A DNA stretch of 64,000 nt. Origin: Bryum argenteum. Taxonomy: Eukaryota > Streptophyta > Bryopsida > Bryales > Bryaceae. The notes beneath the pieces are model-generated. The model had not been told where the DNA came from and did not search any database. It saw nothing but the letters and a program-made list of their open reading frames with translations. A program made the translations under genes and the position numbers. Below, piece by piece: positions 1 through 64,000 of this stretch. The stretch is taken from NCBI GenBank assembly GCA_037043015.1, contig CM073330.1:12666512-12730511 (forward strand), in the 5' to 3' direction. How positions within the stretch are numbered: position 1 is the stretch's first letter; each line of letters opens with the position of its first letter.

Positions 1-2100
1 ACAATGACGATGGTTTTTGTCATATTTTTTCTTTGTAGACTGCAAAATTCATTTTGAACTCTACTAAACCAAAAAGATGAAGAAAATTTTAAATATTCTC
101 CACATTGTAATCTTAAATAATAATGATTATGATAAATAATAAATGATAAATAAATAAATAACTAGAAGGTGAGTAGAAAAATATTATTCAGATATGAGCA
201 ACAAACAAATAGGTTTGACTTTCCTCATATTGACAACCTATGATAAGAATTGAAGTATTTGACTTTTGATAAGAAAAAAATAGAAGTGACTACCACTATC
301 ACTGAGTGATGCTTGCTTGTATGTTTTGTATTTACTATTTACATTTATCCTTGAATTAGCAAAGAAGGGTCCATTTTGTATGAACTTAAAGCCTTTGCCC
401 TTCGGAAATCTTCCTTAAAAGTCTTGTGAGTTGCCCTTCTTCTCACTTAACTTGTAATTGGATCTCACCCTTGTTTTTAGTGCCCCTTTTTGAGTTTAGA
501 TATAAATCTAATTTAAGCAAGGACGATATGGCCTTTATATTTTTACCTCATGATGGTCACCTTATAGTCTAAAAATAAAAATAAAAATATAAATATAAAT
601 TGACAACTTTAAAAGCTTCAAATAAGTTGTACAAAAGTCACAAAGCGTGAATTCATTTAGGTGTTGGGATTATTGCCATTTTTTGGCATTTAGAGGCGCT
701 TCACCCTAAATGCGAGAAGCCAAGAGAAAAAGGGTTTGAGCCAATGAGAGGCCTAGGAAATAAGAAGCCAAAGAAATGACACTTCACTCTTGCATGTTTA
801 AATCCACATTACACGAAGAGAAAAGAATGACATGGATAATACTTTTTTCCTTCATGGCAACAAAAATGTAGGCCTACCTGAAAGAGGTGGACCTAACTAT
901 AAATCTGGAGAGCCATTGGTCAAGAATCATTTAGTATATTTAAGATCATTTTTTAAGAGCCCCAAATGGGAGCCTTTGGCCTTTTATCACTTTACACTAC
1001 ATCCAAAGGCCATGGCTTCTCAAGTATGGGCCATGCCCAATTGAAATTTGGCGAGAGGCTTCTCGCTTTTGATGTAAAATGAGCCAAAATTGTTGGTGAA
1101 TTTCACTACAAGACGACTAGCTCTGCACTGTTTTTCCTTTCTAAAATTTCCAAGTCGATTTAAATTTTTTTGGAGATTTATTTTATATTTTTGTGTACAA
1201 GGGTTTTTTTGGAACAGAAGTAAACAACTTTCTACTTGATGATTTCTTCATTTCAAAAACTTTTCAGTGGCATTTTCACTTTGAAGTGAAATACCAAATT
1301 CTCTCTTGTGAATTTCTCTCTTAGGTACAAATATATCACGATTTTGCAATCTCTTAGACCTCTTAACTCCAAATTTGATTCTCATCATCTTAGTAAGTCT
1401 ATCACATGATTGTACAGTTGGAATCTAGCTATCTTTCCATTACTTATATTTACAACTTGTTGAAGAAAATTGTGTTTATAGACTAAAAATAGGTTTGGAC
1501 GTATAAGGGTTTATATTTATTTTCAAGTACATTGATTTATCAATGGAGTAGCCGAGAATGTACATCTTCAAACCATTCTTCATGCAAAATATCACCTTCC
1601 ATGAAACGACATATTTTTAATGGCACCTTCAACAACGGAGTACTAGAATCTCAACATGCCTAGAAAAAATATATACTGGCAAGGGCATGATACGAGACTA
1701 AGACGCGTCTCATTATGTGTGACCTATGTGTAATTCATTATATATGTGCCAAAAATTCCTTTTCTAACCCCATGTATATAAGTGTAGCCATGTCACCCAT
1801 ACTACCATTTGGTAAGAATAATTTTTCAATATTATTTTTTAGTCATAAAATTAGCTTTAAAAAATCACTCTATTTTTAAGGGGGTACCTTATATCATGCC
1901 CTTATATCATGCCCTTACCCATACCCTTCATCAATTGTATTTGGGCCTCCTCAGCAATAAATGGTACCATCACGTGTACCAAAAGTGGAGCCATTTAAAA
2001 GAAATGCAAAATACCGAAGGAGGAAAGCACCTCGAGGTATCCGTAAGTACCACATCAGGAAAAAGCAACAGAAAAAGCAAAAGGCAGAACCTCCACTCAG
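1..2100. other. AT-rich intergenic region, no gene recognised
   Basis: Only short open frames occur here, for example 70 codons at 832-1044 and 100 codons at 1809-2111. None has a recognisable domain, splice context or biased composition. The last few hundred bases must hold the promoter of the UGDH gene that follows, but I see no clear TATA box there. Confidence 0.6.
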
Positions 2101-2250
2101 ATCGCCTTTAAAGTTTCCCCACTTCTGCAGAACTAAGCCCCGCACACCCAAAGTTTCTCGCCAGCACTTGCAGCTTTCCCAATTCGCTCACTCGCTCCTC
2201 CTCGGACGGAACTCCCGTCAATCTCACACCGCTTTCCTCTTCCGTCGATC

Positions 2251-2353
2251 GTAAGCCACTCCCCCCCGCATTTTTTGACCCATTTTTCAGCTGTTTTGGA
2301 CCATTTTTGGTTTAGATCTGAGCAAGGGTTTTGGTTTTTTGTTTGGAAAACAG
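2251..2353 (+). other. 5'UTR intron of the UGDH gene
   Basis: A consensus donor (GTAAGC after TCGATC) at 2251 and an acceptor (AAAACAG) ending at 2353 bound a 103-bp intron. It ends 13 bases before the UGDH start codon. A frame open through the intron would start at 2331, but it adds 12 residues that do not belong to the family. This favours the start at 2367. An intron in the leader of an otherwise intronless coding region is common in plant UGDH genes (recalled, not checked). Confidence 0.7.
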
Positions 2354-2366
2354 GGGCGTTGTCAAG

Positions 2367-3809
2367 ATGGTGAAGATTTGCTGCATTGGAGCTGGCTATG
2401 TCGGGGGGCCAACGATGGCGATGATAGCGCTCAAGTGCCCCGACATCGAGGTCGTAGTGGTGGACATCAGCAAGCCACGAATCGCCGCATGGAACAGCGA
2501 CGATCTTCCCATTTACGAACCCGGACTCGACGGCGTTGTGAAGAGCTGCCGCGGCAAGAATCTCTTCTTCTCCACCGAAGTCGAGAAGCACGTCGCGGAG
2601 GCCGACATTGTCTTCGTCTCCGTCAACACGCCAACCAAGACTCGCGGTCTTGGAGCGGGGAAGGCCGCAGATCTGACATACTGGGAGAGCGCGGCCCGTA
2701 TGATAGGCGACGTTTCCAAGAGCGACAAGATCGTCGTGGAGAAGTCGACTGTGCCCGTGAAGACAGCGGAAGCGATCGAAAAGATTCTCACTCACAACAA
2801 CAAGGGCATCAACTTCCAGATCTTGTCTAACCCTGAGTTTCTTGCTGAGGGAACTGCCATTGCAGATCTGGACAAGCCCGACCGTGTGCTCATCGGAGGA
2901 CGCATGACGCCCGAAGGTCAGAAGGCCGTCGCCGCTTTGAAGGCTGTGTACGCTCACTGGGTGCCGGAAGATCGCATTATCACCACGAACCTCTGGTCCG
3001 CTGAGCTTTCGAAGCTCGCTGCTAACGCCTTCCTCGCTCAGCGAATCTCGTCCATTAACGCCATGAGCGCGCTTTGCGAGTCCACCGGCGCCGATGTGAA
3101 CGAAGTCGCGTACGCCGTTGGCAAGGACTCTCGGATCGGGGCGAAGTTTCTCAACGCTAGCGTCGGTTTTGGTGGATCTTGCTTTCAGAAGGACATTCTT
3201 AACCTTGTGTACATTTGTGAGTGCAATGGACTCCCGGAGGTTGCGAACTACTGGAAGCAGGTTGTCTCCATCAACGACTACCAGAAGACGAGATTCGTCA
3301 AGCGTGTTGTTTCTTCGATGTTTAACACAGTTTCAGGCAAGAAGATTGCCATTCTCGGATTTGCATTCAAGAAAGACACCGGTGATACGAGGGAGACTCC
3401 TGCTATCGACGTATGCCATGGTCTTCTCGGCGACAAGGCTCTACTGTCGATCTACGATCCTCAAGTGACTGAGGAGCAGATGAAGCGTGACCTTGCCATG
3501 AACAAGTTCGATTGGGATCATCCTCAGCACTTGCAGCCACAATCACCGACTGCCTTCAAGCAAGTGAGTGTTGTGTGGGATGCTTATGAAGCTTGCAAGG
3601 ATGCTCACGGCATTTGCATCATCACCGAGTGGGACGAGTTTAAGAAGCTCGACTACCAGAAGATTTATGACAACATGCAGAAGCCGGCTTTCATCTTCGA
3701 TGGTCGTAATGCTCTTGACGTCGAGGCGATGCGCAAGATTGGATTCGTTGTGTACTCCATTGGTAAGCCTTTGGATCCCTGGGTTAAGGATCTGCAGGTA
3801 TCGATCTAG
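2367..3809 (+). CDS. UGD: UDP-glucose 6-dehydrogenase
   Basis: Cytosolic enzyme that oxidises UDP-glucose to UDP-glucuronate in two NAD+-dependent steps, feeding cell-wall pectin and hemicellulose synthesis. The protein is 480 residues, the usual plant length, from a single coding exon. The N-terminal Rossmann fold starts at once with GAGYVGGPT (G8, G10, G13). Glu161 lies in EFLAEGTAI. Lys216 and Asn220 lie in LSKLAANAF. The catalytic cysteine is Cys272 in [10 protein letters not shown]. The C-terminal UDP-binding domain holds [15 protein letters not shown]. All active-site residues I could check are present and there are no breaks. The start at 2367 gives [14 protein letters not shown], the family N-terminus. 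GC content is higher than in flanking DNA, as expected for a conserved coding exon. Confidence 0.97.
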
Positions 3810-4903
3810 AGCTAGAATTTCCTCCAACCATTCTTTGATTCCTGACCGTTTGTGCACCGGTCTGGAGAAAAGCTAGTAGTTAGCCAGATCTGCGATTCAA
3901 TTTTGTTATGACGATAGTCTGGTGCACACATTACTGAGTCAGATGAAGGCCTCTGAAGTAGCTTGATGACGCCTGTTTCCCTGTTAATGTATAAGCATTT
4001 GTAATTGATCCCTCTTTTTTTTAAAATTGCCTTGTTACTGTTCCCTACGTTGTGTTCGATGCAGCTGTGTATACGACTTCTGCTTTTTTTGTATGATATA
4101 TGGATGGCTCGTTGTTTTGAGACTAGTCAATTTTGTTGTGGCACTTACGCAAGAATTTTGATTCAGCCAGAATTCAGTGTGAAGACCCCTATGCTGTTTC
4201 TTATGTAATTTGTAGATGATGCCTTTTCTTACTAAGATGCGTTGTTACTTCTTATAGGATTCTGCGTTGAGTCAGTTTCTGCACTCTTGTATGATATGTG
4301 GTTCGGACATTTCTACGCAGTTTGACTTCTTCTTGAGATTTAGTATGGCACCTCAAATTTGCCTTGACCATTAAGCAGATAGATTCTTTTAAACCGTCAA
4401 TAGTGTCCTCAGTATTTCGGTTTGTCACTTCGTCCATGCGCTTTTTCACTGTTACCATTTTCAATCAAATCTGCTCATGATATGTAAAAGGTAGTGAACA
4501 GATGCTACAAAAAAACACATACTGAAAGAACGAATCCTTCGAAGGCACTCCAGGGTGAACGTAGATACGACCAAAGAGACTTCGACACATTCGAAATCAC
4601 TTCTTCCAACACCTTTGATATCTCTTTACTAAATAATTGAATTAGATCACGTGTTTGCAACATGCAAGAATCAGATGGAAGCTTCTGACATAGCCTTTGC
4701 CCTCCAGCCCATGCATCTGTTTTCCTTCATTCGCACTTTGCTTTTAACTCTTGGCTCCACCCTTCGTCTCCATTTTGCCACTCCCAAATCGATCTAAGGA
4801 AGGCTTAAAAACCTACACTCTCTAGAAATCTCATTTCTGTTGGGCAATAAATGGGTGAGTCCATGTTGGTGTCGTCGATGTTCAAAACTAGTCACGTGAG
4901 GCT
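3810..4903. other. UGDH 3'UTR and intergenic spacer
   Basis: The UGDH transcript must end in the first few hundred bases. The rest lies between two genes that converge (UGDH on +, L3 on -), so it holds both 3' ends. No third gene or convincing RNA gene is visible. Open frames at 4005-4208 (+) and 4252-4464 (-) are short and featureless. Confidence 0.6.
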
Positions 4904-6558
4904 CTACTTTTCTTCTAAGTAAGGATCCACTTCGCCATAATCAGCAATCAATGGAGAAAGATCGTCCTCTTCGGTCGGTTCGTAAGTAGGAAATGGAACG
5001 ACTGAGAAATCTGGCTTCTTGTAAAAAGCATCTCTGATGTACACGAAATTCCCCTTGTGGCCTGGAACCTGTTGATCATTCCAGAGCGATAAAATCAATA
5101 TGTGCTTCAAACTTTTAAGAACTGTTGCATGAGAGATGGTTTTACTTTACCTGACCACGAACCCACATTAGGTCCCTTTCAGGCTCGATCTTGTAGATCC
5201 ATACATTCTTCACCGTTCTCCTTACTGCTCCCATATGCCCTGCCATCTTCTTGCCCTTGAAAACCTGCAGTGACAATGTCTCTGTTTAGGTATATGAATG
5301 CCACCAATTGTACCGTAGGAGTAGATTCGATCTTCTGAGTCTAGTGTTCTTTGGCAGGGCTTTAGATGACCTCAAAACAATTCAATTCTTTCAGCGTCTA
5401 TGTTAAGCTATTCGAATGACGGCAGGTGATGAACGGATTGTAATGTAGGAGGAGACTTGACATGTTATAGAGCTCCTTCTTCACACAAAAATGGACCTTC
5501 AAACGACACCTGATTTCGTTCTGTAAGTGTCTCTGTTGCGCTAATTGAGTGTGGGCAGACGAGAAGGAGGAGCCTTGACATACTATGGAGCTTCTAGTGC
5601 GATTTGAACGGACCTCCGTACAAAACTGAACTTCGTTCTTTGAATGACGGCAAACAAGAATTGCACCATAGAAGGGAATTAAGTGAAGCTTGTATTTTCT
5701 AGGTCTAGTGCTCTTTGGGAACCTGATTTCAACTTTTTGAGTGTCTATGTTTAGCTATGTAAATGACGGTGGACGAAAATTTGCAGTGTACACATTGTGC
5801 TGTAGGAGGAATTTGACACACTGTGGAGCTTCTTCTATTTCTAGGTTTATGCTCTTTAAAACGGCGTTTATGAATCGAAGGTTGAGAGACAAATGCATAC
5901 CTTGCCAGGGTCTTGTCGTCCACCAGTGGAACCTAAGCTTCGATGTGAAAGCGAAGCACCATGAGAAGCAGGCATACCAGCAAACCCCCACCGTTTCATT
6001 CCTCCCTGATCAAATACAAATTTGATCAGCGCCAATAATCACACTACAAAACCAGGCTTCCGAAGGATAGCAATTCGTTCTTACCTGGAAGCCTTTTCCG
6101 GTGGTGATTCCAGCGATGTCCACGTACTGGCCGGGTGCGAAGTGGCGAACTGAAATCTCAGTCCCAACCGGTAAAATGCCGTCTTCGGTGACGGGAAACT
6201 CAGCCAAATGTTGCTTCAATGGCACTCCGGCTGCCTTGAAATGCCCTAACTCGGGCTTCGTCAATTGCTTCGCCTTCCTTTGCCCCGCGCCAATCTGGAA
6301 AGCGAAGGATTGAGGGACTGATCGGGGATTTGGATTTGTGAGTAATTTTTTGGGAGGGGGATGTTTACTTACCTGGAGAGCGTAGTGGCCGTCGGTCTCG
6401 TCCGTCTTCACTTGCACGACGTGGTTGTCGTTCACCCAGAGGACCGTCATTGGCACACGCGCTCCCCACTTGTCCCAGATTGCTGTCATGCCACATTTCA
6501 CCGCGATCACGCCTGTTCGGAAGGATTCCCTGCTCGCTCTCACCACAGCTTCCGCCAT
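4904..6558 (-). CDS. Organellar (mitochondrial-type) ribosomal protein uL3
   Basis: Large-subunit ribosomal protein L3 of the bacterial/mitochondrial type, an early-assembling protein near the peptidyl-transferase centre. Five exons: 6558-6373, 6294-6085, 6005-5901, 5264-5151 and 5068-4904. All four introns are GT-AG and phase 0, giving 259 residues. Residues 14-32 ([19 protein letters not shown]) are the N-terminal L3 motif. [11 protein letters not shown] followed by [13 protein letters not shown] and KKMAGHMG (about residues 132-178) is the L3 signature region. The first in-frame ATG is at 6558, with an in-frame TGA about 27 bases upstream. No targeting presequence is visible, although plant mitochondrial L3 proteins I recall are about 60 residues longer at the N-terminus. 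Either an upstream exon was missed or targeting is internal. Plastid L3 is a less likely alternative. Confidence 0.94.
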
Positions 6559-6630
6559 GATCGCTCCCCCCAAACCCTCTCCAATTCAGGATTCGATCGC
6601 CATGATGGAAGGAGAGAGACGAACACAATG

Positions 6631-6643
6631 TAGGGTTTAGGGT
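6631..6643 (-). promoter_or_regulatory. Telo-box near the start of the L3 gene
   Basis: On the minus strand the sequence reads AACCCTAAACCCTA, with the telo-box core AAACCCTA, about 75 bases upstream of the L3 start codon. Telo-boxes are known elements of plant promoters for ribosomal-protein and translation genes, so the motif fits the gene next to it. Activity is inferred. Confidence 0.5.
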
Positions 6644-6659
6644 TTTGGGTGGATGAAAT

Positions 6660-8075
6660 CGTTTTCATCGGTAAACGTCATCCATCTGAGGTTTCGCCAA
6701 CGACGATGTGCTCTAAAGTGCACTAAATTGGGTGGTAGATCAATTAGGTAATTCTATACAAGATCCTACGGTTGAATTTTTCAGAATCAACTTTGAAAAA
6801 AAATTGTACAACAATTTAGAAAGAGTTATTTGAAGATTACTATAAACTGATCTAGATTTATTTATATTTATTTTCCCTTAAATTTCTGCACCTTAGAACA
6901 TTGATGCATGTACCTCATGCATTGATAGAGTAGAGGGTGTTTGGCTATACTTGTCCTTCCTAAAATTTTTAGTTTCTCTATATAAGTGCTTAAAATTTCA
7001 CAATATATTGAATCTATTTGTTGATTACTAGAAAATAGTATTTAAAATCCAAATATTCCATGATAAGTGTGCATGCCTTACAATAATCTCCACATAAATG
7101 GCACTCGATTTTATTGTTATTTTATTTTTAGTTTTCTGCTTCATAATTAGTTGCTTAATGTACGTAACATTGAAAGGTCATACTACTTCAACAAAATGGT
7201 GTTGCTATCATGGTTTTGGTTGCTAAAATAACACCAATGTATGCATTTATTGTGTGTTATATTCATAGCAGAAGATGATGAAGTGATGTTGAAAAATATG
7301 TATGATTATAGAAAAAGAAAAAATAAAAATAAAAAAAGAAAAAAAATAAAAAATTTACAACATTTAAAATACGGTATGAAATGGTAGCTTCATCTTGCAT
7401 TGGAAGAGAGTAATTTTGAAGGTAAAACATTAAATTGAGGCCTTGAAACTTCAAGGATTAACTCCTAAACGTCCCAACCTATTTTTAGCCAAAAAACACA
7501 TTTGCAAAAAAAGTGTCATAAATGAAAATGAAGATAAGTTTTTCAGATCTTAATTGTACACAACTTGTAATAGACTTGTTGTAGGGTCTTGTGAACTAAA
7601 AATTAAGCCATAAGGCCTCATAAATCAGGAGATCATAACATATTAGTACTAAAAACAAACTCCAAAATTTCATCATTATCACTTTAGAATGGAAATCCTA
7701 CCAACAAGATCACCAACTACTAAGTTATATGCATCATTTAACTAAATATGGACTTTGGGCTTATTTATGGACTTTAAAACATGGGGAGATCCCTCCATCC
7801 ATAACCATAAAATCTACATATTTGAAGAGTATCTTCATATAACCTAGATTCTAGAAATCATTTTGCAGCTATTGTTCTTAATTGTAGACCGTGGACTGTC
7901 CATATTTAGTTAAATATGTCATTTATTCATCTTCATCTCAATATCATCAATACCAAAAAAATAAAAAATAAAAAATAAAAAAAAAATATAAATAAATCTT
8001 GGCTCAAATAATAGCCTTGAGAACTGCCCAAAAAAAATATTCAAAGGAAAAATAGTTCAAAACTAGACCCTCTAT
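6660..8075. other. AT-rich intergenic region
   Basis: No gene is visible. A low-complexity A-rich tract lies near 7312-7355. An inverted repeat with core ATTTAACTAAATATGGAC (about 7738-7755, and reversed at about 7896-7913) encloses about 140 bp and may be the ends of an old small transposon, but no target duplication was found. Confidence 0.5.
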
Positions 8076-8327
8076 CCCCAATTCCATTAAAATGGCGTCA
8101 TGTCGCTAAAATGGCACACCTCAACTTTCTGAACTGCAGTTCAAAAACCATATGACATAATAGAATTTGAAGATGATATTATGGGAAATGAGTAACAATG
8201 TCTATAAAGGAGTGATATTATTAAAAAATTGTGATATTAGAGAATACACCATTCCATGTGAACACATATGTAAGATTCGGTGTGACAAAATGGCACATAG
8301 CATAGTGCCATTTTAACGGAATTGAGG
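8076..8327 (-). mobile_element. Free-standing MITE, same family as the one in the satellite
   Basis: A 252-bp element with terminal inverted repeats: the left end CCCCAATTCCATTAAAATGG pairs with the right end CCATTTTAACGGAATTGAGG. Its inside (for example GGCACACCTCAACTTTCTG, then GAACTGCAGTTC) matches the reverse complement of the 256-bp block in each 945-bp satellite unit from 21 kb onward, over its whole length, at roughly 80 percent by eye. It has no coding capacity. I could not identify a clean target-site duplication. Being outside the array, it shows that the satellite block began as an independent element. Confidence 0.85.
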
Positions 8328-11280
8328 TTCATTTGCACTTAAATTCATGCCTCATCTTCAAACCATCTTCGATCTTGTCAAGGTTTCTACCACTAAAACT
8401 AGACTCTAATTGAAAATCATCCCAAAAAATAAAGTTGAAATCCAATGGTGGATGAACGAAATATAGCTACTCAAATATCATCCATTTTTCACTTTTTGTC
8501 GTGACAAACATTATTGCAAATCCAATAGCAAAAGTATTAGGATTTTCATAATCATAATCATGATCTGAAGGTAAAGATTAGATCATGATTATGAAAAGAA
8601 AAGAAATTTTTTATCAGAAACTGGTTTTGAGCTTACATAATTGGTAAAAATTGTCCAGTTGTCCGATGCTTGGAAACACAATAGAAGAGTTGTCTTCATT
8701 AAAATGCATGCCATCAAATCATACTATATTGCATGAGTGTGCAATTTCTACTACAAGTACAAGACTTGATTTGGGACCTATTCCAAGTGATTTCATTTAA
8801 AAAAGACCTTGGGTGAAGAAGTTACGGCTCTTCAAAGTTGCTACCTTTCATCCAAAATGTAGTTTCTACATTCGACGCGTTAAGGGTCAAAAATGACCAC
8901 GTGTAGTGAATACACATATGTAAACATTAAATTATTCCAATGTTAGACCTTAAAATACACTTGGAGGAATATTGGGAAGATCCTTAAGAATATGTATGAT
9001 ACTGTCATAAAACAAAACAAGCTCATAATGTGAGGGCCTCTTGTTTTTATAAAGATAGGATGACGCAATAAATCATAATATATATGTATATACATTTGTT
9101 GGTTCTTATGTGACAAAGATAAACATTGAAAGAAAGCTCACCATGGATTACAACTTCTTACATGATTACAATGTTTCATGTATTTCTACATTTGCTTTTT
9201 GTCATAAATAACTACCTCAAACTATATCTGGAATTAAACCTCAAAGAAAGTGAACTACAAAGGTTGCAAATAGAAATGCTTTGAGATAGATGTTTATGAA
9301 TGCTATAGAAGGTATAAGAATCATATCTACAAGTGGAATTTGGTTAACATAAGATGTGATTAAAACAAATGTTAAGAAAGATTTAAAGATTTGTAAGCAT
9401 GTGACAAATAAAACTAACAAAAGTGGTTGTAGTAACAAGTGAGTCACATGAGGGTCTAAGTTATGAGCTTCTTCAAAGTTATGACCTAGACAAGAAAGTG
9501 TAATTAAGATTGATGTTTTCAATATAAATGCAATAAGAAGGAATGTAGCAAGATCCAAGCCTTCATATTGATTGTTTTTTGAGGAGGTGGTTAAAGCGCT
9601 AGTATCAATTGTGAAGCTCTTGTTTTCTTGTCCCTAAATGACTCTTTCCACAAAATCTTAAGAAGCACACAAGTTTGTTTTATATCCATTCAGATTGGAT
9701 TGTCATGAATAACTTCCTTTCTTGTGCCTCCATGAAAGTTTGTTTTTCCTTTGATGTTACTTCAACGAATACATGCCGTCAAATATTTTTATTCAATGCT
9801 TGAAGTCCCAATTTGATTTGGCTCCTACATTCAGTCACTTGATACAAATACATATGTGGTGTAGAAGTTTGGCTTACATATAATGTTGAAGGTTTATACA
9901 CTTGATGTAAGTTTTAATCAAAATTTCCATGTTCGCAACATAGTTGCAATGAAACATATGGTTGTTGCTTTCTACTGAAACAATTCGTAATGTGTAACTG
10001 CAAGTCAATGAAAGCTTTTCCTATTTCATTTGATCATATCATTGTATTTCTTCAATTCAAATGTATATAGTGTAGCACATAGAGTTCTCAAAAAAGAAAT
10101 TGTATCAGAAACAACTACAATCAATGCCTCAAATCATCTACAAATTGTTGTTATATTGTAGCACTATCACAGAAATGAATCATGTTCTATTTAACAATAA
10201 AACTTCAAAAAGTTGCACAATATATAGCACCAAGTTACAGGTAGGGATGCAAGTACAACATTTATTTACACAAATAACATAGAGATTTCAAAAGTTACTC
10301 CAAAGTGACCTAGAATCTACATGATGGTGAAGGTTCCAAAACCTAATGTATTTAAATTCCGTTTATTTTTTAAAAGGCCCAAGAAATTACCACAAAAATC
10401 ACATCAAGCTTGTAGTGTCCTTGATACCAAGGTTTGAAAAAAATGTCAATCAAACTTAGATCATTGACATTGTTTGAAGAAGAATGAAGCTCATAACATA
10501 AACAATACGAATGTAAATGAGGATAAAATATAGCAATAGATACAAAGTTTTCAATGAATATTGATGTGATGAATGAAATTTATTCTTGTCTTAAAAAAAA
10601 ACCCAAGTACATTGCATTATTAAGTATAAAAAGTCTAATGAACCTACATGAATCACATAATAAGGATAAAGCTTCATCTTACAACAAAAGCTTGTTACGG
10701 TGACTAAATTGTCTAATTTTATATTATACTACTTGTAACAGTTATTTTTCCAAAATGAATAATCTTGGTGCTTGTCCATATATGGGGCTTTAGAAGGAAA
10801 AATAATTATGGGCAAAAATGACCTTGACTTTTAGGGGTCAATATAATAATAATAATAAAAAAAAAAAATAATAAAAAAGAATATATTCTTAAGCTCTTTC
10901 CAAAAATCAACATATCGCATATGTATTCTATAGTACTAATAAGTTTTAGAAGACTAATTTCTTTATTCAGCAATATAAACTAAAAATAGCTATGTTCATT
11001 TGGTTGGTAAAAGAATTCATCAAGTTAATAATGCCATGGTTACCACAATACAAGAAAACTCTTCTACTTTTGTAATTTAAATATGTACATATGCTTCAAA
11101 ATATATGTATTAATAACTATGGTACTTACGAAGACTCACAATCAAAATATTTCAAAAACCTTAAACAAAAAAAATAATATTATATGTAGAAGACTCTTGA
11201 CACAAGTACAAAACATTCCTCATACTCTGGTAACCATAATTAGTGCTGGTAACACTAATTTCGGTTAACACTAAATACCA
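8328..11280. other. AT-rich intergenic region
   Basis: No gene recognised; open frames such as 9241-9558 (-) and 10100-10282 (+) lack any family signal. A short hairpin lies at about 8534-8597, where TTTTCATAATCA and AGATCATGATTATGAAAA form opposing arms. An AAT/A-rich tract sits at about 10846-10880. Confidence 0.5.
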
Positions 11281-11294
11281 CATAGCGAGCAGAT

Positions 11295-11463
11295 ATGAAT
11301 GCCCCTGTGATACCTCAATTGAGAACCGGAAGGTTGCTTCTCGATACCCGGCCGCTTCCTCCACCTGAAGAGCGCCCTCATATTCTCGCACATTCAAATC
11401 CCAGCTTCAAAGATCCTGCAGGCAAATGCAATGAGAGCCGAATCAAAGCTCCGATGATCGCAG
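11295..11463 (+). other. Possible 5' leader exon with upstream open frame of the pseudouridine synthase gene
   Basis: A 56-codon frame starting MNAPVIPQLRTGRLLLDTRP runs to a possible donor (GCAG/GTACAG) at 11463. Its composition is more coding-like than the flanks. However, it leaves one base over, and joining it to the acceptor at 11754 needs two. It therefore cannot extend the synthase in frame by the obvious splice. It may be a leader exon with an upstream ORF, or chance. Confidence 0.25.
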
Positions 11464-11518
11464 GTACAGCAACCTTAATCCCACTTTCTTTCACTATCGT
11501 TCTCATTCCCGGAAAATT

Positions 11519-11640
11519 CATCTTCAAGCATTGCAGCACAATAATCTTACATACGGCTCAATGCAGTTTTTGAGTCTTGTAGGATTCAATTCAAATAATT
11601 AGGTCAGCCATGGCTAGATCGTAACGAAGGCCATGGTACA
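11519..11640 (+). pseudogene. Decayed tandem copy of pseudouridine synthase coding exon 1
   Basis: This stretch aligns with 11705-11845, about 190 bp downstream. Both have ATCTTCAAGC-TTGCAGCAC, then an acceptor-like TCTTGTAGGAT, then GCCATGG-AGATC-TAACGAAGG. The second copy encodes the functional GKPWPDLNEG. The first has lost that frame and has gaps. It is a partial duplication of an intron end plus exon 1. Confidence 0.6.
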
Positions 11641-11782
11641 GTAGTTCTGATTCAGTTTTGTTCGATATGAAACTGGTTTCGAGCGCATGGAATTTATATA
11701 TGCATATCTTCAAGCTTTGCAGCACTTGCTGCTTAATGCGGTTTTGTCTTGTAGGATATATTTTAGCGAATTTAGTAACGAT

Positions 11783-14700
11783 ATGGAGTACGTAGGGTGG
11801 ATAGGCAAGCCATGGCCGGATCTTAACGAAGGGATTTTGTACTCCGACACTGTCAAACATCCTCCGGCTTCTCCAGGTACACGACCGCGCGCCTCTTACA
11901 TTGCTCGCTGGTCAAGACCGAACCTGAGCATTCATGAGCACGAACGCTCTTCAGATGAAAAGCGGAACGTTGTTGTTCTCAGGATTTTTCTGTTTTGCTT
12001 GATTTTGCTTCGCTTCGATTCCGTTTTTCTATGAAGCTTTTCTATGGAAGTGCATTTGAATTAGGATCGGATTGGCTAGCGGAGACGAGAGTTCTTTCCG
12101 TTTTCGCGTAACCTAATTCATTGAATGTTTCAGCAGAAGTGTGAGGGAATTTGCTTGTTCGCAGGTTTAGTTAGATGATGAGATTCAGTGTTTGTAACTG
12201 ATTTCTTACAGTCAGCTTCATCCAATTTAAATCATGCAATTCTAGAGTATTTTGTGCATTTTAATGAAGAGCATTGTTGTTCTTTCTGTTGCAGTCCCAA
12301 GCTTATTAGAGTATTACTCGTCGAGGTATAAGGAATCGGCATCACGAAAGGGGTACTACTCTACTCTTAGTCTTCATACACAGTAATTGCGGGGCAAAAT
12401 TTTGCATTTGAATGAATCTGCTCATAAAAAATGTCAGAAATGATACGAGCTGAATCATCTCCTGCATCTTCTCTTCTTCGTAGGTGTATTTTTATGCTCT
12501 GACTTCTGTCAAGTGAAAAGCCCTCTCTTACTTTCTTCAAACATGCTTTTGCAGATGGTTACAGCGAATACAGAATGGTCAGGTTGTGCTGACGTTGACC
12601 TTCCCTCACTTCGCCGTTGTGGTCTTTTAGTTCACTTATTTACGTAAGCTTTTCATTGCGTAAATGTACATGCAGATTCGTGTCGATGGAAACGTGACTA
12701 GAGATGCTGACTACTCTCTCAGGTTCCTCAATATTCGTTACCATTATGCTTGTGAGTTTCAAAAAGTCATGAAAACTGATCGTAGTGCAAGAATAAAGTT
12801 TGGGTGATGGTAAAGTACATGCTTAACCCTTAAGCGCCTAAGGCGACCCGAGGGGTCATGTTCCAACAGAATTTCCGCTGTAGCTCTCAATGTACTCGAC
12901 TTTTCACTTATATTTTGATGTCAAACTGGTTACCTTCCTGTGATGCATTCAAAAGGTGAAATTTTAGAATTCAATTTGTATGAGTGAATTTGTGCTTTGA
13001 AAGGATTGTGATAGGTAGGTTGGGTTGTACATAACCTTGTAGGAGGTTGCAAGCTCATCATTGATTGGATCATTCATGATGCCCAAGTTCAAAAAGTGCA
13101 CTATTCATGATGCCCAAGTCCAAAAGATGCTATGATCCAATTTTGATGCTATGATCCAATTTTGGGCTGCCCCAATCCGTATAGCTAGACTTTTAAGGTT
13201 AAAGATTGTAAGCCGCTTTTGAGTATGTGCGTGCTCATGTGTTTATTGTTGTGCTTGTAGGGGTGGAGCTACATTAGTGTACCACAGGCTTCCATGGCGG
13301 GAGCCCGATGTACCCTATCGTCTTGGTGTCCTTTATGAAGACGATCATCTGGTAAGTACTGTATGTGTGACGGTTCTAGTTCAACTTCATAGCGTTCTTT
13401 TTGTGCAGGTGAGTGGCTTTTCTACTAACGTAGGTCAGGTCATACAATGAGAAAGTATAACCTTGTGATGTATGTGTCCTTCTCAAGGTCACTCTACCTC
13501 GTTTCCAATAGCTTAGATGGTCGATATTTTACAGATCGCCGTCAACAAACCTTCAGGCTTGCAAGTCCTACCAGGAGGGCTTTTCCAGCAAAGGACTGTG
13601 TTGAAGCAGCTGGAATGGCACACTGCCGAGAAAGAGAAACATTCGCATGTCTGCGCGGCTGCGAATTCGTCTTCTGATGAGGCGAGGCTCTGGAAACCAG
13701 CTCCAGTCCACCGTCTCGGTCGAGGAACCTCAGGTTGATGATTAGCCACTTCAGAAAGCGTTGTTGTAACAGAAATGGAAGGCCAGCTTGAACGTTTGGT
13801 AGTGTAAAAAGGTTATTGTTTGAGACAGCTCACAATCAAATCATACACAGACATAATGTTCGATGGTTACCTGAATGTTCTTTGTGATTGTGGGAGGAAC
13901 CACCATTTTGATGGAAACTCGGAGTACGTCCTTTTCAGGAATTCAATGAGAAAATTGTAGCCACAACGCAGGTGAATGCAGCTTTCTTAGATTACTTACC
14001 TTATGAGTGTACTCAATTTGCAGGGCTCCTACTTTGCGCTAAGTCTCCAGCTGCTAAGTCACGTCTCGCAGCTGATTTAGCGGCAGGGACATCTGCGAGC
14101 ATCGGCAAGTGAGCCTCAACTCTCTTGGGTCTAATCTGTTAGATTGTTGACTGCACATGCTTCAACCAAGTGTACGTTGGTTTTTAGACATGTATTGCTT
14201 TTGGAACAGGGCTAGGAAGGGAGATATCGAAGTTGATCGAAGGATATCAAAGACTTATCGTGCTCTCGCAAGCGGGATTATTGTACAAGACGAGGTATAG
14301 TTTCACTCTTCTGCCTTGAACAATTTGCAAGTGCCATACTTACTTTGACTCTTAAATCTAAGAAAGTATCCATCTTTCGTTCCCTACACAGAGAGCTGTA
14401 TATGCTACACAGTATTAACGTTTGCGCGTTATGTGGACAGGTTGTAGCAGACATTCCAATAGGCAAAGTGAAATATGCAGGGGTTGCAGGCGGACTGTAT
14501 ATGGCATCAGAAAAAGGTGCGGTGCTGGATACCTTCCGTTCATTGTAGTTGCAAGGGCGAATGATTTGCAACTGCAAAGTACCAGCGTGTATATTCGCTC
14601 GCCTTGAAGTATTGCTCATACATCGATGTGTTTGATTGCAGGCGGAAAGCCGTCTCGAAGCAAAGTTACCGTACTGTGGCGAAATGTTAGAGAGAATCAA

Positions 14701-15544
14701 ACAGTAGTTGAGGTAATTTATCGAGCACGCTCTTCTCTGTAACCTAGTTACTGTCTTACAGAGGTTCTAAATCTATTAGCACGAATTCCAGGTGCAAATT
14801 TTTACTGGGAGGCCGCATCAAATACGAATACACCTAGCAGCATTGAATCACCCCCTAGTAGGTGAGCAACTGATTTCCAAACTATTAAGTGTTAATAGAG
14901 GTGGCCAGAGAATCATTTTCTCTATCATTATCATTAACCTGTTTATCTAACTGGCTTTGATTACCAACTTGCCTCTTTCACTCAAATTGAAGGAGATCCG
15001 CTCTACATATCTGGGGGAAGGCCACGGGACGATTTGAAAGCGAATTTGGAGAACACACCTTCGGGCCCAGCTGAGGATGGGTAAGGCTTACCCATTAAAC
15101 CATGCATAAGCGAGATGGGGTGTGTCAATTACCTCTGAAACGTTTTGAATGATATTTTATTCGTCTGTTCAAGGCTTTGTATGAAATAAAACATAACAAG
15201 CTCTTGTGTGCGGCAGTGGCTACCAGAGGCCGGAGTCGGTGCTGCCAGGAGACTGTGGCTATATATTGCACGCGTGGCGTCTTTCCTTCATTCACCCATC
15301 AACAAGCCAGGTACGATAAGCTTCACACTCTCTGGTTCATGAGGTTCATCCTTGCCTCAAGCAAGCTTTTGTCGAGGATGATGTCCAAATCCTCAGAGCT
15401 GCCATCATAGTATCTGAGAGACGCATCGTATGCAAGGACGGAAGAATCCTCAGTTGGGCGAATTCGTTCGTTTTGCAGGAGATAACTATTGTTGCACCTC
15501 CACCGCCAGAGCTTCAAATTCCTGATGAGCAAAAAGTTACATGA
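11783..15544 (+). CDS. RNA pseudouridine synthase, RluA/RluD family (plant RPS5-like)
   Basis: Predicted to convert uridine to pseudouridine in an RNA; substrate unknown. Fourteen coding exons: 11783-11876, 12295-12352, 12555-12582, 12676-12722, 13261-13351, 13535-13733, 14024-14108, 14210-14294, 14441-14516, 14642-14712, 14792-14861, 14993-15080, 15217-15310, 15479-15544. All introns are GT-AG and the joined frame is open for 383 residues. Exon 3 is a 28-bp microexon. Key motifs are IAVNKPSGLQVLPGG (residues 107-121), HRLGRGTSG (165-173), SKTYRAL, then GRPHQIRIHLA with HPLVGDPLY (about 284-303). In most of the family the HRLD aspartate is catalytic; here residue 168 is Gly. I recall the same Gly in plant RPS5 proteins but could not check. 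The first ATG gives MEYVGWIGKPWPDLNEG, the plant-family N-terminus. A decayed copy of exon 1 lies upstream. Confidence 0.95.
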
Positions 15545-18500
15545 TTTAGATAACTCCTAGTTCATTCTTTGATTTGGTTAACTCAATCTGGCCTGATTTA
15601 GGAATAGTGTATAGATGAGGTATTTTATTTTTTCATCATTGTGCACTATGAACAGCTTCACTTGATGAAGCAGATTTGGTCTTTTGATGAATGCAAACAC
15701 ATCTGTTGTACATACATATGCAAATTTTCACGTTGTGTTCGTTAATCAATGTATGTGCATAATACTTTCGTTTGCGAATTCTTGTACCTCGAAAGATATT
15801 AATCTGTACATCTCTACCAGTTCAAGAAGTTGACCCTCCCCAGAAGTAGTTGTTCAACGTAGATACACTCCAGATATATACTTAATATACTTAAGATATG
15901 TACCATTTCTCTACTGGTACTAGTATATACTTGTGTCCTCCAGACACACACAAAAAAAAAAAGTATTTAATTGAATCATGAGTAAGGTCCCCTCGTCCCA
16001 ATGGGTCAGATCTTTATTTGGTCCTCTTCAAAAACTACCCTCTATCCTCGATTCCCTCGTCTTGGTTCTCCATGCTTTTTCAGATTTATAGCATTTTCTT
16101 TGTTCCCTTCGTCTGGGTTCCCATTTTTTGAAGATTTATAGCATGTCCTCCGTTCCCTTATTCCCTTGTTCCGAGTTCCCCATTTTCTCCTTTGGTTACT
16201 TGTTCCCTACCTCCAAAGTCCCGTTCCCGGTTCCCATCCTTCATTCCCAGTTCCTAGTTACCTCTCGATATTCCCTTGATCTCCCGTTTACTCCTTCTTT
16301 GCCCTCGTTTTTATATTCCATATTCTGGACAAGCAAAAGAAAAAGAGTATTTGATAAATTTTTGAGTGAGGTCCCCTCGTCCCGACGGGTGAGTATTTAG
16401 TGCTCTTCGAAAACTACCTCATATCCCCAATTCCCTCGTTGTTCCCCTCGCTTTTTGAGATTAATAGCAATTCTCCATTTCCTTCTTCTCGGTCCCCGTG
16501 CTTTTTGAGATTTACAACATGTCCTCCATTTCCTCGTTCCTTCGTTCCCAGTTCCCCCTTCTTTATTCTGGTATCCCATTCTCTAATTTATTGTTAACCC
16601 CTAAACGACCAAGGGCCTCCGTTTAGGAGATTTGTGATTTTGAACAGCCTAAATGAAGATGTTAGAAGTAATATTTTTGCCTAAGATTTCTACTGGATGT
16701 TCCCTATACTACAAGGTGTATGTGGGAAAATTTGCAAAGTCAAACTCCGCCTCAGGAGTTTTAGAACAAATTTTTTAGTTTTTAGCCTTGTAGCGGATAG
16801 GAATAAACTTTTTATTTTTACCTTTTTTTCCAGATTTTTTTTTTTTGAAATCTTTTCTTGATTGATTTTGTGCTTAAGTTTCCAAGTGACCCAAGTTGAA
16901 ACTTTTACCAATCCTACAGGGGCACCCTTCAAAAATTACAAGAGCTAGATTCGAAGTTTTCTGTGATATTACAATTTTTTCTTTCAAAATTTGCCAAAAT
17001 TTGAGATTTTGGAATTTTTGGAATTACTTTTGTCTTGAAATTCACAAACTCAAGAAGGTATATCCCCTAAATCTCCTTGGTGTTTTTTGGGAGCTTGAAA
17101 CCTCAAAACTGCGATTCTCTACCTCTAAGCACTCGTAGGGGTGTGAACCAATTTCTTTTTCTTTTTTAAAACTTCCAACTGTAAGATCTTGTACCTAAAA
17201 ATATGCTTGATTATTGTTCAAAAATTTGACCATCGGATGTTTACCATTTGAGAGATTATAACATCCAAAGTTTGTCTCCCAAGTTTTTATGGGCATTGCG
17301 AAGATTGGTTTTGAAATTTTTGGAAGCTGCCCTTGTAAAATTGGTAAACTTTTTGACTTGAGTCACTTTGAGATTTGAGTAGTGATTTAGTAATGAACAT
17401 GTTTCAAAAAACAAATTTTAAAAAAGTTACTTTTTTAAGCTGCCCCATCTCTGCTCGCAACCCAAGGATCGTCCTAGAAGACTCAAAAATTGGAATCTAA
17501 CTTTGCAAATTTTACCTCATATACTTTGCAGTATAAGGAGGACCCAATAAAATTCTTAGGCAAATATATTACTCCTAACCCCTTCAACTAAGCTGCCCGG
17601 AATTGCAAAAACCCATTTCGGGCTTCAAGGAGAGTTAGGGGATATACTCACTGTTCATTTCCCCCCTAAACCATATACAATAAACATGGTGCATGTTTTA
17701 TCGAATCCTTGATTTCTACCTTCTTTTAGTAAATAAATTGCATGAAGGTTTAAAAAGCAGAATGAGTGTCTAAAATTTTGCATGGGCATGCTCAATTTAG
17801 TTATATACATGGAAAAAAATATATGAGCTAGATGTTTAAGGTAATAAGCATCACTTTTTCCTTTGCACAAAGTGGATTATGTTTGCTGAAAAAAAGATTG
17901 CGTCAACTTTGAATGTTATGATCTTACAAATGGCAAAGATCCAACGGGTAAAATTTCAGCCACTACTTCTAATAATAACCCGCAACCTCTAATAACTACC
18001 TGCAAACTCTCATTCTCATTTTTCATCCTTTGTTCCCAATTCTCACTCCCCCAACTCCACTTCTGAGTTTTCATCATTTGTAACCGGTTCCCATCATTTT
18101 TTTCTAGTTCAACTTATTGGTTCCTGGTTATGATGATTTGTTCCTTGTTTTCATCCTCTGTTCTTAGTTTCTATCCTTTGTTCCCGGTTCCTAGTTCGCC
18201 AACGATGTTCTGGCCCTTGAAGTCAAATTCACTCCTTCTTTGCTTCCATTGTCGTGTTCCGTATTCTTTTTCCTTTTACTCATTGGTATATTATTGAGAT
18301 CTAAAAAACTTTCAAATAACAGACAAATACCACTTGAAGAAATTATTCAAAATTTTTAAAACTCATCATGCTGTGTATACATGATCAAATGATAATGACC
18401 ATGACCATGCATGTATGGATTGCCAAGGACAGACAGTCAGACAAATCGGATTGTTTTATGTACAGAGATTCATCAAAAGAACCACATCGTTCACTCTACA

Positions 18501-18836
18501 AGGTAGCAGAAAGTTCCAAAGAGATTAAATTTGTGCCGTACAGTGGCAGGTTCAGAAGCAGCACTCATGTGAAACGATGCCAAGTTTTTCGGCTTACCAA
18601 CAACAGCATTCACAAGCGTGAGAGACTGATTGCTATCTACCTCAAATCGTCATCAATTGACTGTCAAAAGCTCTGTCTCTGCATCTGCAACTAATTGTCA
18701 GATGCACTCAAAACTGTGCTTTCTCATAAATTCTCACCTCAAGTGCCATGCCGTCAAGTCAACCAGAATGTATTTTATGATTTAACCTGACAATCCTGAA
18801 TGTGGGTTAACCGACCCCATTAATGAAGCAGCACTC
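15545..18836. other. Intergenic region with pyrimidine-rich degenerate repeats
   Basis: No gene recognised. Two blocks about 375 bp apart (15,987-16,200 and 16,368-16,580) share GTCCCCTCGTCCC, AAAACTACC and runs of GTTCCC/AGTTCC. A third, weaker block is at 18,010-18,200. From 16,600 to 17,900 there is AT-rich non-coding sequence. Frames within the pyrimidine blocks (for example 16128-16400) come from composition, not from genes. Confidence 0.5.
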
Positions 18837-18843
18837 TATATAA
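18837..18843 (+). promoter_or_regulatory. TATA box of the nsLTP gene
   Basis: TATATAA in the context CTCTATATAAG lies 92 bases before the start codon, so transcription would begin near 18,870 with a leader of about 60 bases. Confidence 0.75.
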
Positions 18844-18928
18844 GTTTCCGTCCTCGCTTATCACTTCAGAACAGTCATCTATCAATCGAAGAAGTGCTTC
18901 TTTCCAGTTTGCTTTGCAGTTTTCGACA

Positions 18929-19436
18929 ATGAAGCTTCAGGTGGTAGTAGCGATGTTTGTGGTGATGCTGGTGGCGGCAGACATGGCGTCGGCAGCCAAC
19001 TGCGACATCCTGCAGTTGCTGCCGTGCCAGGCGGCGGCGAAGAATGCGGCCGTGCAGCCGTCTCAACAGTGCTGCAACAACGTGAGGGCTATCGGGCAGG
19101 GTCAGGCGGGAGCTCAGTGTTTGTGTAACCTGCTCAGCAGCAATTTGGCCAAGCAGCAGGGCGTGGTGCCTCGTATCGCTCTTGGCATCCCACAGAAGTG
19201 CCGTCTCCCCGTCCCGAAGGGCTTCACCTGCCAAGGTACCCATCTCTCTCCTACTCCTCCTCATACACGCAGTGGAAGCTTAACCAAGAGAGCACCTCGT
19301 ACATGCAGTGGAAGCTCAAATTAGAGAGCACCTCGTGCATGCAGTCTGTGGAAGTTCAAATTGTTGAAGATCGTAAAGCTCATGATGGAGTGTATGGTTG
19401 TTTTGCGTTGCAGGAATCCGAGTCCCCGGAAGCTAA
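18929..19436 (+). CDS. Secreted non-specific lipid transfer protein (eight-cysteine)
   Basis: Small extracellular lipid carrier, thought to act at the cell wall or cuticle. Exon 1 is 18929-19235 and exon 2 is 19414-19436, giving 109 residues. Residues 1-22 form a signal peptide (MKLQVVVAMFVVMLVAADMA then SA), with cleavage probably just before NCDIL. The eight-cysteine motif is complete at Cys25, 33, 48, 49, 64, 66, 91 and 101, with spacing C-X7-C-X14-CC-X14-CXC-X24-C-X9-C. The intron lies just after the last cysteine and the second exon adds only GIRVPGS, a tail typical of this family. There is no GPI-anchor signal. A frame starting further upstream would use a non-ATG codon, so 18929 is the start. 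A TATA box lies 92 bases upstream. Cargo and tissue cannot be told from sequence. Confidence 0.95.
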
Positions 19437-20186
19437 ATACCAAGTGCTGTCTGAAGAATGTCCAGGAGCTGGTTGTGTATTAGCATATTCCTGGAATTAA
19501 TATCGTGATTTCACGAGTAATTATATTAAGCATGTTCTCTTGTCATCTTGAATATGATGGGCGTTTCGTCATCTTGATCGCATTCGTCGAGTCCAGTGGA
19601 AATGACGTCTCATCGTACATGCCTGCTCATGTGATCTCCTTCTCGATGATTGGCATGTACTGAAGAATGTTGAAATTAATGTATGTGTGAATGGTTTCTC
19701 AAAAAAGAAGTGTGAGTTATGGAATATACATATGTTACTCCAAGTATAGTATGATACTATGGTAATATTAAGGTAATATTTAACCCCCTTGCTAGTATAC
19801 TTGTTAACTTACCGTCGGTATAGTCACTTGATTAGAGAAATATAAATTCTTGACGAAATGACAAAAAATAACACATTAAAAGATCGTACCTTGACACCGA
19901 ATCTTATTGTCCATCTGTAAACAGAGATAGAGAAAATTTCCTCATGACACCATAAATAAATAAGCGAACATATTTTCACAAGATTGTTTTCATTACGAAA
20001 ACGCTTTCTTCAGTCACTTTTTCTCTGATGCCACCCTTTCTCCGAATGATCATCCTGATGAAATAATTGTTGGTACATACAACAAATTGTGACAGACGAA
20101 AAAACAACTTGTTGCATATGAAAGGTTATCAAGATGTTTCCGATCCAGACCTTTTTGTCCACCAGGTGTCAAATTTTGGGAGCCTT
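19437..20186. other. nsLTP 3'UTR and intergenic spacer
   Basis: Nothing recognisable beyond the likely 3' end of the nsLTP transcript. This is the last unique sequence before the repeat-rich half of the window. Confidence 0.5.
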
Positions 20187-20790
20187 AAACTGCTTGATTG
20201 TACCAAACACATTTGCAGAGATAGGAAGCTTTAGATCCAGAAGCTGGACTATCTTCTTTCAAATTAACGGCATGAAATCATGGCACTAGCGTTCTAGCCC
20301 TAGAGCAGTGCCGATGGTTGCACGATATGAGTTTTTTTCTTGAACCTAATGTGGAGAGCACCCGAGTTCTGAATTGGTAAAGAGGAAAACAAGCTCTTTG
20401 TATTGGGAAGGCAAATATGATGTGGGAGCCACTGCATTGCAAAATATGCCTTACCTCAATGTGTGTAACCATATAAGTAGGCCTTTACTTCTAGGAAGAA
20501 AATACAATCTGATCCATAATCTAAATCTGAATTTGGATTTGGCCCATTACTACAATTTGAGGGGTTTGCAACGCTTTCCTCTCAAACGTTGTCCATTTTA
20601 GCAACGTTTTGGAACTTGCTTAAGCAACATTCTTTAAAAAAAAATGTAATGTTATCAGATCATCCAACAACGTTATTTATAGTTTAGCTAAACATTGCTA
20701 ATTTTCATAAGAACCATTCTCAAATAAATTCCAAAACCTTGCTGGTAGACTTAAGCAACATTTTCACAAAAGCAATGTTTCCACAAAAGC
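20187..20790 (+). repeat. Left-edge block of the satellite array, copy 1
   Basis: This non-satellite stretch is repeated at about 60,815-61,430 with roughly 14 differences that I counted by eye in about 650 bp. It includes CCAGAAGCTGGACTAT, GGCACTAGCGTTCTAGCCC and AGGCCTTTACTTCTAGGAAG. It has no convincing gene; the 64-codon frame on the minus strand exists in both copies but has no family signal. In both places it passes directly into satellite sequence. Confidence 0.8.
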
Positions 20791-21234
20791 AAAGTTTGAA
20801 CAAAGAACAATTTGTTAATAATGTTGTTTATAAATATTTTTTGCCTTTTGACTATTCAGATTTACAAGGCAAGTATGATCGAAGCGCATGATAGTTGACA
20901 ATTCTTATATATCATTGCGTTTTGAAAACATCCAATGAAAATATTGCCTAATGATGAAACTTGAATTTCAATGAAGAACAATTTGTTTTTAGTGTTGTTT
21001 GTAACTAATTCTTGCCTCTTGGCGATTCAGATTTACAAGCCAAGTACAATCGATGCACATGATAATTGACAATTCTTATATATCATTGCGTTTTCATAAA
21101 ATACCAATATTAATATCGCCCATCCATAAAACTTGAATTTGAATGAAGAAGAATTTGTTATTGATATTGTTTGTAAATATTTTTTGCCTTGTCGATATTC
21201 AGATTTACAAACCAACTATGATCGAAGCGCATGA

Positions 21235-21490
21235 ACGTCAATTGCGTTAAAGTGGCATTATGCCATGTGCCATTTTGTAACACCAAATCTTATATATGCA
21301 CTCACATTTAATAGTGTATTCTGTAATATCACAATTTTCTTTATTATATCACTGCTTTATACACATTGTCACTCAATTTCCATAATATCACCTTAAAATT
21401 CTGTTATATCACATGGTTTTTGAACTGCAGTTCAGAAAGCTGAGGTGTCCCATTTCAGCGGCATAATGCTATTTTAACGGAATTGGGGAT
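21235..21490 (+). mobile_element. MITE, long form (256 bp), satellite copy 1
   Basis: Terminal inverted repeats are TCAATTGCGTTAAAGTGGC on the left and GCTATTTTAACGGAATTGGG on the right. The satellite sequence CATGA is present on both sides (21230-21234 and 21491-21495), which I read as a 5-bp target duplication. The element holds a GAACTGCAGTTC palindrome and no coding sequence. Confidence 0.85.
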
Positions 21491-22179
21491 CATGATAGTT
21501 GGGACTTCCTATATATCATAGCGTTTTAAAAACAATTAATGACAATATTGCCTTATCATGAAACTTGAATTAAAATGATGAACTATTTGATATTGGTATT
21601 GTTTGTAAATAATTTGCCTTTTGACTATTCAGATAAACAAGGCAACTATGATCGAAGTGCATGATAGTTGGGAATTCTTATATATCATTGCCTTTTGAGG
21701 AAAAACCAATGACGGTATCGCTTAATCATGAAACTTGAATTTGAATGAAGAATAATTTGATTTTAGTGTTGTTTGTAAATAATTTTTTGCCCTTTGGCTA
21801 TTCAAATTTAGATGGCAACTATGATCGAAGCGCATGATAGTTGGGAATTCCTATATATCATTGCGTTTTCAGAAATCCCATGCCACTTTCGCGTAATGAT
21901 GAAACTTGAATTTGAATGAAGAACAATTTGTTACTGGTGTTGTTTGTAAATATTTTTTGCCTTTTGGCTATATAGATTTACAAGACAACTATGATGGAAG
22001 TGAATGATGGTTGAGAATTCCTATATATCATTGCGTATTTGAGAAAAATCTATGACACTGTCCCCTATTCATTAAACTTGAATTTGAATGAAGAACAACT
22101 TGTTATTGGTGTTATTTGAAAATATTTTTTGCCTTGTCGATATTCAGATTTACAAACCAACTATGATCGAAGCGCATGA

Positions 22180-22435
22180 ACGTCAATTGCGTTAAAGTGG
22201 CATTATGCCATGTGCCATTTTGTAACACCAAATCTTATATATGCACTCACATTTAATAGTGTATTCTGTAATATCACAATTTTCTTTATTATATCACTGC
22301 TTTATACACATTGTCACTCAATTTCCATAATATCACCTTAAAATTCTGTTATATCACATGGTTTTTGAACTGCAGTTCAGAAAGCTGAGGTGTGCCATTT
22401 CAGCGGCATAATGCTATTTTAACGCAATTGGGGAT
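22180..22435 (+). mobile_element. MITE, long form, satellite copy 2
   Basis: Lies 945 bp after copy 1 and is nearly identical to it. It ends AACGCAATTGGGGAT, flanked by CATGA. Confidence 0.85.
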
Positions 22436-23124
22436 CATGATAGTTGGGACTTCCTATATATCATAGCGTTTTAAAAAGAATTAATGACAATATTGCCTTA
22501 TCATGAAACTTGAATTAAAATGATGAACTATTTGATATTGGTATTGTTTGTAAATAATTTGCCTTTTGACTATTCAGATAAACAAGGCAACTATGATCGA
22601 AGTGCATGATAGTTGGGAATTCTTATATATCATTGCCTTTTAAGGAAAAACCAATGACGGTATCGCTTAATCATGAAACTTGAATTTGAATGAAGAATAA
22701 TTTGATTTTAGTGTTGTTTGTAAATAATTTTTTGCCTTTTGGCTATTCAAATTTAGATGGCAACTATGATCGAAGCGCATGATAGTTGGGAATTCCTATA
22801 TATCATTGCGTTTTCAGAAAACCCATGCCACTTTCGCGTAATGATGAAACTTGAATTTGAATAAAGAACAATTTGTTACTGGTGTTGTTTGTAAATATTT
22901 TTTGCCTTTTGGCTATATAGATTTACAAGACAACTATGATCGAAGCGCATGATAGTTAGGTATTATTATATATCATTGCGTATTTGAGAAAAATCTATGA
23001 CACTGTCCCCTATTCATTAAACTTGAATTTGAATGAAGAACAACTTGTTATTGGTGTTATTTGTAAATATTTTTTGCCATTTGGTTATTTAAGTTAACAA
23101 GGCAACTATGATCGAAGCGCATGA

Positions 23125-23380
23125 ACGTCAATTGCGTTAAAATGACATTATGCCATGTGCCATTTTGTCACTCCAAATCTTATATATGCACTTTCATTTA
23201 ATAGTGTATTCTGTAGTATCACAATTTTCTTTATTATATCACTGCTTTATACACATTGTCACTCAATTTCCATAATATCACCTTAAAATTCTGTTATATC
23301 ACATGGTTTTTGAACTGCAATTCAGAAAGCTGAGGTGTGCCATTTCAGCGGCATAATGCTATTTTAACGCAATTGGGGAT
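23125..23380 (+). mobile_element. MITE, long form, satellite copy 3
   Basis: A further 945 bp on. It differs from copies 1 and 2 at a few sites, for example CTCCAAATC for CACCAAATC and GCACTTTCA for GCACTCACA. Confidence 0.85.
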
Positions 23381-24069
23381 CATGATAGTTGGGACTTCCT
23401 ATATATCATAGCGTTTTAAAAAAAATTAATGACAATATTGCCTTATCATGAAACTTGAATTAAAATGATGAACTATTTGTTATTGGTATTGTTTATAAAT
23501 AATCTGCCTTTTAACTATTCAGATAAACAAGGCAACTATGATCGAAGTGCATGATAGTTGGGAATTCTTATATATCATTGCCTTTTGAGAAAAAACCAAT
23601 GACGGTATCGCTTAATCATGAAACTTGAATTTGAATGAAGAGCAATTTGATTTTAGTGTTGTTTGTAAATAATTTTTTGCCCTTTGGCTATTCAAATTTA
23701 GATGGCAACTATGATCGAAGCGCATGATAGTTGGAAATTCCTATATATCATTGCGTTTTCAGAAATCCCATGCCACTTTCGCGTAATGATGAAACTTGAA
23801 TTTGAATGAAGAACAATTTGTTACTGGTGTTGTTTGTAAATATTTTTTGCTTTTTGGCTATATAGATTTACAAGACAACTATAATCGAAGCGCATGATAG
23901 TTAGGTATTATTATATATCATTGCGTATTTGAGAAAAATCTATGACACTGTCGCCTATTCATGAAACTTGAATTTGAATGAAGAACAACTTGTTATTGGT
24001 GTTATTTGAAAATATTTTTTGCCTTGTGGATATTCAGATTTACAAACCAACTACGATCGAAACGCATGA

Positions 24070-24247
24070 ACCAAATTCCGTTTAAATGCTACTATGCCAT
24101 TTGCCATTCTGTCACACCAGATCTTACATATGCACTCAGATTTAATGGTGTATTCTGTAATATTACGATTTTTTTGATAATTGATAGTTCAGAAAGCTGA
24201 GGTGTGCCATTTCAGCGGCATAATGCCGTTTTAATGGAATTGGGAAT
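24070..24247 (+). mobile_element. MITE, short form (178 bp), satellite copy 4
   Basis: Same ends (CCAAATTCCGTTTAAATGC and GTTTTAATGGAATTGGGAAT) and same CATGA flanks as the long form, but about 78 bp of the middle is missing. This form occurs in the last unit before each interruption of the array. Confidence 0.8.
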
Positions 24248-24655
24248 CATGATAGTTGAGAATTCTTACATATCATTGCGTTTTAACAAAAACTAATGAA
24301 AATATCGTCTTATGTGAACCCGCGAAACGGTTCACTCTAGCGGGAATACGTTCCCCGCAAAGTTTAGCGCGTAATTATCAAGTTTCCGTGGTTTAATTAG
24401 TCGTTTTAGCTCATTTCGTGGATTCACGGAATACCCATGGTCTCATAAGGGGTTTTGGCACAAGCGGCCGTTCTTGCTCTAATTTATACCTAATTAGTAT
24501 TTTTGATAAATGCCAATATATTAGATGGCAAGTTTTAAGTATTCCTAAGTAGGAGTCGGGTTGCCCCATTTTTGCCTTTACCTTCTACAAAACTCCTAGT
24601 ACGAGGGGGTGCCTTTATCTTGCCCAATGGGTTAGGAAATACTATGGATGGAAGT

Positions 24656-24735
24656 CCGTCCAACTGGACGGATGAAATCCGCCCAATTGGACGGATGAAG
24701 CTTTTGCTTCAACCTCCCTGGATCAGCCAGGGAGG
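24656..24735. other. Cluster of four small hairpins
   Basis: Consecutive inverted repeats: CCGTCCAACTGGACGG (24656-24671), CCGCCCAATTGGACGG (24679-24694), GAAGCTTTTGCTTC (24697-24710), and CCTCCCTGG-ATCAG-CCAGGGAGG (24713-24735, perfect 9-bp stem). Confidence 0.75.
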
Positions 24736-25653
24736 AGGGGAGTTGGAAGGGAGGCCGTTAGGCTAGTTTTTTGGTGTGTGCATTTTTGTTGTGAGTTTTT
24801 TTTGTGGAGATCCAAGTTTTTGGTTGTTGCTGTGATTTTAGGAGAGAAGCGCGTGAAGAGAGAAGTGTGTGAAGAGAAAAGTTTCGTGTGGAGAGTTTGT
24901 TGGGAATTTGCAGAAGGAGGAACAGCACAGGAAGTCGGTGCAGGATAGATCTGCATCGACTGGGAGACGGCGACGATTCCGGGGAGTCGGTGATCGCGAG
25001 GCCGAGGTGGTAGACGTACCGCCGCTCCAGCATTTGGCACCAATCCGGCAGTCGGAGCTCGGTCGGTAACATCGCCAGCACCGAAGCTGATCCGGCATCG
25101 ACTTCGGACGAGGAGCGACAGCCCGCAGGGTCGACACATCGTGCACGAGGAGCAGCGAAGTCGGGAGGAGCCAGCGACCGAGATCGGCGGAAGGTCTGCC
25201 GACCCCCATCAACCCACGATCAGCGAGACGGCGAGCCTGAGCAGACGAAGACGGCGAACCAAGTCGATACGGCGGCCATCGCCGATCCTTTCGGAGGAGC
25301 AGCACGGCGGTAACGAGGCCGTGGTAACGGCTCGGTTTGCTGCGGTGGGAGGGCGACGACGGCCGGAGTCAGTGCGTACGAACGGCGGAAGTAGCCGCGA
25401 TTCAAGGGCGAAGGCGGTCCGGCCTCATCAGCACGGTGCACCGACGAGCAGGGATCGGCTGCAGTTCGCCGCCAGCGTCGACGACAGCCAGATCATCGCC
25501 AGTCCGAGGCCGGCAGCAGTGCCGGAACCGGCATCACGGCCCGCACGATACGAGGACGGAGTATCGGAGTCGACTCTCCGACGGCGTGACGCAGCCACAC
25601 CGCCCAGTACGAAGGAGAGACGACAGGGCCGCCAGCCGCAGCAGCAACAGCAG

Positions 25654-25724
25654 CCCTGTCCCCTCCCGTGACATTACGGAGGGTAGACAGGGTGCTAATA
25701 TAGAGGGAGCCCCCCGTCTCCCTC
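25654..25724. other. Two further hairpins by a TATA-like site
   Basis: CCCTGTC-CCCTCC pairs with GGAGGG-TA-GACAGGG (25654-25692), and GAGGGAG pairs with CTCCCTC (25703-25724). AATATAG between them could be a weak TATA element, which would suit the U3/R part of an LTR. Confidence 0.55.
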
Positions 25725-25935
25725 CTTGTTTGTATTGCTTATGGTTGGTTGTTAGAGTGCTTGATAGAAATTGTGAACCTCTATATTGAAAAGGGCAAGA
25801 TTAATTGCCAAAAAAATCGATTGTTGGTGGTTGTTTGTAATTTGTGTTATCTTATGTGTGTGGTGGTGGTCAATTTGAATGAATGCGCTTGCTGGAATGT
25901 TAATTGTGTGATTAGGGTGTACTACGTTTAAGGGT

Positions 25936-26115
25936 GGCGCGGAAGCGCTGCCAAATTTTGTGCTGAAATTATAAAAGATAGGCTAAAAATTCGGGAATTT
26001 GTAATCAGCGCGGAAGCGCTGTCCGAATTTCATTAGGTTCGTGTTGTTCAAAGTTTTGTTCATTTGCTGAATTTAGGGCTTGATTTGGAAGTATTGGGTC
26101 AAGCGCGGAAGCGCT
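25936..26115. repeat. Three copies of a GCGCGGAAGCGCT hairpin motif
   Basis: AGCGC-GGAA-GCGCT occurs at 26007-26020 and 26102-26115, with GGCGC-GGAA-GCGCT at 25936-25950, followed each time by GCC or GTCC. Each is a 5-bp stem closed by GGAA, a GNRA-type tetraloop if transcribed. The sequence between them is unrelated, so this is not a simple tandem repeat. Confidence 0.75.
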
Positions 26116-26900
26116 GCCCGATTTTTTCCTAGGAAACCCTAGTGCTTCATTCAAATGTATCTTGCCTTTTAGGAGTGAGTTATGAGCATGTGTATGGGTT
26201 TTGATTGCCTTGGAACCGAGAATTGGGGGATTTGCAATTGAATCTACCATTTTTGTAAGTTTAGGAAGTGTGCTGTAGTAGCACGGTTTGATGCATTTTG
26301 GGGGCTTTTGCTTGAGTTTAGGTCCTATTTGACCCCATAATTGAGCCCAAGGCCCTAGTGGCTCAAGAGATGCAATTGTAGCTCCCTAGGCTCAAGTGTG
26401 ACGGGCTTTGGGGCTTGAGTCACTCATGGAATTGCAATTTATAGGGAGGATTGAGGTTGCTTGTGTGATTGGACCCTTTTGTTGAGGTTTGAAGGAGTAT
26501 TGCATGTTTGCATGAGAATTTGGAGGATCCCATTGCTTGGAAGGAATTAGTAACACACCACCCCACGGCCCACTTGTGAGTTAGAAACCGGAACACCGGG
26601 ATTTGACCTCACACCTTATCATGAAACTTGAATTTAAATGAAGAACAATTTGTCATTGATGTTGTTTGTAAATATTTTTTGCCTTTTGTCTATTCTAATT
26701 AGATGGCAACTATGATGGAAGTGAATGATAGTTAGGTATTCTTATATATCATTGCATATTTGAGAAAAATCTATGACACTGTCCCCTATTCATGAAACTT
26801 GAATTTGAATGAAGAACAACTTGTTATAAGTGTTATTTGTAAATATTTTTTGCCATTTGGTTATTTAAATTAACAAGGCAACTCTGATCGAAGCGCATGA

Positions 26901-27156
26901 ACTTCAATTGCGTTAAAGTGGCATTATGCCATGTGCCATTTTGTTACACTAAATCTTGTATATGCACTCACATTTAATAGTGTATTCTGTAATATCACAA
27001 TTTTCTTTATTATATCACTGCTTTATACACATTGTCACTCAATTTCCATAATATCACCTTAAAATTCTGTTATATCACATGATTTTTGAACTGCAATTCA
27101 GAAAGCTGAGGTGTGCCATTTCAGCGGCATAATGCTATTTTAACGCAATTGGGGAT
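26901..27156 (+). mobile_element. MITE, long form, satellite copy 5
   Basis: 256 bp, begins ACTTCAATTGCG and ends GCAATTGGGGAT, between CATGA repeats. Confidence 0.85.
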
Positions 27157-27845
27157 CATGATAGTTGGGACTTCCTATATATCATAGCGTTTTAAAAAGA
27201 ATTAATGACAATATTGCCTTATCATGAAACTTGAATTAAAATGATGAACTATTTGATATTGGTATTGTTTGTAAATAATTTGCCTTTTAACTATTCAGAT
27301 AAACAAGGCAACTATGATCGAAGTGCATGATAGTTGGGAATTCTTATATATCATTGCCTTTTGAGGAAAAACCAATGACGGTATCGCTTAATCATGAAAC
27401 TTGAATTTGAATGAAAAATAATTTGATTTTAGTGTTGTTTGTAAATAATTTTTTGCCCTTTGGCTATTCAAATTTAGATGGCAACTATGATCGAAGCGCA
27501 TGATAGTTGGAAATTCCTATATATCATTGCGTTTTCAGAAAACCCATGCCACTTTCGCGTAATGATGAAACTTGAATTTGAATGAAAAACAATTTGTTAC
27601 TGGTGTTGTTTGTAAATATTTTTTGCCTTTTGGCTATATAGATTTACAAGACAACTATGATCGAAGCGCATGATAGTTAGGTATTATTATATATCATTGC
27701 GTAGTTGAGAAAAATCTATGACACTGTCGCCTATTCATGAAACTTGAATTTGAATGAAGAACAACTTGTTATTGGTGTTATTTGAAAATATTTTTTGCCT
27801 TGTGGATATTCAGATTTACAAACCAACTATGATCGAAACGCATGA

Positions 27846-28023
27846 ACCAAATTCCGTTAAAATGCTACTATGTCATTTGCCATTCTGTCACACCAGATCT
27901 TACATATGCACTCAGATTTAATGGTGTATTCTGTAATATTACGATTTTTTTGATAATTGATAGTTCAGAAAGCTGAGGTGAACCATTTCAGCGGCATAAT
28001 GCCATTTTAATGGAATTGGGAAT
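27846..28023 (+). mobile_element. MITE, short form, satellite copy 6
   Basis: 178 bp. It shares GAGGTGAACCATTT with the copy at 46,203, while the copies at 24,070 and 63,412 read GAGGTGTGCCATTT. This groups the short forms into two pairs. Confidence 0.8.
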
Positions 28024-28077
28024 CATGATAGTTGAGAATTCTTATATATCATTGCGTTTTAATTTACCTAGGGTAAA

Positions 28078-28345
28078 TTACCGTCCGACAGGTGGCCGAA
28101 CGCACTTCGTCCAAAATGACCGCACTCCCGTCCGACCGTTTCACGGCCGACCGCACTTCGTCCGACTCTCCGACCGGCCGACCGGTCGGGGACCGACGCG
28201 TTCGAGGCCGACCGGTGTCGCGGTCGGGCGAGGTCGGCCACCGACCGCCCCGAGACCGGCGAGGTCGGCCGCCGACCGGGGTGACGACCGGCGAGATCGG
28301 CCGCCGACGACGTATGGCGACCGCCGAGGTTGGCCGGCTCGGCCT
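28078..28345. repeat. GC-rich subterminal repeats, left end of hAT unit 1
   Basis: Dense CCGACCG/CGACCGG repeats, including the same 32-bp unit (GACCGGCGAGGTCGGCCGCC and onwards) that is tandem in the nested element at 48,129-48,345. hAT transposases bind short subterminal repeats, so these are candidate binding sites. Long frames open on both strands here are artefacts of composition. Confidence 0.8.
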
Positions 28346-28404
28346 CGACCACTTGAATTCAACAAAGAAATTCAAATTTCAACGGTCAAATTCGGGGTTG
28401 AAGG

Positions 28405-28411
28405 TATATAA
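28405..28411 (+). promoter_or_regulatory. TATA box facing into hAT unit 1
   Basis: TATATAA in GGTATATAAGAG, just inside the GC-rich end and about 200 bases before the first ATG of the transposase pseudogene (28,611). Confidence 0.6.
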
Positions 28412-28610
28412 GAGAAGAGACACAAGGCCTCATTTCACTTCCGAATTGTGAATGCGACCCAAAGTCTCCGAGCCGCATAACTTTATGTTATGTGTCCGTT
28501 TCTTTGGTACGTATTGAGTTCGGAGTGCGAGTTCGTTTACGAACTCTTGACATTTTTTTCTACATATCTATTACCACGTTTGATCATTTTGAGGTGTCCT
28601 ACCTATCAAA

Positions 28611-31513
28611 ATGGCCAACAAATCATCCTCACCTTGGTTCACCGATGTTCATGAAGTACAAGGCCAACCTACCACGACCCCATCCGTCCAATGCAATCTC
28701 TCGTCATAAGGTTATGAGCAAGAGGCTAGAACGGCAATTTCGATCACCTTGGTTATGAAGGCAAGCGTGGGGTCCGCCTTAATACGATTTACGCTTTGTC
28801 CAAAATTGAACACCCGAGTGATGGATTTATTTCGAAGATGTGACGGGCGGTTCCCTCCACATAATGGAGAAATGAGCGGTTTTCATTCAATACCATCGTC
28901 ATCAGAAGTTCCGAATGTTGGCACGCCAAGGTCCACTGGTGGAGACTCTTGCGTGGGATCTTCTCAAGCTACCCTTTCGATTCCATCAACACCTTTAGTT
29001 GGATCAATCTCCGCCGTGCCTAACTTTGCGGGACAAGTGAGGGTTGGTGGGCATATCAATAGGGCGATGAAACAATCTGTGATTGAAGATGGTTTTGCTG
29101 AAGCGGATAGGCGGGAACTAGACATACTTTGGGCAAAGTTTTTCTATGAAGCAAACGTACCGTTTGCTGTAGCACGGAATCCGATCTTCAAGGAAGCCGT
29201 AATGAAAACTGCTTCTTTCCGAAAACCATATGTCCCACCTTCTTACCATGACATTCGGACAAAGTTGTTGGGACAAGTAAAAAGTGATCTAGAAGGAAAA
29301 CTAGATAGTAGACTCAAGGAGAGCCTTCGGAAGTTCGGGGGAACTTTAGCCATGGATGGATGGTCATCTATGAGTAGTCGCCCTCTTGTAAATGCAATGC
29401 TAGTGACTCCTGCTGGAGAGCTTTTTCTTGGCGCCGTCGATACTACCGGCAAAGAAAAGACAACAATGTATATGGCCTCTATCATGGTCAAGTTCATCAA
29501 ACAAGTTGGCCCTGAGAACGTTGTCCAAGTCTCCGCACGGACAACGCTTCAGAATGATTAATGCCTCTCGATTAGTCGTTGAGGATTATCCCCATATATT
29601 CATTCGAGGATGCGCCACGCATGCGATGGATTTGTTGTTGGAAGATTGGGGAAAGGCGTCATGGGTGAAAGAAACTTTGGAAAAGGCCAAGGGCTTGGTC
29701 AAGTTCATCAAAAATCGTCAAATGCCTTTAGCCGTGTTTCGTAAACATGAGACAAGGTTTAGCCTATTGATGCCTGGGAAAACAAGATTTGCGTGCAATT
29801 TTATAATGATAGATCGCTTATTGCGGGTTCGCGATTCTTTGGAGCAAATCGTTGTAGATCCCGATGGTTGTCATATGCCTCGAAGAAGTCTCTATCGGCT
29901 AGAGATAAATTACTGGAGTCCCGCAACGTAAGAAAAGTGGTTTTGGATGACGGTTTTTCAGCGTTGTACAAACTTCCGAGATATGGTGGCCCCGATGAGT
30001 GTATGCTCTTCGGGAATTCGACGGCAAGGAGCCTTGTACGGGCAAGGCTTTGCATATCGTTCGTCACTCGAGAAGCATGTACCGACGCTATCTACGAACC
30101 ATTTTCACTCCCGACGGATTTAGCGGACATTGCGAAGGAGAACTTCTACGCAAGGAAAAAGATGATGACAACAGATCTGCTTCTGTCTTTGGTGCACTTT
30201 TGAATCCTTATTTACTACATGACAAAGAGTTAGCGGATGATATCGAGGTCCGGCATGGGTGCGGGCGTGTTCTAAAAACTCTATGTGCTCCCGCACTTAT
30301 CCCGATGTGGCGAATGAATATATGGCATTTCGAATGAGGAGTGCACCATTTCATGAGATGTTGGATCCTACTGAGTCGAAATGTTCTCCCTTTGTTTGGT
30401 GGGAAATTGAAGGGTTTGTTGGAAAACTCCTTGCTCCGATTGCAAAGCGAATCCTAGCTCAAACGGTGTCATCGTCGGCGTGCGAACGCAATTGGAGCGA
30501 TTATTCTTTTCGTTCACGATAGGAAGCGGAATCGGTTGCTACCGGAAAGGGCAGATGACTTGGTCTTTGTATACACCAACTCAAAGTTACTTGCAAACGC
30601 AAAGTTAACGGATGAGAAGAGGTGGTACTCGGAGAGCTTGGATGTAGAGGATCGTGACGTACGTGACTCGGAGGATGAAGAAACCCCCCATAACTCAATT
30701 GGTGAAGGCTTTTCGGATCACGTTTTGGAGGACCTAGAAGATGACCTCAATAGCATCCCCGCTATGAGCTTGCAAGATGCTTTGAACGTCCCGAACACCA
30801 CGTATGACTTTGTTGACGATGAAGCTGAGGCGGATGATCCAGATGAATTGTTGCCCCTAGCTCATTTACCACGGTTTCAAAAGGATACCGACAAAGTCAC
30901 ATGTGATAATACCCCTCGTACCGGACTAACTCCAAATACGGACGAGAACGTTGTTCCGAATGTGAAAATCGTGGGGGATGATACTCATGGCCGTACTGTT
31001 ACGTTGGATCCAATAACGATAAATATGACGTCCGCCACTGCGGACGAACCTGCTTTGCCTGCTGTTGCCTCTCGGTCTCTATTTCAAAAATGTGATTTAG
31101 AGGTCCCTACAGTGATGGAGAAATCTTCCAAACGTTTGGTGTCACTTTCAAATCAAGTGCGACCTCGAACAAGACGCGTTCAATTCCGGCGGAATCTCTA
31201 GTGACTCGGATGTACCGCTTCTTCAATTGGGATACAAGAACCTTCCGGAGGTTCGGGGCTACGGAAGAAGGAGCCTCCAAGAGTTATGACGAAACGTAAA
31301 GCTCCAATGCTTCCGTTTCTTCATGATAAACCGAAGAATCCCCTTTATGCCATTAAGAATGCGGGAAAATTCAAGATCATTCATTCGGGAAGTCACAAAC
31401 GAAGAATCAAACAAGAAGTTAGTAGTGATTTCGAAGATGACCCTACGGGATCTAGCGGAGCTGAAGTAAAAGGAGACAGCGATTATGCAATTCCTACCGA
31501 TGTGGATGAATAG
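28611..31513 (+). pseudogene. hAT-superfamily transposase, broken
   Basis: Remains of a cut-and-paste transposase of the plant hAT type with a DUF659-like domain. In order: a short N-terminus beginning MANKSSSPWF and ending early; a frame at 28749-29561 with KPYVPPSYHDIRTKLL and FGGTLAMDGWSS; the catalytic-region motif TDNAS at about 29543, which sits in a different frame; a frame at 29428-29931 with FIRGCATHAMDLLLEDWGK; further fragments to 30522 with the C-terminal dimerisation motif SSSACERNWSDYSFRSR; and then KRNRLLPERADDLVFVYTNS in another frame, followed by a long acidic tail (to 31201, perhaps 31513). At least four frame changes are needed, with no splice signals to explain them, so it is inactive. 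It starts downstream of an inward-facing TATA box in the GC-rich left end. Confidence 0.88.
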
Positions 31514-31788
31514 ACATTAATTACATGCTCAGACACGTAGTAGAGGTCTAGCATACTTCGTGTATGCTAGAGATAGTATAGCTCGTGAAACTTTATTACC
31601 AAACTGTTGATATGTTCGTACTTTATTTTGTCTGAAAATGTCGGTGAATAGTCAACAAAAGACTATTACATCATAAGAAATAAAAAACTTCATTATAAAA
31701 ACCATGCATTACAAATCCAAAATGGTATGCGACCCTATTCCGGGAACTGTAACCCTCCTTAACCGTCTACGCTTCTACTGGATTTCTA
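31514..31788. other. Spacer between convergent genes of hAT unit 1
   Basis: AT-rich sequence between the end of the transposase (+) and the end of the RING-H2 gene (-); it probably holds both 3' ends. Confidence 0.5.
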
Positions 31789-34700
31789 TTACATCGCAAC
31801 TGAATGCTCTTCTGTATCAATTGTATTTGCTATACTACGAGTCCGGGGTCTTTGGCTTGGTCTAGCAATTCTACCGCCCTCGTCGTATTCTTGATCCACT
31901 GCAGCAATTTCTCTGTTGTTGCCCGACATCCAACTGTCGTCGCTCTCATTGCCATCATCCCTTTTCCGTTTCTTGGGTGGGTTAGCATTTTTGGAACGGA
32001 AGATTTTCATGGCCTCCTCGATTCGTCCCACCACATCCTTCACAAAGAAGTCATCTGCTGTGATAGACACCAATAACTCCGGCTTCACGTCTTTGATCAT
32101 TGTCGTCCAATGAGTAATGATGTTCTTAATGCGCGACTCAAATTTCTCTACCGCCTCCCAGAAAGTACAGTCTGCGTCTTTGAAAGATTCCTCCTTTGTT
32201 GAAATCCGTAAGTGTGCGGCCTCTTCCAACTTCGCTAGGACTAAAGCCCTTCCAATCGGCCTATCATCGTACTTCTTGTACTCCTCTCCAAACTCAATGT
32301 CAGTTGTTACCTCATGCCACAAACCATCTTCTCCCTTCTCTACTCTCTTTGGAGGGAATCGGAAGAAACGATTGTGTTCAGTACTCCAATGTCCTCCAAA
32401 GTTGCGGCAAAACATCTCTCGTTGCTCGCTGTCTTCAATATCTCGCGCCCTAATCTCCACCTCGTAGTCACGTGTCATCCAAAGCAATGGATCTGTCTCG
32501 CCTACATCATGCATGACGAGCTGGTGTTTTGATGTTGAACTATCCCATTCAAGTGCTTTCCCCCACTCACGAAAGTTGTGAAGTTTCTTTGGAAGTTGAT
32601 CCAAAGGAGATTCCATCGGTTGAACTCGTGCCAGGTGGCATGACATCGCGCATCCCCATCACTTCGTAGAATCTCGTGCTAATTGGAGAACGACATATAG
32701 GACATGATGATTTTCCCCGGGCAGCGCTTGCTATGCAAGTAACATGAAAGTTATGGCCACATTGGCCTAGTGTGTACGCTCCTTCTGGACCGAAATGATA
32801 TCGGCACATGCCACATTTTTCCTTCAGTATTGTCGGTGGGGGGTCGCATGTGTAAACGACATTTCGATTTGATTCCACAAAATGCGATGAGAATGAGTTG
32901 TATGGCACCCATCCTTCTGCCACTTCCAAACTCCAATCAATATCATCATCTTTTCCCATCCGATTGAAATTTGTTCGCTCCATCATCTCCTCGACATCAC
33001 CCCAAATAGTGACCTTAGTAGGTTCGTGTTCTCGTAATCTTTCGTATTTTTTAAATTCCTCCAATGATGTATTCACATGTTCACTCGAACCACATGATTT
33101 GGCGGCGATCTTCAGATTATGTTGTGCCTTTGAAACCATGGCCTCCCTATCTTGAAGTCGGTGAACCCAAGCCAACCAAGGCAATATGTTCTCTTCGCGT
33201 GGTGTATAATCCACATTTCTCAATGCCATTCGTATGGATTCTAGTTCACCGTGCCTCATCTCTCTCGCTTCATCATCGCTTCCAATTGCATTTCCAATGT
33301 TTCTTTAGGACATTGATTATGTAGGCAATCTTTCCCCTTCGAATGTGTATCATCCTCTACACGCACGCCCCTCCTTCCATTGTCCTCCGATTCCGTATCA
33401 TCGTCCAAATCGATGATTTGTTTTCCTTTCTCCTCTGTCATCAACCGTGCTTCCTTCTCTTGAATGTCCTCTATTGCCTCAGTAGGCCCTGGCTCGCATG
33501 ATGGAGTACCTTTCATCTCCGGGCCATCACTCTTATTATTCCCATCATTATTAGATGGGATAAGATCACCTTCCCTTTCGATCCTTTCTCCAATTTTTGA
33601 AATTGGAGAATTATCTTTGGTTTACTGAGGACATCTTCCACATCACCTTCTTCGGGAGGATTCAAAATGTTCATCGCTTGCTCCATGAGATTGCGGTGAG
33701 TACGGGGATTTTCTCGCTCATATCCATTAAGTTTGAAATCATAAACCACCTTGTCAATCACGGTAATTGCTACGTTATACTTATCCTGAAGACTTATAAA
33801 CTCCTCCGTATCCTTTATCCTTGCTTTCACATACGGGAGCCATGCCTCTGATATCTTCTCGTAGTCTATAGCTGCTTCTAGCATTCGAGGCGTCATTATG
33901 GCAAGAGTTTGAGCCAATTCTAAAAACCGTGGAACCATAGCAGCAACAACTTCAACCCCGACTTTCATCTCGGTCCCAGCTTGCAATATATGGGTTTTTT
34001 TGGTGTCTTCCCACTTCATCTTCGTCTCACCATCTGGAATGGTTTCGTCGTATATGACCTTCGCTACTTCGTCAATATAAGTGAGATACTCTCGCAGTTT
34101 CTTGTTGCTTGGTACTCCTTCATATATCTCTTCGAAATTTGACCACCAATCCTTCTCCATCTGCGGAGTAATGGAATCTGGCATGGATGTTGTTTCCATT
34201 GGTTTACTTGGCCCTGCCTCATTCGATTTTGGATTATTGACGGTCAAATTTAGGCCATTGGGAATAATAGGGTTATCTGGAATGAGAGGAGAGAGTACCT
34301 CTTCCACTACATTCTCTAAGTCCCCCACCTGATCTTGCACTGCATTCGCCTCTTCCAATGACTGCTCTCCAACTGCGTTTACATCCCGAAGCCTATCAAC
34401 TGCAGATTGTTCGTTTGATAGACCATCCGTGGCAAGAGGAATGTCTGTATCCTTTGTAACGACATTCTCATCTTCCGTTGTATCCTCTTCAGCCTTTGTT
34501 TTTTTTTTTTTCCTCAAAACCTCCAAAATATGCTTTGTCAAGGCAGATTGTGGATCAAAGCAATCCGGGATATGCTTCTGCTTCCTCTCAATGCGAAGCG
34601 GAAATTGAGTATTAGTTTGGTACGTGCTCCAATTTATCTTCCGCTGTAGTATCAACTCAAGGATATACCATTGCCAACAATTGGTAACAAAAGTACCCTT

Positions 34701-35142
34701 TTGTTTTGGCACGATCCCGAACAAGGCCCGCCATACTTCCTCCGCACGGTGGGATAAAGTGATCATCCTTGCATGTTGCCGGGTTGCAACAAAAGTTCTT
34801 GGTATGAACTGCATGACATTCTTTAGGCCAAAGCTTGCCAATGTGAAACATCTTCACATATTTCTTGCAAATTTGAGCGGTCCAATACTCCGTCACCTCC
34901 AGTTCCCAACCGCGTTCCGCTTTAATGTCTTCATTCTCTAAAATCTCCCAATTCAGTCCATGAGTTGCACCTTTTTGTTTATTCCTCTTCTTAGGCGCCT
35001 CTGCTGATATCATCGAATTCTCCACCTCCATACTCGTGTTCACGTTCTCAGTCGACGTCATCGTGCAAGTATCACCGAAGGATCCACGGGACGAAGCAGC
35101 CGCAACAAATGTGAAAAAAAACCGACCCCCTTCTCTCTCCAA
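31789..35142 (-). pseudogene. Transposon-borne RING-H2 gene, in five overlapping frames
   Basis: I do not recognise this gene as a whole. On the minus strand five long frames follow one another: 35142-34657, 34841-33513, 33516-33256, 33259-32567 and 32646-31789. The first holds CKKYVKMFHIGKLWP, shared with the gene at 40,952. The second (442 codons) holds LSHRAEEVWRALFGIVP and then acidic and helical sequence. The fourth has a complete RING-H2 finger at residues 149-189, spacing C-X2-C-X14-C-X1-H-X2-H-X2-C-X10-C-X2-C, so ubiquitin-ligase activity of the ancestor is likely. The last (285 codons) has a lysine/arginine cluster KKRKRDD near its end. Two junctions are ATGA overlaps (33513-33516 and 33256-33259). 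Frames 1 and 2 overlap across a frameshift near 34,800. One ancestral protein of about 1,000 residues is the simplest view. Confidence 0.65.
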
Positions 35143-35232
35143 CTAGAATGCGTGCAGCGCCTTAGCAAATCGGAGGCAATTCGAATTGGGTTACCATGAG
35201 GAGAGGAAGTGGTGGAAAATGAAGCCGGACGG

Positions 35233-35242
35233 CCCTTTATAG
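35233..35242 (-). promoter_or_regulatory. TATA box facing into hAT unit 1 from the right
   Basis: CTATAAAGGG on the minus strand, inside the right GC-rich end and about 90 bases upstream of the first frame of the RING-H2 gene. It mirrors the left-end TATA box. Confidence 0.65.
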
Positions 35243-35245
35243 TGC

Positions 35246-35570
35246 CCTCATGCCGGACCGGCCGAACCGCCGACCGGGCCTAGCCGTCCGAAGCCCCGGA
35301 GCGGCCGACCGCTCACGGACCGGGCCGTCCGGGTCCGACTGTCGACCGCCCGAACTCGCCGACGCCCCCGGACTGCCGACCGCCCCGGACTGCCGACCGC
35401 CCCCCCGGACCTGCCGACCGCCCCCCGGACCTGCCGACCGACCCCCGGACCGGCCGTGGGGCCATCGGGACCGTCCGATTGATCGCCCGGACCGCCCGGG
35501 CCTGGCCGACCGACCCTGACGGCCGAACCTTCGCAGGCCGGGCCTGGCGGAGCAGCCGCCAGCCGCCCCT
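35246..35570. repeat. GC-rich subterminal repeats, right end of hAT unit 1
   Basis: Repeats of CCGACCG, GGACCTGCCGACCG and similar. Frames open on both strands here are not genes. Confidence 0.75.
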
Positions 35571-38190
35571 CTAAACCCTAACCCCAAAATTTGTTGTGCC
35601 CCTTTACAAACCCTAGGCATCAACCAATGAAGATCTATCTATCTCTAAAATATTAAATTTGGGCCCTCGAAGTGGGCATTAGGACTTTATATTGCAAGAT
35701 CCACTCTCTGACCCACTTTGTAAAGTAGAGCTAAAGTTAAGGCACACTTTAAGTCCAAGTGGGCTCAACTCCAAATGGGCCCAACTTCAAATGGCCTCTA
35801 GTATAAAGTAGCCGTAAAAAGTGCCAAAACCCCTCAAAACCAACTTGTTATGAATTTCACTTCAATCCGAAAATGATGAAATTTAGTAGATTCTCTTGTG
35901 CACTAATAAATTATCATCTCGCAATCTATGAGGCTCTATGAATCAAACTTTTATGCACATGACTTACAAGAGTATGTTTTTTAGGGCATCCTCAATGGAG
36001 ACTAAATAACCGCCCTTTGTACCAAATTCTATGTTTTGAGTGATTTTGAATTAAAAAATACAATTACCAACGTAAGAAGCGCATGTAAAAAAACGTGAGA
36101 TAGATCTCAAGAAATAAGAAATGTGGATAAAATTTTATTCCCAAATTGTGTAAACTTTCCCTACAAATTTAAAGTTGTTTTATTTAAATTTGTTTTAGGT
36201 TTTTTTTAAAAAATTAGACCTAGCTGCTTAAAAGTTTCTACTTAACCGTCTCCCTTGCAACGAATTTCTTATACTAATAGGATAATTATAAACTGGTAAT
36301 TACTGTTCTTTAAGAAGATAGATAGATACAAACTCCAATTTTCATATCGAATATAACAATTGTATATAAATATAACCAAAGAACTCACGACAAAAAATAG
36401 TCTCTTCCATCTTACCCATGAGTTTATATATCCACCTAAAAGTCTTTCTATAGTCTTTTACTTTCCAATTTCTAAAAACAAATCTTATTAATAGATCAAT
36501 TATAGAAATCTAACTCTTCATGTATGTAAACCATTTATATTTAAAGTAGGATATCTATATTTACGTATATACTATGTATTAATAAATTAGAATATGTATA
36601 TTTATGTATGTACTTTATGTTTCATAGTATAATATGTATATGAAGGTATATATTATATGTAATATATATTATAATTGTATCGTATTATTGTTGAATTTAT
36701 TATAAATATAATATTTCCTGTATACATCAATACATGTATAGTATATATACTTATGTATGTACTTTTTGATTTATAGTTCTCGCACACAAAGTAGAATTGA
36801 TTTGCTTTACCTCTAAATATGTATTTAAGTAGAACCACTATTTATATAGAACTTGTTTACCTCTAAATAAAATCTTAGCATTAAATCGCTATTTATGTAG
36901 AGTGACTTTACCTCTAAATATGTTATTTTATTATTTTCATTTTAGAGGGGACCCCAGTTAAGAACCAACATCCCGGATGAGACTATAACATGTCCAATAT
37001 ATAATAAAGGAATTAGCCTACAAAGGTTTGTAAAATAATGTATTGGATATGGAAAAATAAAAATATTAGCTAGGGGAAATTAATAAATCCTAGACCATGA
37101 ACCTTATATCCTATGCTCAAGTGATTTCATCCACAATATACTCTAAATGAAAAAGCAATGGCTATTCAAATCATTCTATTCCCTAATCAATCCATCAAAG
37201 TTTCTAATATAAGAATAATCAACTTCATTTAACATAAAATAGAAGTACTATACGTGTACAAGATCAAATATGATTATAACTTTATAAGTTAATGCCGTTA
37301 TTGCCATATGTTAAAAACTTATAGGGTGCGATATTTTTATTAATTTATTTGTAACGCTTTTTACTTCTCTTAATTTATGATCACAATATAGAAAACAATA
37401 GAATCAGATATCAATTACCTTTACAAGAGGTAAATAAATAATTACTCAAATTAATACACAACGATGAAATTATTTCTAAATGCACATGAAATAATATAGA
37501 CCATAAAATGTGGACAACTTAAGGGCTAAATAGGAAGTTTAAATATTGACTAATACGGTAATACCAAAGTTATGAAAACAAAATACTCACACATGCTCAC
37601 CTACATTTAATATATACTTAGATCTCTCCAATGTTAGACATAAGTATACTCTCATCAAGGAATAGGTAAAAAGTCCGGAAAGTGATATGAGAGGATTTAG
37701 GGCCACCTCAAAGTGCACAATACGGGCCAAGCCATTAATGGGGCCAATACATGAAAACATCTCCTTGTGAGAATGGATCAATATTTGACAAAAGTTGGGA
37801 CATTCAAGAAATGAATGAAAACTCATGGCCTAAAAGCGTTCTCTTCATTCAAATTAAGAAAGAATATTTGTAAGAAATAAAATCAATGAGAAGTTGAGAA
37901 CAAATCTAAAACATGGACTCTCGCTAATAATAAGAATTGGCCCCATAACCTTCGTTTTCCTTCTAGAAAAAATGGGCACCAACTCCCAACACCTTCACTA
38001 ATGGGGGAATAGGCATGGGAGATATGTTGGCCTTGACTCCTCTTGCAAGGAGTCCCTTATTATAGAATTATTTGGAGCCTAGAGTATCTTTGTCATAAAA
38101 CATTCTTGTTTCTGACAAAGAGATCTTCCCGACATTCCCTTGTCAGAACATTCCCTACCCCGATTTAGACGCCACGTGTACGCGAGACGC
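35571..38190. other. AT-rich non-coding interior of the hAT complex
   Basis: No gene. Parts are repeated after the GC block at 38.3 kb: 35,850-35,965 resembles 38,775-38,890 (ACTTCAATC, GATGAAATTT, TTCTCTTGTG); 37,300-37,450 resembles 39,240-39,400 (ACCTTTACAAGAGGTAAATA); and 37,552-37,600 resembles 39,603-39,650 (CGGTAATACCAAAGTTATGA). Confidence 0.6.
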
Positions 38191-38269
38191 TAAATATAGA
38201 AATGCAAATATGCAATGCGGGGAAGTGAGAGAAGTTGAGGAAACGGGAGTTACGGCCTTCCGGGAGAGG

Positions 38270-38490
38270 CAAGAAGAGGAGGGGGAGGGAGGTACGCCGG
38301 CCGACCGACGGATAGCCGACCGTCGGTCGGGCGGCAGCCGATCAGGCCGCCGGCCGGCGGTCTCCGGGCGTCCCGGTCGCTCGGCCGTCCGCGGTCGCCG
38401 GGCCGGTCGGTAGGCCGGTCATGCGGTCGGTCCCATCGGTCGGCCGGGCACGAGCGGCCCGATTGACCGATCGTACATCGCCATCATCAG
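38270..38490. repeat. Isolated GC-rich CCGACCG block inside the complex
   Basis: Same repeat family as the unit ends (GGCCGACCGACGG, GGTCGGTAGGCCGGTC), ending in a poly-T run at about 38,501. Probably the remaining end of another, mostly lost hAT-derived unit. Confidence 0.65.
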
Positions 38491-40496
38491 CCGCTTCGGT
38501 TTTTTTTTTTTTTTTTTCTTAGTTTCCATTGTGTTCCTGGAATCTTTCTAAATTACATAGGATCCTTTTTAAATTTTAATCCCTCTCAGATTTCTGTTAT
38601 TAGATTTTCAGTGATTATTACACAATGAAAAAAGGAATCCTATGTTGATTTGTGAAATGCTATATATTCTTTATTCACGGATATTGGTTTAGTGGTTAGG
38701 GTTCCGGGTTTAGGGTTTAGGGTTTAGGTTTATGGTTTACTTAGAGATTTCATGATTGCAGTAGCTTTGTTATATGAATTTTTACTTCAATCTAGAAGTG
38801 ATGAAATTTCGTAAATTCTCTTGTGTACTAACATATTATGATCTCGTAGTGTATGAGGTTATGTGACTCAACTTTGGGGCACATGACCTACAACTATAAC
38901 TCTATTTCAATATTGCATGGTTGAGAATGTAAGTTGAGAATGCTCATTTTAATATAGGACCCTTATTTTGGAAATGCAACATTTGGTAAAAAATGGACAT
39001 TAGGTTTGGGGAGTCTATAATCTTAGATGCTATGTTGAATGTTGAAAATACTATCAATATATTCCTTGCAACAAACTCGTGATTTATTCCATGTCAATAA
39101 TAATAACAATGCGATGGAGAAAAGTGGCATTCTAATTGATTAAAAATATAAATCAATACTACACCATGCATACACGAATCCCTTATTTTCATTCCACACA
39201 CAATTGAGTTTCCAAAGATTTCCAACACCAATCTTTATAAGTTGATGCGATATGTTAAAAACTTTTAGAGTTGGATATTTTCGAAAATTTATTTGTCTCC
39301 CTTTTTACTTCTCTTTATTTGTGATTGCGAAATAGAAAACAATAGAGTCCTCTTTCTATTACCTTTGTAAGAGGTAAATAAATAATTATTCAAATAAATA
39401 CAATAAAAAATGGTACTAATAAATATGGAAAAAGAATATGTGCAAATTAAGTACAATGATATGTACTACATTATAAATATACTCCTACCTTAGTTCAAGG
39501 GTGTCAAACAAAAATAGCCAATAATAGAATGAGTTGTTTAGGCATAATGTTTTTTCAGTTAAGCCTATTCTTATGTCTAAATGTGGTCAATGTAAGGCCT
39601 AACACGGTAATACCAAAGTTATGAAACTAAATGGTCACACATGCTCTATAAGTCTATTACAATATTACATGTTTGAGAATGTAAATTGTGCATCTTCATT
39701 TCAATATAGGACCCTTCATTTGATAATGCGTCATTTGGTTAAAAATAGGCACTACGTTTGGGGAGTATATAATCTTAGATCCAATTGGCAAAAAAAAAAA
39801 CTTATTTTGTTCCTTTAAGTCATTTTGAAGTATTCTAATTATAATGTGAATAAGAATGAAATTAGAAAATACGAGTAATTATTATATACGGTATAAATAA
39901 AACCACGTCTATTTACATAAAACCTCATCATTGACATGGAAGACACAAATTAGGATACGATGATTCTATCATCCCTGGTTCTAAATTTGGGACGCATGTA
40001 TGTATAATGAAAATTTATATGTTATATGTTTTATACGTACACATATTTTCATGAATGCCAATAGCCTTCTATTATAGTTCATGAGAAAATATATTTTTAA
40101 GCTAATACATGTTCATTGTAAGTTTGTAACCCTTAACCTCAAATGCCCAAGGGGTGTAGACTCTAGAGCCTAGAAACACACGTTTTGCAAAGTGCAAGAG
40201 ATGAAAATAAAGGTTAGCAATCTAGATCCCAACCGTACAACATTGTAGAAGACTTGGTTTAGGTCATGTGGAGGAAATTTGGACTCCAAGACTAGAACTA
40301 TTAAAAAAAAATTCCTTTCTTTGTGGGCCATGGGAAAGCATGCCTCATGTTTGAAAAAATCAAAAAACAAGACTTGGTTCTCCATCGGCGTTCATTTTCT
40401 TCTCCCTATGGAAACCCAACAATTGTGTAATAAAAAAATAAAAAAAAAGAAAAGAAAAAAAAAAAAGGAAAAAAGGAAAAAAACAAACAACAAAGC
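38491..40496. other. AT-rich non-coding interior of the hAT complex
   Basis: No gene. Holds the second copies of the direct repeats described for 35,571-38,190, a short telomere-like run, and an A-rich tract at 40,434-40,490 just before the next GC-rich block. Confidence 0.55.
38706..38729 (+). repeat. Short telomere-like TTTAGGG run
   Basis: About three units of the plant telomere repeat (GGGTTTAGGGTTTAGG). Too short to imply a chromosome end. Confidence 0.6.
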
Positions 40497-40804
40497 CACC
40501 CCGACCGGACGGACGGGACGGCCGACCAGATCGGACGGCCGGCGACCGCATCGGACGGCCAACGACGCCCTCGCGACCCGTCGGACGGCGGCCGTCGGAT
40601 CCGTCGGCGCGACGGATCGGTCGGCGCGATGGCCCGGCCGATCCGGCGGCGCGACGGATCTGTCGACCCGACGGGCGGCTGCATCGGTCGCCAATGCGGC
40701 CATCGGATTGGCCGACGATCTGGCCGACCGATGGCGGAATCGACCATGCCGCCGACGGAGATCGGACGGCCGGGAACGGGCGAATGCCGACCAGCCGCGA
40801 TCGG
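40497..40804. repeat. GC-rich subterminal repeats, left end of hAT unit 2
   Basis: Repeats of GACCGGACGG, CGGACGGCC and GGCGCGACGGATC. No terminal CAGGGTTGTCA was found before it, so the outer left end of this unit is lost. Confidence 0.7.
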
Positions 40805-40812
40805 TATAAATA
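40805..40812 (+). promoter_or_regulatory. TATA box facing into hAT unit 2 from the left
   Basis: TATAAATA in CGGTATAAATAGCCGACC, within the GC-rich end, about 140 bases before the ATG at 40,952. Confidence 0.65.
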
Positions 40813-41468
40813 GCCGACCGGGCTCTCATTTCTTCTCACTCGTGTGTGCCCCACAGTCGCTGTGGTTTTCCATGTCGATTGCGCTCCTCGAGTCCCCTCT
40901 TGATAATCGACGCCATTTTTTTGCGGTTTTTTTTTCTTGTGGGTGAACAATATGCCGAGGGAACGACGTACTAGTGCACCCAAGGGCAAGGCCCCGGAGA
41001 TGGATTGGGAAACAAATCGACGATCCAAATTGTGTTGCGAAGATGGATGTGAAGATGAACCGGCGAGAATTTGGAATTGCACCATGTGCAAGCGATATGT
41101 GAAGATGAAACACCTCATGAAGTTATGGCCAAGAAATCAAGCGATTATATCGGGGCCACGACGCGAAGGACTAGTCGTGATTCTGCAAGTCAACATTTCA
41201 CACTTCGTTATCATGAAGTGACCATTGCCGTTAGAGTACGGAATACTAGGCCGAAATCATGTTATATTCCAACATGGCTATGGTTTGGGCGTAAATCGTT
41301 CTACATAAGAACGTGGATTGGAGGAACGTAATGAGGTTTGAATGTTGCCGGGTGGATCGGAGCCATGATTTCATACCAACTAGTTGGCTTGGACCCAGTG
41401 ATTGTATGCCCCTTTGGTCAAATCGGACATATACGGAGATGTCGGAAGTTCAAGATGAAGAAAGTACA

Positions 41469-41648
41469 CCTCCAAGGAGATATGGAGGTCAAACACGAAT
41501 TTCTCAAGATACACCTCCGAGGGGATACGAGGGTCAAACACAACATCAACAAGACACACCTCCGAGGGGATACGAATGTCAATCTGAACATCAACAACAT
41601 ACACCTCCGAGGGGATATGGGGGTCACACCGCAGATAATTATAATCGC
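41469..41648 (+). repeat. 45-bp coding minisatellite, four units
   Basis: Units begin CCTCCRAGGGGATAYG at 41469, 41514, 41559 and 41604. The 45-bp period keeps the frame and encodes a 15-residue repeat. Confidence 0.85.
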
Positions 41649-41751
41649 AGCAATAACAGAGGTATGGTACCAATATCTTTTGGCATAGAAGTGGTGGGTA
41701 TTATCCCGGTAGCAATATATACGGTCCAGGAACCACTACTCCTGAGACATA

Positions 41752-42190
41752 TAGGCCAGAGCATCCAAGGGATACGTACCAATCCAGAGGCCAACACGAT
41801 ACAAGTCCGAATGCTGGAGGAAGATATATGCCAACATATCCTCGGGATACATACAAGTCAGGAGGCCGATACGGTGGAATGAGTGCTCCGGAGAGCTATA
41901 CGCCAACATATCCTCGGGAATTTAACGATATTCCCGGCCAATATGGTAGAGGGACCAGTAGTCCAGAGTACCATATCCCAACACATCCAAGGGACACATA
42001 CGAGTCTCGAGGCCAGTATGGGAGAGGACCTAACATTCGAGAAAGGTACCCCACAACGTATCCTACTGGATCATACGATGCTCACAACCAATACGGTAGA
42101 AGACCTGAGGTTCCAGATAGCTTTAGACCAACGTATCCAAGAGATACGCATGATCATCACGGCGAGTACAGAGAGAGCTATTACCAATCC
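41752..42190 (+). repeat. 75-bp coding minisatellite, five to six units
   Basis: Units begin CCAACATATCCTCGGGA or variants; lengths are 72, 75, 75 and 75 bp for the four clearest units. All are multiples of three, so the 25-residue repeat was kept in frame while units diverged. This suggests past selection for protein. Confidence 0.8.
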
Positions 42191-42530
42191 CGAGTACCGT
42201 ACTCCAAGTCAAGCAAGAGATGAATACGAGCCCAGTTGGAATTACCGGACAAGGATCGTGAAGAGCATATCACTCAAGATCCATATCCGGTATGGCCAAC
42301 ATGCATATGGGAGTAACAACACTCCCCGCCACCATTCCGAACTCGTGAAGAAGAAGATGCGAGTTTGAAAGACAACTATGAGAGGCAACAATTCAAAGTC
42401 AAGCGGAGTACATCCGCAAGCTTGAAAATGATCGTATTTACTGACGAGCGGCGCTTGTATGATGCTTATTTGCGGGGGCGGTACTCGGACCAAGCGGGGC
42501 CAAGTGGAACACAATATGATAAGGACTAGG

Positions 42531-43526
42531 ATGCAAAGTAGTTATACATTTACATATAGGCATGTTGTAATGTCTTGTGTACGTACATGTAGTATTTGGA
42601 TGAGAACTCTATTCTCCATATGGTAGAGGTCATTTTTTAAGACCTTCTTAACCATGTTTTGTTGGTAAACGGACATCATATGAATGATATACGGAATGTA
42701 GAACCATAACCTATATTACACATTTATTTGAGTAAATATGTTATGATTCCATTTATTAACCAGTTTGTTTAAAACTTTATTTGGGATTTGCTTCGGAGGC
42801 AGTGTCTCCACGGTGCAAAGGGGGAGTTGGCGATTGTTACCAACAAAATTTTGGTCATATTTTTTCCCTATATGTAATCAAGTGTAGTAAATTCATGCAA
42901 AATTTGGGAGGCTCATTCCTCTTGATTGACATTCTTACAAGTTATTTTCTAAAAGCAGGTCCGAACAATACTATAGTAAAACATGCACGTCATTACGTAT
43001 ATTTCGTATTATAAAGAACTTAGAGTGGGGTATGTGAGTGTAGGAGTTCGTGATTTTGAGGTAACTTAGTTCTAACAGATTTTCCATAATCTAGAATTTT
43101 GACAAATTAAAATATGTAATTCATAATTTACTAATACATTTTGAGCTTGTGTTGGTAATTTCGGAGAGGTCACCATTTGTAAAATTGGTAAATATTATGA
43201 CTTAAATATTTTTGGAATTTCAGTAGTGATTAAACTTATAAACATATGAGAAGAAAAATAGAAGATAAATCGCTAAATTTGAATTACCCAACCAACACTT
43301 AAAAATTGAATCAATAGGTTTTTCTGGGCTTTACCCTAAAGGCCTCATCCAAATGGTGCAAAGGGGCAAAATATTATAATAAACATAAGTATACTTGGTG
43401 GGCCAAAATTTGAAAGGCATGCAATGCATTTGAAACAAAGAGTATTGTTGCACTGAAAATAGAACAAACATACTAATTCATAAACTATAATAAAACCGAT
43501 ATGCGTAAAACAAATTCTACGTTCTC
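42531..43526. other. Spacer between convergent genes of hAT unit 2
   Basis: AT-rich; no gene recognised. It lies between the 3' ends of the repeat-protein gene (+) and the kinase-like gene (-). Confidence 0.5.
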
Positions 43527-45013
43527 CTATTCGTAATTCGTCCGAAAATGCTCACGAGGCGTAGGCCAATGAAACATATCGCTAAACCGTGAGATGATAT
43601 GGGACAACCCTCCAGCGCCGTCACGACTCTCGTTGCATACTCTATCCATGTAAAGATGGAAAGCTTGTGCAAGGTCTTCATTGGAGAATACCGAAGTATT
43701 TCGGTTTCCACGTTGCAAGCTCTCGTACGCCGTAGACATGGTCATCCCATTAATTCTTTGTGCTATACGGGCCGTGGCAAACTCCTCCGAAGCAATCGAG
43801 TATTTTGGAATAACCTGTAAATCCTCACCCGCTTTGTACAAGAACGCCACTCGTGGATCTACCCAATAACGTTTTCGCAGGGTCTCCACCATCTCCTCAC
43901 GTTTTTTTGTAAATGTATAAAGGGATTGCATTGGTTCCTGAACCGTTGTGGAGAACCCCCAATCGCATACTCCGATATACACTCGTGATTCATCGGCGGG
44001 GAAGTGGAGAAGGATATTATCTGGAGATATATCATTATGGAGGTGGTGGCTCTTGTGGACCTCGTTCATGATATGCAACAACGCCCAAGCAAGCTCTGTC
44101 CGTTTTTTACGGAATCGAATCAGTTGATGCGCCCGAATAACTTCGTCGTCAGGGTAATTCCCAAAGTTCAAATGTACAAAGACATCGTCACCATAATCCA
44201 TATCGCGGTTCAGCATCTCTCGAATAGTCCCGCCATTCCACCAAAACGCATAGCCTTGATTCTTCACTGGATGAATGGCCACAAAGCGGATCACACCCGG
44301 GTGTCCAATCCTTATCGCCATAGACTCATTCATATGCTCCAATTTTGCCAACTCCGGTCGTGTCAAGTGGTGAATGGAAGTTTTTGCGCAAAAATTCCCA
44401 AAATGGTTCAATGCCTCGCAACACCTTCAAGCGAACTTTGACAATAGTACCATACCGTCCCTTCAACCTCGTGTCGTCAACTCGTATGATTTGAGTCATA
44501 TCCGGAATGGTAACCAAATGAGTCAATCGCATGGTTTGAGTTTGTCGTCCCTCTAGCGATTGCCACCATGTTCCGAGCCTCGACGGTGTGAATTCTTTGA
44601 AAATGCCCTCATTTGGGCGGAAAAACAATCACCCCTATTCACCACGTCAACGAAATCCTCATCACCCTCCCGAAATATCCTCCCATATTTGGCTATTACA
44701 ACCTTGGGATTCCAGTGCATCCTTCACCCTATTCTCCAAAAACCACATGAACCCTCGTTTCTCTGTCCTCTGCTACCCACTTCGGATCTTTGAAGCACTT
44801 CTATCATGAGATCTCTCATTTCAATCTTGAACTTACGGATGCCCTCCTCCCGATATCTCACATATTTGCTTTCCAATGCTCAAGATCATTGGCCTCATAG
44901 AATTTGACGGTAAATTCTATCAAGAATACCTTACAAGCGTCGCCCGGGACCTCATGAGGCTCAAACTTCTCAAAGAAGTTCGCAACACCCTTCTTCTTCT
45001 TCTCCTTCGGCAT
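43527..45013 (-). pseudogene. Transposon-borne protein-kinase-like gene, broken
   Basis: Kinase fold with most catalytic motifs. The start at 45,013 gives MPKEKKKKGVANFFEKFEPH, which ends at a stop near 44,860. A frame at 44628-44326 holds the glycine-rich loop (LKGRYGTIVKVRL). The main frame, 44411-43527 (294 codons), follows with a likely beta-3 lysine in FCAKTSI (Lys10), then HLHNDISPDNILL (HRD replaced by HND; Asp127 and Asn132 kept) and VCDWGFS (DFG replaced by DWG; Asp150 kept). The frame change near 44,380 falls between the glycine loop and the lysine. The HND and DWG variants make it a divergent kinase. The source family is unknown. It is read from an inward TATA box in the right GC-rich end, opposite the repeat-protein gene. 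Inactive as it stands. Confidence 0.7.
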
Positions 45014-45227
45014 CTTGATCCCAAAAAGGAAATATGTAAAGTGTGAAGTTTTTAAAAAACTTTTCAAAAAAAAAAAAGCGAAAACTCCCCGTATAACAAG
45101 TGACTTCCTTCCTCCAAAAGACAAGGAGCCAGGTGGGACGGAATCACAAAGAATTCCCGACGGAGAAACTCCGCATCCTCTCATCGTGAGAATGGAGGAA
45201 AGAAGTGAGAAAAAGGAGGCCGGTCGG

Positions 45228-45237
45228 CCTTTTATAG
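45228..45237 (-). promoter_or_regulatory. TATA box facing into hAT unit 2 from the right
   Basis: CTATAAAAGG on the minus strand inside the GC-rich end, about 215 bases upstream of the kinase-like start at 45,013. Confidence 0.65.
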
Positions 45238-45811
45238 CGGCCGACGGCCCGCCCGGATCGGACGGCCGATCGGTCGCTGGCCGACCGACGGACGGCCCGC
45301 CGGATGGCCGACGCGGCCGACCGGCCGGCGGCCCGACCGCTGGCCGACCGCCCTCGAGCCGACCGACCGACCGCCGCCCAGCCCGACCGACCGCCCGCCG
45401 AGCCGACCGACCGCCGCCGGCCGCCGGTTTTTTAGACCGATCCGTCCGTCGGACGGCCCGACCGATCGGTCGGCCGCGCCCAGATCCGACGGCCGTCGGG
45501 CATGCGGACGGCGCCCCAATCCAACGGCCCGCAACGTTCCATCTTGATCCTACGGCCAGGATTTGTTGCGGTCGGCGTCCGTCAGATCTGACGGAGCGAC
45601 CGGGGGTCGGTCGGCCAGACCGGGGATCAAGATCTAACGGCTGAGATGCTACCAGGTGGATGATCCAACGGCCCCAGCAGTTACCAGGCACCGGGGTAAC
45701 TCCCATTTACCCCCCCGGACCATGATCCGGACTATGGTCCCGGTCGACATAGTCCGGACTACGACCGCGGACTAGGTTTACCCCGAATGTCGACCGATTT
45801 GACAACCCTGA
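45238..45811. repeat. GC-rich subterminal region and right terminus of the hAT complex
   Basis: CCGACCG repeats, then GGTAACTCCCATTTACCCC, GACTATGGTCCCGGTCGACA, GGACTAGGTTTACCCC, and the terminus TTGACAACCCTG at 45,800-45,811. The last 110 bp closely match the right end of the nested element at 54,780-54,895. Satellite follows directly. Confidence 0.85.
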
Positions 45812-46550
45812 GTTTGGCTATTCAAATTTAGATGGCAACTATGATCGAAGCGCATGATAGTTGGAAATTCCTATATATCATTGCGTTTTCAGAAAACCCA
45901 TGCCACTTTCGCGTAATGATGAAACTTGAATTTGAATGAAGAACAATTTATTCTTATTTGTTTGTTTGTAAATATTTTTTGCCTTTTGGCTATATAGATT
46001 TACAAGACAACTATGATCGAAGCGCATGATAGTTAGGTATTATTATATATCATTGCGTATTTGAGAAAAATCTATGACACTGTCGCCTATTCATGAAACT
46101 TGAATTTGAATGAAGAACAACTTGTTATTGGTGTTATTTGAAAATATTTTTTGCCTTGTGGATATTCAGATTTACAAACCAACTATGATCGAAACGCATG
46201 AACCAAATTCCGTTAAAATGCTACTATGCCATTTGCCATTCTGTCACACCAGATCTTACATATGCACTCAGATTTAATGGTGTATTCTGTAATATTACGA
46301 TTTTTTTGATAATTGATAGTTCAGAAAGCTGAGGTGAACCATTTCAGCGGCATAATGCCATTTTAATGGAATTGGGAATCATGATAGTTGAGAATTCTTA
46401 TATATCATTGCGTTTTAACAAAAATCAATGACAATATCGCCTTATCATGAAACTTGAATTTGAATGAAGAACAATTTGTCATTGATGTTATTTGTAAATA
46501 TTTTTTGCCTTTTGTCTATTTTAATTAGATGGCAACTATGATGGATGTGC
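45812..46550 (+). repeat. 172-bp satellite array, segment 3
   Basis: Three plain monomers, then a MITE-bearing monomer starting at 46188. It is cut by the chromovirus at GATGGATGTGC. Confidence 0.95.
46203..46379 (+). mobile_element. MITE, short form, satellite copy 7
   Basis: About 178 bp between CATGA repeats. It shares GAGGTGAACC with the copy at 27,846. Confidence 0.8.
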
Positions 46551-46567
46551 TGTTAGGGACATAGGCT

Positions 46568-46629
46568 CTGGAACCTTCTAGAAGGAAGTCTTTACGACCT
46601 TCTAGAAGCTAGTGTCTGGAACCTTCTAG
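46568..46629 (+). promoter_or_regulatory. Heat-shock-element cluster in the 5' LTR
   Basis: CTGGAACCTTCTAG at 46568-46581 and 46616-46629 fits the plant heat-shock element CTNGAANNTTCNAG at every fixed base. Near-matches (CCGGAACCTTCTAG) and several TTCTAGAA dyads follow up to the TATA box. Confidence 0.7.
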
Positions 46630-46755
46630 AAGCTAGTCTCCGGAACCTTCTAGAAGCATCCTAGCTGGTAAAAGTTCTAGAAGCATCCTAGCTGGTAGAA
46701 GTTCTAGAAGCATCCTAGCTAGTAGAAGTTCTAGAAGCTTCTTGGGTTCTAGAAG

Positions 46756-46763
46756 TATATATA
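46756..46763 (+). promoter_or_regulatory. TATA box in the 5' LTR
   Basis: TATATATA in GAAGTATATATAGGAG, directly downstream of the TTCTAGAA repeats and about 160 bp before the LTR end. Confidence 0.75.
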
Positions 46764-46950
46764 GGAGTCGAGGCTAAAGAGTTCTTCAGTCTCGACAACG
46801 CATCTCTTGGAGCTTTAGCCCACCTCTCTAGGTGTTATTCGTGTACTCTTCTTGTTAATCCAAGCTCTTGTCAGTTTTCGTTAGTTTCCAGATATTCTTG
46901 TCATCTGTTTTCGTGTCCCTGACAGTTTGTCGAGACTGCCTTCTCACAGA

Positions 46951-46959
46951 TATCAGAGC
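46951..46959 (+). other. Possible primer-binding site
   Basis: TATCAGAGC is part of the common plant initiator-tRNA-Met primer site (TGGTATCAGAGC), but it lies 26 bases after the LTR end instead of 0-5, and the leading TGG is AGA here. Either it is displaced or another tRNA is used. Confidence 0.35.
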
Positions 46960-47094
46960 TAGTCCCTTCTTGTTGGAGAGAGTGGATTACCCCTTTTCTT
47001 GGAGTCTTAAGGCGTTTTAGAGGTTGCAATATTGTTCTCTTGTCAAATTTTTTTCTTTTCATTTATAGATTTGGTCAAAGATCAAGACGTCAAT

Positions 47095-47830
47095 ATGGCT
47101 GAAAATTTGGAATCCAAATTGGACGCCATCATGAATGCTCTTGCTACGTTATCACAGAGACAAGCGGAGATAGAAGGAGCCATGGCAAGACTTCACAATG
47201 ATGGAGCATCCGGGATAACATCATCCAGGATTCACCAGTCTCAAGCTACTACACCAGAGGAGGCGACTACACCTTTAGTTCAACGAAACCCAATGATTCA
47301 ACAACGGAAGGAGCCTAGAGTTAGTCTTCCTGACAAGTTCGACGGAACGCGTTCCAAGTTTCGAGGTTTTGTCAACCAAACAGCCTGAACGATATCCAAC
47401 GGAGGAGGCGCGTGTTGGACTTGTTGGAACTCTGCTTACAGGACAAGCTCTGTCGTGGTTTGCCCCCTTGTTCGAGAAACGATCGCCAATTCTGAGCAAC
47501 TTTGAGACGTTCTTGGAAGCATTTACAGAAGCATTTGGCGAACATGACAAGGTTCGATGGGCTACAACAAAGATCCGATCACTACGACAAGGGACGCGCT
47601 CTGCATCAGTCTACGCATCAGATTTCAGACAACTGGCTAGTGACATCAACTGGGGCGAAGAAGCATTGGTGAGTCAGTTTTATTGGGATTTGAGGGATGA
47701 TGTGAAGGACCTACTTTTATCCCTTCCTGATCCACAAACGCTCAACGAAGCCATTAGCCAAGCTGTAAAGTGCGACAACCGTTTATTTCAGCGTCGTCAA
47801 GACCAGTGCCCAAAATACCAAACAAATCGC
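47095..47830 (+). pseudogene. Chromovirus gag, 5' part (frameshifted)
   Basis: Structural nucleocapsid/capsid gene. The frame starts MAENLESKLDAIMNALATLS with a coiled-coil-like N-terminus, then RVSLPDKFDGTRSKFRGFVN, the start of the Ty3 gag core. A frameshift near 47,380 moves it to QPERYPTEEARVGLVGTLLT, and the core then continues with WATTKIRSLRQGTRSASVYA and on to the insertion. The gene is then cut by the hAT-type element and resumes at 54,904. Confidence 0.85.
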
Positions 47831-47838
47831 TACACCAC
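47831..47838 (+). repeat. Target-site duplication of the nested hAT-type element, left
   Basis: TACACCAC, repeated exactly at 54896-54903. Eight bases is the hAT superfamily length. Confidence 0.97.
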
Positions 47839-47954
47839 CAGGGTTGTCAGGACGACCGGACCAGGGGGCGACCGGTCGACCATGGTCCGGTCGTCCTCAG
47901 CCCCTAGGACCTGTCGGTGACATAACGGGTTTTTTGGAATTTACCTGGGGTAAA

Positions 47955-48128
47955 TTACCGTCCGACCGGTGGCCGACCGCACCCCCGTCCGATCCTTGAC
48001 CAGCCGACCGCACCCCCGTCCGACCGCACCCCCGTCCGACCGTTTGACCGGCCGACCGCACCCCCGTCCGACGCTTCGACCGGCCGACCGGTGCCGGGAC
48101 CGGCGTTCCCTAGGCCGACCGGTGTGCG
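47955..48128. repeat. GC-rich subterminal repeats, left end of the nested element
   Basis: Tandem CCGACCGCACCCCCGT units and GGCCGACCG motifs. Confidence 0.8.
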
Positions 48129-48345
48129 GACCGGCAAGGTCGGCCGCCGATCGGGGTGACGACCGGCGAGGTCGGCCGCCGACCGGGGTGACGACCGGCG
48201 AGGTCGGCCGCCGACCGCTGTGGCGACCGGCGAGGTCGGCCGCCGACCGGGGTGACGACCGGCGAGGTCGGCCGCCGACCGCTGTGGCGACCGGCGAGGT
48301 CGGCCGCCGACCGCTGTGGCGACCGGCGAGGTCGGCCGCCGACCG
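48129..48345. repeat. 32-bp tandem repeat in the nested hAT-type element
   Basis: Units start GACCGGCRAGGTCGGCCGCC at 48129, 48161, 48193, 48225, 48257, 48289 and 48321 (the last is partial). Each contains the dyad GGTCGGCCGCCGACC. Related units lie at about 28,211-28,335. Confidence 0.85.
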
Positions 48346-48351
48346 GCGAGG

Positions 48352-49128
48352 TCGGCAAATCGGTCGGCGGCCGATGTGACTGCCTGCAGAAACTTGAAAT
48401 GCCCCTAACTTATTCAAAACTTATCAGAATCGAACATTTAAGATGTTTTTTGACATCTACAGAACATGTACATGCCAAAAAACATCTTAAACGTCCAATT
48501 TGGATACGTTTTGACAAAGTTATAGGCCTTTGAAGGTTGAACGGCCTTTGAAGGCCTATAACGTTGTCAAAACAAATCCACATTGTGCATTTAAGATGTT
48601 TTTTGGCATCTACATGTTCTGTAGATGTGAAAAATTATCTTAAATAAGCAATTCGGATAATTTTTGACGAAGTTATGGGCATTTGAAGTTTGAAGAGCTA
48701 ATGCAGGCAATCAGATCGACCTCCGACCGATGTGCCGACCGATTCAACGGCCGGCGACCGATTCGACGGCCATACCCGGTCGGCCCACCCAACCTTCTTC
48801 TTTCAACACCCCTTCTCTTCCTAACTTCCCTTCCTCCCTCCCCCTCCCAAATGCTTGACTTTCGTGACAAATGAAAGAATCGTTGAGACTTACTGTTTTA
48901 GGACATACAATCTAACATATATAGGCCTAATTGGGAAATTTTTGATACTTGTATTAATAGTCAAAAGAATGTCCGAAAGATTCTCTTGCAAGAAGGATCA
49001 TATTCCTAAAGGAGAAGCTCTAGAGTGACCTCCAAGACGGCCATATCTCAAATCTGCGAACAAATTTTTTTGAATTTGATTTTCGAATATCCAACCGTAT
49101 GATCTTGTTCATAACGGTTGAATTAGTT
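48352..49128 (+). repeat. Long inverted repeat 1, left arm
   Basis: About 780 bp, matching the reverse complement of 50,925-51,725 from TCGGCAAATCGGTCGG inwards to GGTTGAATTAGT. The 1.8 kb between the arms (49,129-50,924) is AT-rich with no gene. Arms of this length around a gene-less core resemble a foldback or non-autonomous Mutator-type element. Confidence 0.85.
48382..48709. repeat. Near-palindromic module 1
   Basis: A segment bounded by GCCTGCAG and TGCAGGCA that folds on itself: CTTGAAATGCCCCTAACTT at the left pairs with AAGTTATGGGCATTTGAAG at the right. Inner hairpins are of the type TTTAAGATGTTTTTTG...CCAAAAAACATCTTAAA. The centre is GGCCTTTGAAGG/CCTTTGAAGGCC. Confidence 0.85.
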
Positions 49129-50924
49129 TATGTCCAATGGTTGAATTTTTACTTTCTAGAAGTTTGGTGAGTTAGGAACCACATCCAATTTACAAAACCT
49201 CATTTGGAATCATAGATTGTTCACACCAAGCCTTCAAACACAAACGTGGCAAAGTTTTCTTAGTGTTAGAAAACTTACTATTAGGAGAAACTATTAGTAT
49301 TCTTCTTGAGTTATTAGTAGCCTTTTTCTATTTTATCATATAACATATAATATTAGCCAATCATATCAAATTTCAAGTACTAATAATAGAAAGTGTCATT
49401 TCTATTGATTTTTAAAGTTTTACCTTTTTTAATTCATTACAAAATGAATATTTACTATTTTAAGAAATTCAACCGTATCGATCTAATTTAAACATTAAAG
49501 TCTTCATATTGTTCTTAGAGAAAAACTTCATAAGGGTTAGGGAACTCACATTTCATAACACATCTAAGTTTTTATCCAAACCCCTCGGGCTTTTAGGGGT
49601 TAAATGCTCCCAACTCTCATATGTTAACTGAAAACATTATCAAAAGCATTAATAAGCTTTAAATGGTACTAATTGGATAGAAGATTAGTATTATATGAAT
49701 CCTACGATACCACCAACTTGTATATTCAAATATCTATCTACTATCCCTCGTATTTTAAATCTTGTTCACAATCTCTTACTCTCAATTTTAATTTATTATT
49801 TTTCAATTTTAATGAACATATCACCCCCCAAGATTTCTTAATCTTGGTCTTATTTTATTTAAATTGATATTTCTAAAGCTTGATTGATAACTAAATTTCA
49901 CATATCAACTTAAAGTAAAAAAATTCAATAATTAAATGGAAGCATTTAAAATCTTAATTTAAACCGTGAATAATTTTAAATTGTACTAAATGGATACTTT
50001 AACATACATATGTGGATAATATACATTCTATTTTACTTTTGAGAAAGTTGGAAGTTAATGCAATCTAATAATTGTAATAAATTGTCAAATTGTCCAATAG
50101 GCACAAACATTTACTGGAACGTGGTTTACGTAGTCTATAATCTATAAAAAACCCAAAATACTATGTGGTCTACGTATGAGAGATGGAGGTGATTTAGTAA
50201 TTACGACTTGTGTGAATAAGGTACAAAAGGGCATTAGTCACATTAGTCACAACCTACAAAAAATTAGATAGAATTGTGTCAGGTCCTTCTTGACATAGAT
50301 GAGGAAGAAGAGGAGAAAATCCAGCCAAGATAGCAAATTAGATTTGTTTAATTCCTACTCTATCCCTACCTTGTGTTTTAATTTCTATCTACCAACGCTA
50401 GTATTTTAAATCTTGTCCTAACCTCAACTTCTAATTTTGATTTATTGCCTTTCAATTTTAATTAACATGTAACCCTCCTATATAATGTAAATTTGTATGC
50501 TATTTTACTTAAAACTTTAATTTCAAAAGTTTGTCTTCTTGCCTTAATTGTCTTCTTAAATTCCCAATTTATTTAATTTTTTGAATTTGCAAGTATCTTC
50601 CTATTAAATATTTATGTTTTTTCTTTCCTTTGTAATTTACATCTAACGCCCCCTTCCCCCAAATTTCATTCCTTTGTTTCACTCTAACAACTTAATTTCG
50701 CACCACTCTCCAAAAACTAAAATTAAAAACTCAAAAATGAAACTATTAAGTTCAATAGTTTATGTGTATACCCATAAGTATACCCCTTAACCCATAAAGG
50801 AGAGTTTGACCCGAATCGGGTCGATTTGCTTGAAAAAGATATGATGTTTTTTACAAAAATTGAAACTTTGACTCAATATATCTCAAGATCCGTACAGTGA
50901 AATCTAATAAAAATTGATGGGTAG
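49129..50924. other. AT-rich spacer between arms of inverted repeat 1
   Basis: No gene or recognisable family. Open frames are short and AT-driven. Confidence 0.55.
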
Positions 50925-51725
50925 ACTAATTCAACCGTTATGAACAAGATCCTACGGTTGGATTTCCCAAAATCAAATTCAAAAAAAAAAAATTGTTTGC
51001 AGATTTGAGATATGGCCGTCTTGGAGGGCACTCTAGAGCTTCTCCTTTAGGAATATGATCCTTCTTGCAAGAGAATCTTTCGGACATTCTTTTGACTATT
51101 AATACAAGTATCAAAAATTTCCCAATTAGGCCTATAAATGTTAGATTGTACGTCCTAAAACAGTAAGTCTCAACGATCCTTTCATTTGTCACGAAAGTCA
51201 AGCATTTGGGAGGGGGAGGGAGGAAGGGAAGTTAGGAAGAGAAGGGGTATTGAAAGAAGAAGGTTGGGTGGGCCGACCGGGTGTGGCCGTCGAATCGGTC
51301 GCCGGCCGTTGAATCGGTCGGCACATCGGTCGGAGGCCGATCTGATTGCCTGCATTGGCTCTTCAAACTTCGAATGCCCATAACTTCGTCAAAAATTATC
51401 CGAATTGCTTATTTAAGATGTTTTTTCACATCTGCAAAACATGTAGATGCCAAAAAACATCTTAAATGCACAATTTGGATTAGTTTTGACAAAGTTATAG
51501 GCCTTCAAAGGCCGTTCAACCTTCAAAGGCCGTTCAACCTTCAAAGGCCTATAACTTTGTCAAAACGTATCCAAATTGGACGTTTAAGATGTTTTTTGGC
51601 ATGTACATGTTCTGTAGATGTCAAAAAACATCTTAAATGTTTGATTCGGATAAGTTTTGAATAAGTTAGGGGCATTTCAAGTTTCTGCAGGCAGTCACAT
51701 CGGCCGCCGACCGATTTGCCGACCG
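50925..51725 (-). repeat. Long inverted repeat 1, right arm
   Basis: Reverse complement of 48,352-49,128. It includes module 2 and the stretch CACGAAAGTCAAGCATTTGG that is mirrored at 48,850. Confidence 0.85.
51343..51697. repeat. Near-palindromic module 2 (reverse orientation)
   Basis: Same module as at 48,382 but inverted; slightly longer because the central AAAGGCCGTTCAACCTTC unit is duplicated. It serves as an arm for both inverted repeat 1 and inverted repeat 2. Confidence 0.85.
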
Positions 51726-52013
51726 ATCCAACGACCGCCGACCGATCCTACGGCCCACACCCGGTCGGCCTCTAGCACTCCCCTCTCTCCTTCTCCCCTC
51801 TCTCACTCACGAGCCCTTCCTCTCCTCTTCTTCAATGTATTCCTCCTCTTCAATGTATTTAAGAACTTTCTATTTCGAGGACCTGACATCATATTCTCAG
51901 CCTAATTCAAGGCATGGACCCACGTGCCATATTCTTTGGGGAATGTTACGAAGATTTTATTGTAATCTATGAGAATGTTTTATTTGAATAATCTTATGGG
52001 CTTGGATATGAAA
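51698..52013 (+). repeat. Long inverted repeat 2, inner left arm
   Basis: Matches the reverse complement of 53,803-54,111, with CCACACCCGGTCGGCC, GCATGGACCCACGTGCCATA and ATAATC. With the adjoining modules each arm is about 650 bp. Confidence 0.85.
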
Positions 52014-53802
52014 AATAGAAATTTTTATGTATAGGTCCACTTTGTTCATATGAATTTTAGTTTTCACTATTCATGAACCATTCGACATGCTCAACGAGTA
52101 AAACGTCCACATGTTTTCATAGAATTTGCAATTTCTTCATATTGACATATAATAATGAAAAAGAATGTGGTCTTTATTTTTTTACAAATTTAACCATCTT
52201 TTGTCTGCCTCGTAATGGGTCATTCTTTTTTTAAGGGTTGGAGTGAACATGTATTGGTGAAGAAAAATTGTAGTATTCCAAAATTATGTTACTTCACCTT
52301 TCAGTAGCAACTTGAAGTAAATTCTATGAAACGTATGGAATAAATTTAAGCATGCACTAAATTGGAAGGCTAATAGCATTCATACAATTGTGTGAAATAA
52401 ATAGATATATAAAATAAAACTTCCAATGTAAATTCGTATAACCCAAATTCAATAGACATGTGTATAAACTAGTATATGCTAATATTTGTTTTTCGAGTGC
52501 CTAATAGGATTCAAAGATTACATTTCTATAAGACTTTCCTATATGTATAACAAGTTACATAGTGGCAATGTGTAAACTTAGACTATGCATTTATCGTTTT
52601 TGGTCAATGTTCATAAGTTCCACACAAGAATGATTCTTTTCCACATTTATGGCCTATGTTATTTTTTGTTTATGTATAAAATGATCTATTTTTGAGTTTT
52701 TATTTTATCAATTCTTGTTATTACAAGAAACTCCATTTTGACATAATTTACATGTATATTGGAAATATTTGACAGTACAACTTACGGATTATATTTTAAA
52801 CGTTCAATATATTGCACCTTGTAATATTCTTTCATATAAAATTCTAATACTACATTACTTTATTAACAGACATCATGTACCCTATAATTTTTTTATAATA
52901 TATTTTTGTTAGCATTCTTGGATTATGATTAAACTTGAGTTTTATCTAAGTGTAAAGTTTTCTATTTATATTGCGTACATAATAATTTTTTATCTTCTCT
53001 AGTATGATTTCTCTTCACATTATAATTAGAATACTTTTTAAATGACTTATACAAATCAAATAAGAATTTGTTTCTATTGTCTATTATTCCATGATAATAA
53101 ATAATAATAATTTTAACCGAAGCCAAATAAAATTTCAAGAAACTACTAGTTTTATAATATATAGCATTGGAATATTAGTATACTTGTTCCTATAGTTGTA
53201 GACTCATATGTTATTTTAATACGCAATTGGATAATATTAACTTCAATTGATTGATATGGCGATCAAATTTGTATTGAATAAGAATATTCTTTGTAGAAGC
53301 CTCTTCTTAGCCTCAATTAGATACTTTCTATTCATCTTGTTCGATCCCTATAATATTAAGCATTTTTGTCAAAGGACTTTAAAAACTTACACTCAAATAC
53401 TAAATGCCCCCCGGGTTGAATTTGAATATGAGGCATGTTCCTAAAATTCCTTCTTTGGACAAAAGGAAAGAAAAGGTAATTTTAAATACACAAAATGTAA
53501 AGATCTTTATATTTTCTTTTTACAGTTGTAAAACTATAATATGCGTTAAATAGTAAGTAACATCTTATTGATCTTCATTATTAGAGTATGTGAATTATTG
53601 AGAAATTAGCAAAAGTGGCTTGAGTCTAGTTTATGTCTTAGTTCAAATAGAGAGACTTTAATTCCTAAAGATCCTTGATGCAAAATTGCCTATATTCTCC
53701 ACAATAATATTCTTCTACTTGAGGCCTAAAAAGCCTCAATTCAAGCATTATATAGAAGACTCAACCGTAGGATCTTAAGGTCACATGTCAAATTTCAACC
53801 TT
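52014..53802. other. AT-rich spacer between arms of inverted repeat 2
   Basis: No gene recognised; very AT-rich. Confidence 0.55.
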
Positions 53803-54111
53803 TCATATATCTCCAAGGCCATATGATTATTCAAATAAAACATTCTCATAGATTACAATAAAATCTTCTTAACATTCCCCAAAGAATATGGCACGTGGGT
53901 CCATGCCTTGAATTAGGCAAAGAATTTAATGTCTGATCCCCAAAATAGAAAGTTCATAAATGCGTTCAAGGAGAGGAAGAAGAGGAGAGAAAGGGCTTGT
54001 GAGTGAGAGAGGGGAGAGGGAGAGAGGGGAGTGCTAGAGGCCGACCGGGTGTGGGCCGTAGGATCGGTCGGCGGTCGTTGGATCGGTCGGCAAATCGGTC
54101 GGCGACCGATG
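53803..54111 (-). repeat. Long inverted repeat 2, inner right arm
   Basis: Mirror of 51,698-52,013, running directly into module 3. Confidence 0.85.
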
Positions 54112-54448
54112 TGACTGCCTGCAGAAACTTGAAATGCCCCTAACTTAGTCAAAAATTATCCGAATCAAACATTTAAGATGTTTTTTGACATCTACAGAAC
54201 ATGTACATGCCAAAAAACATCTTAAACGTCCAATTTGGATACGTTTTGACAAAGTTATAGGCCTTTGAAGGTTGAACGGCCTTTGAAGGCCTATAACTTT
54301 GTCAAAACTAATCCACATTGTGCATTTAAGATGTTTTTTGGCATCTACATGTTCTGTAGATGTCAAAAAACATCTTAAATAAGCAATTCGGATAATTTTT
54401 GACGAAGTTATGGGCATTTGAAGTTTAAAGAGCCACTGCAGGCAGTCA
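54112..54448. repeat. Near-palindromic module 3
   Basis: Same orientation as module 1, with which it is nearly identical over CTGCAGAAACTTGAAATGCC and onwards. It ends CACTGCAGGCAGTCAGATCG. Confidence 0.85.
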
Positions 54449-54895
54449 GATCGACCACCGACCGATCCGACGGCCTTGCCGACCGCCGACCGCCACGGCG
54501 ACGGCCAGCCCGACCCCCGACCGCCACGGCGACGGCCAGCCCGACCCCCCGATCTGTCGGCCGCGACCGGATCCGACGGCCGTCGGGCATGCGGACGGCG
54601 GCCCGATCCAACGGCCCGCAAGCGCCTGGAATTGATCAGACGACCATGATTTCATCATGGTCGGCCGCCGTCCGATCCGACGGAGCGACCGGAGGTCGGT
54701 CGGCCGACCGGGATCAAATTTTGACGGCTGAGATGTAGCCAGGTGGATGATCCAACGGCCCCGAAGTTACCAGGGGACCGGGTAACTCCCATTTTACCCC
54801 CGGACCACGGTCCTGGACTATGGTCCCGGCGACATAGTCCGAACTACGTCCGCGGACTAGGTTTACCCCAAACGTCGACCGATTTGACAACCCTG
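54449..54895. repeat. GC-rich subterminal region, right end of the nested element
   Basis: CCGACCG repeats with a tandem CCGCCACGGCGACGGCCAGC unit, then GGTAACTCCCATTTTACCCC, GACTATGGTCCCGGCGACAT and the terminal TGACAACCCTG. Confidence 0.85.
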
Positions 54896-54903
54896 TACAC
54901 CAC
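54896..54903 (+). repeat. Target-site duplication of the nested hAT-type element, right
   Basis: TACACCAC, identical to 47831-47838; gag resumes with ACGAGTATG. Confidence 0.97.
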
Positions 54904-55092
54904 GAGTATGTTGACAAACAATTCGAGTTCTCATTCGGAGGCAGAAGCCATGCAAATCGACGCAGCGTGTCGTAACTCTTACTCCGGAAGAGAAGAAACG
55001 GCGTATGGAAGAAGGACTCTGTTTGTCTGCGCGAGAGAAGAAGGCCACAAGGTTGGAAATTGCCCCAAGAAGCGAAACCGGAGCACTCGTTA
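54904..55092 (+). pseudogene. Chromovirus gag, 3' part with decayed zinc knuckle
   Basis: Continuation of gag. AREEGHKVGNCPKK is the end of a CCHC zinc knuckle, but an indel has put the first cysteines (GLCLSAR) in another frame. The nucleic-acid-binding motif is thus broken. Confidence 0.75.
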
Positions 55093-55189
55093 AGACTAGA
55101 GAGTGCGGTGATCCCGAAAACGACGATCTTGCCACCACACAGAGGAACCGTGCGGGCCGGACGATTCAATGCCGCGACAACAATCGTGT

Positions 55190-58100
55190 TCCTCTTTCTC
55201 TACCTAACCCGCCCATTGTTTTACAATTCCCTTGTCTCTTGGTCCTCAAAAACACAAAACTTTAGCGCTATTAGATTCGAGAGCATCTACTTGTTTTTAG
55301 ATGAAGAATTTCTTTAGCGCCACAGATTCGTCTAGTATGTAAATCCAAGCCTGTTCATGTAGAGGTGATAGATGGACGACCTTTATTGTCCAGCGATGTC
55401 ACCCAATCGAATCCTATACTATATAGAGGTGGCGTTTAAGGACCATAGTAGTTACGTTGTTTTTAATGTCATTAGAACCCCGTCAAACCCTATCATCCTA
55501 GGTCTCTCCTGGTTAGAACAACATAACCCTACCATAGATTGGAAGTTGCGGAAAATGACTTTTTTCAAAGAACATTCCAAGAGCCAACCTAGTAGACATC
55601 CCAAAATAGGGAAACCATTGTTTATTGGAGCAAGGGCGTTAAACGGTCATCCAAAGAAGGAGACACCTTCGTCATCTATCGCAAATTTCAACTAGCAAGG
55701 AGAAGAATTCGACGGCAAACATACCAGAGCAATACAAGGATTTTGAGGACGTGTTTCAAAAGAAGAACGCGGACATGCTACCGGAGCATCGGCCATACAA
55801 CTGTGCCATAGACCTGCTAGAAGGAGCACAACCGCCTTTTGGCCCAATCTACAATCTCTCTCAAACGGAGTTAGCGGAGTCGAAAAATACATTGACGAGA
55901 ATCTAGCGAAGAACTTCATTCGTCATTCAAAGTCGCCAGCTGGGGCACCGATCTTGTTCGTAAAGAAGAAGGATGGCTCCTTGCGAATGTGCGTGGATTA
56001 TCGAGGCCTCAACAAGGTAACTAAGAAAAATCGTTACCCGTTACCCTTGATCTCTAGCCTCTTGGAGCAGCTCGGGCGTGCAAAGATCTTTACAAAAATT
56101 GATCTGAGGGGAGCTTACAACCTCGTGCGGATCAAGGAAGGAGATGAATGGAAGACAAATGTTCCGTTAAAGGTATGGCCATTTTGAATATAATGTCATG
56201 CCTTTTGGCCTTACCAATGCCCCTACATTTTTTCCAACACACATGATGAATGACATCTTTCGGGAGTACCTTGACGACTTTGTTGTCATCTATCCTGGAT
56301 GACATCCGATATTTTCCAAAAACGAAGAGGAGCACGAAGCGCGCGTCATTTAGTCCTCGAGAAACTACGAGAACGAGGACTCTACGCCAAGATGGAGAAG
56401 TGCCTATTCCACCAAACCGAGATGGAGTTTCTAGGATTCATTGCGACTACAAACGGCTTGAAGATGGACCCCAAGAAGGTGGAAGCAATTATATCCTGGG
56501 AGGTTCCGAAGACGGTTAGAGACGTACAATGTTTTCTTGGATTTGCTAACTTCTATCGGATCTTCATCAAGAATTATTCTCGAGTCGCTGCTCCACTCAC
56601 CCGATTGACGTGTAAGGACAAGCTAGAATGGGGACCTCAAGCCGAACGAGCATTTCAAGATCTCAAGACGGCGTTTACTACGGCTCCAGTCCTGCTACAC
56701 ACCCCGACTTTCAAAGGCCTTCTTTTGGGGACCGATGCTTGATTTTGCTTTGGGAGCCGTACTTTCACGAGATGGGCGCAGACGGGAGGCTTCATCCAGG
56801 TTGTGTGTTTATTCTCGGAAGTTCTCTGCATGGAAATTAACTACGAAATCCACGATAAGGAACTCCTTGCCATAGTGGATTCCTTCCAAGAGTGGAGACA
56901 CTTTCTCGGCGCGCACAGATCCGGTGACCGTATACACAGCGGATCACAAGAATTTGGAGTACTTCATGTCGGCTCGAATCTTGAATCGACGCTGCTCGGT
57001 GGAATATGTCGTTGTCGCGATTTGATTTTGTTATCACCTATCGGCTGGGAAGCGGCAAGGACTATCGGATGCATTATCGAGAGATCGTATCTCACGCCTA
57101 AGACTGGAGAAGAAGCATTTGATCAACAATGCACCACATTGTTGAAACCGAGCATTTTAGAATTTGCGGTCTTTGTCGTGCCAATTGATGCGGACTTTCT
57201 CGACTGCGACGCATCAGTAACAACCAAAGATTCTGTAGCTCTTGAGATCAAGAAGCGTGCCGATAATGACAAGTTCAAGGTGGAGAGAGATCTTTTGTAT
57301 TTTGAAGAGCGATTATATATTCCAAAGGGACCAACACGACTTCAAGTTCTCCAATCTCGCCACGACTTTCCAGCAGCAGGACATTTTGGATACAACAAGA
57401 CATTGGAGCTTATTTCGCGAGATTTTTGGTGGCCTCAAATGTGGAAGGATGTGAATGAGTTTGTCCTCTCTTGTGATATTTGTTCAAGGTCAAAGAACCC
57501 TCGGCATCGCCCCTATGGACTTCTGCAGCCATTGCCTATTCCGCATCGACCATGGTCTTCAGTTTCCATGGACTTCATTACGGACCTGCCGCCTTCAAAC
57601 TCGTTCGACAGCATCTTTGTTGTGGTGGATCGGCTTACAAAAATGGTGCATTTTATTCCTTGCAAGAAGACATCGTCAAGCGAGGACACAGCAAGACTTT
57701 TCTTGATAATGTATATCGTTATCATGGCTTGCCAGATGACATCGTGTCGAATCGAGGAACTCGGTTCGTCTCTAAATTCTGGAGATCTCTTTTCGAGATT
57801 TTGAAGGTGGATATCAAGCTTTCTTCAGCCTTTCATCCTCAAACTGACGGTCAGACGGAACGGGTAAATCAAGTCTTGGAGCAGTATCTACGCTGCACCA
57901 TCAACTACCAGCAAGACGATTGGGCCGAATATCTACCGTTTGCCGAGTTTGCGTACAACAACACCCTTCATGCGTCGTCTCAACAAACACCGTTTTTTGC
58001 CAATTATGGATACCATCCGAAACTTGATTTGTTAAATCCAGTGGCCAATAACAACCCGGCAGCAGAAGGCTTTGTGAGACAGCTATCGGAGCTTCAAGCT

Positions 58101-58625
58101 ACGTTGCGACTTCAATTACAAACTGCCCAAGAGTCTTACAAGGCGTCCGCAGATAAGTTTCGGAATAAAGCACCCACTTTCAAGATTGGAGATAAGGTAT
58201 GGCTGCTTCGACGAAACATCAAGACCAAGCGGCCATGTGACAAGTTGGACTATCGAAGATTGGAGCCGTTTGTCATCGAGAAGCAAATCAATCCAGTGGC
58301 GTACCGGCTAAAGCTACCAGCTGCTATGAAGGTACATCCAGTCTTCCACGTGTCCTTGTTGGAACCTTATCGAGAGTCTACTTTTCCTGGAAGAGTGCAA
58401 GGCCCGCCACCTAGTGTCGAAATCGAGAACCATGAGGAATACGAGGTAGATAAGATACTAGATTCACGGCGAAGATGGGGAAAATTAGAATACCTCGTGC
58501 ATTAGAGCGGCTACGATATTAATGAACGAACATGGGAGGATGCCGAAAATCTCGCAAACGCGCCAGAGAAGGTACAGGAGTTTCATCAACGATATCCTCG
58601 TAAACCCAAGCCGGTTCAGCAATAG
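55190..58625 (+). pseudogene. Chromovirus pol (protease, RT, RNase H, integrase, chromodomain), broken
   Basis: Order is that of Ty3/gypsy. Protease: LALLDSRAST near 55,270, where the usual DSGAS has Arg for Gly, followed by a stop. Reverse transcriptase: from about 55,930, [20 protein letters not shown] and [20 protein letters not shown], then the YLDD region near 56,290, where a frameshift splits the motif, then KCLFHQTEMEFLGFI. RNase H: about 56,700-57,060 with YEIHDKELLAIVDSFQEWRHF. Integrase: zinc-binding part with H and CDIC (GHFGYNKTLELI to CDICSRSKN), core DFITDLPPSN, then SAFHPQTDGQTERVNQVLEQ. Chromodomain: YEVDKILDSRRRWGKLEYLV at about 58,440-58,500, where a Trp codon is now TAG, then a tail to 58,625. 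At least five breaks. Confidence 0.93.
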
Positions 58626-58756
58626 CTTCTTTCTGACGCTTGCCCACCTAGGAACATAAAAGGGAGGGAGTGCACTACAAAAATTCATAGTTGATGTAGT
58701 TATTTTGTCTAAGATTGAGTAGAAATTTTCTAGTAGCCATAGTTTAGTCTTCTGAT

Positions 58757-59110
58757 ATGGATAATCAAGAGATAGAAAGTATGCCAGTTATGTCATCTCA
58801 ACCAGCAAACTCACGAAGACGACCTCGAGATGAAGAACCGCCTGTACCACGACAACGACGAAGGATACCAAGCAACCGATCGCTGGTGATTGTATTCGAA
58901 ATGGAGTCTGCGTTCAATGGTGTGCCAGAAGGCATGTTTGCAGGACAATTTCACAATGAAGACACGGAGGTTCATGCTTGGTCGGAAGTGGAAGGCGTGG
59001 GCCACTACCGTTGGCTTCAAGGACCAATGAACCACTTACCTCGTGAACAACAATTGGAGTTCATTGCAGACGTGATGCGGCAGATCTTCATTTTTCTGCG
59101 TTGGTATTAA
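58757..59110 (+). CDS. Extra ORF downstream of pol in the chromovirus
   Basis: An intact 117-codon frame, MDNQEIESMPVMSSQPANSR onwards, between the end of pol and the polypurine tract. The N-terminal half is basic and proline-rich (RRRPRDEEPPVPRQRRR). The C-terminal half is acidic and aromatic (HAWSEVEGVGHYRWL). It has no signal peptide or membrane segment, so it is not an obvious envelope protein. It is open while all other frames of the element are broken, but its short length means that could be chance. Function unknown. Confidence 0.5.
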   Translation: MDNQEIESMPVMSSQPANSRRRPRDEEPPVPRQRRRIPSNRSLVIVFEMESAFNGVPEGMFAGQFHNEDTEVHAWSEVEGVGHYRWLQGPMNHLPREQQLEFIADVMRQIFIFLRWY

Positions 59111-59146
59111 CTCACAACAATATTGCTTCTCGGAGACCTCGAAGCT

Positions 59147-59160
59147 AAAGGAGGGGGTGA
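59147..59160 (+). other. Polypurine tract
   Basis: AAGGAGGGGGTGA directly before the 3' LTR; the expected plus-strand primer of a retroelement. Confidence 0.8.
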
Positions 59161-59617
59161 TGTTAGGGACATAGGCTCTGGAACCTTCTAGAAGGAAGTC
59201 TCTAGAAGTCTCTGGAACCTTCTAGAAAGAAAGTTTCTAGAATCTTCTAGAAGGAAGTCTTGACAACCTTCTAGAAGCTAGTGTCTGGAACCTTCTAGAA
59301 GCTAGTCTCCGGAACCTTCTAGAAGCTAGTCTCCGGAACCTTCTAGAAGCATCCTAGCTGGTAAAAGTTCTAGAAGCATCCTAGCTGGTAGAAGTTCTAA
59401 AAGCATCCTAGCTGGTAGAAGTTCTAGAAGCTTCTTGGGTTCTAGAAGTATATATAGGAGTCGAGGCTGAAGAGTTCTTCAGTCTCGACAACGCATCTCT
59501 TGGAGCTTTAGCCCACCTCTCTAGGTGTTATTCGTGTACTCTTCTTGTTAATCCAAGCTCTTGTCAGTTTTCGTTAGTTTCCAGATATTCTGGTCATCTG
59601 TTTTCGTGTCCCTGACA
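59161..59617 (+). repeat. 3' LTR of the chromovirus
   Basis: 457 bp. It begins TGTTAGGGACATAGG and ends TTTTCGTGTCCCTGACA, as in the 5' LTR. It has extra copies of the TTCTAGAA unit. TATA box at 59449-59456. Confidence 0.95.
59178..59298 (+). promoter_or_regulatory. Heat-shock-element cluster in the 3' LTR
   Basis: CTGGAACCTTCTAG at 59178-59191, 59212-59225 and 59285-59298, with TTTCTAGAATCTTCTAGAAG between them, which is a run of alternating TTC/GAA blocks. Confidence 0.7.
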
Positions 59618-59797
59618 AGTGCATGATAGTTGAGAATTCCTATATATCATTGCGTTTTCAGAAAAACCAATGACATTGTACCGTAATTATGAAACTTCAA
59701 TTTGAATGAAGAACAACTTGTTATCGGTGTTATTTGTAAATATTTTTTGCCATTTGGTTATTTAAATTAACAAGGCAACTATGATCGAAGCGCATGA

Positions 59798-60053
59798 ACA
59801 TCAATTGCGTTAAAATGGCACTATCCCATGTGCCATTTTGTTACACCAAATCTTATATATGCACTCACATTTAATAGTATATTCTGTAATATCACAATTT
59901 TCTTTATTATATCACTGCTTTATACACATTGTCACTCAATTTCCATAATATCACCTTAAAATTCTGTTATATCACATGGTTTTTGAACTGCAGTTCAGAA
60001 AGCTGAGGTGTGCCATTTCAGCGGCATAATGCTATTTTAACAAAATTGGGGAT
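59798..60053 (+). mobile_element. MITE, long form, satellite copy 8
   Basis: 256 bp; begins ACATCAATTGCG and ends CAAAATTGGGGAT, a variant right terminus. Confidence 0.85.
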
Positions 60054-60742
60054 CATGATAGTTGAGACTTCCTATATATCATAGCGTTTTAAAAAAAATT
60101 AATGACAATATTGCCTTATCATGAAACTTGAATTAAAATGATGAACTATTTGATATTGGTATTGTTTGTAAATAATTTGCCTTTTGACTATTCAGATAAA
60201 CAAGGCAACTATGATCGAAGTGCATGATAGTTGGGAATTCTTATATATCATTGCCTTTTGAGGAAAAACCAATGACGGTATCGCTTAATCATGAAACTTG
60301 AATTTGAATGAAGAGCAATTTGATTTTAGTGTTGTTTGTAAATAATTTTTTGCCCTTTGGCTATTCAAATTTAGATGGCAACTATGATCGAAGCGCATGA
60401 TAGTTGGAAATTCCTATATATCATTGCGTTTTCAGAAAACCCATGCCACTTTCGCGTAATGATGAAACTTGAATTTGAATGAAGAAAAATTTGTTACTGC
60501 TGTTGTTTGTAAATACTTTTTGCCTTTTTGCTATATAGATTTACAAGACAACTATAATCGAAGCGCATGATAGTTAGGTATTCTTATATATCATTGCGTA
60601 GTTGAGAAAAATCTATGACACTGTCGCCTATTCATGAAACTTGAATTTGAATGAGTAACAACTTGTTATTGGTGTTATTTGAAAGTATTTTTTGCCTTGT
60701 GGTTATTCAGATTTACAAACCAACTATGATCGAAACGCATGA

Positions 60743-60812
60743 ACCAAATTCCGTTAAAATGCTACTATGCCATTTGCCATTCTGTTACACCTGATCTTAC
60801 ATATGCACTCAT
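60743..60812 (+). mobile_element. MITE, short form, truncated at the duplication junction
   Basis: Only the left 70 bp remain, up to ACATATGCACTCATAT; the left-edge block of the array follows. This is the breakpoint of the large duplication. Confidence 0.75.
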
Positions 60813-61440
60813 ATCAAACTCCTTGATTCTACTAAACACATTTCCAGAGATAGGAAGCTTTAGATCCAGAAGCTGGACTATTCTCTTTCAAATTAACGGC
60901 ATGAAATCATGGCACTAGCGTTCTAGCCCTAGAGCAGTGTCGATGGTTGCACGATATGAGTTTTTTTCTTGAACCTAATGTGGAGAGCAACCGAGTTCTG
61001 AATTGGTAAAGAGGAAAACAAGCTCTTTGTATTGAGAAGGCAAATATGATGTGGGAGCCACTACATTGCAAAACATGTCTTACCTCAATGTGTGTAACCA
61101 TATAAGTAGGCCTTTACTTCTAGGAAGAAAATACAATCTGATCCATAATCTAAATCTGAATTTGGATTTGGGCCATTACTACAATTTGAGGGGTTTGCAA
61201 CGCTTTCCTCTCAAACGTTGTCCATTTTAGCAACGTTTTGGAACTTGCTTAAGCAACATTCTTTAAAAAAAAATGTAATGTTATCAGATCATCCAACAAC
61301 GTTATTTATAGTTTAGCTAAACATTGCTAATTTTCATAAGAACCATTCTCAAATAAATTCCAAAACATTGCTGGTAGACTTAAGCAACATTTTCACAAAA
61401 GCAATGTTTCCACAAAAGCAAAGTTTGAACAAAGAACAAT
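60813..61440 (+). repeat. Left-edge block of the satellite array, copy 2
   Basis: Second copy of 20,187-20,790, about 98 percent identical by eye. In copy 2 the satellite goes straight to a MITE-bearing monomer, whereas copy 1 first has two plain monomers. Confidence 0.85.
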
Positions 61441-61520
61441 TTGTTAATAATGTTGTTTATAAATATTTTTTGCCTTTTGGTTATTCAGATTTACAAGACA
61501 ACTATGATCGAAGCGCATGA

Positions 61521-61776
61521 ACGTCAATTGCGTTAAAATGACATTATGCCATGTGCCATTTTGTCACACCAAATCTTATATATGCACTCACATTTAATAG
61601 TGTATTCTGTAATATCACAATTTTCTTTATTATATCACTGCTTTATACACATTGTCACTCAATTTCCATAATATCACCTTAAAATTCTGTTATATCACAT
61701 GGTTTTTGAACTGCAGTTCAGAAAGCTGAGGTGTGCCATTTCAGCGGCATAATGCTATTTTAACGGAATTGGGGAT
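61521..61776 (+). mobile_element. MITE, long form, satellite copy 9
   Basis: 256 bp; ends AACGGAATTGGGGAT, as in copy 1 at 21,235. Confidence 0.85.
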
Positions 61777-62465
61777 CATGATAGTTGAGACTTCCTATAT
61801 ATCATAGCGTTTTAAAAAAAATTAATGACAATATTGCTTTATCATGAAACTTGAATTAAAATGATGAACTATTTGTTATTGGTATTGTTTGTAAATAATT
61901 TGCCTTTTGACTATATAGATTTACAAGACAACTATGATCGAAGTGCATGATAGTTGGGAATTCTTATATATCATTGCCTTTTGAGGAAAAACCAATGACG
62001 CTATCGCTTAATCATGAAACTTGAATTTGAATGAAGAGCAATTTGATTTTAGTGTTGTTTGTAAATAATTTTTTGCCCTTTGGCTATTCAAATTTAGATG
62101 GCAACTATGATCGAAGCACATGATAGTTGGAAAGTCCTACATATCATTGCGTTTTCAGAAAACCGATGCCACTTTCGCGTAATGATGAAACTTGAATTCG
62201 AATGAAGAACAATTTGTTACTGGTGTTGTTTGTAAATACTTTTTGCCTTTTGGCTATATAGATTTACAAGACAACTATGATCGAAGCGCATGATAGTTAG
62301 GTATTATTATATATCATTGCGTATTTGAGAAAAATCTATGACACTGTCGCCTATTCATGAAACTTGAATTAGAATGAAGAACAACTTGTTATTGGTGTTA
62401 TTTGTAAATATTTATTGCCATTTGGTTATTTAAGTTAACAAGGCAACTATGATCGAAGCGCATGA

Positions 62466-62721
62466 ACGTCAATTGCGTTAAAATGACATTATGCCATGTG
62501 CCATTTTGTCACTCCAAATCTTATATATGCACTTTCATTTAATAGTGTATTCTGTAGTATCACAATTTTCTTTATTATATCACTGCTTTATACACATTGT
62601 CACTCAATTTCCATAATATCACCTTAAAATTCTGTTATATCACATGGTTTTTGAACTGCAATTCAGAAAGCTGAGGTGTGCCATTTCAGCGGCATAATGC
62701 TATTTTAACGCAATTGGGGAT
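62466..62721 (+). mobile_element. MITE, long form, satellite copy 10
   Basis: 256 bp; carries the CACTCCAAATC variant of copy 3 (23,125) and is its duplicate. Confidence 0.85.
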
Positions 62722-63411
62722 CATGATAGTTGGGACTTCCTATATATCATAGCGCGTTTTAAAAAAATTAATGACAATATTGCCTTATCATGAAACTTGA
62801 ATTAAAATGATGAACTATTTGTTATTGGTATTGTTTATAAATAATCTGCCTTTTAACTATTCAGATAAACAAGGCAACTATGATCGAAGTGCATGATAGT
62901 TGGGAATTCTTATATATCATTGCCTTTTGAGAAAAAACCAATGACGGTATCGCTTAATCATGAAACTTGAATTTGAATGAAGAGCAATTTGATTTTAGTG
63001 TTGTTTGTAAATAATTTTTTGCCCTTTGGCTATTCAAATTTAGATGGCAACTATGATCGAAGCGCATGATAGTTGGAAATTCCTATATATCATTGCGTTT
63101 TCAGAAAACCCATGCCACTTTCGCGTAATGATGAAACTTGAATTTGAATGAAGAACAATTTGTTACTGGTGTTGTTTGTAAATACTTTTTGCCTTTTGGC
63201 TATATAGATTTACAAGACAACTATGATCGAAGCGCATGATAGTTAGGTATTATTATATATCATTGCGTATTTGAGAAAAATCTATGACACTGTCGCCTAT
63301 TCATGAAACTTGAATTTGAATGAAGAACAACTTGTTATTGGTGTTATTTGAAAATATTTTTTGCCTTGTGGATATTCAGATTTACAAACCAACTACGATC
63401 GAAACGCATGA

Positions 63412-63589
63412 ACCAAATTCCGTTTAAATGCTACTATGCCATTTGCCATTCTGTCACACCAGATCTTACATATGCACTCAGATTTAATGGTGTATTCTGT
63501 AATATTACGATTTTTTTGATAATTGATAGTTCAGAAAGCTGAGGTGTGCCATTTCAGCGGCATAATGCCGTTTTAATGGAATTGGGAAT
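63412..63589 (+). mobile_element. MITE, short form, satellite copy 11
   Basis: 178 bp; duplicate of the copy at 24,070, sharing TTCCGTTTAAATGC. Confidence 0.8.
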
Positions 63590-63654
63590 CATGATAGTTG
63601 AGAATTCTTACATATCATTGCGTTTTAACAAAAACTAATGACAATATCGTCTTA

Positions 63655-64000
63655 TGTGAACCCGCGAAACGGTTCACTCTAGCGGGAATACGTTCCCCGC
63701 AAAGTTTAGCGCGTAATTATCAAGTTTCCGTGGTTTAATTAGTCGTTTTAGCTCATTTCGTGGATTCACGGAATACCCATGGTCTCATAAGGGGTTTTGG
63801 CACAAGCGGCCGTTCTTGCTCTAATTTATACCTAATTAGTATTTTTGATAAATGCCAATATATTAAATGGCAAGTTTTAAGTATTCCTAAGTAGGAGTCG
63901 GGTTGCCCCATTTTTGCCTTTACCTTCTACAAAACTCCTAGTACGAGGGGGTGCCTTTATCTTGCCCAATGGGTTAGGAAATACTATGGATGGAAGTCCG
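63655..64000 (+). mobile_element. Second copy of the 2.3-kb TG...CA element, cut by the window end
   Basis: Begins TGTGAACCCGCG after the same TCTTA as at 24,313, and matches 24,313-24,658 with only one or two differences. Because the insertion point is identical, the insertion came before the duplication. Confidence 0.9.

Follow-up and report, generated by a model that had tools for sequence, protein, structure and literature searches.

Typical hAT transposons are a few kb long and carry a single transposase gene, and short inverted termini of the CAGGG type are a hAT pattern; CACTA elements make 3-bp duplications. Among larger cut-and-paste elements, the excerpted text of a review of giant transposons describes enlarged En/Spm (CACTA) families of 16–20 kb with 4–5 ORFs in the red alga Chondrus crispus (PMC6431247). 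According to the same excerpts, Pack-MULEs and other gene-capturing elements carry gene fragments, mostly 1–2 kb, and the efficiency of eukaryotic cut-and-paste elements presumably falls once their cargo exceeds about 6 kb (PMC6431247). VANDAL MULEs, as described in the portion available of PMC6446971, carry vanB and vanC beside the transposase, with one anti-silencing gene. The review of giant transposons (PMC6431247) does not use the word hAT in its main text. The open-licence literature, searched at the level of titles and abstract beginnings and with several narrow sets of terms, yielded no hAT described as carrying several genes with a RING and a kinase gene among them.

The window analyzed here is a 64,000-nucleotide stretch of the genome of the moss Bryum argenteum. 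Positions 28,063–45,810 (+) hold a decayed copy of an approximately 18-kb hAT element of the family that we named F1, and this region is almost certainly a single hAT element with four genes (table 1). Like Ac, hobo, and Tam3, the element has 8-bp duplications, short inverted termini of the CAGGG type, and DUF659 and hAT dimerisation domains; unlike them, it is 17–19 kb long and carries four genes. The nearest printed precedent that we found, within the excerpts of PMC6431247, is the Chondrus crispus CACTA group. These elements are likewise cut-and-paste, of similar size, and enlarged by several ORFs of their own, but they belong to another superfamily, and the likeness is one of size and ORF number. 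As they are described in PMC6446971, VANDAL MULEs also are plant DNA transposons with extra genes besides the transposase, although of the MULE superfamily; the likeness is at the level of that description. Pack-MULEs, in the terms of the same review excerpts (PMC6431247), share with the moss element the presence of non-transposase sequence between transposon ends, whereas the moss hAT keeps entire genes in order across two families. A Pack-type gene-capturing element was rejected, the same genes being colinear in six F1 copies and in a second family, F2.

Table 1. Features of the long element and of a neighboring short element in the window (positions of the window; empty cell, no strand)
Feature	Start	End	Strand	Basis
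F1 four-gene hAT element, decayed	28063	45810	+	Colinearity with six TSD-flanked copies
TATA box, gene 1	28405	28411	+	Retained in 6/6 other F1 copies
Gene 1, hAT transposase, frames broken	28611	31513	+	DUF659 match
Gene 2, ~1,080-aa RING-H2 protein, frames broken	31789	35061	-	Domain match
TATA box, gene 2	35236	35241	-	Retained in 6/6 other F1 copies
Central spacer	35262	40460		Present in all six F1 copies
TATA box, gene 3	40805	40812	+	Other F1 copies: TATAAATA 3/6, CATAAATA 3/6
Gene 3, repeat-rich, N-terminal domain common with gene 2, frames broken	40952	42529	+	C9 protein comparison
Gene 4, protein kinase with helical N-terminal region, frames broken	43527	45013	-	Structure model and fold match
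TATA box, gene 4	45231	45236	-	Retained in 6/6 other F1 copies
Right terminus, CAGGGTTGTCA read inwards	45800	45810	-	172-bp end search of genome
Second, short element, same ends, without the four genes	47839	54895	+	TSD TACACCAC at 47,831-47,838 and 54,896-54,903

The genes follow one another as hAT transposase (+), RING-H2 (−), repeat-rich gene 3 (+), and kinase (−), forming two convergent pairs. Six other F1 copies, selected in the searched genome (258.8 Mb, 25 contigs) for a RING match 12–14 kb from a right end, are colinear with positions 28,057–45,810 and span all four genes. Their elements are 17.8–18.7 kb long, with an identity to the window of about 92–97% in the main blocks and down to about 80% in the GC-rich end blocks. 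On the left side, all six extend into about 100 bp absent from the window, where position 28,063 corresponds to about base 100 of the intact left end. The satellite flanks of the window element (27,459–28,062 and 45,813–46,418) are 98.4% identical; the flanks therefore overlap instead of meeting, and the left terminus is missing. The central spacer has GC-rich blocks at its edges and near 38.3–38.5 kb, is otherwise AT-rich, and has no assigned gene; between F1 and F2, parts of it are 70–84% similar but in a changed order.

The termini conform to CAGGG(T/A)TGTCA. They are 11-bp short inverted repeats of the CAGGG type, CAGGGTTGTCA in F1 and CAGGGATGTCA in F2, present at both ends of each; on the forward strand, the right end of the window element (45,800–45,810) reads TGACAACCCTG. 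Four of the six F1 copies have exact CAGGGTTGTCA...TGACAACCCTG ends and perfect 8-bp duplications (CTCAAACT, GTCAAAAT, ATAGAAAC, and GCCATATC). In the remaining two the left terminus is mutated, yet the duplications TTGGTGCT and GTTTGAAT are perfect; TTGGTGCT, in the C11 copy, is weaker evidence because the word recurs in a short tandem repeat. Among 40 scored F1 left ends, 13 have a scored right-end partner no more than 30 kb away. Three of these pairs had already been examined, and eight of the ten newly checked (three long and seven of 6.1–8.5 kb) show perfect duplications. Altogether, 26 of 28 end pairs checked are flanked by perfect 8-bp duplications (F1 long, 7/9; short class, 8/8; F2, 11/11), and both F1 pairs lacking a match are long ones (2/9 long). 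As a control, mispaired F2 ends gave no matching duplication (0/90). hAT duplications tend to nTnnnnAn; here T occupies position 2 in 17 and A position 7 in 20 of the 26. These duplications show that the element has moved in the past. By its ends, its duplications, and its predicted transposase domains, it belongs to the hAT superfamily. The 172-bp F1 right end yielded 112 first-look candidates, of which the 40 scored are 94–100% identical. Genome-wide, the two F1 ends gave 112 and 115 first-look candidates and the two F2 ends gave 282 and 261 (40 scored each), and the genome has more than 100 copies of the element.

A first, sequence-only reading of the window had recognized hAT transposase, RING-H2, repeat-rich, and kinase-like ORFs, all of which are present where it placed them. 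Its proposal that ubiquitin-ligase-like and kinase-like genes lie inside the element is borne out: in the copies examined, these genes were found within the TSD-flanked ends and not outside them. In the transposase, a Pfam search found PF04937 in the window gene, and the F2 protein matches PF05699 (Dimer_Tnp_hAT, 3.5e-12) and PF04937 (DUF659, 1.5e-32). Open frames of 942–973 aa occur in the stretches of four other copies. Visible in the transposase frames are MDGWSS, CTDNA, CATHA, and ACERNWS, candidate motifs that may correspond to the catalytic DDE residues and the C-x2-H motif.

Gene 2 of the C9 copy is a 1,122-aa open frame. The RING protein matches PF13639 above the Pfam cut-off, and among 19 proteins, seven of the eight zinc ligands of the C3H2C3 set are invariant, the eighth being kept in at least 90%; the structure model of the full-length protein is poor (pLDDT 47.9). 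The N-terminal domains of the C9 gene 2 and gene 3 proteins are 34% identical over 122 aa (E 2e-20 for two sequences). Gene 4, a 509-aa open frame in the C9 copy, combines a kinase fold with the Lys, Glu, catalytic Asp, Asn, and metal-binding Asp of the kinase superfamily. Across 52 sequences (the query and all 51 relatives), these residues are kept as K226 in 51 (1 gap), E245 in 52, D343 in 50 (1 N, 1 gap), N348 in 51 (1 gap), and D366 in 48 (1 N, 3 gaps); the alignment used for folding omitted 18 of the 51 relatives, P0027 and others that were mostly short. Searching bacterial and archaeal contigs with the kinase alignment gave 19 pattern matches, none of them confirmed. The only organism-named moss relatives of the kinase are from Ceratodon purpureus (78% and 45% identity), and a related cluster of 126 member sequences contains a protein of Ceratodon purpureus that bears a gene-product name. 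As this named protein illustrates, annotation is likely to treat frames of the element as ordinary genes.

The same four genes recur in F2, a divergent family with CAGGGATGTCA ends, a length of about 17 kb, and about 56% protein identity to F1. Its RING matches, at 54–60% identity, form a separate group with open frames of up to 1,204 aa. Four F2 loci were read through for gene content. F2d is complete: 17,242 bp with CAGGGATGTCA ends, the duplication ATCTCAAA, and transposase (+), RING (−), gene 3 (+), and kinase (−). F2b, nested inside an F1 copy, keeps its left end together with the four genes, the kinase being shortened. In F2c the four genes are present, the transposase is interrupted, and the stretch examined shows no exact ends. 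F2a comprises RING, gene 3, and the first part of the kinase; a transposase match is absent left of RING in the stretch fetched. Perfect duplications flank all of ten more F2 end pairs (nine of 16.9–18.0 kb and one of 23.2 kb), which were chosen by eye, at least three wider pairs (27–35 kb) being left out. When matches hand-picked from those scored and listed were tallied inside 11 F2 elements, transposase was found in nine, RING in seven, and kinase in three, with one element containing none.

Between F1 and F2, the three genes compared have diverged to the same extent. Identity and dN/dS are 0.56–0.57 and 0.25–0.30 for the transposase, 0.55–0.58 and 0.25–0.31 for the aligned parts of RING, and 0.53–0.55 and 0.25–0.27 for those of the kinase. 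For RING and kinase only codons from stretches with more than 30% local identity were used, and dN is lowered because poorly aligned codons were dropped; over its full length, RING is 46–48% identical. All these ratios are rough, since dS is 1.1–1.6 and a simple counting method was used. As transposase, RING, and kinase are equally diverged, they have probably traveled together under constraint. The simplest reading of these ratios is that the three genes were together in the common ancestor of the two families and have been constrained since. Within F2, dN/dS is 0.22–0.33 for the transposase, 0.35 for the kinase, 0.37–0.48 for the C-terminal part of gene 3, and 0.61–0.99 for RING, which is thus weakly constrained among present copies; close transposase pairs gave 0.39 and 0.57. 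Decay is under way in the copies present today, and of their genes RING is under the weakest constraint.

These values bear on whether genes 2–4 are mere passengers, that is, host genes that an ancestral hAT picked up and that play no part in transposition. Host-gene capture by transposons is reported in the excerpted review (PMC6431247), and both the RING ratio within F2 and the many broken copies would fit. However, the low ratios between the families, the entire frames with conserved catalytic and zinc residues, and the identical order in F1 and F2 make passengers unlikely. We consider it reasonably likely, on the strength of these sequence comparisons, that the accessory genes work for the element. 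Overall, the locus is very probably best explained as a decayed 17–19-kb cut-and-paste hAT whose own four genes form two convergent pairs, the accessory genes being standing parts of it.

In the proposed mechanism, the transposase would recognize the ends, and probably also the CCGACCG-rich subterminal blocks, excise the element, and reinsert it elsewhere by a presumed cut-and-paste reaction. RING-H2, gene 3, and kinase would be permanent components and not captured cargo. Most likely, ubiquitin-ligase activity of the RING protein and protein-kinase activity of gene 4 would together prepare the nucleus for transposition; their target, to be removed or modified, would be a host factor in silencing or repair, or else the transposase. 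The N-terminal domain common to the RING and gene 3 proteins may bring both to the same partner or to the same DNA. More tentatively, and with somewhat less than even confidence, we propose an old moss lineage of autonomous hATs with a conserved post-translational control module of its own (a predicted ligase, a kinase, and a partner sharing the N-terminal domain of the ligase). This module would disarm host silencing or repair in the manner of viral effectors, in a lineage of more than 100 copies concentrated on one large contig. The 17–19-kb hAT design has persisted through deep divergence and recurs many times within a single genome, and its two conserved enzyme classes offer testable handles on how plant transposons may act on host proteins.

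The association of the genes extends across the genome. Linkage was analyzed for 142 of 143 transposase matches (142 of 904 candidates scored; one second piece left out), 150 of at least 151 RING matches (150 of 710 scored), and 84 of 89 kinase matches (from 84 scored among 1107 candidates, five second pieces being excluded). At least 72 of the 142 listed transposase matches have a convergent RING 1.5–8 kb downstream, 63 of them at 3.1–3.7 kb. Three further transposase–RING pairs within 8 kb occur among the listed matches; one of these is also convergent, at a spacing of 1.4 kb. For at least 50 of the 84 listed kinase matches, a RING on the same strand lies 7–26 kb away on the expected side. 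In 200 trials of random placement, with a length of 20 Mb assumed for some contigs, such pairs averaged 0.84 and never exceeded 4. Four listed kinases have a RING within 26 kb in a different arrangement, and 34 of the 84 kinases and 70 of the 142 transposases have no RING partner in place among the matches listed. Contig C1, 17% of the genome, holds 98 of the 142 transposase, 74 of the 150 RING, and 39 of the 84 kinase matches listed. Such a concentration could be expected if genes 2–4 served the host, or meiotic or sex-chromosome drive, with the transposon as their vehicle. It may, however, reflect merely low recombination, and the genes accompany transposases genome-wide, so we regard this explanation as quite improbable.

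The inward-facing TATA motifs and GC-rich CCGACCG blocks described in the sequence-only reading are present at the positions it gave. From these blocks, at 28.4, 35.2, 40.8, and 45.2 kb, which resemble two pairs of ends, it had concluded that two adjacent hAT units carry exchangeable cargo. The N-terminal domain common to RING and gene 3 could also mean that one half derives partly from duplication of the other. Yet the inner blocks have neither termini nor duplications: six F1 copies run through the presumed boundary between the units, with matching 8-bp duplications at the outer ends only. An exchange of cargo finds no support either, since genes, order, and strands are the same in these copies and in F2, save for the transposase absent from the fetched stretch of F2a. 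Both proposals were rejected on the basis of the colinear TSD-flanked copies, and an arrangement in two units retains next to no likelihood.

As for the further proposal of convergent promoters built into the ends, the layout of four TATA boxes holds for F1 but only in part for F2. There, TATATAAG precedes gene 1 by about 205 bp (3/3 copies with the start located) and gene 4 by about 170 bp (2/2), whereas no TATA motif was found within 450 bp upstream of gene 2 in F2a, F2c, and F2d or of gene 3 in F2a, F2b, and F2d. The DNA upstream of F2 genes 2 and 3 is GC-rich, except at gene 2 of F2b, where it is AT-rich. We therefore rejected the generalization that each gene has its own TATA box across the families; since F2 keeps the motif at genes 1 and 4 only, the conserved promoters are the outer two. 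CCGACCG is concentrated at both element ends, including those of the short class, a distribution that would fit subterminal transposase-binding sites as well as promoters.

A virus-derived element moved by hAT ends, to which the large size and accessory enzymes might point, is extremely improbable: no viral hallmark gene was recognized among the ORFs examined (part of them searched against Pfam), and the kinase alignment has no relative among viral contigs (26 pattern matches, 0 confirmed).

The short element downstream of the F1 copy sits inserted in a Ty3-type LTR element. Between the short class and the long copies, similarity (in pieces of at least 150 bp) is confined to the vicinity of both ends. 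One short pair on C1 retains a piece of the kinase gene.

The listed element copies concentrate on a single contig, C1, which measures 44.1 Mb and makes up 17% of the genome. Among the matches listed from the genome-wide searches, it carries 98 of 142 for the transposase, 74 of 150 for the RING gene and 39 of 84 for the kinase. This contig is possibly a sex chromosome, or else some other region of low recombination.

Pieces of the central spacer are 70–84% similar between the ~18-kb hAT family (F1) and the second, divergent family (F2), alongside about 70–80% for the coding parts, and their order has changed between the two families. The satellite sequences flanking the F1 copy in the window share an overlap of about 600 bp, 98.4% identical, which suggests that the array was rearranged after the element had inserted.

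Features of the F1 copy and its surroundings (window positions)
Feature	Position	Remark
Satellite flanks of F1 element	27459-28062 and 45813-46418	overlapping
Central spacer	35262-40460	non-coding as far as seen
Ty3-type LTR retrotransposon	47011-47838 and 54896-58505	split by short hAT element

At L029:1-1032, in a stretch bearing F2, an F1 copy is interrupted within its transposase region by an F2 copy. Relatives of the element kinase include KC19_VG055000 of Ceratodon and P0027, related at 51%, whose record belongs to a metagenome-assembled genome of a bacterium (Bacilli bacterium), where it is perhaps moss contamination.
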